From contig NZ_BMKA01000006.1 of the NCBI RefSeq assembly GCF_014643735.1, positions 62,001 to 126,000 on the forward strand: DNA of 64,000 nucleotides. Reading direction: 5' to 3'. A model generated the notes under the pieces. It had not been told where the DNA came from. It was given only the letters and a program-made list of their open reading frames with translations, and searched no databases. The position numbers were made by a program, and so were the translations under genes. The stretch is from Neptunicoccus cionae. Its GTDB lineage: Bacteria; Pseudomonadota; Alphaproteobacteria; Rhodobacterales; Rhodobacteraceae. Positions within the stretch are counted from its first letter, which is position 1. Every line of letters starts with the position of its first letter. Positions 1-64,000 of this stretch are shown here, piece by piece.

Positions 1-115
1 ATTCTCAACCTCCCCTACGGCTTGTAGAATTTACCTTCGCGGGGAAACCCTCTAGGACGGGAGGGTCCGCTCGGGGCAGAATTGCGAATAGATTCACGAT
101 CAAAGAGATTACAAA
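1..115. other. Leader before first gene; possible tail of an upstream gene
   Basis: Bases 1-27 can be read as the last eight codons and a TAG stop of a plus-strand gene entering from outside the window, but so short a piece cannot be identified. The remainder leads into the glycosyltransferase gene at 116. Only a weak purine-rich stretch precedes that ATG and no clear promoter was found. Confidence 0.2.
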
Positions 116-2446
116 ATGAACTTCCAAAAAATCCAGCGGGCCTATGCGGATATGCGCCGTATTCTCGAAATCGCCAACGGGCGGCGCGGGCTTCTGACCG
201 ATGCTGAGATAAAGACTCTCTCCAAAGCTCTCGAAGCCACGGGGGAGGCCAATGATTTTGGCGCCATCATCTATCTTTATGAACGTCTGCTGCATCTCGG
301 CGCAATACTGGATGAAGGACCGATGTCCCCCGAACGCCAGCGGTTCCATTTCCGCTATATCCGCGCCCTGCTGAAAACCTGTGATTTTGAAACCGGACTG
401 GCCTATCTGAACAAGGCATTGGAACGCTTCCCCAGCAGTCTGGATCTATGGACCCTGCAGCTGCATTATCTCTGGTTCAATCGTCCTTCCGATCTGGTAG
501 AGATGGCGCGGGCGGGGCGATTGGATGCGCTGCCAAGCACTGGTTTGATCGGTCTTTACGGGGAAATTTTCATCCTAGCAGGCCAGCATGAACGGGCCCG
601 CGAACTGGTCAACGGGGCCAATGCCGCAGGGCAAGGCAGCCCTGATCTGCTGTTCCTGCAAATGAACAGCGAAACCGATTCCGCGCGCAAACTTTCGGCC
701 TTCAACAGCTATCTGTCCCAGAACAACCTGCGCCCGCTGAAGCTGCGGGATGACAGCCAGCCCATTGGCATCGATAATCTGGTGGCTGCAGATCCCCACG
801 GGGATCACACCAGCGACGGGCCGCTGGTAACGGTGATCACCACCGCTTATGAATGCGCGGAGTATCTTGAGGTCTCCGCCCGCTCGATCCTGGATCAATC
901 CTATCGCAATATCGAACTGATGCTGGTGGATGACTGTTCGGATGATGCGACACGGGCCAAAATCGCCGAACTGGCCGCACAGGATTCCCGCGTGGTGCCG
1001 GTTTACCGGTCCGAAAATGCCGGTACTTACATCGCTAAATCCGAAGCCTTCCGCCGCGCCAAAGGCGAATTCACCATCTTCCATGACAGCGACGACTGGG
1101 CCCACCCCGACAAGATCCGAAGCGAAGTCAAAGAGTTGCGCGCCAACCGCGATCTGGTCTGCCTGCATTCCAGCTGGGTGCGCATCAACGAGGAAGCCCA
1201 TATCCTGATGCAGCTTTCGGGCAATTACGGCCATCCTGATCCGGCGGCCACCATGCTGCGCACGGAACCGGTGCTGGCCCGTTGCGGTACGTTCGATCCG
1301 ATCCGTACCGGTGCGGACACCGAATTCAAACGCCGCATCCAGCATGCTTTCGGCCCGCGCAGTCTGCGCACGGACCGGCGGGTTCTGGTGCTCGGGCGGC
1401 AACACGGGGAATCCCTGACCCAAAGCGGTTCTTCCACCATGAAGAATTTCGGCTGGTCGGTGCCCCGCGCGCTCTATCGTGCCAGTTGGTTTGACAATTA
1501 CGCCACCGAAAACCGCAGCCGGAACTACTGGTCCCCCCTTGGCGTGCGCAAGATCCCGATTCCGGTGCAATATGATTTCGGCGACCTGATGAAATACGAC
1601 AGGCTGGCCCGTCTCGGGCTCGACCAAAAGTTCGAAGACATGATCTTTGTGATCCGTGGCCAGCACGCCAAACGGCACCTGACCCAGATTCACCGGCTGA
1701 TCCTGTCACTGCATCATAACGGCTATCGTGTTGGTTTCTGGTTTGAAGACAAAGACTGGGCCCATGACACATGGCAGGGCAAACACCTGCGCAAGATGCA
1801 GTATCTGCATTACTATCACACGCTCGACAATCTGACCGGCAAGCTGTGCCTGTTGCTCGACAGCACAGAAACCGGCGTCACCGCGCAAATCGTCGATCCG
1901 GACCAGTTGCAACGGGACGGCACGGCTGAAGCCGGCCCGTCGGAGACTCTTGAAAGTTTCTCCCGTTTCCTGATCTCACCCAACTGGGCCCAACATATGG
2001 AGACCCTGAAAGACGTACCCTCCGAGGATGTTCTGGTCTTTTCGCGCACCGATGTGCCCGGAACCACAGCGCTGCAAGGAACGGCTTTTGCCTTTGCAAC
2101 ACAGCCCGCCCCCAAAGGCTGGCGGAATCTGCTGGGCAGCGGCAAAGGGCAGCCTGCCGATACACTGGTTCTGGTCCATGGCGGCTGGAGCGAGGAAGAC
2201 ATGATTGAAGCCGCAATGTTGGCCCGCCAGTTGGGCCGCCGGTTCCTGTTTGTGGACATCTTTGCCGAGGCACTGATTGACCACGACTTGTCCCGCGAGG
2301 GTGATTTTACCCTCTCTACCCCGCTCGAACCCGCTGTAGGGGCCGGTTTGATCCAGAAGATTGCCGCCGTGATCGCCGGCGATTACACTGCGGGGCAACC
2401 TCTGAACACCGGCTTCCGCCTGAACCTACCCGCGAAGGGACTTTGA
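116..2446 (+). CDS. GT2-family glycosyltransferase with long N-terminal helical region
   Basis: A 776-residue protein. Residues about 237-450 form a family 2 glycosyltransferase (GT-A fold): a VTVITTAY opening strand, a VDDCSDD nucleotide-sugar segment and an HDSDDW motif near residue 324, the last being the expected metal/UDP-sugar DxD site. The first 230 residues look helical and TPR-like. The roughly 300 C-terminal residues are not recognised. It most likely adds a sugar to a surface polysaccharide at the inner face of the cytoplasmic membrane. The stop directly abuts the ATG of the ATP-grasp gene, so the two are probably one transcript. Donor and acceptor cannot be told from sequence. Confidence 0.8.
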   Translation: MNFQKIQRAYADMRRILEIANGRRGLLTDAEIKTLSKALEATGEANDFGAIIYLYERLLHLGAILDEGPMSPERQRFHFRYIRALLKTCDFETGLAYLNKALERFPSSLDLWTLQLHYLWFNRPSDLVEMARAGRLDALPSTGLIGLYGEIFILAGQHERARELVNGANAAGQGSPDLLFLQMNSETDSARKLSAFNSYLSQNNLRPLKLRDDSQPIGIDNLVAADPHGDHTSDGPLVTVITTAYECAEYLEVSARSILDQSYRNIELMLVDDCSDDATRAKIAELAAQDSRVVPVYRSENAGTYIAKSEAFRRAKGEFTIFHDSDDWAHPDKIRSEVKELRANRDLVCLHSSWVRINEEAHILMQLSGNYGHPDPAATMLRTEPVLARCGTFDPIRTGADTEFKRRIQHAFGPRSLRTDRRVLVLGRQHGESLTQSGSSTMKNFGWSVPRALYRASWFDNYATENRSRNYWSPLGVRKIPIPVQYDFGDLMKYDRLARLGLDQKFEDMIFVIRGQHAKRHLTQIHRLILSLHHNGYRVGFWFEDKDWAHDTWQGKHLRKMQYLHYYHTLDNLTGKLCLLLDSTETGVTAQIVDPDQLQRDGTAEAGPSETLESFSRFLISPNWAQHMETLKDVPSEDVLVFSRTDVPGTTALQGTAFAFATQPAPKGWRNLLGSGKGQPADTLVLVHGGWSEEDMIEAAMLARQLGRRFLFVDIFAEALIDHDLSREGDFTLSTPLEPAVGAGLIQKIAAVIAGDYTAGQPLNTGFRLNLPAKGL

Positions 2447-3313
2447 ATGAATACTCCGACCTATTCGCAGTTGCTGAACCGCCGCACCCAGGTTTGGGCA
2501 ACCGAGGCCAATAAGACTCGCTTTGACGAGCCAACCCAGAGAGAATTTCAGAAACTTGTCCATATAAACAGGAAAGATCGCGGTTACGCCTTTGCAAAGG
2601 AATGCGGCGTGGCCAGCGTACCCCACGATGTCTTTACGGATATTGACGCAGCTCTTACTGGACCGTTGCCTGATCGTTTTGTGGTGAAGCCCTTAGTTGG
2701 ACACAGTTCGGCAGGCGTACACCTGATTGAAACGCGAAGCGATGGAACACTCTGGTGCCATATGACCAATAAGGAGTTCGCTTCGCCGGAGGCTTTGACG
2801 GAACACTATAAGAAACGTCTCGCCAAGGCGGGTAAGTTCAAGATGTCCGCGGAAATTCTGCGGGAGTCTTATGTTGAAGACAGTCTCGGCTTTGATGTGC
2901 CGCTGGATTACAAGGTCTACGGGTTTTACACTGGCGCCGTACTGGTGATGCAGCGCTATGCGCCGGTCCACCTGCCCTATGATCAATGGGCCTTTGCCAT
3001 GTATGATCGCAACGGCACCGATCAAGGACAAATCCGCTGGAAAACCGATACACATCCCGATGTGAAGCTGTCTTTACCCGATAACTTTGACGCCCTGATC
3101 AAAGCCACCGATACGCTGGTCAAACAGGCGCGGGTGTCTTTTGTGCGCACTGATCTGTATTCCACGCCGCAAGGGGCTGTGTTTGGTGAATTTACCCCTG
3201 TGCCCAATGCAGGCAAGGAAAGCTTCACGCCCGAGTACGAGACCATTCTCGGGCAGCACTGGCAGAACAGTATCGACGAACTGGGCCTGAACTACTTTAA
3301 CAAGCCAACCTGA
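2447..3313 (+). CDS. TupA-like ATP-grasp family protein
   Basis: A 288-residue protein resembling the TupA-like ATP-grasp family, found in polysaccharide clusters and thought to make amide or peptide-type bonds on surface polymers. Visible landmarks are a FVVKPLVGHSSAGV lysine/glycine segment near residue 83, the DYKVYGFYTG strand near 155, and the C-terminal RTDLYSTPQG...FGEFTP segment (about 235-255), whose acidic residues would bind ATP-magnesium. The ATG follows the preceding stop with no gap and has an AAGGGA ribosome-binding sequence. It probably modifies the glycan built by the upstream transferase. Substrate is unknown. Confidence 0.7.
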   Translation: MNTPTYSQLLNRRTQVWATEANKTRFDEPTQREFQKLVHINRKDRGYAFAKECGVASVPHDVFTDIDAALTGPLPDRFVVKPLVGHSSAGVHLIETRSDGTLWCHMTNKEFASPEALTEHYKKRLAKAGKFKMSAEILRESYVEDSLGFDVPLDYKVYGFYTGAVLVMQRYAPVHLPYDQWAFAMYDRNGTDQGQIRWKTDTHPDVKLSLPDNFDALIKATDTLVKQARVSFVRTDLYSTPQGAVFGEFTPVPNAGKESFTPEYETILGQHWQNSIDELGLNYFNKPT

Positions 3314-3362
3314 ACGGCAGGCATGGCGGGCTGTACCCGATGATCGCCTGCTCCGTTCTGTT

Positions 3363-4562
3363 CTATCCCTTTGGCCCTTTACCGAACCGGTCCCCCAATT
3401 CGCCTGCGCGGGCCTGTAGGGTCGCGATCTCTGCGCCGTATTTGTCCTGCGGGGCTTTCAGATCCAGCGTGGCGCGGGCTTGTTCCAGTTTTTCGCGGGC
3501 AATATTCTTGCGCTTCTCGGCAAAATCAAGGGCCGCTTCGGCCAACAGGGCGCGGGCCCGTTCCAGTGCCAACCCCTGACGATAATGGGTCAGAACATGG
3601 GCCAGTTGCGCGCCGAACAGGGCGTTGTCATCCAGCCGGTAGATGTTGGGCACTTCGTCATAACGGGTCCAGTCGGGGATCAGATCACCTGCTTCCAGAT
3701 CGGGGCGGCGTTTGATCAGCCGGTTGTTGGTCCGATTGAACCGCTCCTGCACCTCTTGTGCCATAGTGCGGCCAATCTGAAGCGGCTCTTCGACCGGAAT
3801 ATTGCGCAGATCAAGGGCCGCTGTCAGATTGCCAAGCTCTGAGCGATGCTCCCCCAGCGCATTGACCAGCCCCATGGCGCGCCAGTCGATCGCTTCATTA
3901 TGGTGGGGGACATCGTTCAACCCGCTGCGATCAATCCCGATCTCTTCCGCCAGATGGGCCGTGATATTGTTCTGCCGCAAAAACGGCACAACCCGCAGGT
4001 TATCCGCGCCGAACACCTCTTCCCAGCGGGAAACAATCTGGTCGTAGTTAAAATAGGCGCTATTCTCGCTGACCGATTTGCGGGTCAGGGCCGCAGGGGT
4101 CACAGGTTTGCCAAGCCGCGCCCGCTGGGACGCGCCAGAGACCAGCAGATCCACCTGCGGACGCAGATGCAGATAGACGGTGATTTCACTGAAATGGGGC
4201 GCAAGGAAGTCCCGCACGCGGCGGATCATCCGCACGGTGGTGATCTTGGAGTGCAGGTGCTCGTTTGAAATCACCCAGTGGCGGGCCTGCGGGTGGGCTG
4301 CGACCTCGGCGGCGAACTCTGCTTCAAGGGTCTTACGGAAGGCGGCGTGGTCATCCTTGGTGTGCACCCCGTTGCGGCGGAAAGCCTCGTCGGGCTTGTC
4401 GCTGTCGCGCCCGTAAACCATCAGCTTGCGGTGGTTCACCTCGCCAAGGCTCTCAGGGTAGATCACCCCCTGTTGCGCCAGCGCCTCGCGGTTGCCCGCA
4501 AACCAGTGCTGGCAGCTGGTGGTTCCGGTCTTTGTCGTACCGATGTGCAAAGCAAGCTTCAT
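3363..4562 (-). CDS. Sulfotransferase-like protein 1
   Basis: A 399-residue protein. Its N-terminus, HIGTTKTGTTS, is the 5'-phosphosulfate-binding loop of PAPS-dependent sulfotransferases. Strand-rich segments such as HWVISNEHLHS (about 100) and VYLHLRPQVDLL (about 140) fit the 3'-phosphate-binding region (Arg...Ser). The C-terminal 80 residues are predicted coiled coil and absent from short family members. It would transfer sulfate from PAPS to a carbohydrate hydroxyl. It lies 16 bases downstream of a second sulfotransferase gene on the same strand, so the two are probably co-transcribed, and converges on the ATP-grasp gene. The sulfated substrate is inferred to be the plasmid-encoded polysaccharide. 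Confidence 0.72.
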   Translation of the reverse strand: MKLALHIGTTKTGTTSCQHWFAGNREALAQQGVIYPESLGEVNHRKLMVYGRDSDKPDEAFRRNGVHTKDDHAAFRKTLEAEFAAEVAAHPQARHWVISNEHLHSKITTVRMIRRVRDFLAPHFSEITVYLHLRPQVDLLVSGASQRARLGKPVTPAALTRKSVSENSAYFNYDQIVSRWEEVFGADNLRVVPFLRQNNITAHLAEEIGIDRSGLNDVPHHNEAIDWRAMGLVNALGEHRSELGNLTAALDLRNIPVEEPLQIGRTMAQEVQERFNRTNNRLIKRRPDLEAGDLIPDWTRYDEVPNIYRLDDNALFGAQLAHVLTHYRQGLALERARALLAEAALDFAEKRKNIAREKLEQARATLDLKAPQDKYGAEIATLQARAGELGDRFGKGPKG

Positions 4563-4578
4563 GGGAATTCCGTTTCAG

Positions 4579-5427
4579 TTAAAGAGTATTAAAATCCAGA
4601 AAGGTCAGACTGTCATCCGCCTTTATACGCGCCACATCCGCGGCGTAAACATCCGCAAGAACGGGTTTTTCTTCCGGCTTCCAAGGCCAGTACCCAGGGT
4701 ATTCCGGACCTCTGGGATAGGCTTTGACCGCCGCGCGCACATCCTTGTGCAGCACTTTGCGCTTCTGGCTGAGCTCGCGCAATTCGCGGATTGTGCGGTG
4801 GGAAAATCCGGGCCGTTCGGTTTTTTCCAGCAGGGTGAAACTGTCCGGTGCCAGCCCCGTCACGCGGGACAGCAGGGCGCGTTCGTTGCCCTTCAAATCC
4901 TCGTACTGATAGACCAGAACCTCTGCCCCGTCGAATGCCGCCTGAAGGGATTTTAGCACAGGATACCAGGTCAATGTTTCCAGCGGGGTGCGCAGAAACT
5001 TGCGGAACATTTTGAACGGGGTGGATTTCAGCGTCTCGCAATAAAGCGAGGGCAGATAACTGGCGAAGGGACGGATGCCGAACACGATTGTCGGACGCTC
5101 CAGCCCCAGATGATCCGCCAGCAGGCGGCTGCGTTCCGGTGCTGTGGTATAAAGCCCCTCGGGATGGCAGACGTGCTGCACCAGTGCGGGGACATTTTCG
5201 TCAAACACCAGATTGATGCCGTCCCAGTCCTGCCGGTAGACGCTCGCCCCCAGTTCCATATCGGTGCGCCCGTTCAACAGCGGACGGGTATAATCCTGCC
5301 GGAACCGGTCCAGCGCCACGTAATGCACCTGCCCTGCCTTCAGCGCGTCCCCCGACAGATCAAGGCTCTTTTGCAAAAAGGTGGTGCCGGTTTTATGGGC
5401 GCCGAGCCACAGGATATTACGTGCCAA
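4579..5427 (-). CDS. Sulfotransferase-like protein 2
   Basis: A 282-residue protein beginning MARNILWLGAHKTGTTFLQ, with the P-loop-like PAPS-binding motif GAHKTGTTF at residues 9-17 and a VFGIRPFASYLPSLY segment near 117 fitting the second PAPS-binding site. The start codon is TTG, preceded by GGAG nine bases upstream. No ATG gives a better position. It sits between galE and sulfotransferase 1 on the same strand. Overall similarity to sulfotransferase 1 is low outside the PAPS loop, so it is not a recent duplicate. The substrate is probably a glycan, but this is inferred only from neighbours. Confidence 0.7.
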   Translation of the reverse strand: MARNILWLGAHKTGTTFLQKSLDLSGDALKAGQVHYVALDRFRQDYTRPLLNGRTDMELGASVYRQDWDGINLVFDENVPALVQHVCHPEGLYTTAPERSRLLADHLGLERPTIVFGIRPFASYLPSLYCETLKSTPFKMFRKFLRTPLETLTWYPVLKSLQAAFDGAEVLVYQYEDLKGNERALLSRVTGLAPDSFTLLEKTERPGFSHRTIRELRELSQKRKVLHKDVRAAVKAYPRGPEYPGYWPWKPEEKPVLADVYAADVARIKADDSLTFLDFNTL

Positions 5428-5502
5428 CCGTTTATGCTCCAGCCGTTTGCATGTTCGGGATACTCTACAGGATGTGCCGCGCTGGGAACAAGTCTAATGG
5501 GG

Positions 5503-6525
5503 TCAGGTGGTCGGGTCCGCCTGCCCGCTTTCGCGCCAGCTGTCGATGCACATCTCGGCCAGACCCAGTTCAGCCTCAAACCCCAGAACCTCCCGCGCGA
5601 GGGTCACATCCGCATAACAGGTGCCCACATCACCGGGGCGGCGATCTGCCATTTCAAAAGGCACTTCGCGCCCGCAGGCTTTGGCAAATTCGCGGATCAT
5701 ATCCAGAACCGAATACCCCGTTCCCGTCCCAAGGTTCACCGTGTGGCTTTCATTGGTGCGGATCAGCGCATCAAGGGACAGCACATGGCCGCGGCACAGA
5801 TCGCTGATATGGATATAATCCCGCACGCCGGTGCCATCGGGCGTGTCATAGTCACTGCCAAACACCATCAGATGAGGCCGCGTTCCTACGGCCACTTCCA
5901 ACAGGCGGGGCATCAGATTTTCCGGCGGGTTGTTTCCAGATTTCGGGCTTTGGTACAGCAACCCCGAAGTGTGCACGCCAGCCGGATTGAAATAACGCAG
6001 GATGCCGATGGTCCAGTCCGGATGGGCCACTTGCATCTGGTTCAGCATCATTTCCCCCATCAGCTTGGTCAGCCCATAAGGGTTGGTCGCACCCAGCGGG
6101 GCAGTTTCGGGGATCGGTTGTTGTTCTGCATCGCCGTAAACCGTGGCCGAAGAGGAAAACACGATCCGTTTCACATCATGCTTTTCCATCGCCCCCATCA
6201 GGTTGATCAAGCCGCCGGTGTTATTGTCAAAATACATCTGCGGCTTGGCCACAGATTCCCCCACCGCCTTCAAGGCGGCAAAATGGATCACGGCCTCAAA
6301 ATCATGTTCTTCAAAGACCGCGTCCAATGCCGCCTTATCCATCAGATCACAGTCATGGCAATCCACCTTGCGCCCCGTCAGTTGCGCCAGCCGCGCCGGT
6401 GTGTCCTGATCCGCATTGGCGAAATTGTCCAAAATCACAGGATAATACCCCGCTTCATGCAAGGCCACAAAAGTATGAGCGCCAATATAGCCTGCGCCAC
6501 CGGTCAAAAGGATTTTCTGTGTCAT
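5503..6525 (-). CDS. galE: UDP-glucose 4-epimerase
   Basis: A 340-residue extended short-chain dehydrogenase/reductase of normal GalE length. It has the NAD-binding GGAGYIGAHT at residues 8-17, the SSSATVYG segment carrying the catalytic serine near 123, and the NPYGLTK tyrosine/lysine pair (YxxxK) near 149. GalE interconverts UDP-glucose and UDP-galactose in the cytoplasm. On this replicon its product would feed the UDP-galactopyranose mutase at 47.6 kb, giving UDP-galactofuranose. It lies downstream of the initiating sugar transferase on the same strand with a 132-base gap. Assignment is secure; the pathway link is inference. Confidence 0.95.
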   Translation of the reverse strand: MTQKILLTGGAGYIGAHTFVALHEAGYYPVILDNFANADQDTPARLAQLTGRKVDCHDCDLMDKAALDAVFEEHDFEAVIHFAALKAVGESVAKPQMYFDNNTGGLINLMGAMEKHDVKRIVFSSSATVYGDAEQQPIPETAPLGATNPYGLTKLMGEMMLNQMQVAHPDWTIGILRYFNPAGVHTSGLLYQSPKSGNNPPENLMPRLLEVAVGTRPHLMVFGSDYDTPDGTGVRDYIHISDLCRGHVLSLDALIRTNESHTVNLGTGTGYSVLDMIREFAKACGREVPFEMADRRPGDVGTCYADVTLAREVLGFEAELGLAEMCIDSWRESGQADPTT

Positions 6526-6657
6526 GGATTGGATGCCCTGTCTGCGGTTCTGATTGATCTGCTGCTTTATATGCTCAAAAAACTGGCGGAGATAAAGGGC
6601 TCTGCCATCCTGCCGGATACAGAAAGTCCGCGAAGGGGCAGCGGCCTTACAAAAGCG

Positions 6658-7332
6658 TTAGAGTTTGGTTTTTGTGTCCACGTTGCACAATCGCTGGAAC
6701 ACAAAGACCACCGTTTTCGCAATGATATAGAATTCAAGCCTGAAGCCGGAGCGGCGGATGTATTCCAGATCCCATTTCAGCTTGCGTGCAGTGCCCACTT
6801 CATCGCTGGTATAGCCGTATTTCAACTGGGCCAATCCGGTAATTCCGGGGCGCACCTGCTGACGGGCGGCATAGCCTGGAATTGCAGCAGTATATTGTTT
6901 GAAAAACTTCACCTGTTCGGGGCGCGGGCCGACCATGCTCATCTGTCCCATCAGCACGTTCAGGATCTGGGGCAACTCGTCAATGCGGGTGGCGCGCATG
7001 AAACGACCCAACCGGCGGATGCGGGCCTGTTCCTCGGTGGCAAAACGGGATTCTTCGTTTTTGCCTTCCATGGTGCGGAATTTATAGATGCGAAAGGTCT
7101 CTCCATCCTGTCCAACCCGTTTTTGGGAATACATCACCCGCCCCCGATTGAGATAGGGATTCAAGACGAACAGAATACAGGCGATCAGGATGAATACAGG
7201 CAATAAAAGCAGGGAAAATGACAAGTCCACAAGGCGTTTTACGATCTTGAATCTAAGCGTGGCCGAAGACGGTATTCTATCGACAACCGGACTTGCGTCC
7301 AGAAAATCCGTGCTGAATTTCTCAATAGTCAA
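6658..7332 (-). CDS. Polyprenyl-phosphate sugar-1-phosphate transferase (WbaP/ExoY type)
   Basis: A 224-residue monotopic phosphoglycosyl transferase of the bacterial sugar transferase family. A KRLVDLSFSLLLLP motif opens a re-entrant membrane helix (about 30-58), followed by YKFRTM (about 83), the catalytic DELPQ Asp-Glu pair (about 118), GQMSMVGPRPE (about 128) and RPGITGLAQ (about 162). It transfers a hexose-1-phosphate from a UDP-sugar to undecaprenyl phosphate at the cytoplasmic membrane, starting a polysaccharide repeat unit. The protein lacks the extra N-terminal membrane domain of full-length WbaP and so is of the short ExoY type. A candidate promoter and palindrome lie about 140 bases upstream. 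The sugar donor cannot be called. Confidence 0.9.
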   Translation of the reverse strand: MTIEKFSTDFLDASPVVDRIPSSATLRFKIVKRLVDLSFSLLLLPVFILIACILFVLNPYLNRGRVMYSQKRVGQDGETFRIYKFRTMEGKNEESRFATEEQARIRRLGRFMRATRIDELPQILNVLMGQMSMVGPRPEQVKFFKQYTAAIPGYAARQQVRPGITGLAQLKYGYTSDEVGTARKLKWDLEYIRRSGFRLEFYIIAKTVVFVFQRLCNVDTKTKL

Positions 7333-7460
7333 AAAGCACCCTCGCGGTTGTGCGTTCCAATAATTATCACTGATTCAAGTGTGTATTGCGGCCCGTTCTA
7401 TCCGGTGCTCTATAACACTTAAACCCCGCTCTGTAAGGAATGTTGTCTACGTCCCTGATT

Positions 7461-7475
7461 GTGCTGATTCAGCAC
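7461..7475. promoter_or_regulatory. Perfect 7+1+7 palindrome, possible operator
   Basis: GTGCTGA-T-TCAGCAC, with seven-base arms around one base, lies just downstream of the candidate promoter of the sugar transferase gene, where a repressor would block initiation. The binding protein is unknown and the role is inferred from position. Confidence 0.35.
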
Positions 7476-7479
7476 GCTT

Positions 7480-7507
7480 ATATTACCAGTAAAATGTGTT
7501 GTTTCAA
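7480..7507 (-). promoter_or_regulatory. Candidate sigma-70 promoter of the sugar transferase/galE/sulfotransferase unit
   Basis: Read on the minus strand: TTGAAA (-35, plus positions 7502-7507), a 16-base spacer and TAATAT (-10, 7480-7485). The predicted start would fall on the 7461-7475 palindrome, leaving a leader of about 140 bases before the start at 7332. The match is good but not perfect. Confidence 0.4.
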
Positions 7508-7579
7508 GAATCTCTGTGATCGGCGTCACTCTATCAGAGGATTTGTGCCGAAGCCACCCCCCCTGCTCTGTCCTCAAGC

Positions 7580-8818
7580 CTATCCCGCGATCACGGATTG
7601 CAGGTCAAATATGGGCAACAAAACAGACAGCACGATCACCAGAACCATCGTGCCCACGAACATCATCAGCATCGGATCCAGCAGCGCGGTAAAACGTTTG
7701 CGTGCGTTGCTGGCCCATGTTTCCACCAGATGGGCGGCCCGTTCGGACATCCGCGCCAGCCGCGCTGATGCCTCGCCCGCGTTCACCAACTGCGCGGCCA
7801 CCGGCGGGATCAGGGTCAAATGCCGCAACGCGCTCGACAGGCTCTCGCCAGAGCGCACGGCCTCGCTGACGCGGTCCGCCTGTGCGCGGAAGCGGGTGAT
7901 GGTCATGACTTCGGCGGCATGGGTGGTGGCATCCAGAATGGTCTGACGGCTGGCAATAATCAGCGCCAGCGTGCGCAAGTATTGAGCTGCCGATGACAGT
8001 CGGATCAACCGCCCGAGCACCGGCACCCGCAGCAAGAACCCGTGCCAGCCATCGCGGAAACGGGGCAGGCGCAGGGCCAGACGAAAGGCGATAATGGCGC
8101 CAATTGCCCCCAGTACCAGCACCAGCCAATGGGCCTGTATCCAGTCGCTTATCCCCAGCATCACCCGCGTCAGTTGCGGCAACTCGCGCCCTGAAACTTC
8201 AAACATCGACACAATTTCAGGGGCCACGTTGATCATCAAAATGGCACAAACCACAATCGACACCGCCGCCACAAAAGCCGGATAGATCAGCGCCGTGGCA
8301 ATCTGGGCGCGGTCCGATCCGGCGTTTTCCAGATAGGTGGCCAGTTCTTCAAACACCGCTGCCAGATCGCCCGAACTCTCGCCCGCACGCACGGCAGCAA
8401 TATAATAGGGCGGCAATCCCATATCGGCACGCTCCAGCGCATCGGACAGGGGCAATCCTTCCAGCACAGCGGCCTTCAATTCGGTTGCAACCGTGTTGAT
8501 CGGCCCCGCCACACCGGAAGCCCGCACCGCATCAAGGGCCGCGTCGCTTGGCAGGTCGGCCGCCAGCAGCACCGCCATCTGACGGGTAAACACCGCACGC
8601 AAATCCGCGCCCAGCCGGTTGCGCTTGGCCGCGAACAAACCGCCCCCCGCCTTGCCCGATCCCTTGCCTGTCCCTTTGGAACGGCGCAGTTCGATCTGGC
8701 TGGCAAAGAGGCTCTTTTCTTTCAGCAGGCTGGCGGCATGGGACTCGCTCTCTGCGATAATCACACCGTCCTTGCGTTTCCCTGTGTCGGAATAGGCGGT
8801 GTATTTATAGGTGTTCAT
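7580..8818 (-). CDS. gspF: Type II secretion inner-membrane platform protein GspF
   Basis: A 412-residue protein with the typical GspF layout: a soluble N-terminus (MNTYKYTAYSDTGKRKDG), then two T2SSF helical domains (about 75-195 and 275-400), each followed by hydrophobic segments (about 175-200, 225-245 and 375-405). GspF is the polytopic platform protein contacted by GspE, GspL and GspM and is thought to couple ATP hydrolysis to pseudopilus assembly. Its start overlaps the gspE stop by four bases (ATGA), so the two are translationally coupled. It is the last gene of the gspCDEF block. Confidence 0.95.
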   Translation of the reverse strand: MNTYKYTAYSDTGKRKDGVIIAESESHAASLLKEKSLFASQIELRRSKGTGKGSGKAGGGLFAAKRNRLGADLRAVFTRQMAVLLAADLPSDAALDAVRASGVAGPINTVATELKAAVLEGLPLSDALERADMGLPPYYIAAVRAGESSGDLAAVFEELATYLENAGSDRAQIATALIYPAFVAAVSIVVCAILMINVAPEIVSMFEVSGRELPQLTRVMLGISDWIQAHWLVLVLGAIGAIIAFRLALRLPRFRDGWHGFLLRVPVLGRLIRLSSAAQYLRTLALIIASRQTILDATTHAAEVMTITRFRAQADRVSEAVRSGESLSSALRHLTLIPPVAAQLVNAGEASARLARMSERAAHLVETWASNARKRFTALLDPMLMMFVGTMVLVIVLSVLLPIFDLQSVIAG

Positions 8819-10269
8819 ACCGTGTCACCGACCACGCGCAGGGTCTCGGACAGGGTGGTCCGCCCCAGCGCAACGGCCTCCAGCCCCTGCCCCAGCAGGG
8901 TGAATTGCGGTTCCAGCGACAAACCTACAAGCTGCTGTTCGGAGGCACCCTTGTCGATGGCACTGCGCAGGGCTTCGGTGACGGGAACGATTTCAAAAAT
9001 CCCGACACGGCCTGCATACCCGCTGTTGTTACAGGCCTCACAACCCATCGCGTCCCAGACCTGTTCGGGCGCGGCAATCCCCAATGCGTCAAACTGCTCT
9101 GCCTCTGCCCTGTTCGGGGTGCGCGGGATCTTGCAACTTTCACACAGGCGGCGCAGCAACCGCTGAGCGATCACACCGCGCAAGGTCGACGCAATCAGGA
9201 AATCATCCAGCCCCAGATCGCGCAGCCGCACCACCGCCCCGACCGAGCCGTTGGCATGGAGCGAGGAAAACACCAGATGCCCCGTCAGCGCAGCCTGTGC
9301 GGCAATACTGGCGGTTTCCGTGTCGCGGATTTCCCCCACAAGGATCACATCAGGGTCCTGGCGCAACGTGGCGCGCAGTCCGGCGGCAAAGGTCATGCCG
9401 ATGTCCGAATTAATCTGGCTCTGGGATACACCGGGCAGATCATATTCGATCGGATCTTCCACGGTGACGATGTTGCGTTCATCCCGATTGGCCAGTTGCA
9501 ACAGGGAATAAAGCGTCGTGGTCTTGCCCGATCCGGTTGGTCCCGTGGCCAGAATAATCCCGTTGGGCAGGGCGGACAGCCGCTCCAGTATCTCGATATG
9601 GCGGGGTTTCAGCCCCAAACCATCCAGCGGCATCAGTCCGGCAGAACGATCCAGCACCCGCAGCACCACCCGCTCGCCGTAATTTCCAGGCAAGGTAGAG
9701 ACCCGCGTATCAATCGCCCGCCCCCCCAGACGCAGCGCAATGCGCCCGTCCTGTGGCAGGCGGGTTTCGGCAATATCCAGATTGGCCATAACCTTCAGGC
9801 GCGAAATCACGCGGCGCACCGGCACATCGTTCCGGTCAAGCACGGTTTGCAGGAAACCGTCGATGCGCAACCGCGCACGCAGGCCGCCTTCATGGGGTTC
9901 CACATGCAAATCGGACGCGCCCGATGTGACCGCGCGGCGCAACAACTGGTTCACAAGCTGGATCACAGGGGCCTCGGTGCTGTCTTCCAGCAGATCCCGT
10001 GGCCCGCCCGCGCCAGCCCCGTCTTCGAGATCAAACAGCAACTCGTCCGTGCCGTCATCCGCCCCGTTGCTTTGATAAAGCGACGCCAGTCTGGCATCGA
10101 AGTCTTCTTGGTTTAAGGGATGGGGGCGTGTGGCCTCTGCGGCGCGGCGTGCCGCTTCGCGCAGACCAAAGACCGTGGCCTTTGGCCCATAAACCAGCCG
10201 CACCCCGTCCAGCGCAACCTGATGGTCGCGGGCAAAAGAGAACGGCAAGCGGGACGGATCAGCAGACAT
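8815..10269 (-). CDS. gspE: Type II secretion ATPase GspE
   Basis: A 484-residue member of the PilB/GspE secretion ATPase family. It shows Walker A ATGPTGSGKTTT (about 240-251), the Asp box and Walker B QDPDVILVGEIRD (about 300-312), and a His box near SSLHANG. A zinc-binding pair of CxxC motifs follows at CESC (about 380) and CEAC (about 416). The N-terminal domain that docks on GspL is about 140 residues, on the short side. The enzyme forms a cytoplasmic hexamer powering pseudopilus extension. It is coupled to gspF by a four-base overlap and lies nine bases after gspD. Confidence 0.96.
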   Translation of the reverse strand: MSADPSRLPFSFARDHQVALDGVRLVYGPKATVFGLREAARRAAEATRPHPLNQEDFDARLASLYQSNGADDGTDELLFDLEDGAGAGGPRDLLEDSTEAPVIQLVNQLLRRAVTSGASDLHVEPHEGGLRARLRIDGFLQTVLDRNDVPVRRVISRLKVMANLDIAETRLPQDGRIALRLGGRAIDTRVSTLPGNYGERVVLRVLDRSAGLMPLDGLGLKPRHIEILERLSALPNGIILATGPTGSGKTTTLYSLLQLANRDERNIVTVEDPIEYDLPGVSQSQINSDIGMTFAAGLRATLRQDPDVILVGEIRDTETASIAAQAALTGHLVFSSLHANGSVGAVVRLRDLGLDDFLIASTLRGVIAQRLLRRLCESCKIPRTPNRAEAEQFDALGIAAPEQVWDAMGCEACNNSGYAGRVGIFEIVPVTEALRSAIDKGASEQQLVGLSLEPQFTLLGQGLEAVALGRTTLSETLRVVGDTV

Positions 10270-10278
10270 GGACCGAGC

Positions 10279-12240
10279 CTATTTGAATTCCAGTCGGGAA
10301 GGCAACGCAGGAAAGGCACGGCTCTGGGCGATACTGTCCACGAACCCTGCATCAAAAGGCTGGTTCAAATCCGCACCGTCAAAGGGAAAATCCGTATTCG
10401 GGGTGCGCGGGAAACGCCCGTCGTCCTTGGGCCGGATCACTTTGCTGGCTCTTTTTGCCTCGCGGGTGACTTCGCGGGTGATGCGTTTGGCCTCGGCGTC
10501 CGAGCCGATCACACGGGGGCGCAACAGCACCAGCAAAACCCGCTGGTTCTTGGAGGCATTCTTGCCGCGAAACAGGCCGCCGATCACCGGCATATCCCCA
10601 AGTCCCGGCACCTTCTGGCTGACCGTGCCGGAACCGTCCTCCAGCAAACCGCCCAGCATGATCACATTGCCATCGCGCACCAGCACATTGGTCGAAAGCG
10701 TGCGTTTGGCGGTGATTTCGCCGCCGGCTTGGGACGAGGAATTGGTCAGGTTCGACACTTCCTGTTTCACTGCCATCAACACGGTTCGTTCCGCCGTAAT
10801 CTGCGGTGTCACCTGCAAGGTCAGACCCACATCCTGCCGTTCAATGGTCTGGAACGGGGTCTGGGGAACGGCACTGTCCCCGACGGTGGCAAAACTGCCG
10901 GTCACGAAAGGCACATTCTGCGCCACAACAATTTCGGCTTCCTGATTGTTCAGGGTCATAATGGACGGTGTGGACAGCAGTTTGGTCGAGTTCTTAGAGG
11001 CCACCGCCGTCAGAAATCCGCCGATCCCGTTGTCCCCGTCGCGCTTGATCGCGCCAATGGTGCCCCCGTTGCCCGGATCAACCACATTGCCAGACAGCGC
11101 CCCGCTGACCGCCGAGGTCAGGGTCGGGCGGCCTTGCAGCGAAAACTGCACCCCCCCCGCAATGGCTTCGTCCAGCAACACACCGAATTGCACCGACAGG
11201 TCCGAGAAATTTTCCACCGACATTTCAAAGATCACCGCTTCGATCAGCACCTGTTTGGGGCGGCGATCAAGCGCGCGCACCGACAGCACGATGGAATGGA
11301 TCTGGTCTTGGGGTGCTGTGATCAACAGGGTGTTGGACCGCGGCTCAGCCACGATATTCACACTGCCCGTGGCCGCTTCATCACCATTTTGCGCCACGAA
11401 AGAGGCCCGAACCACCTCGGCCAGTGACGCCGCATTGGCATAGCTCAACTCGACCACACGGGTCGCCATAGAACGCTGCGGCTGATCAAGTTCAATCACG
11501 ATATCACGAATGCGGTCGCGGAACTGGCGCGGTCCGGCCACCACCAGCGCATTGACCCGCCGGTCCGCCGACAGGGACGCACCCACAGGGGTGACTTCCA
11601 AAGACTGGATCACCTGCAACAACTCCGCGGCATTGGCATGACGCATGCGGATGGTTTCAATCGGCTGGCTGCGCGGCTGGTCAAGCCGTCTGACAAGGGC
11701 CGCAATCCGCAACTGGTTTTCCCGCCGGTCCGACAGGATCAGCAATCCCGCACCGGGCACCGTGGACAGCACCGCTTCTTGTGGCAGCAGCGGGCGGATC
11801 ACCTCGGTCACTTCCTCAAGCGGCACGTTCACCACCGGCAGCACACGGGTTTCATAGCCCCCCCCGCTCAGTCCCGCCAGTTGTCCGGGTGCGAGTTCGC
11901 GCGCAATCCCGATAGGCACAATCCGGTCCGCCCCGACCCCTTCCACGATGGTCAGCCGGTTCAATTCCAGCACATTGAGGAAGATTTCGTAAATCGCTTC
12001 GGGGGGCACTTCGTTCGGGGCCAGCACAGTGACCGTGCCGTTAATCTGGGGATCAAGAATAAAGCTGCGTCCGGTGGTTTCAGAGACGATTTCGACGAAA
12101 CGCTGCAAATCCGCATCCCGCAAATCCAGCGCCACCTGCGCACGCGCCTGTGCCGGTACCAGCACCGCGACTGCCGCAAGGGCCGTCACCGTGCAGATCC
12201 ATGCGGCCGCAAGGACCGTCACAAAACGGGTATATCTCAT
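10279..12240 (-). CDS. gspD: Type II secretion outer-membrane secretin GspD
   Basis: A 653-residue secretin. A signal peptide (MRYTRFVTVLAAAW... to about residue 35) leads into an N0 domain (LDLRDADLQRFVEIVSETTG), N1-N3 ring domains (about 110-340) and the secretin beta-barrel (about 370-590) with STPSIMTLNNQEAEIVVAQ and VPGLGDMPVIGGLF. The C-terminus may carry the pilotin-binding S region. The frame is open 29 codons further upstream, but the ATG at 12240 is chosen because it starts a clean signal peptide. GspD forms the 15-mer exit pore. It lies 195 bases after gspC, a larger gap than elsewhere in the block. Confidence 0.95.
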   Translation of the reverse strand: MRYTRFVTVLAAAWICTVTALAAVAVLVPAQARAQVALDLRDADLQRFVEIVSETTGRSFILDPQINGTVTVLAPNEVPPEAIYEIFLNVLELNRLTIVEGVGADRIVPIGIARELAPGQLAGLSGGGYETRVLPVVNVPLEEVTEVIRPLLPQEAVLSTVPGAGLLILSDRRENQLRIAALVRRLDQPRSQPIETIRMRHANAAELLQVIQSLEVTPVGASLSADRRVNALVVAGPRQFRDRIRDIVIELDQPQRSMATRVVELSYANAASLAEVVRASFVAQNGDEAATGSVNIVAEPRSNTLLITAPQDQIHSIVLSVRALDRRPKQVLIEAVIFEMSVENFSDLSVQFGVLLDEAIAGGVQFSLQGRPTLTSAVSGALSGNVVDPGNGGTIGAIKRDGDNGIGGFLTAVASKNSTKLLSTPSIMTLNNQEAEIVVAQNVPFVTGSFATVGDSAVPQTPFQTIERQDVGLTLQVTPQITAERTVLMAVKQEVSNLTNSSSQAGGEITAKRTLSTNVLVRDGNVIMLGGLLEDGSGTVSQKVPGLGDMPVIGGLFRGKNASKNQRVLLVLLRPRVIGSDAEAKRITREVTREAKRASKVIRPKDDGRFPRTPNTDFPFDGADLNQPFDAGFVDSIAQSRAFPALPSRLEFK

Positions 12241-12435
12241 CGTATCTTTACCACTCGGTTCTCTGCCTTTTTCCCCGATGGTCGGTCGCATTGGACAGCA
12301 GACCCGCCGCGCGCCCCAGGGTTTCATGCCACTATTCGCGCCGCCCCTTCAAAAAGCAATGAAATTTCCGGTGACTGTGGGGTTTGCCGCTGATCTGTTG
12401 CAGTTTTGGGCAGGGGATTGGGCGGGGGTGCGGGA

Positions 12436-12858
12436 TCAGTTTTCGTCAAAGGCGATCATCTGGCGCCCCTGCGGGGTTTGCAACTCCACTCCGGCTTTGG
12501 TGACCTCGCGCACCAGCACACCACCGGGCAGTTCGTCGCCCTTGCGCAGCAGATGCTCTCCGTCCGGTCCGGCCACAATCGCCCAGGCGCTGCTGGCGCT
12601 GGCAAACAGACCGGTCAGAGTATAATCGAGATTCACCACCACCTCTTGGGGTTCGGGGGGTGGGGGCGGCGGTGCCACCGCATCGGGCACATAGACCCCG
12701 AAAGCATCCGGCCAGGGCGGTATTTCTTGTGGCGCGACAGGGTCCAGCGCGACCGCAAGCCGGTCCGGCGCGATACGGGCATCCGCCACCGGCGGCCCGC
12801 CCGCAAAAAGGGTCAGCCCCAAATGCCCGCCCCCATAGCCCGCAGCAATGGCCATCAC
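12436..12858 (-). CDS. gspC: Type II secretion GspC-like protein (short form)
   Basis: About 140-150 residues. A membrane segment is followed by a proline-rich linker (VAPPPPPPEPQE, about 62-72) and a C-terminal homology-region domain (YTLTGLFASASSAWAI...KGDELPGG...VELQTPQGRQ) that fits GspC HR, which contacts the secretin N0 domain. A PDZ or coiled-coil domain is absent, so this is a minimal GspC. The start is uncertain. The first ATG (12858) lies in the middle of the membrane helix and 37 bases from the AGGAG at 12896-12900, while in-frame GTG 12861 or a non-standard ATC at 12886-12888 would restore the helix. A TAA at 12901-12903 closes the frame upstream. Confidence 0.75.
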   Translation of the reverse strand: MMAIAAGYGGGHLGLTLFAGGPPVADARIAPDRLAVALDPVAPQEIPPWPDAFGVYVPDAVAPPPPPPEPQEVVVNLDYTLTGLFASASSAWAIVAGPDGEHLLRKGDELPGGVLVREVTKAGVELQTPQGRQMIAFDEN

Positions 12859-13015
12859 AAAACCGGTCAGGGTGGCTAGACGTGGGATGGTGTGTCTCCT
12901 TTAAGACAATCAAACACTTATATCGGGGCGTTCATCCCCTCTTATAGACAGCACAATCCCCCCGCTGCTAGGCTTTTGACAACAACAAAGCCCGAAAAGG
13001 GCAGACGAGGTAAAG

Positions 13016-13594
13016 ATGCAGCAGTCTCCACATACGCCGCGCGGCCCTGTCGCGCCCGCAAAATCCGTTTCTATAAAATCCGTGTCAAACCGTCTGGTCG
13101 CTTACGGGCTTGGCGCGGTGGTTCTGTTCACCGCCGCCTGCGCGGTGGAACCCAGTTCCAAAGGCAAGAACTTCAAGGGGCGTTATCTGGTGGCCCGCGA
13201 TGCTTTGGAAACCGGCTCTTATAAGAAAGCCATCAGCAGCTATAAGACGATGATGCCCGAGGCCGGCCCGCTAGAGGCCCGCTTGCGTCTGGAATACGCC
13301 CATTCGCTGCTGCGCTCGGATAAATTCATCGAAGCCGGCCGCGAGGCCCGTCTTGTGGCCGCCAACCAGCAGGGCGATGGCCGTCTGGCCGCCCTAGCCG
13401 TGCAAGGCACCGCAGACCACGAAGCCGCCAAGGCCGCTTTGGCCGCAGGGCAGAATGACACCGCCACCAAGGCCCGTCTGGCCGCCGCCGGTTCCGCCCT
13501 TGATGCGGTGCTGGAACAGGCAGAGGTCTTCGACCCCCTTGGCACGCTGGCCCGCCGCCGCGCCGAGATCAAAAACACGCTGGCGAGCCTTTAG
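13016..13594 (+). CDS. TPR-like lipoprotein next to gspC, possible secretin pilotin
   Basis: A 192-residue predicted lipoprotein. A hydrophobic stretch ends in the lipobox LFTAAC (Cys42), and the mature part is alpha-helical with TPR-like periodicity (ARDALETGSYKKAISSYKTM, RLRLEYAHSLLRSDKFIEAG). The ATG at 13016 has GAGG five bases upstream. It is divergent from gspC with 157 bases between. TPR lipoproteins such as PilF/PilW serve as pilotins that carry secretins to the outer membrane, and no other pilotin gene is visible here, so that role is suggested. This is inference from fold and position, and the family is otherwise unrecognised. Confidence 0.65.
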   Translation: MQQSPHTPRGPVAPAKSVSIKSVSNRLVAYGLGAVVLFTAACAVEPSSKGKNFKGRYLVARDALETGSYKKAISSYKTMMPEAGPLEARLRLEYAHSLLRSDKFIEAGREARLVAANQQGDGRLAALAVQGTADHEAAKAALAAGQNDTATKARLAAAGSALDAVLEQAEVFDPLGTLARRRAEIKNTLASL

Positions 13595-13970
13595 GCAACA
13601 CCCCCAAGTCCCGTCGCCAAAATGGATGCAGCCGGATCATTGCTGATCCGGCCGCGCCCTGTTGGACTGTTTTATAAACGGCACCGCAATGGGAGGAGGG
13701 TATCACGAGCCGTTAATTTTATACGAACCAGAGCAATGGGAGGAGGTATTGTGCCGGTCCGCTGTTGTGTCTCCAGCCTTGCCGCAGTGCAGCAATGATA
13801 GCAAGGATCGTAAAGCCCCAGCATCGCAACCCATCCCCGCTGTGCCGAATATGTGCATAATTTCAGGGCGTTGGGTAAAAAACAGGCAGGAAGAGGCCAA
13901 TACCGCAAATTTTAACTAATTCACCGAGCGTTAAGCATTTAATAAGAATTAGGCTCAAAACTGCCTGTTT
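13595..13970. other. 376-base gap with hairpin and repeated GGGAGGAGG motif
   Basis: Between the lipoprotein and the large glycosyltransferase gene. It contains the hairpin at 13631-13652, a direct repeat of GCAATGGGAGGAGG at 13686 and 13733 (47 bases apart), then an AT-rich stretch (about 13900-13970) likely to hold the promoter of the gene at 13971. Short open frames here lack family resemblance and were not called. Confidence 0.5.
13631..13652 (+). terminator. Stem-loop after the lipoprotein gene
   Basis: GCCGGATCA and TGATCCGGC form a nine-base-pair stem with a four-base TTGC loop, 36 bases past the lipoprotein stop. A clean U-tract is missing directly downstream, so it may act as an RNA 3'-end stabiliser instead of a simple intrinsic terminator. 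Confidence 0.5.
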
Positions 13971-16397
13971 ATGAACCTATCCTTAAGACAGCCCCTCACC
14001 TACGAAGATCCGCTGGACCGCCTTGCCCCTGAAGGGCTGGAACAGATCTATCAGGACACGCTGGACCTGCTGCCCTCCAAAGCGCCGATCTATCTGCCTA
14101 CGGATAAAATCCCGCTGCCCGACAAAATCCGCGGCCTGCGCCATGTGGCACAGATTTACGGCCACGATCTGGATGCGCTCTACCGCCCTGCCCTGCGCCG
14201 GTTGCGCGAAAAATACCAAGGCACCAAACGCTGCTTTCTGATCGGCAACGGGCCAAGCCTGAATGACACCGATCTGTCGCTGCTAAAAGACGAGGTGACA
14301 TTCGCCGTCAACGGGTTCTTCCTCAAACTGCCGGATCTGGACTGGACCCCCACGTTTTACTGTGTCGAGGATCATCTGGTCGCCGAAGACCGCGCGGAAT
14401 GGATCAATGATCTGAAAGGTCCGGTGAAACTGTTCCCTGCCTATCTCGGCTATCAGTTCGATGCCGCAGAAGACACGATATTCTACAACCACCGCCCCCG
14501 CGTCAGCTATCCCCACGGGTTCGACTTTTCCACGCAGGCGGATAAGATCACCTATACCGGCTGCACCGTGACGTTTTCCCTGATGCAGCTGGCCGCTTAT
14601 CTCGGGTTTGAAGAAATCTACCTGATCGGGGTCGATGCCAGCTATGACATTCCAAAGGATGTGAACACCGGAACCGATTACGGGGTCGGGGTGCTCGATA
14701 TGGACTCCGATGACCCGAACCACTTCAATCCCGATTATTTTGGCAAGGGTTTCCGCTGGCATGACCCGCAGGTGGATAAGATGGTCGAAGCCTATAAAGA
14801 GGCGAAAAAGACCCTGAAAGGCAGCGGCCAGACGATTTACAATGCAACGGTCGGCGGCAAGCTTGAGGTGTTCGCGCGGCGCGACTATCACAGCCTGTTT
14901 GCCAAATCTGCGCCAGAAAAACCTGCCAAAACCACACCCGCGCGCTTGCTGGTGATTGATTACATTCCCGCTGGTGGGCAATCGGCAACCGGACAGATCA
15001 AGGAAAACCTGCTGCGCGATTTCCCCGATGCAAACCTGTTGCAGATCGCCTCCCCGAAACCCGATACCCTGTCCCTTGTGCGCCGCACCGGATCGCAGGG
15101 CTTTGCAGAGACCCCGTGCAATGCACAAACCGCACAACAGGCGATTGCGGATTTTGCCCCAGATGTGATCCTCTACCGTCCACTACCCGACCGCCCCTGC
15201 CTGCATGAATTTACCCTCTCCCTAATCGAAAACTGCGACACGCCGCTGGTGACATGGGTGATGGATGACTGGCCCGCACGGCTAAAGCGCAAGGATGCGC
15301 ACCGGTTCGCCCGCTTCGATCACGACCTGCGCGGGTTGTTTGATCGCGCCGCGCTGAACCTGTCGATCTGCCCCAAGATGAGCCGCGCCTTCACCCGCCG
15401 CTATGGCGCCCCGTTTCAATCCTTTGCCAATGGCATCGACGCTGCCGCATTCCCCCCCCGCAGCCCCCATAAAGCGGGCCCGCTGCTGCTGCGCTATTCC
15501 GGAAATTTGGCTGCGGATATGGGGCTCGACAGTCTGTTGCGGGTGGCCCGCGCGATAGAAGATCTTGCCACTGAAGGCATGGAAATCCACCTTGAAATCA
15601 ACACCCGCCCCTATTGGCACCAGCAAAGCGGCGCAGCATTCAAGGGTCTTACCGCCACCACCCTCAGCAGCATTGATCGGGATTTTCCAAGCTACGCCAG
15701 ATGGTTACAGGACGCAGATGTGGCGTTGATCACCTATAACTTCGATGCGGAGTCTCTGGCCTATACCCGTTATAGCATGGGCAACAAACTGCCCGAATGT
15801 CTGGCCGCGGGGGGGGCCCTTCTGGTGCATGGTCCGAAATCCGTCGCCACGGTGAAACAGGTGGCGGATCACGGGCTGGGCGATGTGGTGAACACACAGC
15901 GTCCCGCAGCCCTGAAGGCGGCCCTGCGCAAACTGGCCGACCCGCAATACCGCCAGAAACGCGCGGAACATGCCCGCGATTTCGCCCTCTGCCACTACGA
16001 TCTGGACCGGATCGCACAGGAGTTCACCACGCAAATCAGCCGCCTGCGCCGCCCGAGCCCCGCAAATGTGATCCCCCGACCGCAACCGCCCGCACGTCCC
16101 CAAACCACAGATCCGGCCCCCGCAGACTATCTGCATCTGCGCGAACAACAGGTGCTGCGCCTGCAAGCCCGTCTCGAAGCACTTGCACAGGAACGCAAAC
16201 TCCAGCGTAGCATCAACTACAGCCTACGTCAGAAAATTGCGGGCCAGCAGGACCGGATCAGTGAACTGGAAACGCAAACCCGCCTCTGCGCGACCGAGGT
16301 TGCCACGCGGGATCAAGCCCTGAGCGCCCTTTATAGCTCCAGATCGTGGCGGCTCACCCGCCCGTTGCGCGCCCTGCGCCGGTATTTCACCCCCTGA
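13971..16397 (+). CDS. Fusion of MptE-like (DUF115) domain and glycosyltransferase
   Basis: An 808-residue protein. The N-terminal half has CFLIGNGPSLND (about 88-99) and YTGCTVTFSLMQLAAYLGF (about 194-212), followed by IYLIGVDASYD. These are landmarks of the 6-hydroxymethylpterin pyrophosphokinase MptE-like family, also seen in flagellar and surface-sugar modification proteins. Residues about 320-690 look like a GT-B glycosyltransferase with a C-terminal nucleotide-sugar region (NKLPECLAAGGALLVHG). Residues about 728-785 form a coiled coil, then SRSWRLTRPLRALRR, a tail common in surface glycosyltransferases. No signal peptide is visible, so it is cytoplasmic. It is likely co-transcribed with the next two genes. 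Donor and acceptor are unknown. Confidence 0.65.
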   Translation: MNLSLRQPLTYEDPLDRLAPEGLEQIYQDTLDLLPSKAPIYLPTDKIPLPDKIRGLRHVAQIYGHDLDALYRPALRRLREKYQGTKRCFLIGNGPSLNDTDLSLLKDEVTFAVNGFFLKLPDLDWTPTFYCVEDHLVAEDRAEWINDLKGPVKLFPAYLGYQFDAAEDTIFYNHRPRVSYPHGFDFSTQADKITYTGCTVTFSLMQLAAYLGFEEIYLIGVDASYDIPKDVNTGTDYGVGVLDMDSDDPNHFNPDYFGKGFRWHDPQVDKMVEAYKEAKKTLKGSGQTIYNATVGGKLEVFARRDYHSLFAKSAPEKPAKTTPARLLVIDYIPAGGQSATGQIKENLLRDFPDANLLQIASPKPDTLSLVRRTGSQGFAETPCNAQTAQQAIADFAPDVILYRPLPDRPCLHEFTLSLIENCDTPLVTWVMDDWPARLKRKDAHRFARFDHDLRGLFDRAALNLSICPKMSRAFTRRYGAPFQSFANGIDAAAFPPRSPHKAGPLLLRYSGNLAADMGLDSLLRVARAIEDLATEGMEIHLEINTRPYWHQQSGAAFKGLTATTLSSIDRDFPSYARWLQDADVALITYNFDAESLAYTRYSMGNKLPECLAAGGALLVHGPKSVATVKQVADHGLGDVVNTQRPAALKAALRKLADPQYRQKRAEHARDFALCHYDLDRIAQEFTTQISRLRRPSPANVIPRPQPPARPQTTDPAPADYLHLREQQVLRLQARLEALAQERKLQRSINYSLRQKIAGQQDRISELETQTRLCATEVATRDQALSALYSSRSWRLTRPLRALRRYFTP

Positions 16398-16421
16398 CCA
16401 TTATCCCGAAAGGATTTTCCC

Positions 16422-16664
16422 ATGAACGCCCCAGCCCACATCCCCCAAAGCGGCCTGCCTGTTGGCACCGAAACCGAAGACTGGCGCATCCTAAGCGCGC
16501 GTATTGCCTGGATCTTCTGGCTGACCGACCGGCGCGCCGAATTTCCCGCCAATCCGGAACAGGAAAAGATGCTCTGGAACCAGCAGGCCCCCGAATTTCG
16601 CGCCTATGTGCGCAAGACTTTACGTAATCTCGAAAGTGAAGGCATCCGCCTGCGCAAGGATTGA
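16422..16664 (+). CDS. Small conserved-looking protein of unknown function
   Basis: An 80-residue soluble, tryptophan-rich protein (TEDWRILSARIAWIFWLTDRR in the middle), with no signal peptide or membrane helix. The ATG has GAAAGGA eight bases upstream. The following gene uses a nearly identical ribosome-binding sequence, which supports real translation. It sits between the MptE-like fusion and the FkbM methyltransferase. I do not recognise a family. Confidence 0.6.
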   Translation: MNAPAHIPQSGLPVGTETEDWRILSARIAWIFWLTDRRAEFPANPEQEKMLWNQQAPEFRAYVRKTLRNLESEGIRLRKD

Positions 16665-16683
16665 TCCTGAAAGGACATTTCCA

Positions 16684-17487
16684 ATGACAGCCCTGCAAGA
16701 GTTCCGCACCTTTGCCAGCGCCAATATGATGACGCTGGAGGCTATGCTTTCAGATGTTTGCGCAGATTGCTGCGCGCCCCTGAACAGTTTCACCCTGTTT
16801 GACGGGGGCGCACATCGGGGATTTCACACCCTGAAAATGCTCGCCCTTCCCGGCTGCAAGAAAGTCGTCGCAGTGGAAGCAGACCCTTTTATGGCCGAAG
16901 AGCTGCTACACACGTTGGAAAAGGCCGGAGATCACATGCTGGACCGTGTGGACCTGCGTGAGGCAGCTTTACAAAACAACCCCCGCATCTATCGGCTGAC
17001 ATGGAAATCCTCCAGCAGCCATGTGGGGCGCTCTTCTATCAGCGGGGCCAATCCCCAGCAAAAAACCATTTGGCCCGACACCGCAGACATCACCTACCGC
17101 CCCGATCTGACGGTGCGCGCCACCACCATCGACAAGACCCTTGCACAGGTGGGCCGCGCGGTGCCGTTTGTGAAACTTGATCTGGAAGGCGCGGATTTGC
17201 TGGCCTTGTTCGGCGCGGAGCGAACCCTGCGCCACAAACGCCCCGTGGTGGCCTTTGAAAACGCGATCCACGCGCCAGCGGTCCACGGCTTCACGCTGGA
17301 TCAGGTGATCGCCTATTTTGCCGCGCTGGATTATGTGCCGCTGGATTTCCTCGGCCAGCCCCTGACCCGCGCCACATGGTTCGGCTTTTTTGAGGCTTGG
17401 GCCGTGCCCCGCGAAAAACTGGAGCAAACCCAAAAAGCCATCAGAACAGCCGTCGCCACCCACAGCAAACAGACACTCCCCGCCTGA
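16684..17487 (+). CDS. FkbM-family methyltransferase
   Basis: A 267-residue SAM-dependent methyltransferase of the FkbM type. The FDGGAHRGFHTLKM motif (about 39-52) is the SAM-binding glycine loop, VVAVEADPF (about 62-70) carries the acidic ribose-binding residue, and VKLDLEGADLLAL (about 163-175) is the usual FkbM signature. The ATG at 16684 is preferred over upstream in-frame codons because GAAAGGA precedes it by eight bases. FkbM-like enzymes O-methylate sugars and lipids. Here, downstream of a glycosyltransferase fusion, methylation of a glycan is likely. It converges on gspN with 24 bases between. Confidence 0.8.
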   Translation: MTALQEFRTFASANMMTLEAMLSDVCADCCAPLNSFTLFDGGAHRGFHTLKMLALPGCKKVVAVEADPFMAEELLHTLEKAGDHMLDRVDLREAALQNNPRIYRLTWKSSSSHVGRSSISGANPQQKTIWPDTADITYRPDLTVRATTIDKTLAQVGRAVPFVKLDLEGADLLALFGAERTLRHKRPVVAFENAIHAPAVHGFTLDQVIAYFAALDYVPLDFLGQPLTRATWFGFFEAWAVPREKLEQTQKAIRTAVATHSKQTLPA

Positions 17488-17511
17488 AGCGCTTCAATGT
17501 TCCCCAAATAC

Positions 17512-18300
17512 TCAGAAAACCGGCGCGTCCAAATCCATCTCTGACGGCAGAGACCAACCCGCATCTGTCTTCGGCAGGCTTTGGTTCAGATGACGCCGCC
17601 AACCCTCGGGCATATCTGGATTTTCCCCGATCTCCCCTTCCAGCGCAAAGACTGTTTGATCAAACCGCCCCCGCCCTTGGGCGCTTAGGCTCAGAACACC
17701 ACCACCCGCAGAAACATCGCCCAGCCACTCCCCAACCGCATCATTCCGCAACGCCAGCCGCACCTGCCCAAGGTCAAACCCGTCAAACCGCCCCTCGGCC
17801 AGACTGCCGGTCAGCGCCAGACTGCGCAACTGCTTCTTGGTGCCATCAATCACACCGGCCCCGTCCACTACCAGCAGCCGTCCCGTTAGGGGCAGGCCAC
17901 GGGGGGCGGCATAAGTCGCGCCAAGATCAATCACGCCTTCCCCTTTGGAAAACTCCAGCGCCTGCCAGCCCGCACCAAAAGGAACCTTCAGACGGACCTG
18001 CAAATCCACAGCCCCCGCCGCATCCGCCAGTTCAACTTTATAGGTCACGCCGGACAGGTCGATCCCGTCAAACTGCCAGCGCAGATCCACCGGCCCGCCA
18101 AAGGCCAAAAGCCCTGTCACATCCGCCAGTTGCCCCGCGCCAAACCCCGCATCAGGCGACAGTGCACGGCTCCACGCGGGCAAGGCCTCTCCGGCAAGGG
18201 CCCGCAAATGGCGCATCCGCCCCTCGCTCAGCACCGCCAGCCCCAGCCCGACCAGTAGGCCGGTTATAATCAACAGCCCTTTCACGACACGCCTCATCAT
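17512..18300 (-). CDS. gspN: Type II secretion protein GspN
   Basis: A 262-residue protein with an N-terminal membrane anchor (about 7-25) and a beta-rich periplasmic remainder with the FGGPVDLRWQFDGIDLSGV segment typical of GspN. GspN is an accessory bitopic inner-membrane protein present in a subset of T2SS, with no precise known job. It overlaps gspM by four bases and ends the gspGHIJKLMN block. The family is divergent, so the call rests on size, topology and position as much as on sequence. Confidence 0.8.
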   Translation of the reverse strand: MMRRVVKGLLIITGLLVGLGLAVLSEGRMRHLRALAGEALPAWSRALSPDAGFGAGQLADVTGLLAFGGPVDLRWQFDGIDLSGVTYKVELADAAGAVDLQVRLKVPFGAGWQALEFSKGEGVIDLGATYAAPRGLPLTGRLLVVDGAGVIDGTKKQLRSLALTGSLAEGRFDGFDLGQVRLALRNDAVGEWLGDVSAGGGVLSLSAQGRGRFDQTVFALEGEIGENPDMPEGWRRHLNQSLPKTDAGWSLPSEMDLDAPVF

Positions 18301-18800
18301 CGGGCCACCTGCAACAGCAAACTGGCCGCTACCACTCCGGCGCGGGTGCTGCTGTCCAGACGGAAGCTTTCTATATCATAGCCCCAAGTGTCGGCGCTCT
18401 GGTCCAGCCAGTCCCCCAAAAGCCGGAAATCCACCGCATCAAATCCCAATTCAATCCCGCCACTGTCCCGATTGGCTAGTCGGGTCACACGCTCCCGCAG
18501 CCCCGCTGCAATCAGGCTCTGCTCAATGCCGCTGATCCCCAAAGCAGCCGCAGGGGTCGCCCCGCTCTGCGCCGGTTGCGCCGCATCAAGGGCGGCTTTT
18601 TCCTGCGCCCGCTCTGCCACCCAAAACCGCAAATCCTGTGCTGTGGCCAGTTCGACCCGCGCCGCCTGCCGTTGTTCCAGCAGGGGCAGCACCCAGAACA
18701 TCACCACCGCCAGCGGCAACACAGCAGCACACAGGATGCCGATCAGCCAGCGTTCACGCGGGGCGCGGCCCAGAAGAAATGTCACCAGACGATCCGTCAT
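18297..18800 (-). CDS. gspM: Type II secretion protein GspM
   Basis: A 167-residue bitopic protein with a short cytoplasmic tail, a membrane helix (about 19-40: LIGILCAAVLPLAVVMFWVLP), an extracytoplasmic coiled coil (about 42-75) and a small ferredoxin-like domain. It pairs with GspL in the inner-membrane platform. Four-base overlaps with gspL and gspN indicate tight translational coupling. Confidence 0.88.
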   Translation of the reverse strand: MTDRLVTFLLGRAPRERWLIGILCAAVLPLAVVMFWVLPLLEQRQAARVELATAQDLRFWVAERAQEKAALDAAQPAQSGATPAAALGISGIEQSLIAAGLRERVTRLANRDSGGIELGFDAVDFRLLGDWLDQSADTWGYDIESFRLDSSTRAGVVAASLLLQVAR

Positions 18801-19993
18801 TGCGCTGCTCCTTTGGCCGCCAGTTCCAGCACCGCCGCAACGCCGCCCTCTTCCGCGGTGCCTGCGGTGGTGATCGCCACCGCCAGCCCTGCCTGTTCCA
18901 AAGCCCCGACCAACTGGTCAAGCGTGGCAAAATCGGGCATCAACAAATCCACCGTCAGCCCGCCCTGAGGCTGGTAACTGCTGCTGGTCAGCGCACCCGG
19001 GTAGTCTACGATCACCGCGCTGGCCTGTTTGAGCAAATCAAGAGGCTTCGGGCCGTCACCTTCCTGACCGTTCGCGCTGGTCTGTGCCGCCAGTACGCGG
19101 GACACTTGCGCGCGAATATCCAGCACCGGCCCTGTGGGGACGAAATGGCGACGCACCTCCGCGACTGTATCCACCCTGACACTGCGGGCGGCCTCGCGTA
19201 ATTCGCGGGTCTGCACCAGCATTCCACCGGACCAGAACGCCAGCGCCAAGACCCCCAACACCACCGGCAACCGCCATGCTTTCAACCGCGCGGCCAGTGC
19301 CTCAAACGCAGCGCGGGGATCACGGGCGAGATCCAGTGACAGCTCTCCGTGCTCTAACGCGCGGGGCGGAGCAAAGCCTTTCTCCACCAGCGCATCAGCC
19401 GTGGATAATACGGGAATATCAAGACCTTCCAGCCAGCTTTCAACCTGATCGTCAAGCGCACCCAGCTTCAGGATCGCCTCGGGCGGGGCCGCCTCAAACG
19501 CTTTCTCCAGCAGAACCAGCGCCAGTTCACTTGGTGCCGAGAACCCGTCCTCCAGCCCCAACCGCACGGTAAGCGTTGTTTCCGCGTCCCCTGTCGTGCC
19601 CTGATGCAGGGTCCAGACTTGATCCGTCACCGGAAGCGCAAGGTAATCGGGCAGGATTGCCGCACAGCGCGCGCCGGTTCCGGCGACACGGGCGCGCCAA
19701 TCCTCAAGCTGCTCTGTGGCGCTGACAATGGCCCGCTGCCACTGGGATTTAGACCCTTTGAGCACAAATGGACGCAGTTCTGCTGTCCCCACAGGCAGGC
19801 CGGCCATATCCGAAAGCTGCCGCGCCGCCACCCGTTCGCGGGCCTGCCCTTTCAGTCCGGTCGGCAGGTCCAGCGGCAACAAAGGCGCGCGCTGTCCGTC
19901 CACCAGCACAATGAAAGACCCGCTTGGGGGGAGCGTCTCCCCCTGATCGAACCGTACCAACGGCAATCCGCTGTCCTTGCCCTGTTTTACCAT
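18797..19993 (-). CDS. gspL: Type II secretion protein GspL
   Basis: A 398-residue protein with an actin-like cytoplasmic domain (about 1-235), a single membrane helix (about 245-263: LPVVLGVLALAFWSGGMLV) and a periplasmic ferredoxin-like domain. The cytoplasmic part recruits GspE and the periplasmic part pairs with GspM. A 12-base gap separates it from gspK, the only non-overlapping junction in this block. Confidence 0.92.
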   Translation of the reverse strand: MVKQGKDSGLPLVRFDQGETLPPSGSFIVLVDGQRAPLLPLDLPTGLKGQARERVAARQLSDMAGLPVGTAELRPFVLKGSKSQWQRAIVSATEQLEDWRARVAGTGARCAAILPDYLALPVTDQVWTLHQGTTGDAETTLTVRLGLEDGFSAPSELALVLLEKAFEAAPPEAILKLGALDDQVESWLEGLDIPVLSTADALVEKGFAPPRALEHGELSLDLARDPRAAFEALAARLKAWRLPVVLGVLALAFWSGGMLVQTRELREAARSVRVDTVAEVRRHFVPTGPVLDIRAQVSRVLAAQTSANGQEGDGPKPLDLLKQASAVIVDYPGALTSSSYQPQGGLTVDLLMPDFATLDQLVGALEQAGLAVAITTAGTAEEGGVAAVLELAAKGAAQ

Positions 19994-20005
19994 GGCCCCA
20001 CTGCC

Positions 20006-20935
20006 CTAATTCTCTGCAAAGCGAAATATTGCCTTTGTCTTGCCGGTTTCCCCGGAGCGTTCCAGAACAACCTGTCGCGCCAGACGGGTTTGGCCCAGAG
20101 TGACAGAAATCCTTGCGCCAAACCAGTGGCTTGAGACGCCGTAGGGGCTGAAATCGAATTCCTCGGTTTTTTCCTCCCCCAGCAGACGGGCCAGTTCGCC
20201 GTGCAGCGCCTCGGTGCTGTCAAACGGGGTCTCGCGACGGGTTTCGATCAATCCGGCGATTTGTGAAGCAGAGAGTTCGGGCAGCACCGCCGCCAGCACG
20301 GCTGCAGGGGCGGTGTTCACATTGATCACCCCTTCGGTTTGCACCGCTGTAAACAACTGCGCAAACCGCCCGTAGGCTGCGGGTGTCATGCCGCTGACCT
20401 GTTGTAACTGGGGCAGGATTTCCACCCCGCCACGGGGGCGCACCGGCGGGGTCTGTTGCAGATAGGGTTGCACATCGCGCGGGCCTTCGACACTGACAAA
20501 CTCGCGGATTTCAGTGCCGAGTTCCGCTGACAGCCCTGCCGCCGCCAGCAGGCTGTTATAGGCGTCGATCCCGAACAGAATATCGCCGCCAGACACCCAT
20601 CCCAGACTGAATTTCCCCGACAGATCAGTGATCGCGTAACGCCCGCGCCCGCGATCAATCGGCACATCGGCTCCGCCGGTTTTCGCCCAAGCCTCGCCCG
20701 GATGATCCACCGCACCACGCGCACGATCCGCATCAAGCTGACTGATCACCAGCAGCTCCAGCCCGTCGAGATAGGCCGCCGCCTGTGTGACCTCTTGTGT
20801 TGTGATCTGGCGCAGCCGTGATCCCTGCGCCAATTGCAACAACAACACCGCCACCGCCGAAAGGGCCGCCACCAGCACCAGCGCATTGATCAGCGCCAGC
20901 CCCTTGTCCGCGGAGTTGTCCTTGCGCGCCGTCAT
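20006..20935 (-). CDS. gspK: Type II secretion minor pseudopilin GspK
   Basis: A 309-residue minor pseudopilin. The prepilin cleavage region is KGLALINALVLVAALSAVAV. As in other GspK proteins it lacks the conserved Glu at position +5, and it carries the large globular insertion typical of GspK. It caps the pseudopilus tip with GspI and GspJ. It overlaps gspJ by four bases. Confidence 0.93.
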   Translation of the reverse strand: MTARKDNSADKGLALINALVLVAALSAVAVLLLQLAQGSRLRQITTQEVTQAAAYLDGLELLVISQLDADRARGAVDHPGEAWAKTGGADVPIDRGRGRYAITDLSGKFSLGWVSGGDILFGIDAYNSLLAAAGLSAELGTEIREFVSVEGPRDVQPYLQQTPPVRPRGGVEILPQLQQVSGMTPAAYGRFAQLFTAVQTEGVINVNTAPAAVLAAVLPELSASQIAGLIETRRETPFDSTEALHGELARLLGEEKTEEFDFSPYGVSSHWFGARISVTLGQTRLARQVVLERSGETGKTKAIFRFAEN

Positions 20936-21561
20936 GGATAGGCCACCAGCGTATTAATGCGCCCGAAGGCGTCTGTGTCGATGACCACATCCACCGCGCG
21001 GGGCAGGCCCGAAGAACTGCCCGCGCCAAGATTGGGATCAGGGCCGGAGACCCAGTTGCCATCCCCGTCCAGACGGCGCACCTCAAATCCGGTGATCCCT
21101 TCGCCAACCACCACCTGCGGACCTACAGAGCCACGATCCGCAGGGTTCAGCACAGGCCAACTTTGCCGCGTCAGCACCCCCGCACCCCGATCATAGCGCC
21201 AGATCACACGGCCCAGCCCCGTGACCTGTTCGCCGGGCAACCCGTGCCGTCCGCTAACGGAAATAGCCATCTCGACAGAGCCTTGCGCAATATCAAAAGA
21301 GGAACGTATCCGCCCACTTACATCATGAAACTCAAGCGGGACGGCGGATTCCAGATCACTGCGCAGCAAGGCCAGAACACGGGTGGTCTGTGCCGTTTGT
21401 TCTGCCACCCCCGCCAGCCTGTCGCGGGTGCGCAGGGTGCCGGTCATGGCTTGCAGGCTCATAGTGGCCACCAGCGCGAATACCGCCAGCACCACGATCA
21501 GCTCGATCAGGGTAAACCCCGCCTGCTGGTCCGTGTTTGTATCCCCGCCCTGACCCTTCAT
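20932..21561 (-). CDS. gspJ: Type II secretion minor pseudopilin GspJ
   Basis: A 209-residue pseudopilin. The leader ends in QAG before FTLIELIVVLAVFALVATMS, with Glu at +5. The globular beta-rich domain ends near IDTDAFGRINTLVAYP. It is part of the GspH-I-J-K tip complex and overlaps both gspI and gspK by four bases. Confidence 0.94.
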   Translation of the reverse strand: MKGQGGDTNTDQQAGFTLIELIVVLAVFALVATMSLQAMTGTLRTRDRLAGVAEQTAQTTRVLALLRSDLESAVPLEFHDVSGRIRSSFDIAQGSVEMAISVSGRHGLPGEQVTGLGRVIWRYDRGAGVLTRQSWPVLNPADRGSVGPQVVVGEGITGFEVRRLDGDGNWVSGPDPNLGAGSSSGLPRAVDVVIDTDAFGRINTLVAYP

Positions 21562-21950
21562 CGCGGCGGCTCCATCCGCGCATAGATTACCAGTTGCGCC
21601 CCCGGCCCACCTACTGAAGACACCGCCAGATGCACCTCATACAAGCCGCCCTCGGTCTCCTTGCGGGTGGTTTTAATCGTCCAATCATAGGGCCCCTGCT
21701 GCACTGTGGCGGGCAGGCCAAGACCCCGTGCCAGACCGTAGATGCGGATTTCCGCCGCGCGGTTGGCGGCGACACTGCGGGCCAGATGGCGTTGCATCTC
21801 GCCGCCGATTTCACGGCGTGACTGATCCAGCGTGCGAAACACCGCCAGCGTCCCGATCGACAGAACCAATATGGCGATCATCAGCTCCAGCAGAGTAATC
21901 CCGCGATCCTGCCGCCCGTTTTTGCCCGCCCGTATTTTCACAATCCGCAC
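21558..21950 (-). CDS. gspI: Type II secretion minor pseudopilin GspI
   Basis: A 130-residue pseudopilin with the prepilin motif DRGITLLELMIAILVLSIG and Glu at +5. GspI nucleates the tip complex with GspJ and GspK. Its start lies inside the gspH reading frame (13-base overlap) and its end overlaps gspJ by four bases. Confidence 0.93.
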   Translation of the reverse strand: MRIVKIRAGKNGRQDRGITLLELMIAILVLSIGTLAVFRTLDQSRREIGGEMQRHLARSVAANRAAEIRIYGLARGLGLPATVQQGPYDWTIKTTRKETEGGLYEVHLAVSSVGGPGAQLVIYARMEPPR

Positions 21951-22414
21951 TCCAGCCCCTGCCAGCCGTCACTGCTGCATTGCGCCACCTGACCGGCATC
22001 CGTGAAGCGGATCGAAAAGGCGCTGCTGCGTCCGTCGGGCAGGAAAATCACTTCGGGCACAGGAATAGGGGAAACCGGCGCGGATAGATCCCGCTGGAAT
22101 ACGGCAGCCCCGCTCCAGCGTACTCTTGGGCCTTCGCCCTGCCAGACATCCCCTGTGCGCCGCATCACCTGCCAGCCCGCAGGTTTCAGGGACAGCGCCA
22201 CTGGCGTGCGGCTGTGAATTGCACTGTCGCGCAGGGCGCTATACTGGTTTTCAAATCGTGTGGCATCGCGCGGATATCCCCCCGTGGACCGCCCCCCCGA
22301 CAGGGACAGGCTGACCCCGAGCGACAGGATACCGACCACGGCAATAACCACCACCAGTTCCAGCAGGGAAAACCCTGCGGTCCGTCGGGGTGAAGGCTCT
22401 ATTCGAGGGTCCAT
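21938..22414 (-). CDS. gspH: Type II secretion minor pseudopilin GspH
   Basis: A 158-residue pseudopilin with the cleavage motif TAGFSLLELVVVIAVVGILS and Glu at +5, followed by a GspH-type beta-rich domain. It links the major pseudopilin shaft to the tip. It overlaps gspG by 16 bases. Confidence 0.92.
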   Translation of the reverse strand: MDPRIEPSPRRTAGFSLLELVVVIAVVGILSLGVSLSLSGGRSTGGYPRDATRFENQYSALRDSAIHSRTPVALSLKPAGWQVMRRTGDVWQGEGPRVRWSGAAVFQRDLSAPVSPIPVPEVIFLPDGRSSAFSIRFTDAGQVAQCSSDGWQGLECGL

Positions 22415-22875
22415 GTGCCCAGATCGGCATCGGCCCCGCTGCCCCCCGTCACGCCGTCCGCGCCAAGGGTAAAGACATCGAATTCCCCGTGCACACCCGG
22501 CGAGAGATACTGGTATTCATTGCCCCAAGGGTCTACCGGCAGCCGGTCGATATAACCATTTTCGGCCCAGTTGCGCGGCACGGGTTCGGTGCTTGGCCGA
22601 TTGACCAGCGCGCGCAGCCCCTGTTCCGTGCTGGGATAGCGGAAATTGTCCAGCCGGTAGAGTTTCACCGCGCTCTGGATTACCGCAAGATCAGATTGCA
22701 CCCGTGCCACCCGCGCCTGATCCGGCCGGTCGATAATGCGCGGCGCGATCACCAGCGCGAGGATCGACAGGATCACCACAACCACCATCAGTTCCAGCAG
22801 GGAAAACCCTGCATCCTTGCGTACGGCACCCGTTTCTTGCGCACAGGGCGTTATATTTTCTTGTGAAGTCAGCAT
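22399..22875 (-). CDS. gspG: Type II secretion major pseudopilin GspG
   Basis: A 158-residue major pseudopilin. A 23-residue leader ends before FSLLELMVVVVILSILALVI, with the conserved Glu at +5. The C-terminal region shows DPWGNEYQYLSPG and an acidic loop (GADADLGTW) that normally binds calcium in GspG. It polymerises to the pseudopilus that pushes substrates through GspD. It is the first gene of the gspGHIJKLMN block and divergent from gspO, 130 bases away. Confidence 0.96.
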   Translation of the reverse strand: MLTSQENITPCAQETGAVRKDAGFSLLELMVVVVILSILALVIAPRIIDRPDQARVARVQSDLAVIQSAVKLYRLDNFRYPSTEQGLRALVNRPSTEPVPRNWAENGYIDRLPVDPWGNEYQYLSPGVHGEFDVFTLGADGVTGGSGADADLGTWTLE

Positions 22876-23005
22876 AGATAAACCACGGTTTCCAAATCAG
22901 TTTCTCCAAAGGCCAATCCGCCGGAGAGCATTCAAAAGGACAATAGCGCAAAATAATGGGTCAGCAACATATGGATAGCGCCCCCCCGCACAAAGGCACC
23001 GCCCC

Positions 23006-23749
23006 GTGATCACGCTGACAGGGCTGGTATTGCTGCTGATAAGCCCCGCAGTCGGCTCTTTTCTGGGGGTGCTGGTGGATCGCCTACCGCGCGGGGAGGA
23101 CGTGGTGCGACAGCCCTCGGCCTGTCGGGGCTGCGGGCAGAAAATCCCTGCCCGCGATCTGGTGCCACTGCTGTCCTATCTGCTGTTGCGGGGGCGGGCG
23201 CGGTGTTGTGGTGCAAAAATTCCGCCCCTGCTGCCCCTGCTGGAGGCTGGCGCGTTTCTTGTCGCGCTGCTTATGCTGCTGCTGGCGCAAAGCGATCTGC
23301 ACATGCTGTTTGGCACCCTATATCTGTGGCTGTTGCTGGCCCTTCTGGCGAGCGATGCCACAGTGATGCGCCTGCCCGATCCTTTGACCGCTGCGCTATT
23401 GCTCGTTGGTTTGGCGCTGGCGTGGGAAGACCCTTACCGCAGCCTGCCTGCCGCCCTTCTTGCAGCCCTTGGCGCGGCGGCGGTGTTCTGGGGCATCCGC
23501 ATCGCTTATTTTTTTCTGCGCGGGCGTGAAGGCCTCGGGCTTGGGGATGTGAAACTGATCGGCGGGATTGCTGCCGGACTTGGCGCGGCACAAACTCCGC
23601 TGGCGGTGCTGGTTGCGGCCCTGCTGGCCCTTGGCTTTGCCGCCGCACAGGCCCTGTGGCGGCAAACCCCGCCAAGCGCCACCACCGCCCTACCCTTTGG
23701 CAGTTTCCTGTGCCTTGGCGCGGCGCTGGTTTGGTGCATAAGCCTTTGA
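23006..23749 (+). CDS. gspO: Prepilin peptidase GspO
   Basis: A 247-residue polytopic aspartyl protease of the type IV prepilin peptidase family. Two CxxC/CC zinc-type cysteine groups (CRGC about 35, CC about 65) mark the N-terminal methyltransferase region, which looks shortened. The catalytic aspartates are in ASDATVMRLPD (about 115) and the GLGLGDVKL motif (about 178). Start is GTG at 23006. It cleaves and may methylate the pseudopilins encoded on the opposite strand. It is divergent from gspG, so it has its own promoter. Confidence 0.93.
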   Translation: MITLTGLVLLLISPAVGSFLGVLVDRLPRGEDVVRQPSACRGCGQKIPARDLVPLLSYLLLRGRARCCGAKIPPLLPLLEAGAFLVALLMLLLAQSDLHMLFGTLYLWLLLALLASDATVMRLPDPLTAALLLVGLALAWEDPYRSLPAALLAALGAAAVFWGIRIAYFFLRGREGLGLGDVKLIGGIAAGLGAAQTPLAVLVAALLALGFAAAQALWRQTPPSATTALPFGSFLCLGAALVWCISL

Positions 23750-23839
23750 AGGCCCTAGAAATCCGTTGAAAAAACACGAGCCATAGGGCTAACTGCCCCC
23801 AGAATGTCTGTTCCAGCCCTTTGAGCGAAAGCCATATTT

Positions 23840-25423
23840 ATGATCCCTGCCCGCCGGTCCGCCCTGATTAGCCCGATCCTCGCAGCGGCGCTGGCCTTTG
23901 CCCTACCTTTACAGGCGCAACAGACAGGCGCGCCCTCCCCGGCCCAGATGGAAGCCGTCGAAGACGCCTATGCTGCAGAAGATTACGCCGCTGCCCGCGC
24001 CGGACTGCTGGAACTGGCAGAGACCGGTGATGCGCTGGCACAGGCCCGACTGGCCCGCCTGTTGCTGGACGGGCGCGGCGGCCCTGCCGATCCTGCAGGC
24101 GCTGTGGACTGGCTGCAAAAATCGGTTCAGGCTGAAAACGCACAGGCGATGGTCCTGCTCGGGCAGCTGCACCTTTACGGGGCAGGCGGGCTGACGGCGG
24201 ACCCGAAACAGGCGGTCGATCTGCTGACACGGGCCGCGCGGGCGGGCCATCTGTCAGGCATGGTGTTGCTTGGCAAACTCTACCAAAGCGGACAGGGGGT
24301 GCCGGCGGACCCCGCCTCGGCGGCGCGGTTGTTCCAGAAAGCGGCCGATGGCGGCGATGCCACCGCCGCTTTTGAGTTCAGCAGACATCTTTCCCGCGGG
24401 CTGGGTGTTGAACTTAACACGGCTAAAGCGCTGGAATATCTAACCATTGCCGCCAAGGCCGGCCACACCGAGGGCGAACTGTTTCTCGGGCTTGCCCTTA
24501 TGACCGGACAGGGCGTGGCGCAGGATAAAGCGGCGGGGATCAACTGGCTGCTACGCGCCGCTGAAGGGGACAATCCGATGGCGCAACGCCTGCTTGCCAC
24601 CTCTTATTTGCAAGGGGACGGGGTTGAACAGGACACCGCGCAGGCACTGCACTGGATGACAGCCGCCGCCACCGCCGGAGAGGCCAGCGCCCAGTCCAAT
24701 CTGGGGTATTTTTACGCCACAGGCACCGGCACGCAGCAGGACCTGAAGCAGGCGTTCCACTGGTATGAACAGGCCTCGGATCAGGGGTTGCTGCGCGCCA
24801 CCACCGCGCTCGCCAATCTGTATGAAACCGGACAGGGCGTGGCGCAAAACCTGACACAGGCCGCCGATCTGTACCTTGAGGCCGCACAGCAGGGCGAACC
24901 CCGTGCGCGCACCCGTCTCGCCCGCTTGATTGGCACTGGTCAGGTGCCGCCCCCTGCCGGATCGCAGAGCCGCACCATTATCTGGGTCGCCGGTTTGTTG
25001 CTGGAAACCGATACGCCCCCTGCCATAAGCCCCGAGGAAGAAACCGCGATCCTGTCATGGTTACAGGACCGCGCCGATCCGGACGGCGACAATCACGCCA
25101 TCGCCCAATCCCGACTGGGGCTGATTAAGGTGCAACGGGGCACCGCTGCCCAAGATACCGAGCAGCTCGAACAGGGGGTGACGCTGGTAAAAACCGCAGC
25201 CGCGCGGGGCGATGCCTTTGGCCAGTACCAGCTTGCCCTGCTCTACGGATCAGGCACCGGCTTGCCGCAAGACTATATTGCCGCCCACGCCTGGGCCAAT
25301 CTGGCCGCAGCGCGCGGGGTGGCAGAGGCCGGACGCCGCCGTGATCTCTTTGCCAAACTGATGACCCCCGACCAGATCGCACAAGCCCAAACACAGGCCC
25401 GCACCTATGTGGCAGAGAATTAA
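23840..25423 (+). CDS. Sel1-repeat protein A, exported
   Basis: A 527-residue protein. A signal peptide (ISPILAAALAFALPLQAQ) ends near residue 29. The rest is about 12 Sel1-like repeats of roughly 36 residues, with repeating elements such as AAxxGHxxAMVLLGQLYxxGxGVxxD. Sel1 repeats are alpha-helical protein-binding solenoids. The protein is probably periplasmic. Its last 17 bases overlap the next gene, another Sel1 protein, and gspO lies just upstream on the same strand, so a scaffold role for secretion or envelope assembly is possible but unproven. Confidence 0.82.
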   Translation: MIPARRSALISPILAAALAFALPLQAQQTGAPSPAQMEAVEDAYAAEDYAAARAGLLELAETGDALAQARLARLLLDGRGGPADPAGAVDWLQKSVQAENAQAMVLLGQLHLYGAGGLTADPKQAVDLLTRAARAGHLSGMVLLGKLYQSGQGVPADPASAARLFQKAADGGDATAAFEFSRHLSRGLGVELNTAKALEYLTIAAKAGHTEGELFLGLALMTGQGVAQDKAAGINWLLRAAEGDNPMAQRLLATSYLQGDGVEQDTAQALHWMTAAATAGEASAQSNLGYFYATGTGTQQDLKQAFHWYEQASDQGLLRATTALANLYETGQGVAQNLTQAADLYLEAAQQGEPRARTRLARLIGTGQVPPPAGSQSRTIIWVAGLLLETDTPPAISPEEETAILSWLQDRADPDGDNHAIAQSRLGLIKVQRGTAAQDTEQLEQGVTLVKTAAARGDAFGQYQLALLYGSGTGLPQDYIAAHAWANLAAARGVAEAGRRRDLFAKLMTPDQIAQAQTQARTYVAEN

Positions 25424-26618
25424 TCCCGCAAGGGCGCTGACCCTTGTCACAGTGGTATCTTTCCTGTTTGCAGCCCTGCCCGCCCACAGTCAGAACCAGC
25501 CACAACCCGTTGTAAGTCTTGTAGAATTGCAAAATGCCGCGCGCAGTGGCGACGCTGTGGCGCAGCTTTATCTCGGGCAGCTGTTTGACGAAGGCACCCA
25601 AGTGCCGCAGGATTTTGCACAGGCGCGCCAGTGGTATGAACAGGCCGCCACCGCCAATCTGACCGAGGCACAGAACAAACTGGGCCGCTTGCTTGGCGCG
25701 GGTCTTGGCGGCCCTGCCGATCTGCCCCGCGCCTTTGAACTGGTGAAACAGGCTGCACAGGATAACACAGCGTCCCATCTCTATGATCTGGCGCAGATGT
25801 ATGAAAACGGCGCTGGCACCGCGCAGGATATGACCCGCGCTGCCACTCTTTATGAACAAGCAGCTAAGGCCGGCCACCCCGATGCGGCGGTTTCCCTTGG
25901 GGTGCTGTATCAGAACGGCACCGGCGTGGCGCAGGATTACGCCCGCGCCCGCACCCTTTACGAACCCGCCGCCGCCGCAGGCCACAGCCGCGCGCAAAAC
26001 AATCTGGGGCTGCTTTACACCCGTGGCACTGGCGTGGCGCAGGACTATGACCGCGCCGCGGCCCTGTTTCAGGCCGCTGCGGCAGGCGGGTTGTCCACCG
26101 CCATGACCAACCTGTCGGTGATGTATGAAAACGGCTTTGGCCTGCCCCAAAGCGATGAACTGGCCGCGTCATGGGCGCGGCGGGCCAAATCGGACACAAA
26201 AACCGCCTTCCTGTCAGACCCGCGCCTTGGCACTGCGATCCAGCGTGCAGAGGCTGGCAATGCACAGGCACTGCAAAGCGCCGCCCGCGCCGGTGATCCC
26301 CTCTCTGCCTATCTGCTGGCCTTTGCCCTGCTCGACCCTGCCAGCCCCGCCCCCGATCTGGCCGCCGCTGCCCGCTTCATGGAACAGGCCGCCCGCGCCG
26401 GTATCCATCTGGCACAGGCCAATCTGGCGGTGATGTATTTTGAGGGGATCGGCCTGCCACAGGATTACGTTCTGGCCCGTGTCTGGGCCAGCCTCGCCAG
26501 TCTTGGAACGGACCCGAGAACGATCGAGCTGCGGGACCGGATCACCCGACAGATGACGTCCGGTCAGATCAACGACTCCCAGCAGATCGCGCAAAGTTAC
26601 TGGCAGGGCAAGAGATAG
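25407..26618 (+). CDS. Sel1-repeat protein B, exported
   Basis: A 403-residue protein with a hydrophobic N-terminus (ALTLVTVVSFLFAALPAHSQ) as signal peptide and about eight Sel1-like repeats (for example AARSGDAVAQLYLGQLFDEG, ATLYEQAAKAGHPDAAVSLG). The ATG lies inside the 3' end of Sel1-repeat protein A, 17 bases before its stop, so translation is likely coupled. It resembles protein A in architecture, suggesting an old tandem duplication. Confidence 0.82.
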   Translation: MWQRINPARALTLVTVVSFLFAALPAHSQNQPQPVVSLVELQNAARSGDAVAQLYLGQLFDEGTQVPQDFAQARQWYEQAATANLTEAQNKLGRLLGAGLGGPADLPRAFELVKQAAQDNTASHLYDLAQMYENGAGTAQDMTRAATLYEQAAKAGHPDAAVSLGVLYQNGTGVAQDYARARTLYEPAAAAGHSRAQNNLGLLYTRGTGVAQDYDRAAALFQAAAAGGLSTAMTNLSVMYENGFGLPQSDELAASWARRAKSDTKTAFLSDPRLGTAIQRAEAGNAQALQSAARAGDPLSAYLLAFALLDPASPAPDLAAAARFMEQAARAGIHLAQANLAVMYFEGIGLPQDYVLARVWASLASLGTDPRTIELRDRITRQMTSGQINDSQQIAQSYWQGKR

Positions 26619-26692
26619 ATCACCTTAGGTGGTATTTACCGAAAAAAAACACACCTATAAATTGAATTTACACTCCTAACTTAACAAAGGTT

Positions 26693-26721
26693 TTGCGCCG
26701 AAATACTTAATGGCTTATAAT
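26693..26721 (+). promoter_or_regulatory. Candidate sigma-70 promoter for the exported protein pair
   Basis: TTGCGC (26693-26698), a 17-base spacer and a perfect TATAAT (26716-26721) lie in an AT-rich gap. The predicted start is near 26728, giving a leader of about 87 bases before the gene at 26815. The -35 is weak (3 of 6), the -10 is consensus. Confidence 0.5.
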
Positions 26722-26814
26722 TTTGTGTAGAAAATCACACTCATAGACGGGCGCTTCACCCATATTAGAGTATTCGCCATAATTTAGCTCGCACTCTAGG
26801 ATAAGACCCAGAAG

Positions 26815-27231
26815 ATGTTCAAAATACGCCAGACAGCTCCCACCTTTTTCGCCGCTCTTCTTGTGGCAACCACCGCTTTTGCCAATGAACCCCAAGAGCG
26901 CACGGACACCACTGCCCTGTGGTTTGAATCCTGGGGCAGCCTGAGCAATGCGACGCTGGTGGTGTCTGGACCGGATGGATTTATCACCAATATCGTGGCG
27001 GAAAAAGGCACCCCGCGGTTTTACCTGCGCGATGCGGCGCCGGTGACAGACGGGGTCTACCGCTATGAACTGACCGCCGCCACCACCGAGAAAATCAAAC
27101 TGCGCAACCAACTGAACAACGGACGCGGTGAGAACCAGAAGGACGAGATCGCCAAACCCTTCCAAATGGGCGGCAGCTTTGTTGTCTCGCGCGGGGTGAT
27201 CACCAAACAAGAAGACATCGTCGAAGAATAA
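26815..27231 (+). CDS. Exported protein of unknown function, candidate T2SS-associated
   Basis: A 138-residue protein. A signal peptide (TFFAALLVATTAFA) is cleaved near residue 23. The mature part (about 115 residues) is predicted beta-rich, with SWGSLSNATLVVSGPDGF and DGVYRYELTAAT suggesting an immunoglobulin-like or carbohydrate-binding sandwich. No cysteines are present. It is followed after 55 bases by a larger exported fibre-like protein, and the two look like a pair. No family name recognised. Confidence 0.6.
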   Translation: MFKIRQTAPTFFAALLVATTAFANEPQERTDTTALWFESWGSLSNATLVVSGPDGFITNIVAEKGTPRFYLRDAAPVTDGVYRYELTAATTEKIKLRNQLNNGRGENQKDEIAKPFQMGGSFVVSRGVITKQEDIVEE

Positions 27232-27252
27232 CCGCATAATACCATTCAAAAA

Positions 27253-27277
27253 GGGGTGCGAGCCCCGTAAACGGGAG
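27253..27277 (+). promoter_or_regulatory. Two mutually exclusive short hairpins over a ribosome-binding site
   Basis: GGGG (27253-27256) can pair with CCCC (27263-27266), or CCCG (27264-27267) can pair with CGGG (27272-27275). The second pairing would cover the GGGAG ribosome-binding site (27273-27277) of the gene at 27287. Stems are only four pairs each, so a regulatory role is speculative. Confidence 0.25.
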
Positions 27278-27286
27278 TTTTAAAAA

Positions 27287-28462
27287 ATGCTTTTACTGAG
27301 AACCACCGCCGCCGCCTTTGCACTGGGCGTGACCGGTCTGGCTGGAACCGCCTCTGCGGACATTCAGCATCTGGATGATGTAATTATCGATGGCAGCCTT
27401 TGTGTCGGGCAGGACTGTGTCAACGGAGAGTCCTTTGGCTTTGACACAGTTCGCCTGAAGGAAAACAACCTGCGGCTTCATTTCAATGATACCTCCACTT
27501 CCGCAAGCTTTCCCAGCAATGACTGGCGGCTGACCGCCAATGACAGCTCCAATGGCGGTGGAAATTACTTCGCGATTGAAGATGCCACGGCCGGCAGAAC
27601 GCCTTTCAGGGTAGAAGCCGGCGCCCGCAGCAATGCGCTTTATGTCGATGACGGCGGCCGGATCGGTGTGGGCACATCCACACCAGTGGCCAATATTCAT
27701 ACAAAAATCGGAAACACACCCACCTTGCGTCTGGAACAAGACGGCTCGTCCGGCTTTACCGCACAAACATGGGATCTGGCTGGCAACGAAGCCAACTTCT
27801 TTGTTCGTGATGTCACAAACGGCAGCCAACTGCCGTTCCGCATTCAACCAGGCGCGGACTCAAACTCGCTTTACATCGCTTCTGACAATGATGTGGGTAT
27901 CGGGACGAGCAGTCCGAGTGCGCCGCTACACATCAGGCGTACAAACAGCACAGCCAGTCTGATGATCGAAGACACGGGCACGAGTTTTAACCCTATGGTG
28001 GAATTGGTCCAGGGTAACAGCCCTCGCATCCGCTTTGACAACTCAACCGCTGACAATGCACCCACCGGCGGTGGAACAAACCTTACAGCAGAGTGGGATA
28101 TCGGTCTTGCTTCTGATCATAAATTTCTCTTCCGCAGCATCCAGGAAAATGCAAACGTGGTAACAATTGACCACGCGGGAGACATGACAATCACAGGAGC
28201 GCTCACGACAGGTGGCGGAACTTGTGGCGGTGGTTGTGACCGTGTCTTTGATGCCGAATACGAATTGCCGACAATATCGGATCATGCTGCTGTCATGTGG
28301 GAAAACGGTTACCTGCCAAATGTTGGCCCCACCAAAGAGAATACACCGATCAATGTTTCGGACAAACTCGGTCGTATGCTCAATGAGCTGGAGCACGCAC
28401 ATATCTATATCGCGGAACTCCATGAGCGTTTGGAAACACTCGAGTCAAAACTGACTAAATAA
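27287..28462 (+). CDS. Exported tail-fibre-like repeat protein with C-terminal coiled coil
   Basis: A 391-residue protein. A signal peptide (TAAAFALGVTGLAGTASA) ends near residue 25. Two repeats have the tail-fibre signature, IGVGTSTPVANIHT (about 125) and VGIGTSSPSAPLHI (about 205). Near residue 310 comes a glycine/cysteine element, GGGTCGGGCD, then a distinctive C-terminus (DHAAVMWENGYLPNVGP...) ending in a coiled coil. This layout resembles phage tail-fibre and secreted adhesin proteins, but a canonical S74 chaperone domain is not evident. It probably acts outside the cell, perhaps exported by the T2SS encoded nearby. Confidence 0.6.
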   Translation: MLLLRTTAAAFALGVTGLAGTASADIQHLDDVIIDGSLCVGQDCVNGESFGFDTVRLKENNLRLHFNDTSTSASFPSNDWRLTANDSSNGGGNYFAIEDATAGRTPFRVEAGARSNALYVDDGGRIGVGTSTPVANIHTKIGNTPTLRLEQDGSSGFTAQTWDLAGNEANFFVRDVTNGSQLPFRIQPGADSNSLYIASDNDVGIGTSSPSAPLHIRRTNSTASLMIEDTGTSFNPMVELVQGNSPRIRFDNSTADNAPTGGGTNLTAEWDIGLASDHKFLFRSIQENANVVTIDHAGDMTITGALTTGGGTCGGGCDRVFDAEYELPTISDHAAVMWENGYLPNVGPTKENTPINVSDKLGRMLNELEHAHIYIAELHERLETLESKLTK

Positions 28463-28482
28463 TCAATACAGCTCTGTATTGA
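28463..28482 (+). terminator. Stem-loop directly after the fibre-like gene
   Basis: TCAATACAG and CTGTATTGA form a nine-base-pair stem around CT (two-base spacer, so the tip pair will open). It begins at the first base past the stop and is followed by TTTAAAATTCTT. A second hairpin lies just beyond it. Confidence 0.55.
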
Positions 28483-28495
28483 TTTAAAATTCTTC

Positions 28496-28523
28496 AATGG
28501 CCTGGTAGGATTATCAGGCCATT
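28496..28523 (+). terminator. Second stem-loop, probable transcription terminator
   Basis: AATGGCCTG and CAGGCCATT form a perfect nine-base-pair stem with a ten-base loop, followed by TTCCTT. With the hairpin at 28463 it makes a double barrier between the fibre-like gene and the sulfotransferase gene. Confidence 0.55.
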
Positions 28524-28549
28524 TTCCTTGGGAGGTATTGGAAACCTTT

Positions 28550-29326
28550 ATGTCGCGTAGTCTTTTTATTGTCGGCGCTGGACGGAACGGTACCAGTATG
28601 ACCGCTGGATTGTTTCGGAATTGCGGGCTCTATATGGGGGAAAACCTGCATGCGCCTTCTATCGAGAATCCGCGAGGGTATTTTGAGTCTCCGAAAATAA
28701 ACACACTCAACAACCAAATACTCGGAGCATATAATCCCGCACGCGAAACCATATCGGGTTTGGGTTATCGGCACGACAGCCCTGGAACAGGAAGCGGCTG
28801 GCTTTCCAGAATTCCTTTGGAAACCAGATTACACGCATCTCCGGAACAACAGGCCGAGATCACCAAAATTACGACTCGGACGCCCTTTTGCCTGAAAGAC
28901 ACCCGATTTTGCTACCTGCTTCACCTGTGGCGCATGAATGTGCCCGATAGCCGGATGATATGTGTTTTCCGCCCGCCTTCGGTCTCTGTTACCAGTGTCC
29001 TAAAGTCATGCAGAACGCGCCCCTATCTCTATGATATGGCCATCAGTGTTAATCAGGCCTTCGAGCTTTGGACCCTTATGTACAGTCATATATTGCAGCA
29101 CCAGTCCCAACACGGAGAATGGTTCTTTGTGAATTATGAAGATATTCTGAACCAAAGCGCGTTGCCCGCACTGGAGGAATTTACCGGGTATACACCGGAT
29201 GCCCAGTTCCCGGATCGAATCTATAACAGGACACAACCTGAATACGAAGTTCCATCCGCTGCTTCAGACGTTTTTGAAGCTCTAAAGAACCAAGCAGAAA
29301 TCTCACGCAGCCGGTTCAGTGCCTAA
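28550..29326 (+). CDS. Sulfotransferase-like protein 3
   Basis: A 258-residue protein starting MSRSLFIVGAGRNGTSMTAG, with GAGRNGTSM as the PAPS-binding loop. FCLKDTRFCYLLHLW (about 114) and MICVFRPPSVSVTSVL (about 138) fit the second strand-helix and PAPS 3'-phosphate site. GRNGTSM is the form seen in distant sulfotransferase-fold proteins, so sulfotransfer is not certain. ATG 28550 is chosen over a TTG at 28538 that is only two bases from the GGGAGG element. It converges on the next gene with a 24-base overlap at the 3' ends. Confidence 0.62.
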   Translation: MSRSLFIVGAGRNGTSMTAGLFRNCGLYMGENLHAPSIENPRGYFESPKINTLNNQILGAYNPARETISGLGYRHDSPGTGSGWLSRIPLETRLHASPEQQAEITKITTRTPFCLKDTRFCYLLHLWRMNVPDSRMICVFRPPSVSVTSVLKSCRTRPYLYDMAISVNQAFELWTLMYSHILQHQSQHGEWFFVNYEDILNQSALPALEEFTGYTPDAQFPDRIYNRTQPEYEVPSAASDVFEALKNQAEISRSRFSA

Positions 29327-30193
29327 GGCCGCTTGCAACGCCTCAAGCCCTCGCAAATCCCGAAGCACGCGCCCAGTTTCAAGATCCGCCTTAAGCATAT
29401 CCTGCGATGGCAGAGCATCGCGTAATGGCAGTTCGATCCCGCCGGCCTGTTCCATCCGGTGCCAGCGCCGCCAGTGCCAGCCGGTCATCTTTCCAAGATT
29501 CTTGTGATTGAGAAATGCAGCACCGCCCTGCACCACTTTTCGTTCAAATTGAGCGGCAGAGCGGACCGGATAGTGATAAATGACCATTTCTGCCTCGGCC
29601 TTGGTCACGTCTGACACAAATTGCGCGTTATGGTTTCCCATACCGATCCCGCCAAATCCTTCAGCCCGAAAAATAACTTTCGGCGGCAGATTCATATAAA
29701 AATAGGGACAGGGCAGATTATCCGCGTAGATATCGTCGATCGGCGGGCGGGCAACAGGATCTGCCACACGGTAGACCAGCCCTTGCGCCCAGCCCCCCTC
29801 AGGAGGAGGCGCATCATGGGCAAAGACCATATTGCGCCGTGTCACATTCAGGATATGTGCTGGCGTGCGCGTCAGTTCCGCTTTGAGATCATTGTCCTGC
29901 GTCAACCAGAACTCATCCGCATCATTGCTAAAAATCCAGTCCGCCTTCAAACGGTCTTTCGCCTGAAAGATTGCTTGATTAACCCAAGTAGATTGCGCGT
30001 AATCTCGGCCTGGCTCGTCAACAATAGTTATCGGAGCCTGCCCTACCAAATCAGCCAGAATATCTCGTGTGCCGTCGACCGATCCATTATCAATGGCAAT
30101 CACGTGATCCACACCACAGGCCAGGTGAAACGCGATGTTCTGACGGACAATATCCGCTTCATCCCTAACCAATAAAATCATTACCAATTTCAT
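29303..30193 (-). CDS. Glycosyltransferase, GT2-related (Glyco_tranf_2_4 type)
   Basis: A 296-residue protein. KLVMILLVRDEADIVRQNI opens the fold, AIDNGSVDGTRDIL holds the nucleotide-sugar binding segment and SNDADEFW (about 95) is the DxD metal site. The C-terminal part (about 200-280) has MVIYHYPVRS, a feature of this group. ATG 30193 is chosen because GGAG lies eight bases upstream; a GTG/TTG extension further up adds no conserved residues. A 24-base 3' overlap with the sulfotransferase gene means both mRNAs share antisense ends. Confidence 0.78.
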   Translation of the reverse strand: MKLVMILLVRDEADIVRQNIAFHLACGVDHVIAIDNGSVDGTRDILADLVGQAPITIVDEPGRDYAQSTWVNQAIFQAKDRLKADWIFSNDADEFWLTQDNDLKAELTRTPAHILNVTRRNMVFAHDAPPPEGGWAQGLVYRVADPVARPPIDDIYADNLPCPYFYMNLPPKVIFRAEGFGGIGMGNHNAQFVSDVTKAEAEMVIYHYPVRSAAQFERKVVQGGAAFLNHKNLGKMTGWHWRRWHRMEQAGGIELPLRDALPSQDMLKADLETGRVLRDLRGLEALQAALGTEPAA

Positions 30194-30354
30194 AGAATAA
30201 ACTCCAACAAGCATCCACTCTCCGTCTGGGAGGTTTCAAAATTTCCGAAACACCGACGATTCATCGTCGCTCGTGTCTCTATGAACTTGATAATGGTGGC
30301 CTGTAAAGGCTACCTTGAAACGTATTCGAGCAATGGAAAGAAGCCCCCTTAATC

Positions 30355-31083
30355 ATGTCCTCCACTTCAGAACATCTCTCCGGAACCCATTGGGGCAAAG
30401 AAAAAAATGCTTTGGATCAGCTCGGTTACACTGCACCGTTGCCTTTGTCCGAACCGGAACGGGTGGCGGCAGTTCTGGCGGAAAATGCAGATCGCGCAAG
30501 CTACACCCGCAACCCGCACAGCAGTTCTGCTACAGTACGCCATATGCTGTCCGATCCGGGTCTGGTGAAATACGTCACGGCCCTGTGTGGTCCCAATCTC
30601 CGCCTGTGGCGCAGCGCCTTTTTTTCCAAGAGCGAGGGCAGCGGGGAAATCGGCTGGCATCATGACAAACACTTCTTTTCAAATGAAGCTGAAGACATCC
30701 GTCTGGATGAAATCGGCAGCCATTATTCTGTTCTCTTCGGGCTGACCCAGATTGATCAGACCACCGGGATGCTAGAGGTTCTGACAGCAACCCACCAACC
30801 GATGGACGGGTTGGAGCGGGATTCCCGCCCCTATCACAAACGTCCTGCAAACGAACATATTTTGACGGACCTGCCCGATACCGTTCTGTCCAATCGCAGG
30901 CCGATCCCGATCCCCGCCAACAGCTTTCTGATTTTCCATTCAGCCCTGCTGCATCACAGCCTGCCCCACAATGGCGGCGGAGACCGGTTGGGGCTGGCGA
31001 TCCGTCTGGTCGCACCTGATCTGGTCGTTCCCGCAGAACTCGCAGATGCAAAAGATGTCATGTCCTTTCCACCGGCCCCCTGA
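30355..31083 (+). CDS. Phytanoyl-CoA dioxygenase (PhyH)-like protein
   Basis: A 242-residue member of the Fe(II)/2-oxoglutarate-dependent PhyH superfamily. The double-stranded beta-helix is marked by WHHDKH (about 100-105), providing His and Asp ligands, and a LLHHS motif (about 198) providing the distal His, followed by an Arg-containing LAIRLV that could bind 2-oxoglutarate. Such enzymes hydroxylate fatty acyl chains, amino acids or secondary metabolites. Its stop overlaps the next gene's ATG by one base. The substrate cannot be inferred. Confidence 0.72.
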   Translation: MSSTSEHLSGTHWGKEKNALDQLGYTAPLPLSEPERVAAVLAENADRASYTRNPHSSSATVRHMLSDPGLVKYVTALCGPNLRLWRSAFFSKSEGSGEIGWHHDKHFFSNEAEDIRLDEIGSHYSVLFGLTQIDQTTGMLEVLTATHQPMDGLERDSRPYHKRPANEHILTDLPDTVLSNRRPIPIPANSFLIFHSALLHHSLPHNGGGDRLGLAIRLVAPDLVVPAELADAKDVMSFPPAP

Positions 31084-31784
31084 TGATTAATAAAAACAGT
31101 GAAATATGGCTGATCAGCGGAGCGGGTCGGGGAATTGGTCTGGCTATGACCCAAGCACATCTGGAGCGCGGCGGTACCGTCCTTGCCACCTATCGCAACG
31201 CACTGCCCGAAAGCCTCTCCCGCCTTGAAGATAATTACCCAAAACGATTGATCCCGATCCGGTTTGATCAACAGCAAACCCTCACTTCCGACGAGATCGC
31301 GCAATACGTTCCCGGCCCCCTAGATGTCATCGTCCATAATGCCGGGGTCTACGGCCCACGCAACTCCTCTCTGGAAGGGCTTGATTACACGGGGATATTG
31401 AACACGTTCGATACCAACACTCTTGGCGTCCTCCGCGTGAGCGAAGCTTTCCTTCCGTTCATGAAAGATGCCGCAAATCCCAAAATCGCTGCGATTTCCA
31501 GCCTGTTGGGCACTCCCGCTAAAGCAGGGCCAAACGACATGGCCTACCGCCTGTCCAAAGCGGCTCTCAATATGGCGATGCATGTTATGGCAGCCAACGT
31601 TGCACCTCAAAAGATTGCAACCGCCTGTCTGCGACCGGGACATGTGCGCACAGATATGGGCGGTCCCAACGGTGCGATCAGCCCAGATGAAAGCGCCAGC
31701 GCCCTTCTAACCGTTATTGACCAAATGACTTTTTCCGCAAAACCTGTATTCTTGGATCTCACCGGAGAGCCGCTCGCCTGGTAG
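31083..31784 (+). CDS. Short-chain dehydrogenase/reductase
   Basis: A 233-residue SDR. LISGAGRGIGLAM (about 10-22) is the Rossmann TGxxxGxG motif, HNAG (about 84) the NAG element, and YRLSK (about 154-158) the catalytic Tyr/Lys pair. It oxidises or reduces an alcohol/carbonyl with NAD(P). Start codon overlaps the dioxygenase stop (TGATG), which implies co-translation and a shared pathway: hydroxylation followed by oxidation. The permease/ASPIC gene follows 13 bases later. Confidence 0.82.
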   Translation: MINKNSEIWLISGAGRGIGLAMTQAHLERGGTVLATYRNALPESLSRLEDNYPKRLIPIRFDQQQTLTSDEIAQYVPGPLDVIVHNAGVYGPRNSSLEGLDYTGILNTFDTNTLGVLRVSEAFLPFMKDAANPKIAAISSLLGTPAKAGPNDMAYRLSKAALNMAMHVMAANVAPQKIATACLRPGHVRTDMGGPNGAISPDESASALLTVIDQMTFSAKPVFLDLTGEPLAW

Positions 31785-31797
31785 CAATGGAGCCCCC

Positions 31798-34700
31798 ATG
31801 CAAACCCTCGTCACACCGCCTTTTCAGAAACGTGCTTTTTTCACCCTGCTGCTGGTTGTCGTGCTCGCGGTGATTTTCTGGACGCAGTCGCGTTATCCGG
31901 CACTTGATGAGAAGGCGATGATGTCCGGCGCGATCCAGCTGGAAGACTCCCTTAGTTTTGAGGCGAAGTACCCCATTCTGGACTCCATGCCGGTCTGGAA
32001 GAAGATCGGGCTTTCGACGCTGAACTGGATCAACACCAACAAGAAGGGGATGACCTTTGGGCTGTTGTTCGGGGCGGCGATGCTGACGTTTTTTGGATAT
32101 CTGCGCCAGCGCAGTTTCAAGGACGGGTATCTCAACTCTCTGCTCGGGCTGTTCATCGGGGCGCCGCTCGGGGTGTGTGTGAATTGTGCCGCGCCCATTG
32201 CCAAGGGTCTTTATGCGGCGGGAATGCGGGCGGAAACCACGCTGTCGGCCATGGTGGCCTCGCCCACGCTGAATGCGGTGGTGATGACCATGCTGATTTC
32301 CCTGCTGCCGCTTTATATGGTGGTGACAAAAGTGGTGCTAAGCCTGTTTGTCATCCTGATCGCCGTGCCGCTGGTCTGCCGGATGCTGCCGCGCGCCCAG
32401 TTAGAGGTGCCCCCGCCGGTGCCTGCCACCGGGTGGGATCTGCCAGATACGGCCCCCCAAAGCGAACCGTTGCTGGCCGCTTTTTGGGGGTTCGTAAAAG
32501 CCTATGCCGTTAATCTGTGGTTCATCCTGCGCACCACGGTGCCTTTGATGCTGCTGGCGGGGTTTCTCGGGGCGGTTGTGGGCACGTTAATCCCGCCCGA
32601 GACCCTTGAAGGCGTGTCTTTTAGTGTCTTTATCGTCGTGGCTGTGGCCCTTGTGGGGCTGTTCCTGCCGGTGCCGATCGCCTTTGATGTGGTGCTGGCG
32701 GGGGCGTTGCTGTCCGCAGGTCTTGCCCCCGGTTATGTGATGGCGCTGCTGTTCACGCTTGGCATTTTCTCAATCTATTCGTTTTTCATCGTGGCGGGCA
32801 GCATTTCCCTACGCGCCGCCCTGTTGATGAGCGGGGTGATCGTCGTGCTTGGCATCGGGGCGGGGATCGGCGCGCAAAGTTATTACAACTGGCAAAGCAA
32901 ACGGGCGCTGAACATCCTTTTGTCCGAAGATCATAGCACCCCCTTTTCCCTGATCGGTATGGCCCACGCACAGGAAACCACGCAAGGCATCACACTCACC
33001 GCCACGCCCTTCACGCCGCCCTCGCCTGCCGCGGATACCCCCTTCACCCGACTGGAGGGCTGGGAGATCGGGCTCGACAAACCCATCGAGTTCTCCTTTC
33101 AGGATATGTGGCCCCCCTTTTGGGAAGGGCGCAGCCTGTCATCGGGGGATGTGGACGGGGACGGGGATACCGACCTGCTGATCGCCTCTACCTATGAGGG
33201 GCTTTACCTTTATGACAATGACGGCGCGGGGCAATTCACCCGCCGCCCGCTTGACCTTGGCGCGCTGGCATCGGCACCTGTGTTCAATGCCGCTTTGGTG
33301 GATCTGGACGGGGACGGCTGGCTCGATATTTTTGTCACCACCTATCAGCGGGGGAATTTCCTGATCACCAATAACACCGGAGATTTCAGCGCCGCAGGGA
33401 TCACCCCTGTTGCCAACCGCGAGGATGCGATCCTCAGCCTTGCGCTGTCTTTCGGGGATGTGGATCGGGACGGAGACCTCGACGTGGCTTTGGGCAATTG
33501 GGCGGCGGGCTGGTACCGCCGCATCCCGGGCGAGGAATCTCGCAACCGTATTCTGCTGAATGAGGCCGGAACCCTGAACGGCAGCCGTTTCACCGATCTG
33601 CCCGGTATTCCGGGCGAAACCCTGTCGATCCTGTTCAGTGATATCAACGGCGACGGGATCAGCGACCTGCTGGTGGGCAACGATTTTGAAATCCCCGATT
33701 ACTTTTACCTTGGGGATGGCAAGGGCGGCTTTGATGCCATCACTTACGCGCAGAACATCATCCCCCATACCACCACCACAACCATGGCCGTCAAAACCGC
33801 CGATCTGGCCAATGACGGCACGCCGGAAATCTACCTTGCGCAGATTGCGGGGCGCTCTTCGGGGGTGTCTTCGACCCTGAAGATGCAGCCGTTGGAGCAG
33901 TATTGCGACGGGATCAAACGGGCAGAGGACAAGGAAACCTGCGCGCGGAATATGACGATCAAGTCGTGGTATAAATCGGGCAACAACTTTGACCCGACCT
34001 ATGCCGCCCGCTGCGCCACACTGTCAGGGCGCGACCAGCGGGAATGCAAGGGGATGCTGGTGAAGGATCTGGCGATCCAGCAGAATGATCCGGCGGTTTG
34101 TGACCTGATCCCAGCAGACCAGAGCCTTGCCAAAGCCTATTGCAGCGCCCATTTCCGCCCCATCCGCCAACCCACCCAGCCAGAGGCCGACGCCGCGATC
34201 CAGCAGATATTGCGCTCTAATGTGCTGCTGGAACAAAACGGGGCGCAGGGTTTGCGCTTTGAAGACACTGCCCAGACCCGTGGCCTTGATGTGGGCGGCT
34301 GGAGCTGGGACACGAAGATTGCGGATTTTGACAATGACGGGGCGCAGGATGTCTATATCGTCAATGGCACTTGGGTCCCGAATGAGGTCAGCCCCTCAAA
34401 TCTTTTCTTTCACAACCAAGGGGATGGCAGCTTTACCGAAAGCTCTGGTGTCTTCGGGCTAGAAGACTATCTGATGACAGCTGCGGCGACCGCCTTTGAT
34501 CTGGACGGGGACGGTGATCTCGATATGGTCACCCATCCGGTGAACGGCCCGCTAACGGTGTTTCGCAACAACAGTCAGAAGGGCAATGCCATCGCCTTCA
34601 GGCTGGAGGATCGAACCGGAAAGAACCGCTTTGGCATCGGCGCGGTGGTGCGGATCACCGCGCAGGACGGCACCACCCAAAGCCGCGAGCTGCAATTGGG

Positions 34701-34851
34701 CGGTGGCTTCATGTCCTTTGATGCACCAATGGCCCATTTCGGGCTGGGATCACAGACAGGGATTAGTAGCGCCAGCATCCGCTGGCCCGATGGCAGTGAA
34801 AGCAGCCTTGAAGCGCTTGCCGCCGGTGCCACCTATACTGTGTCCCGTTAA
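31798..34851 (+). CDS. Permease fused to FG-GAP/ASPIC-UnbV propeller
   Basis: A 1017-residue protein. Residues about 15-370 hold eight or so membrane helices of a predicted permease (ArsP/UPF0718-like), including the loop GVCVNCAAPIAKG with a CxxC-like cysteine pair. From about 430 come at least six FG-GAP/VCBS-type calcium-binding repeats (GDVDGDGDTD, VDLDGDGWLD, GDVDRDGDLD, SDINGDGISD, ADFDNDGAQD, FDLDGDGDLD). A cysteine-rich insert occurs at about 700-785, and the C-terminus is an ASPIC/UnbV domain (about 940-1005). The propeller would be extracytoplasmic. It is third in the dioxygenase-SDR operon and overlaps the RTX protease gene by four bases at the 3' end. Confidence 0.75.
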   Translation: MQTLVTPPFQKRAFFTLLLVVVLAVIFWTQSRYPALDEKAMMSGAIQLEDSLSFEAKYPILDSMPVWKKIGLSTLNWINTNKKGMTFGLLFGAAMLTFFGYLRQRSFKDGYLNSLLGLFIGAPLGVCVNCAAPIAKGLYAAGMRAETTLSAMVASPTLNAVVMTMLISLLPLYMVVTKVVLSLFVILIAVPLVCRMLPRAQLEVPPPVPATGWDLPDTAPQSEPLLAAFWGFVKAYAVNLWFILRTTVPLMLLAGFLGAVVGTLIPPETLEGVSFSVFIVVAVALVGLFLPVPIAFDVVLAGALLSAGLAPGYVMALLFTLGIFSIYSFFIVAGSISLRAALLMSGVIVVLGIGAGIGAQSYYNWQSKRALNILLSEDHSTPFSLIGMAHAQETTQGITLTATPFTPPSPAADTPFTRLEGWEIGLDKPIEFSFQDMWPPFWEGRSLSSGDVDGDGDTDLLIASTYEGLYLYDNDGAGQFTRRPLDLGALASAPVFNAALVDLDGDGWLDIFVTTYQRGNFLITNNTGDFSAAGITPVANREDAILSLALSFGDVDRDGDLDVALGNWAAGWYRRIPGEESRNRILLNEAGTLNGSRFTDLPGIPGETLSILFSDINGDGISDLLVGNDFEIPDYFYLGDGKGGFDAITYAQNIIPHTTTTTMAVKTADLANDGTPEIYLAQIAGRSSGVSSTLKMQPLEQYCDGIKRAEDKETCARNMTIKSWYKSGNNFDPTYAARCATLSGRDQRECKGMLVKDLAIQQNDPAVCDLIPADQSLAKAYCSAHFRPIRQPTQPEADAAIQQILRSNVLLEQNGAQGLRFEDTAQTRGLDVGGWSWDTKIADFDNDGAQDVYIVNGTWVPNEVSPSNLFFHNQGDGSFTESSGVFGLEDYLMTAAATAFDLDGDGDLDMVTHPVNGPLTVFRNNSQKGNAIAFRLEDRTGKNRFGIGAVVRITAQDGTTQSRELQLGGGFMSFDAPMAHFGLGSQTGISSASIRWPDGSESSLEALAAGATYTVSR

Positions 34852-36353
34852 ACGAAATTGAAATCGTCGTTGTTGATCAAGCCCTCGTCCACGCCAAGCA
34901 GCGTGACCTGACCCTTGTTCCAGACCACGACGGTATCATCGCCGTCGCCGGACCATGTGACTTTGCCACCGCCTGCGATTTCGATCATATCCTTGCCGTC
35001 CTCAAAATCGGTGATCTTGTCCTTGCCCGATCTTACGGTGGTGTCGAAATAGAACGTATCCGCGCCCTTGCCGCCGGTGTGTTTGTCATTGCCCTTGCCG
35101 CCAAAGAAGTCATCGCGCCCGTTGCCGCCCTTCAGCCGGTCGCGGCCGCCGCCGCCGAACAGTTCGTCATTGCCACCACCGCCCGACAGCTTGTCCCGTT
35201 TGCCGCCGCCAATCAGATCATCCGCGCCGCCAAAGCCGAACAGCCAGTCCTTACCGCCGCCCCCTTTCAGCATGTTGTTGGCGCTATTGCCGTAAATCCC
35301 GTCATCGCCGCTGCCGCCAATGGCGTTTTCAATCAGGGAACGTTTGTCACCTTCAAACTGTAAGGCATTGTAAAGATTGCCTTGTGCAAAAACGACGGCC
35401 GTATCCCCGACAAAGGTTCCGTCGTCGGCGTAACCGTCGTTCAGCTCTGCCCGTTGGGCGGTGCCATGATAATCAAAAGTGCTGTAAAATCCGGGTTCCA
35501 GATCAATCAGCATGGCGGTGTCATAATTGGACAGGTCATAAGTGTCCTTGCCGCCCCCGTCCCAGATCGTGCGCAGCACGACGTTTTCCCCCGGCGTGCC
35601 TTGCCCTGTGCCGTTGACAAACATCTCTCCGGTTTTGGTAGAGAACGTATAGGTGGTATTGCCGCTGTTGGTTTCAAAATTAGCGCCATACATGCGTTGC
35701 AAGGCAGCAATATCGAGCATCATGAAGCTTTGCGGATTATGTCCCGGCGCATTGGCCAGAAAACGGATGCTGTCAGGCTGGCCCACATAACTGTGATAGG
35801 TCATCACCGTATATTCATGGCTGTCGTGGCGGTCCTCTATCAGCCCTGTGCCATTTGCTTCTTCATGGGCGTGCTTCAACCCCATCGCATGACCGATCTC
35901 GTGCAATATCCCTGCTGCAAACGCATAGGAACCGATATCGGGGGTTTCGTATTGACCGTCTTTAAAGGCCATATCTCCGGCGGCTTCGTCGCTGTAGGGG
36001 TAAAATCCGTAGGCCGTGTAGAGCCCTTCGAAATCCCCGAAACGCAGGGTGCCATCGGCGTTATCTTCTCCCGGATCGTCGCCTATTTCATCAAACGTGA
36101 CCAAGGCCAGTTCCGCCAGCATGGAAAAAGCCAGCTCTACTGCGGCCATCTGGGCGCTGTTAAACCCGTTGGCAAAGGTCAAACCACCGGTATCATAAGC
36201 GATATCCGAAGCTTCGTCGATAAAGCTGTAAGTGATCAGCGTGCTGCTGCTGGTGTCCCATTTCTGCCCCTCCAGCAGGGCATCAATGCTTTGGTCCGCA
36301 TCACCGGTATCGGTGTCTATGCTGAAAGAAATATAGGCGCGCTCTCCGGCCAT
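34848..36353 (-). CDS. RTX metalloprotease, serralysin-type (peptidase M10)
   Basis: A 501-residue protein. The zinc site HEIGHAMGLKH (His151, Glu152, His155, His161) and a Met-turn YTVMTYHSY downstream define a serralysin-family metzincin. Residues about 335-430 hold GGxGxD nonapeptide repeats that bind calcium. There is no N-terminal signal peptide, and the C-terminus ends in DDFNFV, the usual type I secretion signal. It should be exported unfolded by an ABC/HlyD/TolC system, none of which is encoded here. A GGAG ribosome-binding site precedes the start. It converges on the permease gene. Confidence 0.9.
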   Translation of the reverse strand: MAGERAYISFSIDTDTGDADQSIDALLEGQKWDTSSSTLITYSFIDEASDIAYDTGGLTFANGFNSAQMAAVELAFSMLAELALVTFDEIGDDPGEDNADGTLRFGDFEGLYTAYGFYPYSDEAAGDMAFKDGQYETPDIGSYAFAAGILHEIGHAMGLKHAHEEANGTGLIEDRHDSHEYTVMTYHSYVGQPDSIRFLANAPGHNPQSFMMLDIAALQRMYGANFETNSGNTTYTFSTKTGEMFVNGTGQGTPGENVVLRTIWDGGGKDTYDLSNYDTAMLIDLEPGFYSTFDYHGTAQRAELNDGYADDGTFVGDTAVVFAQGNLYNALQFEGDKRSLIENAIGGSGDDGIYGNSANNMLKGGGGKDWLFGFGGADDLIGGGKRDKLSGGGGNDELFGGGGRDRLKGGNGRDDFFGGKGNDKHTGGKGADTFYFDTTVRSGKDKITDFEDGKDMIEIAGGGKVTWSGDGDDTVVVWNKGQVTLLGVDEGLINNDDFNFV

Positions 36354-36458
36354 GACGGACTCCTGTAGAAATATTTGGCAAGCCTCTCAGGGGGGCATGC
36401 TTCTGTCTAAAACGGATAGCACAGTCCCTTCACTGCGGCACACCTGCCCAGACGTATA

Positions 36459-37442
36459 TTAAAGGATAAAATCTGCTTCCGCCATATCCGAAAGGATATG
36501 TCCGACCAGCGTGATACGGGTGCCCGAGGGTAAAATAATCAGCGTATCTGCTGCCTCTGCCCCGGTGGATTCCATCTCTAATGCGTCAAAGGACACGCCT
36601 TTTACCTGCAAGCGATCCACGCCAGCCTTAAAATCCTCTATCCGGTCGCGGCCTTCGGATTTTCCGGCTTTAAAGACGAATACATCTGCCCCCGCGCCCC
36701 CGGTCAGCAGGTCATTGCCCTTCCCACCGTTGATCCGGTCCGCGCCGTTGCCCCCCGACAGGGTATCCCCCTTGCCGCCGCCCGACAGCAAATCGTCCCC
36801 CGCGCCGCCATAAATCTGATCGCCGCCTGCCCCGCCATAAAGCCGGTCGTCACCCGAACAGCCAAACAGGATATCCTTGCCGGTCTGCCCGTAAAACTGC
36901 GCCTGCGCCGGACCCGCGGTAGAGATCACGTCACCACCGCCACCGCCATAAACCGTGTAGTCTTCGCCGGTGCCTGCGCTGATCCGGTCCGCCCCGCCAC
37001 CACCATAGATCAGACTGCCCGACCCTTTCCCTGTAGCATCCGGCCCGATGATCCGGTCCGCACCACGGGTGCCAGCAATCAGCAACGCCTGCCCGCTTTC
37101 AGGCTGAAGATCGGTGGTCAGTGTCAAGGGGGCCGACAGATCATCCATACTACTGCCAAAACGCAGGGTTTCGATCTTGGGTGCGCCCGCCCCGTTCAGC
37201 GGGATCGCGATGCGCCCGACGCCAGCCCCGTTCCAGACCAGCGCACCGTCCTGTACCAGCACCCATTTCGCCGCCCAAGCGCCACCGCTGTCCAAGATCA
37301 CCAGTTCGTCCGCCGCCCCGCCCGTGTCTTCCAGTTCTGCGGTTTTGTAGCGCAGCCGGTCCAGATCCACACGGTAACTGTCAGACCCCGCCGTGCCCTT
37401 CAACACCTCGCCCTTGCTCTTTCTATAAACCCGTATCGCCAT
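36459..37442 (-). CDS. RTX calcium-binding repeat protein
   Basis: A 327-residue protein. RTX nonapeptides (GGGGADRIS, GGAGGDQIY, GGNGADRIN, GGKGNDLLT, GGAGADVFV) run from about 145 to 270. The first 140 residues are beta-rich without a catalytic motif. The C-terminus, EADFIL, fits a type I secretion signal. No signal peptide is present. It lies 105 bases upstream of the RTX protease on the same strand, so the two may be co-transcribed. Likely surface or extracellular; function unknown. Confidence 0.82.
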   Translation of the reverse strand: MAIRVYRKSKGEVLKGTAGSDSYRVDLDRLRYKTAELEDTGGAADELVILDSGGAWAAKWVLVQDGALVWNGAGVGRIAIPLNGAGAPKIETLRFGSSMDDLSAPLTLTTDLQPESGQALLIAGTRGADRIIGPDATGKGSGSLIYGGGGADRISAGTGEDYTVYGGGGGDVISTAGPAQAQFYGQTGKDILFGCSGDDRLYGGAGGDQIYGGAGDDLLSGGGKGDTLSGGNGADRINGGKGNDLLTGGAGADVFVFKAGKSEGRDRIEDFKAGVDRLQVKGVSFDALEMESTGAEAADTLIILPSGTRITLVGHILSDMAEADFIL

Positions 37443-37555
37443 AGGGCCGCACCCTAACGGGCCGGATCAGAAAAGCTGCAACAGAGTAGTTGGCATTTTA
37501 GGAAAAAGGGGACGTAATTCGCCGTTAAGGGTCTAAAACCCCACCCGACCCCGGC

Positions 37556-37588
37556 AAAAAGCCCCGTGGAGGGGTCCACGGGGCTTTT
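37556..37588. terminator. Strong bidirectional intrinsic terminator
   Basis: AAAAA, then GCCCCGTGGA and TCCACGGGGC paired (ten pairs) with loop GGGG, then TTTT. The A-tract and T-tract on either side let it work on both strands. It lies just past the stop of the SH3/DUF1236 gene on the minus strand and upstream of the RTX genes. Confidence 0.85.
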
Positions 37589-37614
37589 CGGTATTGGTTA
37601 AATCTGCGGGGATA

Positions 37615-38295
37615 TTAGCGGATGATGCGCACGATCTGATTTGTTTGTGCGTCCACAACCACCGCCTGATTGTTCACGTTCAGGTAGCGGTATTCCGACT
37701 GTGGCAATTCATAGGTTGTGACGGCTTCAGGCACACCTGCGCCAACCACGACTTCACCGTCCAGATACACGGTCTCGACCGGATTGGAGCTGATGTAGGT
37801 GATGGTTTCTTCTTCAGGCTCTGCTGCGGCTGTACCGGCAGCGCCCCCCAGAATACCACCGGCAATCACGCCGCCGATCGGTCCACCAAGGGCAACACCT
37901 GTCAGCGCACCAAGGGTTGCGCCAACGGCCGCGCCCTCGTTTTCGTTCTTCTTCGTGCCTTCGGCATCTTCATAGGTCACGGTCTTCACGTCATAGGCTT
38001 GTGGACGGGTTGTCAGGGCAATCGCTTTTTCTTCCACATTCACCGCCAGATAGTCAGAGCTTGACCAGCCGGTCACATCACCGAATTTCACCTGACACCA
38101 AGATGTTGACTCAAGGCAGCCCTCGACACTGGCTTCCTTGCCACCGGGGATCACACCCACCACAGAGTGGTGCGGTCCGGGGCCGGAGCGGATGTTGAGG
38201 TCGGTTGCTGCAACCGCTTCAACTGTTTGGGCAACAGCGGGAAGCGCTGTTGAGATGAGAAGACTCGAGATCAGGCCTGTTTTTACCAAATTCAT
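37615..38295 (-). CDS. Exported SH3b and DUF1236 protein with glycine-zipper segment
   Basis: A 226-residue protein. The signal peptide (LISSLLISTALPAVAQ) is followed by a bacterial SH3 domain (about 27-85: LNIRSGPGPHHSVVGVI...GWSSSDYLAV), a glycine-zipper-like stretch (about 115-150, rich in GA, GG) and a C-terminal DUF1236 domain ending QNQTNQ-like YRYLNVNNQAVVVDAQ. Start ATG 38295 has a GGAGG nine bases upstream. A frame-open extension upstream is rejected as it lacks a signal peptide. A GGAAC-N16-CGTT promoter is about 100 bases upstream. Periplasmic, probably cell-wall or envelope stress related. Confidence 0.8.
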   Translation of the reverse strand: MNLVKTGLISSLLISTALPAVAQTVEAVAATDLNIRSGPGPHHSVVGVIPGGKEASVEGCLESTSWCQVKFGDVTGWSSSDYLAVNVEEKAIALTTRPQAYDVKTVTYEDAEGTKKNENEGAAVGATLGALTGVALGGPIGGVIAGGILGGAAGTAAAEPEEETITYISSNPVETVYLDGEVVVGAGVPEAVTTYELPQSEYRYLNVNNQAVVVDAQTNQIVRIIR

Positions 38296-38400
38296 TATAT
38301 GTTCCTCCGTATAATTCTTAACTTCGGTTTCATTCGGTGCCGCCCAGACGGTAAAGGCACTGGGAGGAGCACCCCGTCCGCTGACCGGCAACATCGCACT

Positions 38401-38425
38401 AACGGGGTGATTGGGGGAAAGTTCC
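38401..38425 (-). promoter_or_regulatory. EcfG-type promoter, minus strand
   Basis: Read on the minus strand: GGAAC (plus 38421-38425), exactly 16 bases, CGTT (plus 38401-38404). This matches the consensus of the alphaproteobacterial general-stress sigma factor EcfG (GGAAC-N16/17-CGTT). It would drive the SH3/DUF1236 gene with a leader of about 100 bases. Confidence 0.65.
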
Positions 38426-38579
38426 ATCCGGTTCAGGGAAAGATTTGCCCCCTTGCGGAACCGGCATTTTTGCGCCGGCATTACCTTCAAAACGGGCGGG
38501 AACCTGCTGACATCATAGAGGCAGTTCAGGTGTAAACGAGCCACATCTTAAAGAAGCAGAAACTAAAACCGGCAGATTG

Positions 38580-38604
38580 GGAACTAAATCCACCCTGTCG
38601 CGTT
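38580..38604 (+). promoter_or_regulatory. EcfG-type promoter, plus strand
   Basis: GGAAC (38580-38584), exactly 16 bases, CGTT (38601-38604). Same consensus as the minus-strand element about 160 bases away. The leader to the gene at 38648 would be about 35-40 bases. Confidence 0.7.
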
Positions 38605-38647
38605 TTCCTTTCACAGAACACAAGGTACAAAACTCAAGGAGCAAAAT

Positions 38648-38815
38648 ATGTCCGAGAAAGATACAACAGTCGTAACCACAGGTGGCAACGGCGGGAGCTG
38701 GTTCCTGATCGGTGCGCTGGTCGTCATAGTTGCAGTCGGTGCCTATTTCTTCCTCGGTGGGGACGGTCCCGCCAAGGACGTGAATGTGTCCATCGAAAAC
38801 CCTGTAAGCGAATAG
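38648..38815 (+). CDS. 55-residue single-pass membrane protein
   Basis: MSEKDTTVVTTGGNGG is followed by a hydrophobic helix (SWFLIGALVVIVAVGAYFFL, about 17-36) and a short tail. AAGGAG lies seven bases before the ATG. Too short for an ordinary open-frame threshold, but the clear ribosome-binding site, the membrane helix and the perfect EcfG-type promoter upstream support it. It is followed after 12 bases by a DUF3309 gene. The function is unknown. Confidence 0.75.
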   Translation: MSEKDTTVVTTGGNGGSWFLIGALVVIVAVGAYFFLGGDGPAKDVNVSIENPVSE

Positions 38816-38827
38816 GCGGAAACAGCC

Positions 38828-38980
38828 ATGAGCACTATACTCCTCGTCATTCTTATCCTGCTTTTGATCGGGGCACTGCCAACATGGGGCCATAGCCGGT
38901 CTTGGGGGTATTTTCCCTCGGGTATTCTGGGCGTCATCCTGATCATCGTGATCGTGCTTGCCCTGACGGGCCGCATGTAG
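38828..38980 (+). CDS. DUF3309-family small membrane protein
   Basis: 50 residues: a first helix (ILLVILILLLIGALP), the loop TWGHSRSWGYFPSG, then a second helix (ILGVILIIVIVLAL). The W-G-H-S-x-x-WGYxPSG loop is the signature of DUF3309, a family common in stress-induced genes of Alphaproteobacteria. It follows the 55-residue protein in the same probable transcript. Confidence 0.85.
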   Translation: MSTILLVILILLLIGALPTWGHSRSWGYFPSGILGVILIIVIVLALTGRM

Positions 38981-39016
38981 GGCGCCGTGCCGGTCAGAAC
39001 GGATTAACACAACAAA

Positions 39017-39046
39017 GGACCCGTGCCGTCTGGCCGCGGGTCTTTT
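39017..39046 (+). terminator. Intrinsic terminator after the small membrane-protein genes
   Basis: GACCCG (39018-39023) pairs with CGGGTC (39037-39042), with an inner GCC/GGC pairing, and TTTT follows. It ends the 38648-38980 transcript ahead of the antiporter gene. Confidence 0.65.
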
Positions 39047-39160
39047 GGTATCAGAACAAGCGAATGCAGCCCCTGTGTCCTTCGGGTTTTCCCCGAATAA
39101 AGTAGCGGGCGACTGCGGGGCGCTGTAGCGTTATTTCAACAGACAAACAGCGAGGAATAT

Positions 39161-40978
39161 ATGGCGGCAGCAGAAACAGCAGGGTTGGCCCCGGTCATGG
39201 CATTTGCGCTTGTGGGGGCGCTTGGTGTGGGCAGCCAGTGGCTGGCATGGCGGTTGCGAATGCCCTCGATCGTACTGATGCTGCTGGCGGGGCTGCTCTT
39301 TGGTCCGGTTCTTGGCATCCTAGACCCTGCGGGGCAGTTCGGTGATATGCTTGGCCCGATGATCGCTATTGCTGTGGCGATCATTTTGTTTGAGGGCGGA
39401 TTGACCCTGAACTTTCACACATTGCGTGATGCGGCCACCGGCGTCAAACGGCTGGTCGTTCTGGGGGCGCCGCTTGGCTGGTTCGCCTCTGCGCTGACGC
39501 TCCACTATGTGGCGGGGCTAAGCTGGGCCGCTTCGGCGGTGTTTGGCGGCATCATGATCGTCACCGGACCCACGGTGATTGCGCCTTTGCTGCGTCAGGC
39601 GAAACTGCAAAAACGCCCCGCTGCGCTGTTGCAATGGGAAGCCATTGTAAACGATCCGGTGGGCGCATTGGCGGCCGTGTTGGCGTTTCAGGTGGTGATC
39701 GTGCTGGAAACCGCCAGTTCTGCCGGTGCTGCCGCGCAGGATCTGACCATCGGCATCAGTGTCGCCACACTGCTTGGCATTGCAGGCGGTTGGGGCATCG
39801 CGCGGGCGTTCCGGCTGGCCTATGTGCCTGAATACATGAAAGTTCCGGTCCTTTTTGTGGTCCTTCTAAGTGTCTTTGCCCTGTCTGACAGTGTGCTCCA
39901 TGAATCCGGACTGCTGGCGGTGACGATCATGGGCATCTGGGTCGCAAACGCCCGCCTTCCCAGCTACACAGAGCTGCGCCGCTTCAAGGAACACGCAACC
40001 GTTCTGTTGGTTTCGGGCGTGTTTATCCTTCTGGCCGCAAGCATGAGCTGGACCGCGCTTGGCTCTCTGGATGTTACGGCTCTCCTGTTTGTGCTGGCAG
40101 TGATCCTGATCGCCCGCCCCCTGCCCGTACTCGCGGCTCTGTCGTTTTCCGATGTCCCTTGGCGCGAGCGTTTGCTGGTGGCCTTTACCGGACCACGCGG
40201 TGTGGTGCTGGTGGCGGTTGCGGGATTGTTTGGCGAACGGCTGGTAGAGATCGGGATCGCGGATGCCGACCGGATTGCGCCCCTTGCCTTTGCGCTGGTG
40301 GCCGCGACCGTGGTGTTGCACGGGTTTACCCTGACACCAATGGCGAGACTACTGGGGCTGACGGCGTCTTCTACCACGGGGGTGATCATTCTGGGCGGCT
40401 CGCGCTGGTCGGTGGCACTGGCCGAGGCGTTACAGAAGATGGGCCTGCAAGTGATCATTGCCGATCCGAACCACGCCCATCTGCGCGGCGCACGGGATGC
40501 CGGAATAGACACGTTCTTTGGCGATATCCTGTCAAAAGCTGCCGAGGAACGGATCAACCTTGTTGCCTTTGAAAAGCTGATCTGTGCGACCGACAACGAC
40601 GCCTATAACACGCTGGTCGCCACCGATCTGGCACCGGAATTCGGGCGGGACAATGTGTTTCAGGTAAAACGGGTGCGCGAGGCCAGTTCGCGCCATGCCT
40701 TGCCCGCCACATTGGGGGGGCGTGTGATTGGCGGTGGTAAGACCTACTTTGAAGCCAACGCCCTGATTTCCCAAGGGTGGGAGTTCCGCGTGACCGGATT
40801 GTCCGAGGAATTCACGCTGGATCAATGGCGCGAGAAACATCCCGAGGCGATCATTATCGCAGAGCTTGGCAAGGGTGGCACCTTGCGTTTGCTGGAAACA
40901 GGGATGGACCCGAAAAAAACCGAGGACGTAGAGTTGCTGTCATTGATGCCTGCCAAACCGAAGCGTCGGGAAAGCTGA
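39161..40978 (+). CDS. Cation/proton antiporter with RCK (TrkA-N) domain
   Basis: A 605-residue protein. Residues about 5-405 form roughly 12 membrane helices of the CPA antiporter fold, with an ALVLLFEGGLTLN-like element (ILFEGGLTLNF, about 90) and VTGPTVIAPLL (about 130), typical of NhaP/CPA1 transporters. From about 408 a TrkA-N domain begins (GVIILGGSRWSVALAEALQ), a cytoplasmic nucleotide-sensing regulator. It exchanges Na+ or K+ for protons. It lies after a terminator, so it probably has its own promoter, and converges on repA with 27 bases between. Confidence 0.88.
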   Translation: MAAAETAGLAPVMAFALVGALGVGSQWLAWRLRMPSIVLMLLAGLLFGPVLGILDPAGQFGDMLGPMIAIAVAIILFEGGLTLNFHTLRDAATGVKRLVVLGAPLGWFASALTLHYVAGLSWAASAVFGGIMIVTGPTVIAPLLRQAKLQKRPAALLQWEAIVNDPVGALAAVLAFQVVIVLETASSAGAAAQDLTIGISVATLLGIAGGWGIARAFRLAYVPEYMKVPVLFVVLLSVFALSDSVLHESGLLAVTIMGIWVANARLPSYTELRRFKEHATVLLVSGVFILLAASMSWTALGSLDVTALLFVLAVILIARPLPVLAALSFSDVPWRERLLVAFTGPRGVVLVAVAGLFGERLVEIGIADADRIAPLAFALVAATVVLHGFTLTPMARLLGLTASSTTGVIILGGSRWSVALAEALQKMGLQVIIADPNHAHLRGARDAGIDTFFGDILSKAAEERINLVAFEKLICATDNDAYNTLVATDLAPEFGRDNVFQVKRVREASSRHALPATLGGRVIGGGKTYFEANALISQGWEFRVTGLSEEFTLDQWREKHPEAIIIAELGKGGTLRLLETGMDPKKTEDVELLSLMPAKPKRRES

Positions 40979-41005
40979 TCCCTTCGGTGATGGAATGGCG
41001 GGGCG

Positions 41006-42001
41006 TCAGCCGACCCGCCGTTTCACCCAGCCAAGGAAGGCAGCGTCGGCGCTGCGCAGTTTCTGGCGGCCGCTGCCGGCCCACCATGCCACCCATTCGG
41101 ATTCCAGCGCGTAGATGTCCCATTCAGGGGCAAGGGCGCGGGCCTGTTCCAGTGCTGTGGCTGAAATCACCGGCTTCTCGCTTGGCTCCAGCACCACGTT
41201 GCGCGGGGCGACGCGGATGATATCGCCGTCTTCCTCAAACAGTTGATAGTCGGGCAGATGGTCAGCGGCGATCATATCGCGGATCATTTTGCGAAACACA
41301 CGGCGGGGCGAATTCGATCCCGATTTCTTCAGCAGGGTTTCCAGACCCACCCGCCATTCCCGCTGGCGCCCGCAATGTTTGCGCGCGATTTCATAGATGC
41401 GCCGCTCCAGCGGTTTGCGCAGGCGAAAGTAATCCCGCGACAGGGTGAGCACGGATTTCGAGGCAATGGCGCGGAACAGCCAGTCCGACAGTTTCACCGA
41501 CACGCTGACCATCCGCCCCCGCCCGGTTTTGCGCACGATCTCCCAGCTTTCGATCAGGCCAAAGCCGCTGGTGGTTTCATGATCGCCTGTGACGATATTG
41601 GTGGTGATGCGGGTGCCTGCCAGACGCTCGAACGCTTCGCGCAGACGTTTGTAACCATCCCCCGAGGTTTCGCGGTTTGTCGCCACCAACAGGTCGTGGG
41701 CCTTGAGGTGCAGCGTCTGGCTGACCGCCCGCCCCGCATTGATCCCCGCCATAAGCTGGCTCATGCAATAGATCAGAATGTCCTTGTCATGGAGCGTTGC
41801 CAATCCGCGCACAGAGGGCGTAATCTCGATCACACTCTCCCCGTGTTCATAGCGCAGAATGCGCCGGTCCGGACGGGTCGAAAGGGAAAACAGCGGATGC
41901 TCCATGGAGGCAAGATCGCTTTTGGGAAGCGCGTCAAATACATCGCACAAGAAAAAATTCGCGGTAGGATACCGGTCGGGTAACAGCCCTGCTGTTGTCA
42001 T
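41006..42001 (-). CDS. repA: Plasmid replication initiator, RepA (RPA family)
   Basis: A 331-residue initiator of the RPA (replication initiator protein A) family found on alphaproteobacterial plasmids. Recognisable parts are RGLATLHDKDILIYCMSQL (about 65-85), GYKRLREAFERLAGTRITTNI, and RLRKPLERRIYEIARKHCG (about 195-213), which carries the winged-helix DNA-binding features. The protein binds iterons at the origin. The three 22-bp iterons and a DnaA box lie about 160-250 bases upstream of its start, on the opposite side from parA, so it also probably autoregulates. Its presence with parAB defines a RepA-type replicon. Confidence 0.9.
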   Translation of the reverse strand: MTTAGLLPDRYPTANFFLCDVFDALPKSDLASMEHPLFSLSTRPDRRILRYEHGESVIEITPSVRGLATLHDKDILIYCMSQLMAGINAGRAVSQTLHLKAHDLLVATNRETSGDGYKRLREAFERLAGTRITTNIVTGDHETTSGFGLIESWEIVRKTGRGRMVSVSVKLSDWLFRAIASKSVLTLSRDYFRLRKPLERRIYEIARKHCGRQREWRVGLETLLKKSGSNSPRRVFRKMIRDMIAADHLPDYQLFEEDGDIIRVAPRNVVLEPSEKPVISATALEQARALAPEWDIYALESEWVAWWAGSGRQKLRSADAAFLGWVKRRVG

Positions 42002-42163
42002 AATACTGCCTGCCTGCGCGCCCTTTTTGGTCGGGCTTTGCGCTTTATTGTTCTGCTCTGCTCATCGTTGCCACAACTGCCCGCCTGTTTGCACCGCCCC
42101 TGTTTTCAGGATCCGGTGCGCGAATCTTATCGTGGTTTTAGTGACACCCACGCTAGGGGCGGC

Positions 42164-42172
42164 TGTGGATAA
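42164..42172 (-). promoter_or_regulatory. DnaA box
   Basis: TGTGGATAA on the plus strand is the reverse complement of the perfect DnaA box TTATCCACA. It lies 15 bases from the first iteron, a normal arrangement in iteron plasmids that recruit host DnaA. Confidence 0.75.
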
Positions 42173-42186
42173 AAGCAACCGGAGCT

Positions 42187-42251
42187 AACGTGGTATTGGA
42201 ATCGCTTCAACGTGGTATCAGAGTCACTTAAACGTGGTATCAGATTCACTG
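42187..42251 (+). repeat. Three 22-bp-spaced iterons
   Basis: AACGTGGTAT(T/C)(G/A)GA(A/T/G)TC(G/A)CTT-type units start at 42187, 42209 and 42231, exactly 22 bases apart (two helical turns), so a Rep protein would bind the same face. The core AACGTGGTAT is invariant. They sit upstream of repA and next to a DnaA box. A weaker copy near 42129 is off phase. Confidence 0.85.
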
Positions 42252-42494
42252 CTCTCTTCTGAAAGCCGGATTCTTGCCTTGAAACCAGCTCTTTACCGAA
42301 AGCCCCTGTGTCCCGTAACTTATAAATAACAGGATTCTTAACTAAGTCTTTTTGCAATGGTGATAAATTTGCCAGCGTAGCCCCTGCTGAACCCCCTGTA
42401 TTTGCTTAGAAAAAAGGTTTTTTGTGCTGATAATCCTTTCATGTGCTTCGTTTTTGGGTATATTGGGTAAAAAGCAGCACATACAGGTAAACTC

Positions 42495-43883
42495 ATGGCA
42501 CAGGCAGCCCTTCCTCCGTATTTCAATATCTCCGCAGATGACGCGCTGGCGGAACTTGGCGATCCCGTGGCCACATCGGATTTTGCCCATGTGGCGCAGG
42601 TCTGCACAAGGGGGCGGGAGGATCTGATGTCCCGCGGTCATGTGGTGGATGGCAAGAAATCCCTGCGGCTGTTTTCCACTTGGGAGATCACCAAATATCT
42701 GATCCCTGTGGCCACCCCCCATTTCCGCCGTGTGCTCAAAGCAAACCCGAACCTGCCCCAAGGCGAGAGCGAAACCGAAGGTGGTGCGAAGTGGTTCACG
42801 CTGGACGAGGTTCTGCGCCTGCGGGCCCATTTCGCGACCGAGGGATCGAAGTCCAAGGAATACACCCCCTACCGTCCCAAGGGCCTGCCCGCCAAAATCG
42901 CCGCTGTGGCGAATTTCAAGGGCGGGGTGGGCAAGACCAGCACGGCGGCCCATCTGGCCATGTCAGCGGCGCTGGACGGCTACAGGGTGCTGGTGATTGA
43001 TCTGGACAGCCAAGGCTCCATGACCTCGATCTTCGGGGGCACGGTGAAGGATGAATGGGACACGGTGTTCCCGCTGATCGCGCGGGACTATGCCACCGAC
43101 CTTCAGGCAGAAAACCGGCGCCGTGCGGATCGGGGCGATGCGCCCCTGCCCCTTGATGATACCATGACCGAAGCGTTGAAGGTTACCGCCCAGGAGATCA
43201 CCCAGAAAACCCACTGGCCGAATATTGATCTAATCGGCGCGCAGTTGAACCTCTACTGGGCAGAGTTCCAGATCCCCGTCTGGCGCATGGGGCTGAAAAG
43301 CTGGAAGCTGTGGGATGCGCTGACCAACGCGCTGGAACGGGACGGGGTGCTTGATGATTACGATCTGGTAATTTTGGACACCCCCCCTGCCCTTGGCTAT
43401 CTGACCATCAACGGGCTGACGGCCGCCGATATTCTGATGGTGCCGATGGGGGCGTCTTTTCTTGAATTTGACTCAACGGGTCGGTTCTTTGACATGCTCC
43501 ACGCCACGTTCAATTCCATTGAGGAAGGCGAGAACATGGCGGCCCGCGCACTCGGGCGGGATGAGATCCGTTTTGAATGGGATGCGGTGCGCACGGTGAT
43601 CACCCGCTATGACAGCGGCCAGCAGGCGGAACTGGCGTCTTTGATGCAGGCCTATATGGGGCGGTTTATGACCCCCTACAGGCAGGATTACACCGCTCTG
43701 GTGGGTCAGGCTGGCGAACAGGTCAATGGCATCTACGAGGCCGATTACCGCGATTTCAACCGCGAGACCTATGCCCGCGGGCGCGAAACCTTCGATCAGA
43801 CCTATGCGATGTTCAAAAAGCTGCTGATCGGAAGCTGGCGGCGGGACGAGCTGGAGGCGCACGGCGCCGCTACAAAATCCTAA
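42495..43883 (+). CDS. parA: Plasmid partition ATPase ParA
   Basis: A 462-residue ParA. An N-terminal region of about 130 residues includes a helix-turn-helix-like segment (SLRLFSTWEITKYL, about 55-68) typical of large plasmid ParA proteins that autoregulate. The deviant Walker A is FKGGVGKTSTAAH (about 140-152), Walker A' is LVIDLDSQGSMT (about 170), and Walker B is LVILDTPPALGYL (about 292). It moves plasmid copies along the nucleoid. Divergent from repA; parB follows 69 bases downstream. Confidence 0.93.
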   Translation: MAQAALPPYFNISADDALAELGDPVATSDFAHVAQVCTRGREDLMSRGHVVDGKKSLRLFSTWEITKYLIPVATPHFRRVLKANPNLPQGESETEGGAKWFTLDEVLRLRAHFATEGSKSKEYTPYRPKGLPAKIAAVANFKGGVGKTSTAAHLAMSAALDGYRVLVIDLDSQGSMTSIFGGTVKDEWDTVFPLIARDYATDLQAENRRRADRGDAPLPLDDTMTEALKVTAQEITQKTHWPNIDLIGAQLNLYWAEFQIPVWRMGLKSWKLWDALTNALERDGVLDDYDLVILDTPPALGYLTINGLTAADILMVPMGASFLEFDSTGRFFDMLHATFNSIEEGENMAARALGRDEIRFEWDAVRTVITRYDSGQQAELASLMQAYMGRFMTPYRQDYTALVGQAGEQVNGIYEADYRDFNRETYARGRETFDQTYAMFKKLLIGSWRRDELEAHGAATKS

Positions 43884-43952
43884 TGGCTTGTTGTCATAAG
43901 ACCGAGGCATTCCCCGCGTTTTCTTTGTCCAAGGACAGAAAGGAATAACATC

Positions 43953-44966
43953 ATGGCCCGCAAGAGACTGGCTCCGGCAAAACCGGATTTCCTGACACAG
44001 GACGCCCCTGCCCCCGACACCACCTCCGCGCCGGAAGCACCGCGCATGTCCGGCCCGCCGATTGCACAGGTCGCAGCGGAGGCTTCGGCCCATAACGCCC
44101 TGCAAGGTCTGGCCGAGGACATCAGTCGCGCGCGGGCTGCGGGCAAGATGATCCTTGATATTCCGCTGGAAGATATTGCGCCGGATCATCTGGCACGGGA
44201 CCGCATCCGGCTCGACGGCGAGGAAATGAAGGCGCTGATGGATTCCATCCTGCGCCACGGCCAGCGCACCCCGATTGAGGTGATGGAGATTGAAGGGTCG
44301 CAGAAATACGGTCTGATTTCGGGCTGGCGGCGGTTGATGGCGCTGGAGTTTCTGCGCAAGGACAATCCGAACAGCCCGCAATTTGCCACAGTGCAGGCGC
44401 TGCTGCGCAAACCCGATGCCTCGGTCGATGCTTATGTGGCGATGGTTGAGGAAAACGAGATCCGCGTTGGTCTGAGCTACTACGAGCGGGCCAGCGTTGC
44501 TGCCGAGGCGGTCAAGCACGGGGTGTTTGAGACCGAGAAACAGGCGTTGTTGTCGCTGTTTGCCACCGCCAGCCGCCCCAAACGCTCTCGCATTCGGTCC
44601 TTCATCGAAATCTATCACGCCCTTGGCGATGTGCTTTGCTTTCCGGGGCATATTCCCGAACGGCTGGGCCTGTCGCTGGTGGAAGGGCTGCGGCGTGATC
44701 CTGAACTTGCAGACCGGATCGAACGGGCCCTGCAGGAGAAACAACCAACAACGCCTGATGCAGAGCTGGCCGTTTTGGCGCCATTGGCCGCACCGCCCAA
44801 AGAACCAAAGCCTGCGACCGCTAAAAAAGACGCGCCGGTCCGCCAGAAACTTGGCAACGGGCTGGAAGTGTCTTTGAAGCAGGGGCGCATTGAAATCAGA
44901 GGGGAAAATCTGGACGAGAAGACCCTTGAAAGGGTCGTATCCCTGCTGGAACAAGAGTCTTTTTAG
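43953..44966 (+). CDS. parB: Plasmid partition protein ParB
   Basis: A 337-residue ParB. The ParB N-terminal nuclease-like/CTPase domain (about 60-170) includes DSILRHGQRTPIEV (about 95) and GWRRLMALEFLR (about 130). A helix-turn-helix central domain follows (about 180-250), and the C-terminal dimerisation region is about 290-337. It binds parS. The 18-base palindromes at 44987 and 46253 are the best candidate sites, and the first lies only 20 bases past its stop. Confidence 0.92.
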   Translation: MARKRLAPAKPDFLTQDAPAPDTTSAPEAPRMSGPPIAQVAAEASAHNALQGLAEDISRARAAGKMILDIPLEDIAPDHLARDRIRLDGEEMKALMDSILRHGQRTPIEVMEIEGSQKYGLISGWRRLMALEFLRKDNPNSPQFATVQALLRKPDASVDAYVAMVEENEIRVGLSYYERASVAAEAVKHGVFETEKQALLSLFATASRPKRSRIRSFIEIYHALGDVLCFPGHIPERLGLSLVEGLRRDPELADRIERALQEKQPTTPDAELAVLAPLAAPPKEPKPATAKKDAPVRQKLGNGLEVSLKQGRIEIRGENLDEKTLERVVSLLEQESF

Positions 44967-44986
44967 GGTCTTAGGCACGGCCCCGA

Positions 44987-45004
44987 TGTTCCGCGTGCGG
45001 AACA
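44987..45004. promoter_or_regulatory. Palindrome 1, candidate parS centromere
   Basis: TGTTCCGC-GT-GCGGAACA: eight-base arms with a two-base centre, 20 bases after the parB stop. Size, TGTT/AACA ends and position fit a ParB-binding site. An identical element, in reverse, is at 46253. Confidence 0.7.
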
Positions 45005-45024
45005 ATCAGGGATATGACAGTTTT

Positions 45025-45067
45025 AGGCGCGGCGCGGCAGAACAACCGCAGCCGCGCCTTTGTTTTT
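45025..45067 (+). terminator. Strong terminator of the parAB operon
   Basis: AGGCGCGGC (45025-45033) pairs with GCCGCGCCT (45051-45059), extended by an inner GCGG/CCGC pairing, and TTTGTTTTT follows. It isolates parAB from the photoreceptor kinase gene. Confidence 0.85.
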
Positions 45068-45231
45068 AAGGGGTTCAAAGATCGAAACCGCTTCACAGCC
45101 CCATTTTTACCCGCTAGACAAGAGTACGGTAGGAAAGCTTGCTCTCTGCCGGTGAGTTTGCGGCATAGGGGGAACTGCGTGGCGCATCGGGGAAACCGGG
45201 ATTGTATAATCCCGAAACGGGAGAGTCTCCT

Positions 45232-46233
45232 TTGAACGTTGCTAATGGCCGTGCGCGGTGGGATCTGGATAATGACAAGGCCATCGCAGAGGCCGTGCGT
45301 CATGCGCGGATTCCCTTGTGTATTTCGGACCCGAACCTACCAGACAATCCGATTGTTTTTGCCAATGCCGCCTTTCTGGAGCTGACCGGATATTCCGAAG
45401 CCGAAGTGGTCGGGCGCAATTGTCGTTTCTTGCAAGGCCCCGAGACCACCCGCGAAAGCGTGGAAGCGGTGCGCAATGCCATTCTTGCCCAGAAGGTGGA
45501 AACGGTGGAGATCATCAACTACCGCGCTGACGGGTCGCGCTTTGACAACGCGCTACAGATCGGCCCTATTCTGGATGACGCTGGCAACCTTGTGTTCATC
45601 TTCGGCTCGCAGCTGGATGTAACGCAAAAGCGCCAGCAGCAGGAACGGGCCCGTAAACTGGCCAATGAAGAACTGGTGCACCGCCTGCGCAATATCGTCA
45701 ATGTGATGTCCGTTGTTATCAAGATGTCTGCGCGGGAAGAGCTGGACACCAAAACGCTCGGCGCGTTGGTGATACAGCGTCTGCAAGCCCTCAGCGATGC
45801 CCATTTCACGGCGATCACCCAGCCTGTGGATGTGGGCGTGGAGCTTGGGGAACTGGCACAGGGGGTTCTGGCGGCCTATGCCCCGAAAGGCCTCGAGCAA
45901 TTTGCATTGCAGGGGCCGCAGGTGGCGCTGCAGGGGCATCTTTTGTCCTGCATGTCGCTGGGCCTGCATGAATTCGCTACCAATTCTGTCAAACACGGTG
46001 CGCTCGGGGCCGAGACTGGTAAGGTCACGCTGGACTGGAGCGTAGAGTCTGGGGAAGACGGTGCGCGGCATCTGGTGCTTCACTGGGCCGAGAGTGGCGG
46101 ACCGAAAGTGGTTCAGCCCGAGCGGCGGAGCGGATCGAAGATTGTGAACGATCTGTTTGTGGCTGTGGGGGGCACGATCACACTGGACTGGGCGGAAACC
46201 GGACTGTTGGCCCGTGTCAGCTTTCCGCTGTAG
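45232..46233 (+). CDS. LOV-domain HWE-family histidine kinase
   Basis: A 333-residue protein. The LOV photosensor has GRNCRFLQG with the flavin-binding Cys at about residue 64, and a PAS/PAC C-terminal part (ADGSRFDNALQIGPI). The kinase part is HWE type: H-box EELVHRLRNIVNVM (His about 150), N-box HEFATNSVKHG (Asn about 251) and HWAE (Trp about 285, Glu 287). It has no membrane helix. Start TTG 45232 has GGAGAG eight bases upstream; an earlier TTG at 45202 lacks one. It is flanked by two candidate parS palindromes and has no receiver gene beside it. Confidence 0.9.
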   Translation: MNVANGRARWDLDNDKAIAEAVRHARIPLCISDPNLPDNPIVFANAAFLELTGYSEAEVVGRNCRFLQGPETTRESVEAVRNAILAQKVETVEIINYRADGSRFDNALQIGPILDDAGNLVFIFGSQLDVTQKRQQQERARKLANEELVHRLRNIVNVMSVVIKMSAREELDTKTLGALVIQRLQALSDAHFTAITQPVDVGVELGELAQGVLAAYAPKGLEQFALQGPQVALQGHLLSCMSLGLHEFATNSVKHGALGAETGKVTLDWSVESGEDGARHLVLHWAESGGPKVVQPERRSGSKIVNDLFVAVGGTITLDWAETGLLARVSFPL

Positions 46234-46248
46234 ACTCTGATCCGGATT

Positions 46249-46274
46249 GAAATGTTCCGCACGCGGAACATTTC
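46249..46274. promoter_or_regulatory. Palindrome 2, candidate parS centromere
   Basis: The 18-base core TGTTCCGC-AC-GCGGAACA (46253-46270) is the exact reverse complement of palindrome 1. Here the arms extend to 12 bases (GAAATGTTCCGC, 46249-46260; GCGGAACATTTC, 46263-46274). It lies 15 bases after the kinase gene. Confidence 0.7.
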
Positions 46275-46288
46275 AGAAGCGCCCTGCC

Positions 46289-47263
46289 CTACAATCCGCC
46301 CAGAAACGTGTAGGAATAGGTCCAGCTGTTGGTATAGCGGTTCTCGATTTGTAACTGGCCGGATTTGACCGCAAGGCTGCTGGTGTTGACTGATCCGGTT
46401 GTCCCGTCCAGCACCGCCGTGCCGAGATTGGCAAAGCTGCTGCCGGTATAAATTGTGTCACAGGCCAGCGAGCCGCCGGTGTCATAACAGAAAATCCCGC
46501 TGTGGCTGCTTTGGGGATAGCTGGCGTGTACCACGGTGATCAGCACAAATCCCCCCGCGCCCGGCGTGTCGATCAGGCCCACAGCATCCTGATCCACCGT
46601 CAGCTTGCCGCTGGTCAGGCATTTGGCCTGTGTTGTGGCGCTGGCGGGATCAAAGGACAGGGCGGTGTCAAAACTGCTGCCATCCGCGCTGACCTTGATG
46701 CGAAAGCTGTCATCCCCTGCCAGCCCCATTTCCGCCCGTCCCGACCAGTTGCTTTGATACAGCAAAGATGCGGTGTCGCTGCTGCTGGCTTTGTTAATCT
46801 TGAGCTGATGCCCTGCCCCGTCATGGCTCAGCAATGTGGCGTCCCCCGATACCGCCAGCGGATTGGTCCCATCGGATACGGTGTTGACGCCAAGGCCGCT
46901 CAGGTTTTGCAGGGTGACACTGTTGCCCCAGCCACTGCCGTCAAAGGTAATTCCCGCCGCCTCGTCCAGCGCATAGGCGCGCCAGCCGGCCTGTGGCAGG
47001 GTGAAAGCCCATGCTGCCCCCTGCCAGACGGCTATGGCGCCCTCCTGCCCTTCCCATCCGCCGCTGGCGGTGGCCGCGACCACGTAGCAATCCCCGATGG
47101 CGGGGCTGGCCGGGGGGCTGGCAATGGCGCGGCTGATCACAGTCAGTTGCACCAGCAGGTCAAGCATACGGATTGATTCATTGTGGGTGACATGTTTTTG
47201 CGCCTGCGCGGGCAGGATATAGGGCAGGCTAAGGATCGGGGAGGTGTCTGGGGAAACGGTCAT
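46289..47263 (-). CDS. DUF2793 protein, phage-tail/GTA-like
   Basis: A 324-residue protein. The first 125 residues form a DUF2793 domain (SLPYILPAQAQKHVTHNESIRMLD, AIGDCYVVAATASGGWEGQEG), found in phage and gene-transfer-agent tails of Alphaproteobacteria. The rest is a beta-rich repeat region with serine/glycine/threonine-rich stretches, as in tail fibres. ATG 47263 is the start of that domain; the open frame continues upstream without homology. No capsid, portal or terminase gene is nearby, so it is an isolated phage-derived gene, perhaps reused as a surface protein. Confidence 0.75.
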   Translation of the reverse strand: MTVSPDTSPILSLPYILPAQAQKHVTHNESIRMLDLLVQLTVISRAIASPPASPAIGDCYVVAATASGGWEGQEGAIAVWQGAAWAFTLPQAGWRAYALDEAAGITFDGSGWGNSVTLQNLSGLGVNTVSDGTNPLAVSGDATLLSHDGAGHQLKINKASSSDTASLLYQSNWSGRAEMGLAGDDSFRIKVSADGSSFDTALSFDPASATTQAKCLTSGKLTVDQDAVGLIDTPGAGGFVLITVVHASYPQSSHSGIFCYDTGGSLACDTIYTGSSFANLGTAVLDGTTGSVNTSSLAVKSGQLQIENRYTNSWTYSYTFLGGL

Positions 47264-48718
<1,455 letters not shown>

Positions 48719-48722
48719 GACA

Positions 48723-49736
48723 ATGGTAGCGGACGGGCAGCATATCCTGCTGGACCAGCGGCTGGTGGCGGTTGTGGCCACCTTCAATCGTTCTGCCGCG
48801 CTGCAAAAAACCATTGCCCGTCTGCTGGATGAACCCTGCGAGGCGATTGTGGTGGTGGACAACGGCTCCACCGATGGCACGCGGGAGTGGCTGCACGACC
48901 AGACTGACGCGCGGATTTATCCGGTGTTCCCCAAGGACAACCTCGGCGGGGCAGGGGGGTTTGAGCTGGGCATGCATGTGGCGATGGAGCAATTCGATCC
49001 CGATTGGGTTGTGGTCATGGATGATGACGCCCGTCCCGACCCCGGTGCCTTTATCCGCTTTGTCGATGCAGCCCATCACGGCTGGGATGTGCTGGCAGCG
49101 GCGGTTTACTACCCCGATGGCAGTATCTGCGAAATGAACCGCCCCTCGCGCAATCCCTTCTGGCATCTGCGTGAAGCCCTTGGCACCATCTGGGGAACCC
49201 TGCGGGGGCAGGGGCGGCAGGGGTTTCATATTCCCGACAGTGCCTATACCGGCGCGGATGTGCTGCCGGTGGATGCAGCCTCTTTCGTGGGGATGTTTGT
49301 GTCCCGTGCGGTGATCCAGAAGATCGGCCTGCCCGATGGCAAGATGTTCATCTACGGCGATGATGTGGGCTACAGCCTGCGGGCACGGCAGGCGGATTTC
49401 ACCATTGGTTTTGCGCCGGACCTGCGCTTTGAACACGAATGTTCCACTTTTATCGAAAATAAGGTCTACCGGCCCTATTGGAAGATCTATTACAACTACC
49501 GCAACGGGCTGATCAATTACCGCGCGGCGGCTGGAATTTATTTCTGGTTTGTAGCGCCCGTGTTTATTGCGAAATGGTTCCGCAATGCAAAGCATTACGG
49601 TGAAGATAAACATATATTTATCAACCTGTTACGCCGCGCAATCAAAGACGGTTTCGCCAACCGCAGAGAGGTTAGCCACACAGAGGTTCTGGCCCTTGTG
49701 GAGTCATTAAAAACGAAAGATAGGCCCGCGCCATGA
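48723..49736 (+). CDS. Galactofuranosyltransferase-like GT2 (GlfT1 type)
   Basis: A 337-residue GT2 enzyme. VAVVATFNRSAALQKTI opens the fold, VVVDNGSTDGTREWL and FPKDNLGGAGGFELGM follow, and VVMDDDARPDPGAF (about 100) is the metal-binding DDD/DxD site. The N-L-G-G-A-G-G-F segment is typical of galactofuranosyltransferases. Gene order glf then GT supports a galactofuranosyl donor. Its last four bases overlap the next gene's ATG (ATGA). Confidence 0.8.
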   Translation: MVADGQHILLDQRLVAVVATFNRSAALQKTIARLLDEPCEAIVVVDNGSTDGTREWLHDQTDARIYPVFPKDNLGGAGGFELGMHVAMEQFDPDWVVVMDDDARPDPGAFIRFVDAAHHGWDVLAAAVYYPDGSICEMNRPSRNPFWHLREALGTIWGTLRGQGRQGFHIPDSAYTGADVLPVDAASFVGMFVSRAVIQKIGLPDGKMFIYGDDVGYSLRARQADFTIGFAPDLRFEHECSTFIENKVYRPYWKIYYNYRNGLINYRAAAGIYFWFVAPVFIAKWFRNAKHYGEDKHIFINLLRRAIKDGFANRREVSHTEVLALVESLKTKDRPAP

Positions 49737-50707
49737 CCTGTGAACTTGTATTCCATCTCGGGGACCGGAAAACCGGCAGCACCTCGATCCAGAAGACCCT
49801 GACCGATGGCTTGTGGAACAGCGACAGCCGGTCCCTGTATTATACTGCCAACGGGCATAACGGTCCGCTCGCCCATGCGCTGGCAACAGGGGCGAATCCC
49901 GATAATATCCAGCAGCGTTTTACAAGTCTCGGTCAGCGGCTGGCCCGTCATGCCGCGGATGCAGATGTGGCGGTTGTCTCTAGCGAGGGCTTTGAGGATG
50001 TTGCCCCCAAGACCCTTAAACTGGCGCTTGAGGCTTATCTGCCCGACTATGCAGACGCCGTGCGCCTGATTGCCTATGTGCGGCCCCACGGGGCGCGGGT
50101 GCTGTCGGGGTATAGCGAGCAGGTCAAACGGGGCCAGAGTGTCGGCAGCCTTGAGTCTTATTTCAGCGAAGGCATGGCGCTGGGGCGGTTTGATGCCTTT
50201 CCACGGCTGTCCGAATGGCGCGAAGTCTTCGGGGACGCCTTCACCCTGCGCCCGATGATCCGCGACGGTCTGTATCAGGACTGTGTCGTGCAGGACTTTA
50301 TGCGCTATGCGCTGCAAAGTGAGGATTTCTCCCTGTCATGGCAGCCGGATGCAAACCCGTCCCTGTGTGCCCAAGACATCGCCGTGTTGCGGGACATTCA
50401 CCAGCGGCTTGACGGGGCAGGGGTGACACCGGCACAGGCGGGGTATCTCGGTTCGGCGATCGGGGAGCAAATGGCAGAGCATCCAATCCCGAATGGCCAG
50501 CGGCTGCATCTGCCCGCAGATTTGGCAGAGCAGGTGATCGCGGGATGCAAACAGGATGCAGAGGCACTTGACCGGATGTTCTTTGACGCCACCCCGATGA
50601 GCGATGCGCTTAATGCTTTGAAAGGGGCGGGTGATACCCCTGCCGCTCCAGGTCCGGATGCCGCTCGGATTGCCGGTCTGATGGGCGCGTGGCTCGGCCG
50701 GTTGTAA
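49733..50707 (+). CDS. Sulfotransferase-like protein 4
   Basis: A 324-residue protein beginning with the PAPS loop HLGDRKTGSTSIQKTL. A paralogue of the gene at 52589: both share HLGDRKTGST and VRLIAYVRPHG/VRLLAYVRPHG segments. The conserved Arg-Pro-His (AYVRPHG, about 113) fits the 3'-phosphate site. It is coupled to the galactofuranosyltransferase-like gene by a four-base overlap, which suggests sulfation of the galactofuranan. PAPS synthesis genes are not visible in the window. Confidence 0.65.
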   Translation: MTCELVFHLGDRKTGSTSIQKTLTDGLWNSDSRSLYYTANGHNGPLAHALATGANPDNIQQRFTSLGQRLARHAADADVAVVSSEGFEDVAPKTLKLALEAYLPDYADAVRLIAYVRPHGARVLSGYSEQVKRGQSVGSLESYFSEGMALGRFDAFPRLSEWREVFGDAFTLRPMIRDGLYQDCVVQDFMRYALQSEDFSLSWQPDANPSLCAQDIAVLRDIHQRLDGAGVTPAQAGYLGSAIGEQMAEHPIPNGQRLHLPADLAEQVIAGCKQDAEALDRMFFDATPMSDALNALKGAGDTPAAPGPDAARIAGLMGAWLGRL

Positions 50708-50748
50708 GCGCCGCGCCGCATTTTGACAGCCAGTTATTTAGTCGAAGA

Positions 50749-50772
50749 AACAAGGGGTCAGCGCCCCTTGTT
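50749..50772. terminator. Bidirectional hairpin between convergent genes
   Basis: AACAAGGGG (50749-50757) and CCCCTTGTT (50764-50772) pair around a six-base TCAGCG loop. It ends both the plus-strand sulfotransferase transcript and the minus-strand GlfT2-like transcript, overlapping the latter's stop. Confidence 0.55.
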
Positions 50773-52535
50773 CAACTGTCTTTATAAACCTCGTCCCAAT
50801 AACTGGCAGCGGCGATCCTTGGATAGCTCTCACGGTAGTCTTTCACCAGTTCGGGATAGGAATTGCGCAGTTTCCAGAACAGCTTTACGCCCCGCCACAT
50901 CAGGCCGATCCCCCGCCCCGCAGAGCGGCGGGTGGTATAGGCTTTGGTCCGGTCGGTGTTAAGATAGGTGATCCTGCGCGCGCCCCAACAGATATGCAGG
51001 CTGCCACGGTCCTGGGGCGCAACCACCACAGTGCCAGCCCCGAGCATGGGCAGTAGATGTCCGTTCAGGCTGAATTTATAAAGCGCCAGCTTCCAGCGGG
51101 GGATACGACGATGGGGATCGGCCACATTGTCCAGCGTACTCGCATCCACAGGGCGCCAGACTTCGTTTCCGACCATGGATTTGATCCGCCCACGGCGTTC
51201 GGCCATGTCTTTATTATTCAAAAAGAACTCCGGTCCCTGCATCACATCTTCCCATGCCAGAAGACAGGTTTCCATCGTATCATACTGGAATTTAATGATA
51301 TTCCTCAGCAGGAACTTCAGGCCGATCTTGCCCACGCCGGTGCTGCCAATTTCCATGCTGGGAAGGGACAAATGATGCGCCATATGGCTGCGCAAATCCA
51401 GATACCATGTCAGCGGGTTCTCTTTTTCGATGAACCCGTCCTGAAAGGAGACCACCCCGTTCAACAGGGTGATGTTGAAATCATTGGCAATGGAAAAGCT
51501 GACATCATCGCCGCGTACAAAGAACGGATAGGGGTGGTATTGCGCGTGTTCCACGGGAAAGGCGAAGAACCACCAGCCGCCGTAAAGTGTAGGGTAGTGG
51601 TCTCGTTCGGATTCAAATTCCATTTTGGAAAGCGCAGTCAGATCCCGCAGGTCCTGAAAATTGTGCAAAGGGTGGCAGCTCTGGTTGAACCACGCGCCGT
51701 TTTCCCACATGGCCCATTTATGGGTGTTGTTGATCATCGCCCCCGCAATCGCGGTGCGGCTGTCTGTGGCAAGGGCCAGAAACACAAAGCTGCGATGCAG
51801 GCTTTCCATCGGGAAGGCGGCATCGTCATCGGTGAACAGCACATGGGTGAAGTCCCGTTTGATCGCCGTCTGCAACCCCCGTGCAAAACCGCCAGCCCCG
51901 CCCAGATTATCATTGGGGTAATAGCTGGTCTGCGGGCTTTCAGAGACTTGCGCGCTTTTGCCGTTGTCCACCACGAGGATATGAATATTCTCTTTATATT
52001 CATGGTTCTCTAGGTAGCCCTCCAAGCGTTTTACCGTGTTTTGTACCGCTGTTTCCCGTTTGAACGTGGTAATCGAAACCGCCAGACGGGGCAGGGCAGA
52101 CAGAGCCCGTTTTGTGGTGAAACGGGCCCCCGTCAGCCGTGCATCGCTAAGCGCCTTCAGACGGAAGTAGATCATCCCTTTTTGCGAGGTTTCGCTATAG
52201 CTGCTGATGTCTACCAGTGTGGCCTCACCGCTAAGGGTCAGGATCTCGCATTGCTGGGTGTTCCAGGACTGGTCGGGCAGGGCGTGGTAGACTTCCAGTT
52301 CCAGCGTGCCGCTGCCTGTCAGTTCCAGCCACAGATTGTCCAGCGCGCAGGCCTTGTGCCATTTGCCGATTGAAAGCGCGTTGAAGTAAGTGCCAAAATC
52401 CGCTGTTCCGCCCGCGCTGAATTGAAGGGTTTCGCTGGGACGGTCCAGCCCCACCAGATTGTTCAGGCGCACATAAAGGTCGATCTCGGTACAGATATCG
52501 GGATCGGGAAAGGCAATATTCTGTAAGGTAATCAT
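50772..52535 (-). CDS. Galactofuranosyltransferase-like protein (GlfT2 type)
   Basis: A 587-residue enzyme resembling the galactan chain-extending GlfT2. A beta-sandwich N-terminal domain (about 1-150) precedes a GT-A catalytic domain with VSITTFKRETAVQNTVKRL (about 158), YYPNDNLGGAGGFARGL (about 205), the metal site FTDDDAAFP (about 235) and WWFFAFP (about 320). The C-terminal helical domain runs to the end. ATG 52535 has AAGGAT upstream and starts MITLQNIAFP. It likely elongates a galactofuranose chain. It shares a minus-strand cluster with two sulfotransferases. Confidence 0.82.
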   Translation of the reverse strand: MITLQNIAFPDPDICTEIDLYVRLNNLVGLDRPSETLQFSAGGTADFGTYFNALSIGKWHKACALDNLWLELTGSGTLELEVYHALPDQSWNTQQCEILTLSGEATLVDISSYSETSQKGMIYFRLKALSDARLTGARFTTKRALSALPRLAVSITTFKRETAVQNTVKRLEGYLENHEYKENIHILVVDNGKSAQVSESPQTSYYPNDNLGGAGGFARGLQTAIKRDFTHVLFTDDDAAFPMESLHRSFVFLALATDSRTAIAGAMINNTHKWAMWENGAWFNQSCHPLHNFQDLRDLTALSKMEFESERDHYPTLYGGWWFFAFPVEHAQYHPYPFFVRGDDVSFSIANDFNITLLNGVVSFQDGFIEKENPLTWYLDLRSHMAHHLSLPSMEIGSTGVGKIGLKFLLRNIIKFQYDTMETCLLAWEDVMQGPEFFLNNKDMAERRGRIKSMVGNEVWRPVDASTLDNVADPHRRIPRWKLALYKFSLNGHLLPMLGAGTVVVAPQDRGSLHICWGARRITYLNTDRTKAYTTRRSAGRGIGLMWRGVKLFWKLRNSYPELVKDYRESYPRIAAASYWDEVYKDS

Positions 52536-52588
52536 AAGTATATCCTTTGTGCGCAAAAAAATCGGGGCGCTAAATCGGGTAAAGGGCT

Positions 52589-53734
52589 TTAAAACAGGTC
52601 AAGAAGATCATCCTCATTGAATTCCTGATCGCCGGTCGTCTTTTGGTTTTTCGCCCCGCCCCCTTTGGGGCCAGTGCCTTTGGCTGCACGGGGCCCATCT
52701 TTAAGGATTTCCCGCAAAGCAGAGCCGTTCGGGGCTTTCCGGCTGGTCAACAGACCGGCCCAGATGTCTACCATGCGGATGGCTTCGGGCGAAAGGTGGT
52801 CTTCGGCGGCAATGGACTGGGGCGCTTTAACCGCCTTGGAACGAGCGGCCAGCAGGGCGTCTTTCATCGGGGTTTCGGGGGCAAAAAACGCCTGATCCAG
52901 GGCCTGTGCATCGGCCAGATAAGCCTCTTGCACCGCTTCGGCCAGATCGGCGTGCAGGGCCAGTTTGGTGTGGTTTGCGGGCTGTTCCGGTGCCTCGGCC
53001 AGCAGGGTTCCAAGGGTCTTGCCAAGACTGACCTGAAACTTCGTGCTGTTGGGCACGGCCGCGATCCGGCTTTGCAAAAGCCGCATCATTGCGAGGTCTT
53101 CCAGTGACATGGAGGGATTGCTTTGGGGGGAATCCGCAAGCTGATGGGGGGTGTCCCCCAGCAGAAACTCTGCGAAATCCGCAACAATATCCCCGTTCAC
53201 AAGTGCGCCCCGTACGAAGGGGCGCAGGGTGAAGCTGCTGCCGAAAGTTTCGCGCCAGCGGTTGAACCGTGGCGTATACTGTAGCGGTCTTTTTTCCAGC
53301 CGCATGGCGTGATAGGCGTCCAGATCCCCGTCAAAATGCCCGAGTTTTATGGCCTCGGCGTAGTTGGACACCAGCCGGTCCCCATGGGGGCGCACATAGG
53401 CCAGCAACCGGACCCGCCCCAGAAGATCGGGAAAGAATTCCTTCAGGGCCTCTTGCAGCGCGGCGGGATCAACGGATTCAAAATGTTCGGCCGAGATCAC
53501 CGCTATATCCGCATCAGAGCGGTGGATCCGTTTGGCCAGCTTGCCGAACCGTTGGTCCCGCTGGCTTGCCAGCGCCTTGACAGAAAGGGTCTTGGCCAGC
53601 GGAATGTGATTGTTGCCGGTGGGATAGAATATGCTGGCATCAGGGCTTTGGATCGCCCCAGCGACCAGCGCGTCCTGAATGGCGGTACTGCCGGTTTTGC
53701 GGTCCCCCAGATGAATGACAAGCTGCTTGACCAT
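52589..53734 (-). CDS. Sulfotransferase-like protein 5
   Basis: A 381-residue paralogue of the gene at 49733, starting MVKQLVIHLGDRKTGSTAIQ. The C-terminal 70 residues are lysine- and acidic-rich with no fold (KGTGPKGGGAKNQKTTGDQE), which is unusual and could be a protein-protein tail. The N-terminal 300 residues carry the same ordering of motifs as its paralogue. It lies upstream of the GlfT2-like gene and just downstream of another sulfotransferase gene, with 11 bases between. Confidence 0.65.
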   Translation of the reverse strand: MVKQLVIHLGDRKTGSTAIQDALVAGAIQSPDASIFYPTGNNHIPLAKTLSVKALASQRDQRFGKLAKRIHRSDADIAVISAEHFESVDPAALQEALKEFFPDLLGRVRLLAYVRPHGDRLVSNYAEAIKLGHFDGDLDAYHAMRLEKRPLQYTPRFNRWRETFGSSFTLRPFVRGALVNGDIVADFAEFLLGDTPHQLADSPQSNPSMSLEDLAMMRLLQSRIAAVPNSTKFQVSLGKTLGTLLAEAPEQPANHTKLALHADLAEAVQEAYLADAQALDQAFFAPETPMKDALLAARSKAVKAPQSIAAEDHLSPEAIRMVDIWAGLLTSRKAPNGSALREILKDGPRAAKGTGPKGGGAKNQKTTGDQEFNEDDLLDLF

Positions 53735-53745
53735 TTCGTTCTATC

Positions 53746-54741
53746 CTATTGTTTGGACTTGGCTTTATGCGCATTGATCAAGGCGCGCACCAGCGGGGCC
53801 ACAAGGGTTTCCATCGTCTCGTAACTGTCCGCTGGTAGTTTCAGCTCTGATATTTTTGCGTTCTCGTCGGGGACAGGATCATGAAACAGTTCGTCCCGCC
53901 CGAAATAGCGTTCCGCCACCCATGCGTTGCCAGCGGCATGTTCGTCCAGAATTATACGACGCTGTTCATGGCTCAGGATCAGGGAACCGGCGGCTTCAGG
54001 CTGTGTTTCGCGGATGATTTCATCCACCTTGCCACAGGCACGGTCAAACACCACGCGGTAATCGGTGGGGGCTTCATCCAGCGGCAGGCAGCGCATCATC
54101 TCGCTGACCAGTGGCGTAAGGCTGGCATTGCGCTTGGGCGGGGTGGTGAAACTGTCATCCAGCTCCAGCCCCATCAGTGCTGCGAAATTCGCAATCGGGC
54201 CTTCGGGCATCTGGTCCCGTTCAAACACGTTCAGCAGCACATTTTCGCGGCCAAACAGTTTTTCGAGATGGGTGATATGGGCTTTGTAATCCATCCAGGG
54301 AAATTGGGCACGGCGCTCAAAAAACTCATTTACTGTCAGATGGCACAGGGCAGGGCGCCACTGCCATTTCACATTCTGGAAATACCAGCTTTCGAGCCAC
54401 AGATCCTGACGGCGCAGGCAGAAGATCACTTTCACATCAAAATGCTCGCGGAACTTGGCCAGCACCGACAGATCGCGCCGACAGGAGATATCCTCATCGC
54501 TGAGCAGGATGGAATGGATGTCCATCTGTTTGCTCTCAGCGCGGAAGTTCAGATCCTTGGCCACCTCATGGGGGTTTTTGCTGCCGTCAAACAACTGGTT
54601 CATCAGCTTCATGTGGCGTGGGGTGTTATAGGGATAAAGCACGCCCTTAGTGCGCAGGGCTTTGGCATTCTTTGCCATGAAGGACTGGATTGAACTGGTG
54701 GCCGTGCGGTGGTTGCCAATGTGTAAATACAATCTGCGCAT
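53746..54741 (-). CDS. Sulfotransferase-like protein 6
   Basis: A 331-residue protein. HIGNHRTATSSIQSF (about 6-20) is a variant PAPS loop with RTATSS in place of KTGTTS, and KVIFCLRRQDLWLESWYF (about 105) fits the PAPS 3'-phosphate segment. It heads the minus-strand unit that continues to the GlfT2-like gene. It differs enough from the other five to suggest a different acceptor or lost activity. Confidence 0.62.
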   Translation of the reverse strand: MRRLYLHIGNHRTATSSIQSFMAKNAKALRTKGVLYPYNTPRHMKLMNQLFDGSKNPHEVAKDLNFRAESKQMDIHSILLSDEDISCRRDLSVLAKFREHFDVKVIFCLRRQDLWLESWYFQNVKWQWRPALCHLTVNEFFERRAQFPWMDYKAHITHLEKLFGRENVLLNVFERDQMPEGPIANFAALMGLELDDSFTTPPKRNASLTPLVSEMMRCLPLDEAPTDYRVVFDRACGKVDEIIRETQPEAAGSLILSHEQRRIILDEHAAGNAWVAERYFGRDELFHDPVPDENAKISELKLPADSYETMETLVAPLVRALINAHKAKSKQ

Positions 54742-54837
54742 GAAATACAGTACCCTCTGAGTGTCGCCTGATGTGTTTAGTCAAGTTGCCTGACGGGCAA
54801 AACCCTATTTCTGCGGATTTGGCAAGGAAAAGGGCCT

Positions 54838-55620
54838 TTAAGCGTTGTCCTGCTGGGGTGCCCGATCTTTTCGGGCCGTCCATGCCAACTGGGGTAGGAT
54901 AGCAAAACAGGCGCCATAGCGTCGCGCCAGTCGCGCAGGATTTCCTGCCAGTCGCCAAAGCCACTCTAACGCCAGCCGTCGTACGATACGGGGCGCGCGT
55001 TGTTGTGTTCCGGCAATGAAATCCAGGCCGGCGCCAATCGACACAAAACCGCAGGCGGGCAGGGCTTCTGCGCCACGTACGGCCAAGATTTCCTGCTTGG
55101 GGGCGCCAAGGGCCAGAAAACACAAGCCTGCGCCGCTGGCCCCCAATTTGGCGATCAGTTCGTCCGCTTCCTTGTTGGTGGGATCAAACCCGAAAGGAGG
55201 AGCAATCTGCGCCACGATCTCAAGACCGGGATGGGCCGCTTCCAACGCTGTAGCTGTGGCGGATAATGTGTCCGGAGTTGACCCGAACAACGCCACCGGA
55301 ACACCGTGCTTGGCTGCGATATTCGCCAGAGGGGTGATCAGTTCCGATCCTGGCACGAGATCCACCGGCCGCCCCGCCAGACGCGATAACCAGACGATCG
55401 GATTGCCATCGGCGACCACATGGCTGTGGTGAAGGTAGGCCGCCTTGAAATCCGGATTTTGACGCAATTTGACACAGTGGTCCAAATTCAGCGTGGCAAG
55501 CGTAAAGCCCTGTCTCTTTGCCAAACGATCCGAAATTTCCCCAAGGAGGGCATTGCGGTTCGGGTGCGTGATACGCACTTTGCCTGCCGGGGCGCTCTGT
55601 CCCCAGTAAATATCCGCCAT
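54838..55620 (-). CDS. WecG/TagA/CpsF-family glycosyltransferase (GT26)
   Basis: A 260-residue GT26 enzyme. LATLNLDHCVKLRQN (about 42) matches the TLNPEHV-type motif, VVADGNPIVWLSRL (about 68) the active-site Asp, FGSTPD, and FLALGAPKQEIL (about 170) the G-x-P-K-Q-E motif of the family. It adds a second sugar (such as ManNAcA, Man or Glc) to an undecaprenyl-diphospho-sugar, so it would follow the initiating transferase at 6.7-7.3 kb. It is divergent from the GT2 gene at 55826. Confidence 0.9.
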   Translation of the reverse strand: MADIYWGQSAPAGKVRITHPNRNALLGEISDRLAKRQGFTLATLNLDHCVKLRQNPDFKAAYLHHSHVVADGNPIVWLSRLAGRPVDLVPGSELITPLANIAAKHGVPVALFGSTPDTLSATATALEAAHPGLEIVAQIAPPFGFDPTNKEADELIAKLGASGAGLCFLALGAPKQEILAVRGAEALPACGFVSIGAGLDFIAGTQQRAPRIVRRLALEWLWRLAGNPARLARRYGACFAILPQLAWTARKDRAPQQDNA

Positions 55621-55825
55621 AATCTTCCGCCTAACCTTATAAATAAATTCTGATATTGCCTTCGTAGAATGCTAAATTTTCTCCTGAACGGATCTGTAAC
55701 CAGAGCGCTATGTATGTCGCTTCTTTGTGCTAAGAATAGGACACAGCGAAGCGCACTTTGCCCGAAGTGACGCCAAGTTAGACAGAAACAGGCAAGACCG
55801 GCAAGACGGACCAAGAGGTTTGAGT

Positions 55826-56671
55826 ATGACAGTGGCAGTGAACACCCAGTTTAGCATTATCATCGCGGCGAACAATGAAGAGGATTATATCGGGCCCTGT
55901 CTGGATGCTGTGCTGGCGCAGGATCCAGAGGCCGGTGTGTTGGAGGTCATTGTTGCTGCAAATGCCTGCACGGATCGTACCGAAGACATCGTAACAGGGT
56001 ATCTCCCTCGCTTCACCGCACGAGGGTGGCAGTTAACCTGTCTGCATCTGGACCCGCCTGGCAAGGTGGGCGCGTTGAATGCAGGTGATCGGGCGGCCAT
56101 AGGCGCCATGCGCGCCTATCTGGATGCGGATGTGATCTGTGACCCTGCCTTGATCGGCCAACTTCGGGCTGCCCTGTCGTCGGAGCGCCCGCTTTATGCC
56201 ACTGGCACGCTGGTTGTGACACCGGCCCGCAGCTGGATTACGCGGGCCTATGCCAAATTCTGGCAGCAACTGCCTTTTGTCAAAGGCGGCGCGGTGGGGG
56301 CGGGGTTGTTTGCAGTGAACGGTGCGGGCCGTGCCCTTTGGGGGGACTTCCCCGAGGTTATCTCGGATGACACATTTGTGCGGCTGAATTTCCCGCCGGA
56401 TCAGCGGATTGAGGTGCCAGCGGCCTATCACTGGCCCATGATCGAAGGCTGGTTCGGGCTGGTCAAAGTGCGCCGCCGTCAGGATGCCGGAGTGCGTGAA
56501 ATTTATGATCTCTACCCCCATCTGGCCGCCAATGAAGCCAAGGTGGGTTTGGGACGGAAGGAGCTTGTGTCGCTGGCGTTGCGATATCCGGTCAGTTTTG
56601 CTGTTTATGTCGGCGTGGCGCTGAACGTACGCGCACGTCCTGCGCCTGCGGGCTGGACCCGTGGACGATAG
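55826..56671 (+). CDS. GT2-family glycosyltransferase
   Basis: A 281-residue GT2 enzyme. FSIIIAANNEEDYIGPCLDAVL opens the fold, HLDPPGKVGALNAG holds the donor-binding lysine, and AYLDADVICD (about 110) is the DAD metal site. DDTFVRLNFP (about 195) supplies the conserved acidic acceptor-side residue. ATG 55826 has AAGAGG eight bases upstream; the frame extends to 55727 without conserved sequence. It heads a probable operon with the acyltransferase and GMC oxidoreductase. Confidence 0.85.
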   Translation: MTVAVNTQFSIIIAANNEEDYIGPCLDAVLAQDPEAGVLEVIVAANACTDRTEDIVTGYLPRFTARGWQLTCLHLDPPGKVGALNAGDRAAIGAMRAYLDADVICDPALIGQLRAALSSERPLYATGTLVVTPARSWITRAYAKFWQQLPFVKGGAVGAGLFAVNGAGRALWGDFPEVISDDTFVRLNFPPDQRIEVPAAYHWPMIEGWFGLVKVRRRQDAGVREIYDLYPHLAANEAKVGLGRKELVSLALRYPVSFAVYVGVALNVRARPAPAGWTRGR

Positions 56672-56709
56672 CATCGTATTTGGGAAGAACATATTTAAGG
56701 ATCATTTGA

Positions 56710-58698
56710 TTGCATCAATACCGTAGAGAGATCGATGGACTGCGCGCGCTCGCCATCTTGCCGGTCTTGTTCTTTCACTTCGATATACCCGGATTTTCTG
56801 GCGGTTTTGTCGGAGTGGATATTTTTTTCGTCATTTCGGGCTTTTTGATTGGCGGTATCCTCTGGGGGGAGTTGTCAGACACCGGACGGGTGCGGTTGGG
56901 GCATTTCTATCTGCGCCGGATCCGGCGGTTGGCTCCGGTTTACTTTGCGGTGATCCTGACCTGCCTTGTGGTTGGCTGGCTGATCATGCTGCCGTTTGAT
57001 TTCCGCGCCCTTGGCAAAGAGATCATCAGTTCCTCGGTATATCTGTCCAACGTCTATTTCTTTTCCGAAGCAGGCTATTTCGACACGGCGGCCAAGGAAA
57101 AGATCCTGTTGCACACATGGTCGCTGTCGGTGGAGGAACAGTTTTATATCTTCCTGCCTTTGACCCTGCTTTTGCTCAAAGCTGTGCGATCCTCCCTTCC
57201 GGTTGTGCTAGGTCTTGTCGGGCTGGTCTCGTTTATTGCCTGTATTGCCGTGACCCCCCAGTCCCAGACTGCGACATTCTATTTGTTCCCGTTTCGCGCA
57301 TGGGAGATGCTGGCAGGTGTCTTACTGGCTATCGCGGGCGTGCAGCGGGGCCTGACATGGGATCTGCACCCCGCGCTGTCTTGGGGGGGCGTTGCGCTGA
57401 TGGGGGCGGGGGTGACGCTGCTGACGCCTGACCCGAGCTTTCCGGGCTGGAAAGCAGCCGTGCCGGTGCTGGGGGCCGTGCTGATCATCGCCAATGGAAA
57501 GAACGCCAACCTGATCAATCAGGTGCTCTCCAGTCGGGTATTGGTGTTCATCGGGTTGATTTCCTATTCGCTTTATCTTTGGCATTGGCCGATTGTGACG
57601 CTGTCCAGTTATTATTGGGGTGAGGCGGGTTCGCTCCCTGTACGTCTGGTGAAAATCGTTTTGTCTGTTGGCGTGGCTTACCTCAGCTGGCGGTTCATCG
57701 AAGGGCCTACCCGCCGTGCCAGAATACCCCCCGCGTGGTTGTTCACCGCAGCAGGTGTTGCAACGGCTGGGGCACTTGCGGCTGGGGCGCTGTTGTTTGT
57801 CAGGGACGGACTGCCGGAGCGGTTTGATCCGCAGGTGCGCACCCATATCGAAGCCACGCGCGGATTCCGGCAGGACTGGCGTCGCTGTATCGTACCGGCA
57901 GAGGGTGGTTTTTCCGGGATTGAAGTCTGCCCCATAGGCCCTGAAGGTGAACCGCGTTTGTTGATCTGGGGTGACAGTCATGTGCGCGCCTTCAAGGAGG
58001 GGCTGGAGCAGGCGGCGTTTGAACATAATGTGCCTGCGCTCATCATCTGGCGGGCGGGTTGCGTGCCGGCTTTTGGATTGGAAAAGTCCGAGAACACTTC
58101 GACGTCGGTGCAAAATACGGCGTGCGGTGAGAAGAACCGGCAGATTGAAGCCGCCCTGAGCAAAGGGGCCTTTGATACGGTACTGCTGATCGGTCGCTGG
58201 ACCTATTATACCCAAGGGGTTGGCGTCGGGCGCGATGTGCAAAACACGATCAAGATTAGCGCCACCGATGGGCACGAAACCCCGCAGGATGCGCTGGTCC
58301 GCCAAGCGATGCAGGACAGTATCGCCACCCTGACGGAACAGGGTCGCAAGGTTTTTGTGTTGCGTCAGGCTCCGGAAATATTCGACTATGATTCCCGTGT
58401 GGTCGCACGGGATCTGGCCCATGGACGTATGAATCAGGAGGATGTGGCAAGGCTTTCTGTGACCCCGCTGGAAGACCTTGAACTGCGCAACGCCGAGGCC
58501 GACCGGATGCTCGCCGCCCTGTCAGGACAGGCCGAGGTAATCGACCCGTGGCCGTTCTTTTGTGATGACACCGGTTGTTCGGCCATGTGGGACGGTCGTG
58601 CGGAATATCTGGACAACAACCACGTGATTAATACCACTGCCAAACGCCTGCGCGGGATTTTTGCCCCAGTGTTTGACGCTGCCGGAGGCACGCCATGA
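56710..58698 (+). CDS. OafA/YrhL-type O-acyltransferase with SGNH domain
   Basis: A 662-residue two-domain enzyme. Residues 1-365 are about 10-11 membrane helices of the acyltransferase 3 family, with YRREIDGLRALAILPVLFFH (His and Arg near residue 20 are the catalytic pair) and RRIRRLAPVYF. Residues about 390-662 are a periplasmic SGNH domain with GDSH (about 420) and a C-terminal D-x-x-H (DNNH, about 634). It moves acetyl or other acyl groups to surface sugars. Start is TTG with AAGGAT eight bases upstream. It overlaps the GMC gene by four bases. Confidence 0.9.
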   Translation: MHQYRREIDGLRALAILPVLFFHFDIPGFSGGFVGVDIFFVISGFLIGGILWGELSDTGRVRLGHFYLRRIRRLAPVYFAVILTCLVVGWLIMLPFDFRALGKEIISSSVYLSNVYFFSEAGYFDTAAKEKILLHTWSLSVEEQFYIFLPLTLLLLKAVRSSLPVVLGLVGLVSFIACIAVTPQSQTATFYLFPFRAWEMLAGVLLAIAGVQRGLTWDLHPALSWGGVALMGAGVTLLTPDPSFPGWKAAVPVLGAVLIIANGKNANLINQVLSSRVLVFIGLISYSLYLWHWPIVTLSSYYWGEAGSLPVRLVKIVLSVGVAYLSWRFIEGPTRRARIPPAWLFTAAGVATAGALAAGALLFVRDGLPERFDPQVRTHIEATRGFRQDWRRCIVPAEGGFSGIEVCPIGPEGEPRLLIWGDSHVRAFKEGLEQAAFEHNVPALIIWRAGCVPAFGLEKSENTSTSVQNTACGEKNRQIEAALSKGAFDTVLLIGRWTYYTQGVGVGRDVQNTIKISATDGHETPQDALVRQAMQDSIATLTEQGRKVFVLRQAPEIFDYDSRVVARDLAHGRMNQEDVARLSVTPLEDLELRNAEADRMLAALSGQAEVIDPWPFFCDDTGCSAMWDGRAEYLDNNHVINTTAKRLRGIFAPVFDAAGGTP

Positions 58699-60287
58699 AA
58701 CTGCAACAGGCGCAAACCCGAAGCTGGGATGTGATCGTCATCGGTGCGGGTATGGGGGGCGGGATCGCTGCGCGTCGGCTGGCTGAACAGGGGCTGTCCG
58801 TGCTGATTGTTGAAAAAGGTCCTCAGGATCATCCTCAAGAACAGCAGGGGCTGAACCAGAAGATGCTGGATCCGGTGGCGCGGCGTGTACGCAGTTTCTG
58901 GCCCACGCAGATAGAGGCCACGCTGAACGGACGTACCAGCCGCAGTTTTGCCGCCCTTGGGTGCGGTGTGGGGGGATCATCGGTGTTTTATGCAGGCGCG
59001 CTGGAACGCCCCGAACGCCACGATCTGGAAGATACACCGGCCATGCCCCATCCCACAGGGGGCTGGCCCGTCGGCTACGACGATTTTGCGCCCTATTATG
59101 CGCAGGCCGAAGACATCCTGCATATCGCCGGTGAAAACGACCCGCTTTCGACCGAGGCTGCGTTTCCGCTGAAAACACCTGTACCGATCAGTGCTGACGA
59201 GCAGCAGATGATGGACAGGATGGCGAAGAACGGATTGCACCCCTACCGGTTGCCGTTGTCGATCCGCCATATTGAAGGGTGTATGATGTGCATCGGGCAC
59301 AAATGCCCGCGCCGTTGCAAGATGGACGGGCGCTCCGCAGGGATCGAACCGGCTCTGGCTACAGGTCATGCCACGCTGCTGACCGATTGCGATGCCACTG
59401 CGCTGGTCTATGACGACAAGGTGGTGACAGGGGTCAAGCTGACCCAAGACGGACAGGACGCGATCTTATGCGCACGTTTTTATGTTCTGGCCGCAGGGGG
59501 GTATGGCTCGCCCCGGTTGCTGTTGCGGTCGCAGGGACCAAACCCTGCAGGCTGCGCCAATTCTTCGGATTGGGTGGGGCGCGGGCTGATGTTTCACCTG
59601 AATGAGCTGTTCGTGCTTTGGCCCCAGCGCAAACATCGCTTCAAAGGGGCGTCCAAGGCGATTTCCCTGCGGGACCTATACAGTCATAAGGGCGAAAGAT
59701 TTGGGGTCATCCAATCGGTCGGGCTTGAGGCCTCCTTTGGCAATATAGCCACATTCCTGTGCGGGATTTACGATCGCTCGGTGCTGCGCCATATCCCCAG
59801 GTTGCGCTATCCGCTGACCAATATTCCGGCTCTGATTGCAGCGCGGATGTTGGGAGATGCCAAGGTTTTTTCGGCCATTATGGAAGATCTGCCCTATCCC
59901 GATAACCGGGTGGTGCTGAACGAAAATGATCCCGATGTGCCGACGTTTCAATATACTATTCCTGATGAGATGATGGCGCGCTGGCGGGCTTACCGGCGCC
60001 GGATCAGAAAGGCGTTTGCCGGGCACCGGCGGCTGATGACGGGGATGGCCCCCCAGTTGAACTTTGGCCATCCTTGCGGCACCTTGCGGTTCGGACATGA
60101 TCCGGCGACCTCTGTTTTGGATGCCAGTTGCAAAACCCATGATTTGAACAATCTTTATGTGACGGATTCGTCGTTCTTTCCGACCTCTCTCGGGGTGAAC
60201 CCCAGCCTGACCATTGCCGCCAATTCCCTGCGTGTCGGTGATATCATCGTCGCACGCGCCAAATCGGAGACCCCAGATGAATTATAA
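58695..60287 (+). CDS. GMC-family FAD oxidoreductase
   Basis: A 530-residue flavoprotein of the glucose-methanol-choline group. VIVIGAGMGGGIAARRLAEQ (about 14-33) is the dinucleotide-binding motif, CGVGGSSVFYAGALERP (about 92) follows, and NFGHPCGTLRFG (about 455) and VTDSSFFPTSLGVNPSLTI (about 490) are the C-terminal GMC signature with the catalytic His region. It oxidises sugar alcohols or similar substrates. A cysteine-rich element, CMMCIGHKCPRRCK (about 196), is not usual in the family and resembles a metal/Fe-S site. It is coupled to both neighbours (four-base and 11-base overlaps). Confidence 0.85.
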   Translation: MKLQQAQTRSWDVIVIGAGMGGGIAARRLAEQGLSVLIVEKGPQDHPQEQQGLNQKMLDPVARRVRSFWPTQIEATLNGRTSRSFAALGCGVGGSSVFYAGALERPERHDLEDTPAMPHPTGGWPVGYDDFAPYYAQAEDILHIAGENDPLSTEAAFPLKTPVPISADEQQMMDRMAKNGLHPYRLPLSIRHIEGCMMCIGHKCPRRCKMDGRSAGIEPALATGHATLLTDCDATALVYDDKVVTGVKLTQDGQDAILCARFYVLAAGGYGSPRLLLRSQGPNPAGCANSSDWVGRGLMFHLNELFVLWPQRKHRFKGASKAISLRDLYSHKGERFGVIQSVGLEASFGNIATFLCGIYDRSVLRHIPRLRYPLTNIPALIAARMLGDAKVFSAIMEDLPYPDNRVVLNENDPDVPTFQYTIPDEMMARWRAYRRRIRKAFAGHRRLMTGMAPQLNFGHPCGTLRFGHDPATSVLDASCKTHDLNNLYVTDSSFFPTSLGVNPSLTIAANSLRVGDIIVARAKSETPDEL

Positions 60288-61047
60288 TCAAACCTTGGCA
60301 AACGGTGTCGTTGTCGTCACCGGGGCCAGCTCGGGCCTTGGGCGGGCGCTGTGTCAGGACTTGATGGGGCGGGGCGTGCGTGTGGCGGGGCTGGCCCGCT
60401 CAAACGCCCCTTTGCAGCAAATGGCAAAAGACGCGCCCGAGGGATTGTTTTTGCCGGTTGCTGTGGATGTGGGCGATCCGGAGGCGGTCACGGCGGCCTT
60501 TGCAAAAATCCGCAGCGAAATGGGCGCCGTAAGCGTATTGATCAATAATGCGGCGCTCTATCCGCGCCGTGATATTCTTGAGGAAACGGTCGACAGCTTC
60601 ATGCACACGGTGCAGGTCAATCTGGGCGGCATGGTCGCCTGCACTGCCGAGGCGCTTGGCGATATGGTGGAAACCGGCGTGGGCCGGATCGTGAATGTCA
60701 CGACCTATGCAGGCAACGGACCGGCCCCTACGGCAGCGGCCTATTCAGTGTCCAAAGGGGCCTGCCGGATTTACACCAAGGCGCTACTGGCCGATCTGGG
60801 CGACCGGTTTCCCGATATCATTATCAACGAATGGATTCCCGGTGCACTGAACACTACCATGGGCATTCCCGATGGACTGGATCCTGCCGACGTCGCCCGC
60901 TGGGGGGGCAAACTGGCGTTGATGCATGACCGCGCGATATCCGGGATGACATTTGAGAGGGATCGTTCGGTTCAACCACCCGCCGGGATCAAACGGCGGA
61001 TTGTGAACCGGATCTTAGGGCAGGCGCGGCAGGTGCATCTCGGCTAG
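60277..61047 (+). CDS. Short-chain dehydrogenase/reductase 2
   Basis: A 256-residue SDR with TGASSGLGRALC (about 15-26), NNAA (about 88-91) and YSVSK (about 156-160, catalytic Tyr/Lys). ATG 60277 has GGAG seven bases upstream. It ends an operon of GT2, acyltransferase, GMC oxidoreductase and SDR, suggesting oxidation-reduction of a sugar. Its last 59 bases overlap the 3' end of the Wzy-like gene on the opposite strand. Confidence 0.85.
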   Translation: MNYNQTLANGVVVVTGASSGLGRALCQDLMGRGVRVAGLARSNAPLQQMAKDAPEGLFLPVAVDVGDPEAVTAAFAKIRSEMGAVSVLINNAALYPRRDILEETVDSFMHTVQVNLGGMVACTAEALGDMVETGVGRIVNVTTYAGNGPAPTAAAYSVSKGACRIYTKALLADLGDRFPDIIINEWIPGALNTTMGIPDGLDPADVARWGGKLALMHDRAISGMTFERDRSVQPPAGIKRRIVNRILGQARQVHLG

Positions 61048-62542
61048 GTCTTCTGCGCGGGGCTGGTTTGGCCGGATCCCCGCGCGGCCGTCGTTCGTAT
61101 CGCCCTAAAAGGGCCCCCGCCACCATCCAGGTGACTGGCGTCAGTCCGGAGTTGGGGATCAGATCAATCAGATTGACCACAAGAATTATGCAAAGACCTT
61201 GTGTGACGATAGAATTTGCCAGCGCCCCCCTGCTTGACATGTACAAAAAGGCCGGCAGGGTCAGCAGCCCGAATTGCGCAAGATAGCCCGCCCACCCCGC
61301 ATTACCAAAAACGATCACCCAAGTGCCATCAGTGACGGACAGATCCTTGCCGCTGACAGGGTCATAGACGCGACTGCGGCCCCATCCGCCCCAGCCCAAC
61401 AAAGGTTTTTCCGAAGCGCGCTCCAGCAGGATATCTTCGTTGTCGAGCCGGAACTTGAACGAATGCGCCCGATCGGCGCTGATCGACTGGGCGAATTCAT
61501 ACATGCGATCCACCGGGGCCAGTCCAGCCGAGCGCATCATCGGATAGACCAGCACAGCCAGTGCAAAGACCATCGACAGGATACGCCAGTGCCGCGCCTT
61601 GGTCAGGAACATGATCGGCAGGAACAGTGACGCAATCATAAAGGCGCCAAGGGTTTTGGACATAAAGAGGATGAAAAAGAGCCACAGGAAGGCATAAAAC
61701 GCAAGCGCTGCACGTTGTGGCGGGGAGGCGGCTGTGTCACGTGCGCCCCGCAGTTTGCCCGCAGCAGACTTGCTGGCAACCCGTTCCCGGTAAAGCGTGA
61801 AGGCGGCCAGAACCGACAGCAATATGAACAATCCGACCCGCAGCCCGTGCTGGATAAACACCATCGGGCGATATCCCCCGTCCCGAACCTGCTGGCCAAA
61901 CAGATGGGCGTGAAAGCCGTAAAGCCAGCGATGTAATTGCGGGCTGAGACGGATTTCGATCAGGATCAGCAGTGAATAGACCAGTCCGGCGGCGACAAAG
62001 GCGCGCAGCAATTGCACATGCGCCTCCTGTGTGGCCAGATGCCGCCGCGCCAGCAGAAACGGCAGCACCATCACTGCGGTATTCAACATCATCGAAAAGA
62101 TGTCATAGGTCCGGATACCCGGTATCACCCGCGGTCCGGCGACAACAATATCGTTATTCGTCATCGAAATCCCGATCGGGGTGACAAACAGCATCAGCAG
62201 ACACAGGTTCGCAATCCAGTTGTGCCGAAAGGATTTCCCCTCTTTTCCCTTCGGGCGGGGCCGCCTTGCCGGGGGCGATGTTCCCGCAGCGGCGCGCGGC
62301 GCGCGGCGCGGCTGCAAGGGGGGCGGGGTCAACCAGCACATTATGGCCGCCACCAGGCTCGGAATGAGCACCTTGTCTAAAGCGGGCAAAAGGGGAAGGT
62401 CTATTTCGGTGCGTTCGGGCAGAAACAGATAGCCGCCCATAATCGACCATACCAGTGCTTGTGGCAGGGGTAATCGCCGGAACAGGATGATCACAACCAG
62501 CGGATAGCTGAACAAAACAATGTATGCGAACAGATTGGGCAT
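60989..62542 (-). CDS. O-antigen polymerase/ligase-like membrane protein (Wzy/WaaL type)
   Basis: A 517-residue polytopic protein with about 11 membrane helices. A large periplasmic loop (about 350-415) contains RAHSFKFRLDNEDILLERA and LLGWGGWGRSRV, matching the arginine-containing loop of Wzy/O-antigen ligase-like proteins (PF04932). Basic linkers (about 85-105) separate the first helices from the rest. It would polymerise or ligate the repeat unit at the outer face of the inner membrane. The last 59 bases overlap the SDR gene on the other strand. Choice between polymerase and ligase cannot be made. Confidence 0.78.
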   Translation of the reverse strand: MPNLFAYIVLFSYPLVVIILFRRLPLPQALVWSIMGGYLFLPERTEIDLPLLPALDKVLIPSLVAAIMCWLTPPPLQPRRAPRAAAGTSPPARRPRPKGKEGKSFRHNWIANLCLLMLFVTPIGISMTNNDIVVAGPRVIPGIRTYDIFSMMLNTAVMVLPFLLARRHLATQEAHVQLLRAFVAAGLVYSLLILIEIRLSPQLHRWLYGFHAHLFGQQVRDGGYRPMVFIQHGLRVGLFILLSVLAAFTLYRERVASKSAAGKLRGARDTAASPPQRAALAFYAFLWLFFILFMSKTLGAFMIASLFLPIMFLTKARHWRILSMVFALAVLVYPMMRSAGLAPVDRMYEFAQSISADRAHSFKFRLDNEDILLERASEKPLLGWGGWGRSRVYDPVSGKDLSVTDGTWVIVFGNAGWAGYLAQFGLLTLPAFLYMSSRGALANSIVTQGLCIILVVNLIDLIPNSGLTPVTWMVAGALLGRYERRPRGDPAKPAPRRRPSRDAPAAPALRSGSQSAV

Positions 62543-62723
62543 CAGCTTATGTCAGGTAGACCTCTATTACGTCATACTGTTGTTGATATCTTAACCAATA
62601 GATACCCTGCATGCCACAAACCATGACTTGTGATCCAGTGCTGCTTTTGAAACGGGGAGGCGCATGTGGCCTGTCTGTTCCGCTTCCAGACGCGCCGGAG
62701 TCTGTCGTACATGCTACAAGCTT

Positions 62724-62752
62724 TTGACAGAAATGAAGAATTGCGATATCGA
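62724..62752 (+). promoter_or_regulatory. Candidate promoter of the rhamnose operon
   Basis: Perfect TTGACA (62724-62729), 17-base spacer, TATCGA (62747-62752). The -35 is consensus, but the -10 matches only three of six bases. The leader to rmlC would be about 185 bases. Confidence 0.35.
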
Positions 62753-62880
62753 GATACTCTAAATACGTGGTATAAAAACGGGATAAACCCCCATATTTCC
62801 AATACGGTTTCCAATAAGGAGGCAACCTCAGCGGCGACCGCTTAAAACATGACCCAACCTCTCCCCATTCATGTTATGGT

Positions 62881-62896
62881 GTCTTGGAAACAAGAC
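62881..62896 (+). promoter_or_regulatory. Hairpin with GNRA-type loop in rml leader
   Basis: GTCTTG-GAAA-CAAGAC: a six-pair stem closed by a GAAA tetraloop, about 50 bases before the rmlC start. No U-tract follows directly, so it is more likely a leader RNA structure or stability element than a terminator. Confidence 0.4.
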
Positions 62897-62945
62897 GCGT
62901 GACACAGTTTTTTAAGGGTATTCAGGGTGCAGAAAGTTTGAATTA

Positions 62946-63512
62946 ATGATTGAAAAGACTGAATTGGACGGCGTTGTTATTATTGAACCGCGCCGCTTCA
63001 CCGACAGCAGGGGTTATTTCTGCGAAACGTATAATATTAATACTCTGGCCGAATTTGGCATCACCACCACCTTTGTGCAGGATAACCAGTCTTTCAGCGA
63101 AGAGACAGGCACCGTGCGGGGCTTGCACTTTCAGGCGCCTCCGGCGGCACAGGCAAAACTGGTGCGGGTACTGAGCGGCGTAATTTGGGATGTTGCTGTG
63201 GATATTCGTTCAGGCTCTCCTACATTCGGCCACTGGGTCGGGTGCGAATTATCCGCTGAAAAAGGCAATCAGCTGTTGATCCCTGCCGGTTACTTGCATG
63301 GGTTCGTCACACGCACCCCCAAATGCACCGTGGCGTATAAATGTTCCGCCCCCTATACCCCTGCCACAGAAGGGGCGGTGCGTTTTGACGATCCCGATCT
63401 GGCGATCGACTGGGGGATCAGGCCCGAGGACGCTGTGCTTTCCGACAAAGACGCTGCTGCCGCAGCTTTCGCTGATTTGAACACGCCGTTCACCTATGAG
63501 GCCCACCCTTGA
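62946..63512 (+). CDS. rfbC: dTDP-4-dehydrorhamnose 3,5-epimerase
   Basis: A 188-residue RmlC cupin of normal length. RGLHFQ (about 57-62) carries the catalytic His, YLHGF (about 118-122) and the Tyr region (AYKCSAPY, about 133) match the family, and the N-terminus has RGYFCETYN. It makes dTDP-4-keto-L-rhamnose in the cytoplasm from the RmlB product. Start ATG 62946. It overlaps rmlB by four bases (TTGA). The rmlC-first order is the one seen in roseobacter rhamnose operons. Confidence 0.96.
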
Positions 63513-64000
63513 AAATTCTTGTAACCGGAGGGGCAGGGTTCATCGGCTCTGCTGTTGTGCGGCTGGCGGTGGCACAGGGACACACTGTGGTGAACCTTGA
63601 TGCGCTGACCTATGCGGCTTGTCTGGCCAATGTTGCCAGCGTGGCGGGCATGGCGAATTATGCCTTTGAACAGGCAGATATCCGGGACCGCGATGCTTTG
63701 GACCGTATCCTTGCACAGCATCAACCCGATGCGATCATGCATCTGGCAGCAGAATCCCATGTGGACCGCTCCATTGACGGGCCCGGTGCGTTTATCGACA
63801 CCAATGTAACCGGCACCTACACTTTGTTAGAGGCCGCGCGCGCATATTGGGAACGGCAGGGCTGTCCCGACAGTTTCCGCTTCCATCACGTTTCCACAGA
63901 TGAGGTTTATGGCTCCCTCGGGGCGGCGGGACGATTCACCGAAACAACGCCTTACGATCCCCGCAGCCCCTATTCGGCCTCCAAAGCCGCATCCGACCAT
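63509..64000 (+). CDS. rfbB: dTDP-glucose 4,6-dehydratase (partial, runs off window end)
   Basis: The first 164 codons of RmlB. Start is TTG at 63509, overlapping the rmlC stop, followed by [17 protein letters not shown] (NAD-binding), [12 protein letters not shown] (about 81-92), HVSTDEVYG (about 128-136) with catalytic Thr-Asp-Glu, and [10 protein letters not shown] at the window edge carrying Tyr/Lys of YxxxK. It makes dTDP-4-keto-6-deoxyglucose. The rest, and probably rmlD and rmlA, lie outside the window. Confidence 0.95.

Follow-up and report, generated by a model that had tools for sequence, protein, structure and literature searches.

The parS sites of repABC plasmids in the Rhodobacterales are palindromes near the partition genes, multiplied downstream over about 0.5-4 kb and also placed in the open reading frames that follow and in intergenic regions, according to a published description (PMC9040568). 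A single reciprocal exchange in the palindrome, at the third and third-to-last positions, is said in another report to separate the compatibility groups RepABC-1 and RepABC-2 (PMC5613091). For ParB and Noc, the switch from parS to NBS involves four residues (173, 179, 184 and 201) that were tested by experiment (PMC7383237). Roseobacter genome reports also mention RepA-I and parS.

The DNA analyzed here is a stretch of 64,000 nucleotides from Neptunicoccus cionae, referred to as the window, and its locus is a RepA(PF10134)-ParA-ParB plasmid module of the Rhodobacterales kind (Table 1). The RPA-family initiator gene is divergent from parAB, and annotated relatives have the same order. ParA of the window shares 73-86% identity over the aligned parts with ParA of related plasmids and contigs. 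ParB scored 21.2 bits against ParB_N and 58.8 bits against TIGR03454 RepB, both under the respective cut-offs of 26.3 and 201.5. Judging from their position, the CGTGGTAT repeats are possibly iterons of the replication origin. Two palindromes lie around a light-sensing kinase gene next to this module. We consider it highly probable that they are parS sites of a RepA-type parAB plasmid; the kinase gene is probably cargo, and the rare form of the sites (C-form) together with Arg213 of ParB probably marks a specificity class.

Table 1. Features of the partition locus, in window coordinates
Feature	Position	Strand	Sequence	Basis
RepA-type replication initiator (PF10134)	41006..42001	-		Pfam 322.7 bits, cut-off 27
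Three direct repeats	42180..42255	.	beginning CGTGGTAT	between repA and parA; read by eye
ParA partition ATPase	42495..43883	+		AAA_31 105.5 bits, cut-off 27
ParB	43953..44966	+		homologues annotated ParB; predicted recognition helix 208-224 with Arg213
parS site 1 (putative)	44987..45004	.	TGTTCCGCGTGCGGAACA	sequence scan and comparison with relatives
Probable intrinsic terminator of parAB	45025..45068	+	hairpin, then UUUGUUUUU	hairpin -27 kcal/mol, z -4.24
LOV-HWE histidine kinase	45202..46233	+		PAS_9 68.2 bits, HWE_HK 44.5 bits, both over cut-off
parS site 2 (putative)	46253..46270	.	TGTTCCGCACGCGGAACA	core of 28-bp palindrome 46248-46275

A sequence-only reading of this DNA had reported a pair of identical inverted 18-bp palindromes at 44987 and 46253, and the sequence scan found both. 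They have the form TGTTCCGC-GT/AC-GCGGAACA and are exact reverse complements of each other, but each copy is itself palindromic, so the label "inverted" is carried by the central GT/AC alone. The count of two copies was also correct, as no third copy was present in the 64 kb at up to three mismatches; the 18-mer gave four matches at this level (two places, both strands) against 0.12 expected, and none of 100 shuffles reached four. When the 64 kb were scanned for perfect palindromes (arm length 8, gap 0-4), eight entries were obtained, and only sites 1 and 2 among them have a sequence in common. Site 1 begins 20 bases past the parB stop codon, as claimed, whereas site 2 lies 19 and not 15 bases past that of the kinase gene. 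Site 2 extends to its 28-bp palindrome with 13-bp arms, and site 1 has no extension. A search of the non-subscription literature with the long palindrome sequences found no paper, and the short TGTTCCGC returned unrelated papers only.

The palindromes were compared with 16 related plasmid stretches, hand-picked from the homology match lists of an annotated collection. The commonest form in these relatives is TGTTTCGCNNGCGAAACA, with arms that are mostly TGTTTCGC as against TGTTCCGC in the window; the relatives' form is called the T-form here, and the C-form of the window differs from it by T5 to C and A14 to G in the 18-mer. The outer TGTTTC of the T-form is also that of chromosomal parS. A palindrome of at least 18 bases with the core TTTCGCNNGCGAAA was found in 13 of the 16 stretches. 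Two others (L131 and L136) have shorter palindromes of 14 and 16 bases, and the stretch of L138 contains none near parB, its sole copy being 3.7 kb off. When whole records were scanned, 25 copies of the exact 18-mer TGTTYCGCNNGCGRAACA were counted in 12 of the 16 plasmids, with none in the other four and none for the reversed-pattern control. The plasmids measure 32-193 kb, and none of the 25 copies is farther than about 10.4 kb from parB. The sites occupy the gap between parA and parB, parB itself, the region just after parB, or positions one to several kb off, sometimes within cargo genes; coding sequence is hit in parB of L071, L139 and L141 and in rfbD of L130. As a rule, the relatives have several parS-like sites spread over a few kb. 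This recurrence at parB lends good comparative support to the earlier proposal that the palindromes are ParB-binding centromeres, and the palindrome next to parAB is most likely parS.

The proposal had also expected further copies near parAB and few elsewhere in the genome. This expectation held for the C-form (see below); the commoner T-form is in some genomes also present away from the best ParB. Among 30 genomes chosen by ParB (the 29 next-best after G002, plus G346), TGTTYCGCNNGCGRAACA was present in 26, with many copies at the best ParB, and absent from four. Among the places listed, copies away from the best ParB were seen in some genomes. G138 has the highest number of the 30, with 19 copies scattered across many contigs, which may belong to fragmented plasmids, the chromosome or a mixed assembly; copies on other contigs also occurred in G300 (seven copies, five contigs), G131 and G157.

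Since both palindromes closely follow stop codons, at the distances given above, and are predicted to form RNA hairpins of -10 and -16.7 kcal/mol, they might be read as terminators of transcription, or as hairpins at the 3' ends, for parB and the kinase gene. However, an intrinsic terminator combines a hairpin with a T-run, and no T-run follows either palindrome. The terminator scan lists neither of them, and the promoter and terminator pattern scan as a whole gave no more hits than shuffled sequence did. Downstream of site 1, between this site and the kinase gene, there is another hairpin, which does have a T-run; it is absent from the pattern scan, whose loop limit is 8. Moreover, what recurs in the parA-parB gap and in coding sequence of relatives is the same sequence and not merely a hairpin, and the palindrome sequence goes with the type of ParB. 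A role of the palindromes as terminators is thus highly improbable.

Two matching copies that bracket one gene could also mark the termini of a small mobile element, or be sites of recombination, by which the kinase gene arrived; this gene is not beside parB in the relatives examined. Yet the copies are short and their flanks have no common identity: over four comparisons of 60-base flanks, 14 to 21 of 60 bases were equal, which gives no indication that a longer segment was duplicated. The open reading frames of at least 100 amino acids between the sites are the kinase and antisense frames, with no recombinase recognized among them, and the same palindromes surround parB in relatives without the kinase. 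A mobile element of this kind is extremely improbable, while insertion of the kinase gene between duplicated sites, with no duplication in the flanks, is possible.

A scan of a collection of 257 billion bases for the C-form returned at least 119 stretches, most of which are probably background because about 60 are expected by chance (our own arithmetic, assuming equal base frequencies); the scan of viral contigs gave 10 stretches. A ParB homologue (E 1e-5) was found in three of the at least 119 stretches, namely L035, L071 (Rhodobacteraceae bacterium DSL-40) and L081 (Amaricoccus solimangrovi), and the palindrome is at parB in all three. Among 394 genomes of one family, the C-form 18-mer occurred in one, G002, the genome of L071, with three copies within 1.6 kb of parB; a ParB homologue, near or distant, was detected in 236 of the 394. 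One more relative, L158 in G135, was reached through its ParB, and the best site there is CGTTCCGC. When 295 genomes were searched for the C-form 16-mer, four copies in G135 and three in G002, both of them Arg213 genomes, were located within about 4 kb of parB. Elsewhere, six genomes have a single copy each, with other central bases; in three of them (G056, G097 and G287) the best ParB listed lies on a different contig. The reversed control gave about 33 single copies in the 295 genomes. The genome of L081, G003, contains six exact C-form copies, five of them on the parB contig. A 16-kb stretch of this genome (L244) showed seven relaxed C-form cores in 6.7 kb around repA and parAB (5327-12008), three of them in a row and 36 bases apart. 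The idea that C-form and T-form plasmids share a cell was not supported, as G001, G002 and G003 lack the T-form 18-mer.

The ParB proteins were aligned to find residues that go with the form of the site. The first alignment comprised 47 sequences (5 with the C-form, 40 with the T-form and 2 without a site), and one tested column separated the groups without overlap: residue 213 was Arg in all five C-form and Lys in all 40 T-form proteins. Residues 219 and 233 also differ by group, apart from a single T-form protein of the 40 at each position. Adding loci from 60 more places and removing identical ParBs (L154, L157, L159, L191 and L209) gave 105 distinct ones; the near-copies L143 and L212 were both kept. 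Arg213 was found in 5 of the 105, all with the C-form. The other 100 have Lys213, of which 79 go with the T-form and none with the C-form; for the remaining 21, no TT-any-CGC palindrome was seen at distances of up to 2.5 kb from parB. Since L035, L071 and L081 had been found through the C-form palindrome itself, the ParB-side test of the association consists of the two other C-form members, the window and L158. A well-supported clade of 20 more distant ParBs (L222-L241) was also observed, in which all have Lys213 and 15 have no TT-any-CGC palindrome near parB.

The AlphaFold model of the window ParB is poor overall (mean pLDDT 51.7), and its usable part is the helix-turn-helix, with pLDDT values of 69 for residues 201-210 and 87 for 211-220. 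Residue 213 is in the predicted recognition helix of this model (208-224). Foldseek gave no match to the model at E 0.001 or better; the top rows, all weaker than this value, were Noc-DNA, SopB-DNA and P1 ParB-DNA complexes, with KorB-DNA lower and unrelated rows between. By profile alignment, residue 213 is aligned with the Asn of HVAN in Helicobacter pylori ParB (4umk), which we take to be equivalent to Caulobacter N178. N178 contacts parS, according to the ParB/Noc study (PMC7383237). An Arg that reads guanine where Lys met adenine would be chemically sensible.

The association of Arg213 with the C-form suggests a specificity switch, but the tree offers only one or two independent contrasts: one if the count is limited to branches with good support, two in the best tree. 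The independent-pair test, in which the 21 rows with neither form were entered by hand, had too few pairs for significance. One tree required two changes for the C-form, and a single clade was recovered in 0% of 200 bootstrap trees, with a bootstrap that had not settled. A tree of 46 chosen rows built without the recognition-helix columns required three changes, and one clade was not rejected (AU p 0.116). Convergence is not claimed, because a single clade of the five C-form members was not rejected. A stronger version would hold that Lys213 to Arg, together with T5:A14 to C5:G14, made a new partition class, possibly twice (in the window lineage and in that of DSL-40, Amaricoccus and G135), and that in the window lineage ParB loading sets the expression of the enclosed kinase gene; we regard this version as very unlikely.

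The gene between the sites is predicted to encode a LOV domain and an HWE histidine kinase domain. PF13426 and PF07536 both scored over cut-off, and the conserved Cys motif GRNCRFLQ is present; read by eye, the true start may be a TTG near 45232 after GGGAGA. The best match among solved structures was 6ph4, and 4r3a was aligned over residues 36-343. The score against the NCBIfam blue-light kinase equivalog was 259 bits, under its cut-off of 450. Conserved flanking of the kinase gene by the palindromes, which the sequence-only reading had put forward as a check, was not found. The kinase is absent from the annotated neighbours of parB in the 16 relatives, and in a search of 30 genomes (27 chosen by ParB, plus G001-G003) some homologue was present in 21, but in none of the 30 on the contig that carries the best ParB. 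The nearest relative detected has 62% identity and is located in G001, on a contig other than that of parB, where its neighbours look, by reading, like chromosomal housekeeping genes; the surrounding 16 kb showed no palindrome with the same core. Among 40 listed of 974 matching plasmid records, identity to the kinase was 41.4% or less. The gene is probably host-derived.

In relatives, the space between two sites is taken by a gene of the UDP-glucose/GDP-mannose dehydrogenase family, by a pair of genes (one ArsR-like, one AHSA1-like) or by the gene for a calcium-binding repeat protein (all but the first named by reading of the sequences). The Leisingera plasmid L140, for example, has identical 32-bp parS-like palindromes at 6059-6090 and 7570-7601 that bracket the dehydrogenase family gene, in the same layout as the window kinase. 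The bracketing of the kinase gene looks incidental, and the gene looks like passing, unrelated cargo, because the parS groups around parB in relatives also enclose unrelated genes. Recombinase-family genes are annotated near the partition module of L139 (6421-7308) and L144 (958-1851), and they could account for turnover of cargo beside parS.

The more dramatic claim of the sequence-only reading was that ParB spreads from the flanking parS sites over the kinase gene and represses or gates it, so that light signalling is tied to plasmid copy number or segregation state. The whole gene does lie between the two putative parS sites, which are separated by about 1.25 kb, and this distance is inside the known spreading range of ParB proteins. 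However, the placement is not conserved, as shown by the 30 genomes above, the relatives enclose the other genes just named in a multi-site layout that is usual, and nothing was seen in the sequence that singles out the kinase. A link of the kinase to partition or copy number is therefore not supported, and gating by ParB, a speculative idea, is very unlikely; the kinase is most likely bystander cargo.

RepA-type plasmids of the Rhodobacterales are known as biofilm plasmids with rhamnose operons. This background fits the polysaccharide genes in the window and the rfb genes beside several relatives. The surface polysaccharide gene content of the window extends over 46289-58698, where a gene for a DUF2793 protein adjoins site 2, a UDP-galactopyranose mutase gene is located at 47495-48718 and an acyltransferase-SGNH fusion at 56815-58698. 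DUF2793 genes were also observed near parAB or repA in L138 and L142.

In the mechanism we propose, ParB would bind each palindrome through its helix-turn-helix and load onto the neighbouring DNA, and ParA would move the ParB-DNA complex so that the plasmid reaches both daughter cells. Plasmids of this kind usually have at least two sites at a distance of no more than a few kb from parB. The kinase gene would be one of several unrelated genes between parS copies and probably has its own transcription, because a strong hairpin and T-run follow parB. A ParB with Arg213 and C-form sites would probably constitute a separate partition-specificity class, likened here to the single reciprocal palindrome exchanges of repABC plasmids, in which residue 213 may be causal and compatibility may be affected. 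Interest now centres on the rare variant of the site and the ParB residue that goes with it, and an exchange precedent is reported for repABC plasmids. The comparison provides a simple way to recognize parS, together with one variant, across a large Rhodobacterales plasmid family, and it names one ParB residue and one base pair as candidates for a swap, which bears on the origin of plasmid compatibility classes. With the kinase most likely a bystander, the more dramatic reading falls away.

Compared with known systems, the arms of the window palindromes fit the repABC parS consensus GTTNNNNGCNNNNAAC, and the multi-site layout is alike (PMC9040568). Unlike the repABC plasmids, the window has RepA/PF10134 rather than RepC as initiator and a central GT/AC rather than GC. 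The window exchange is at positions 5 and 14 of the 18-mer, on a RepA-type plasmid, and a linked ParB residue is proposed here. The window kinase resembles the blue-light LOV-HWE histidine kinases 6ph4 and 4r3a in its GRNCRFLQ LOV domain and HWE domain, but it is under the NCBIfam equivalog cut-off and is plasmid-borne beside parB. As in the ParB/Noc switch (PMC7383237), a few changes in DNA-reading residues go with base changes per half-site; unlike in that switch, the candidate residue of the window ParB is at another position and comes from comparison only.
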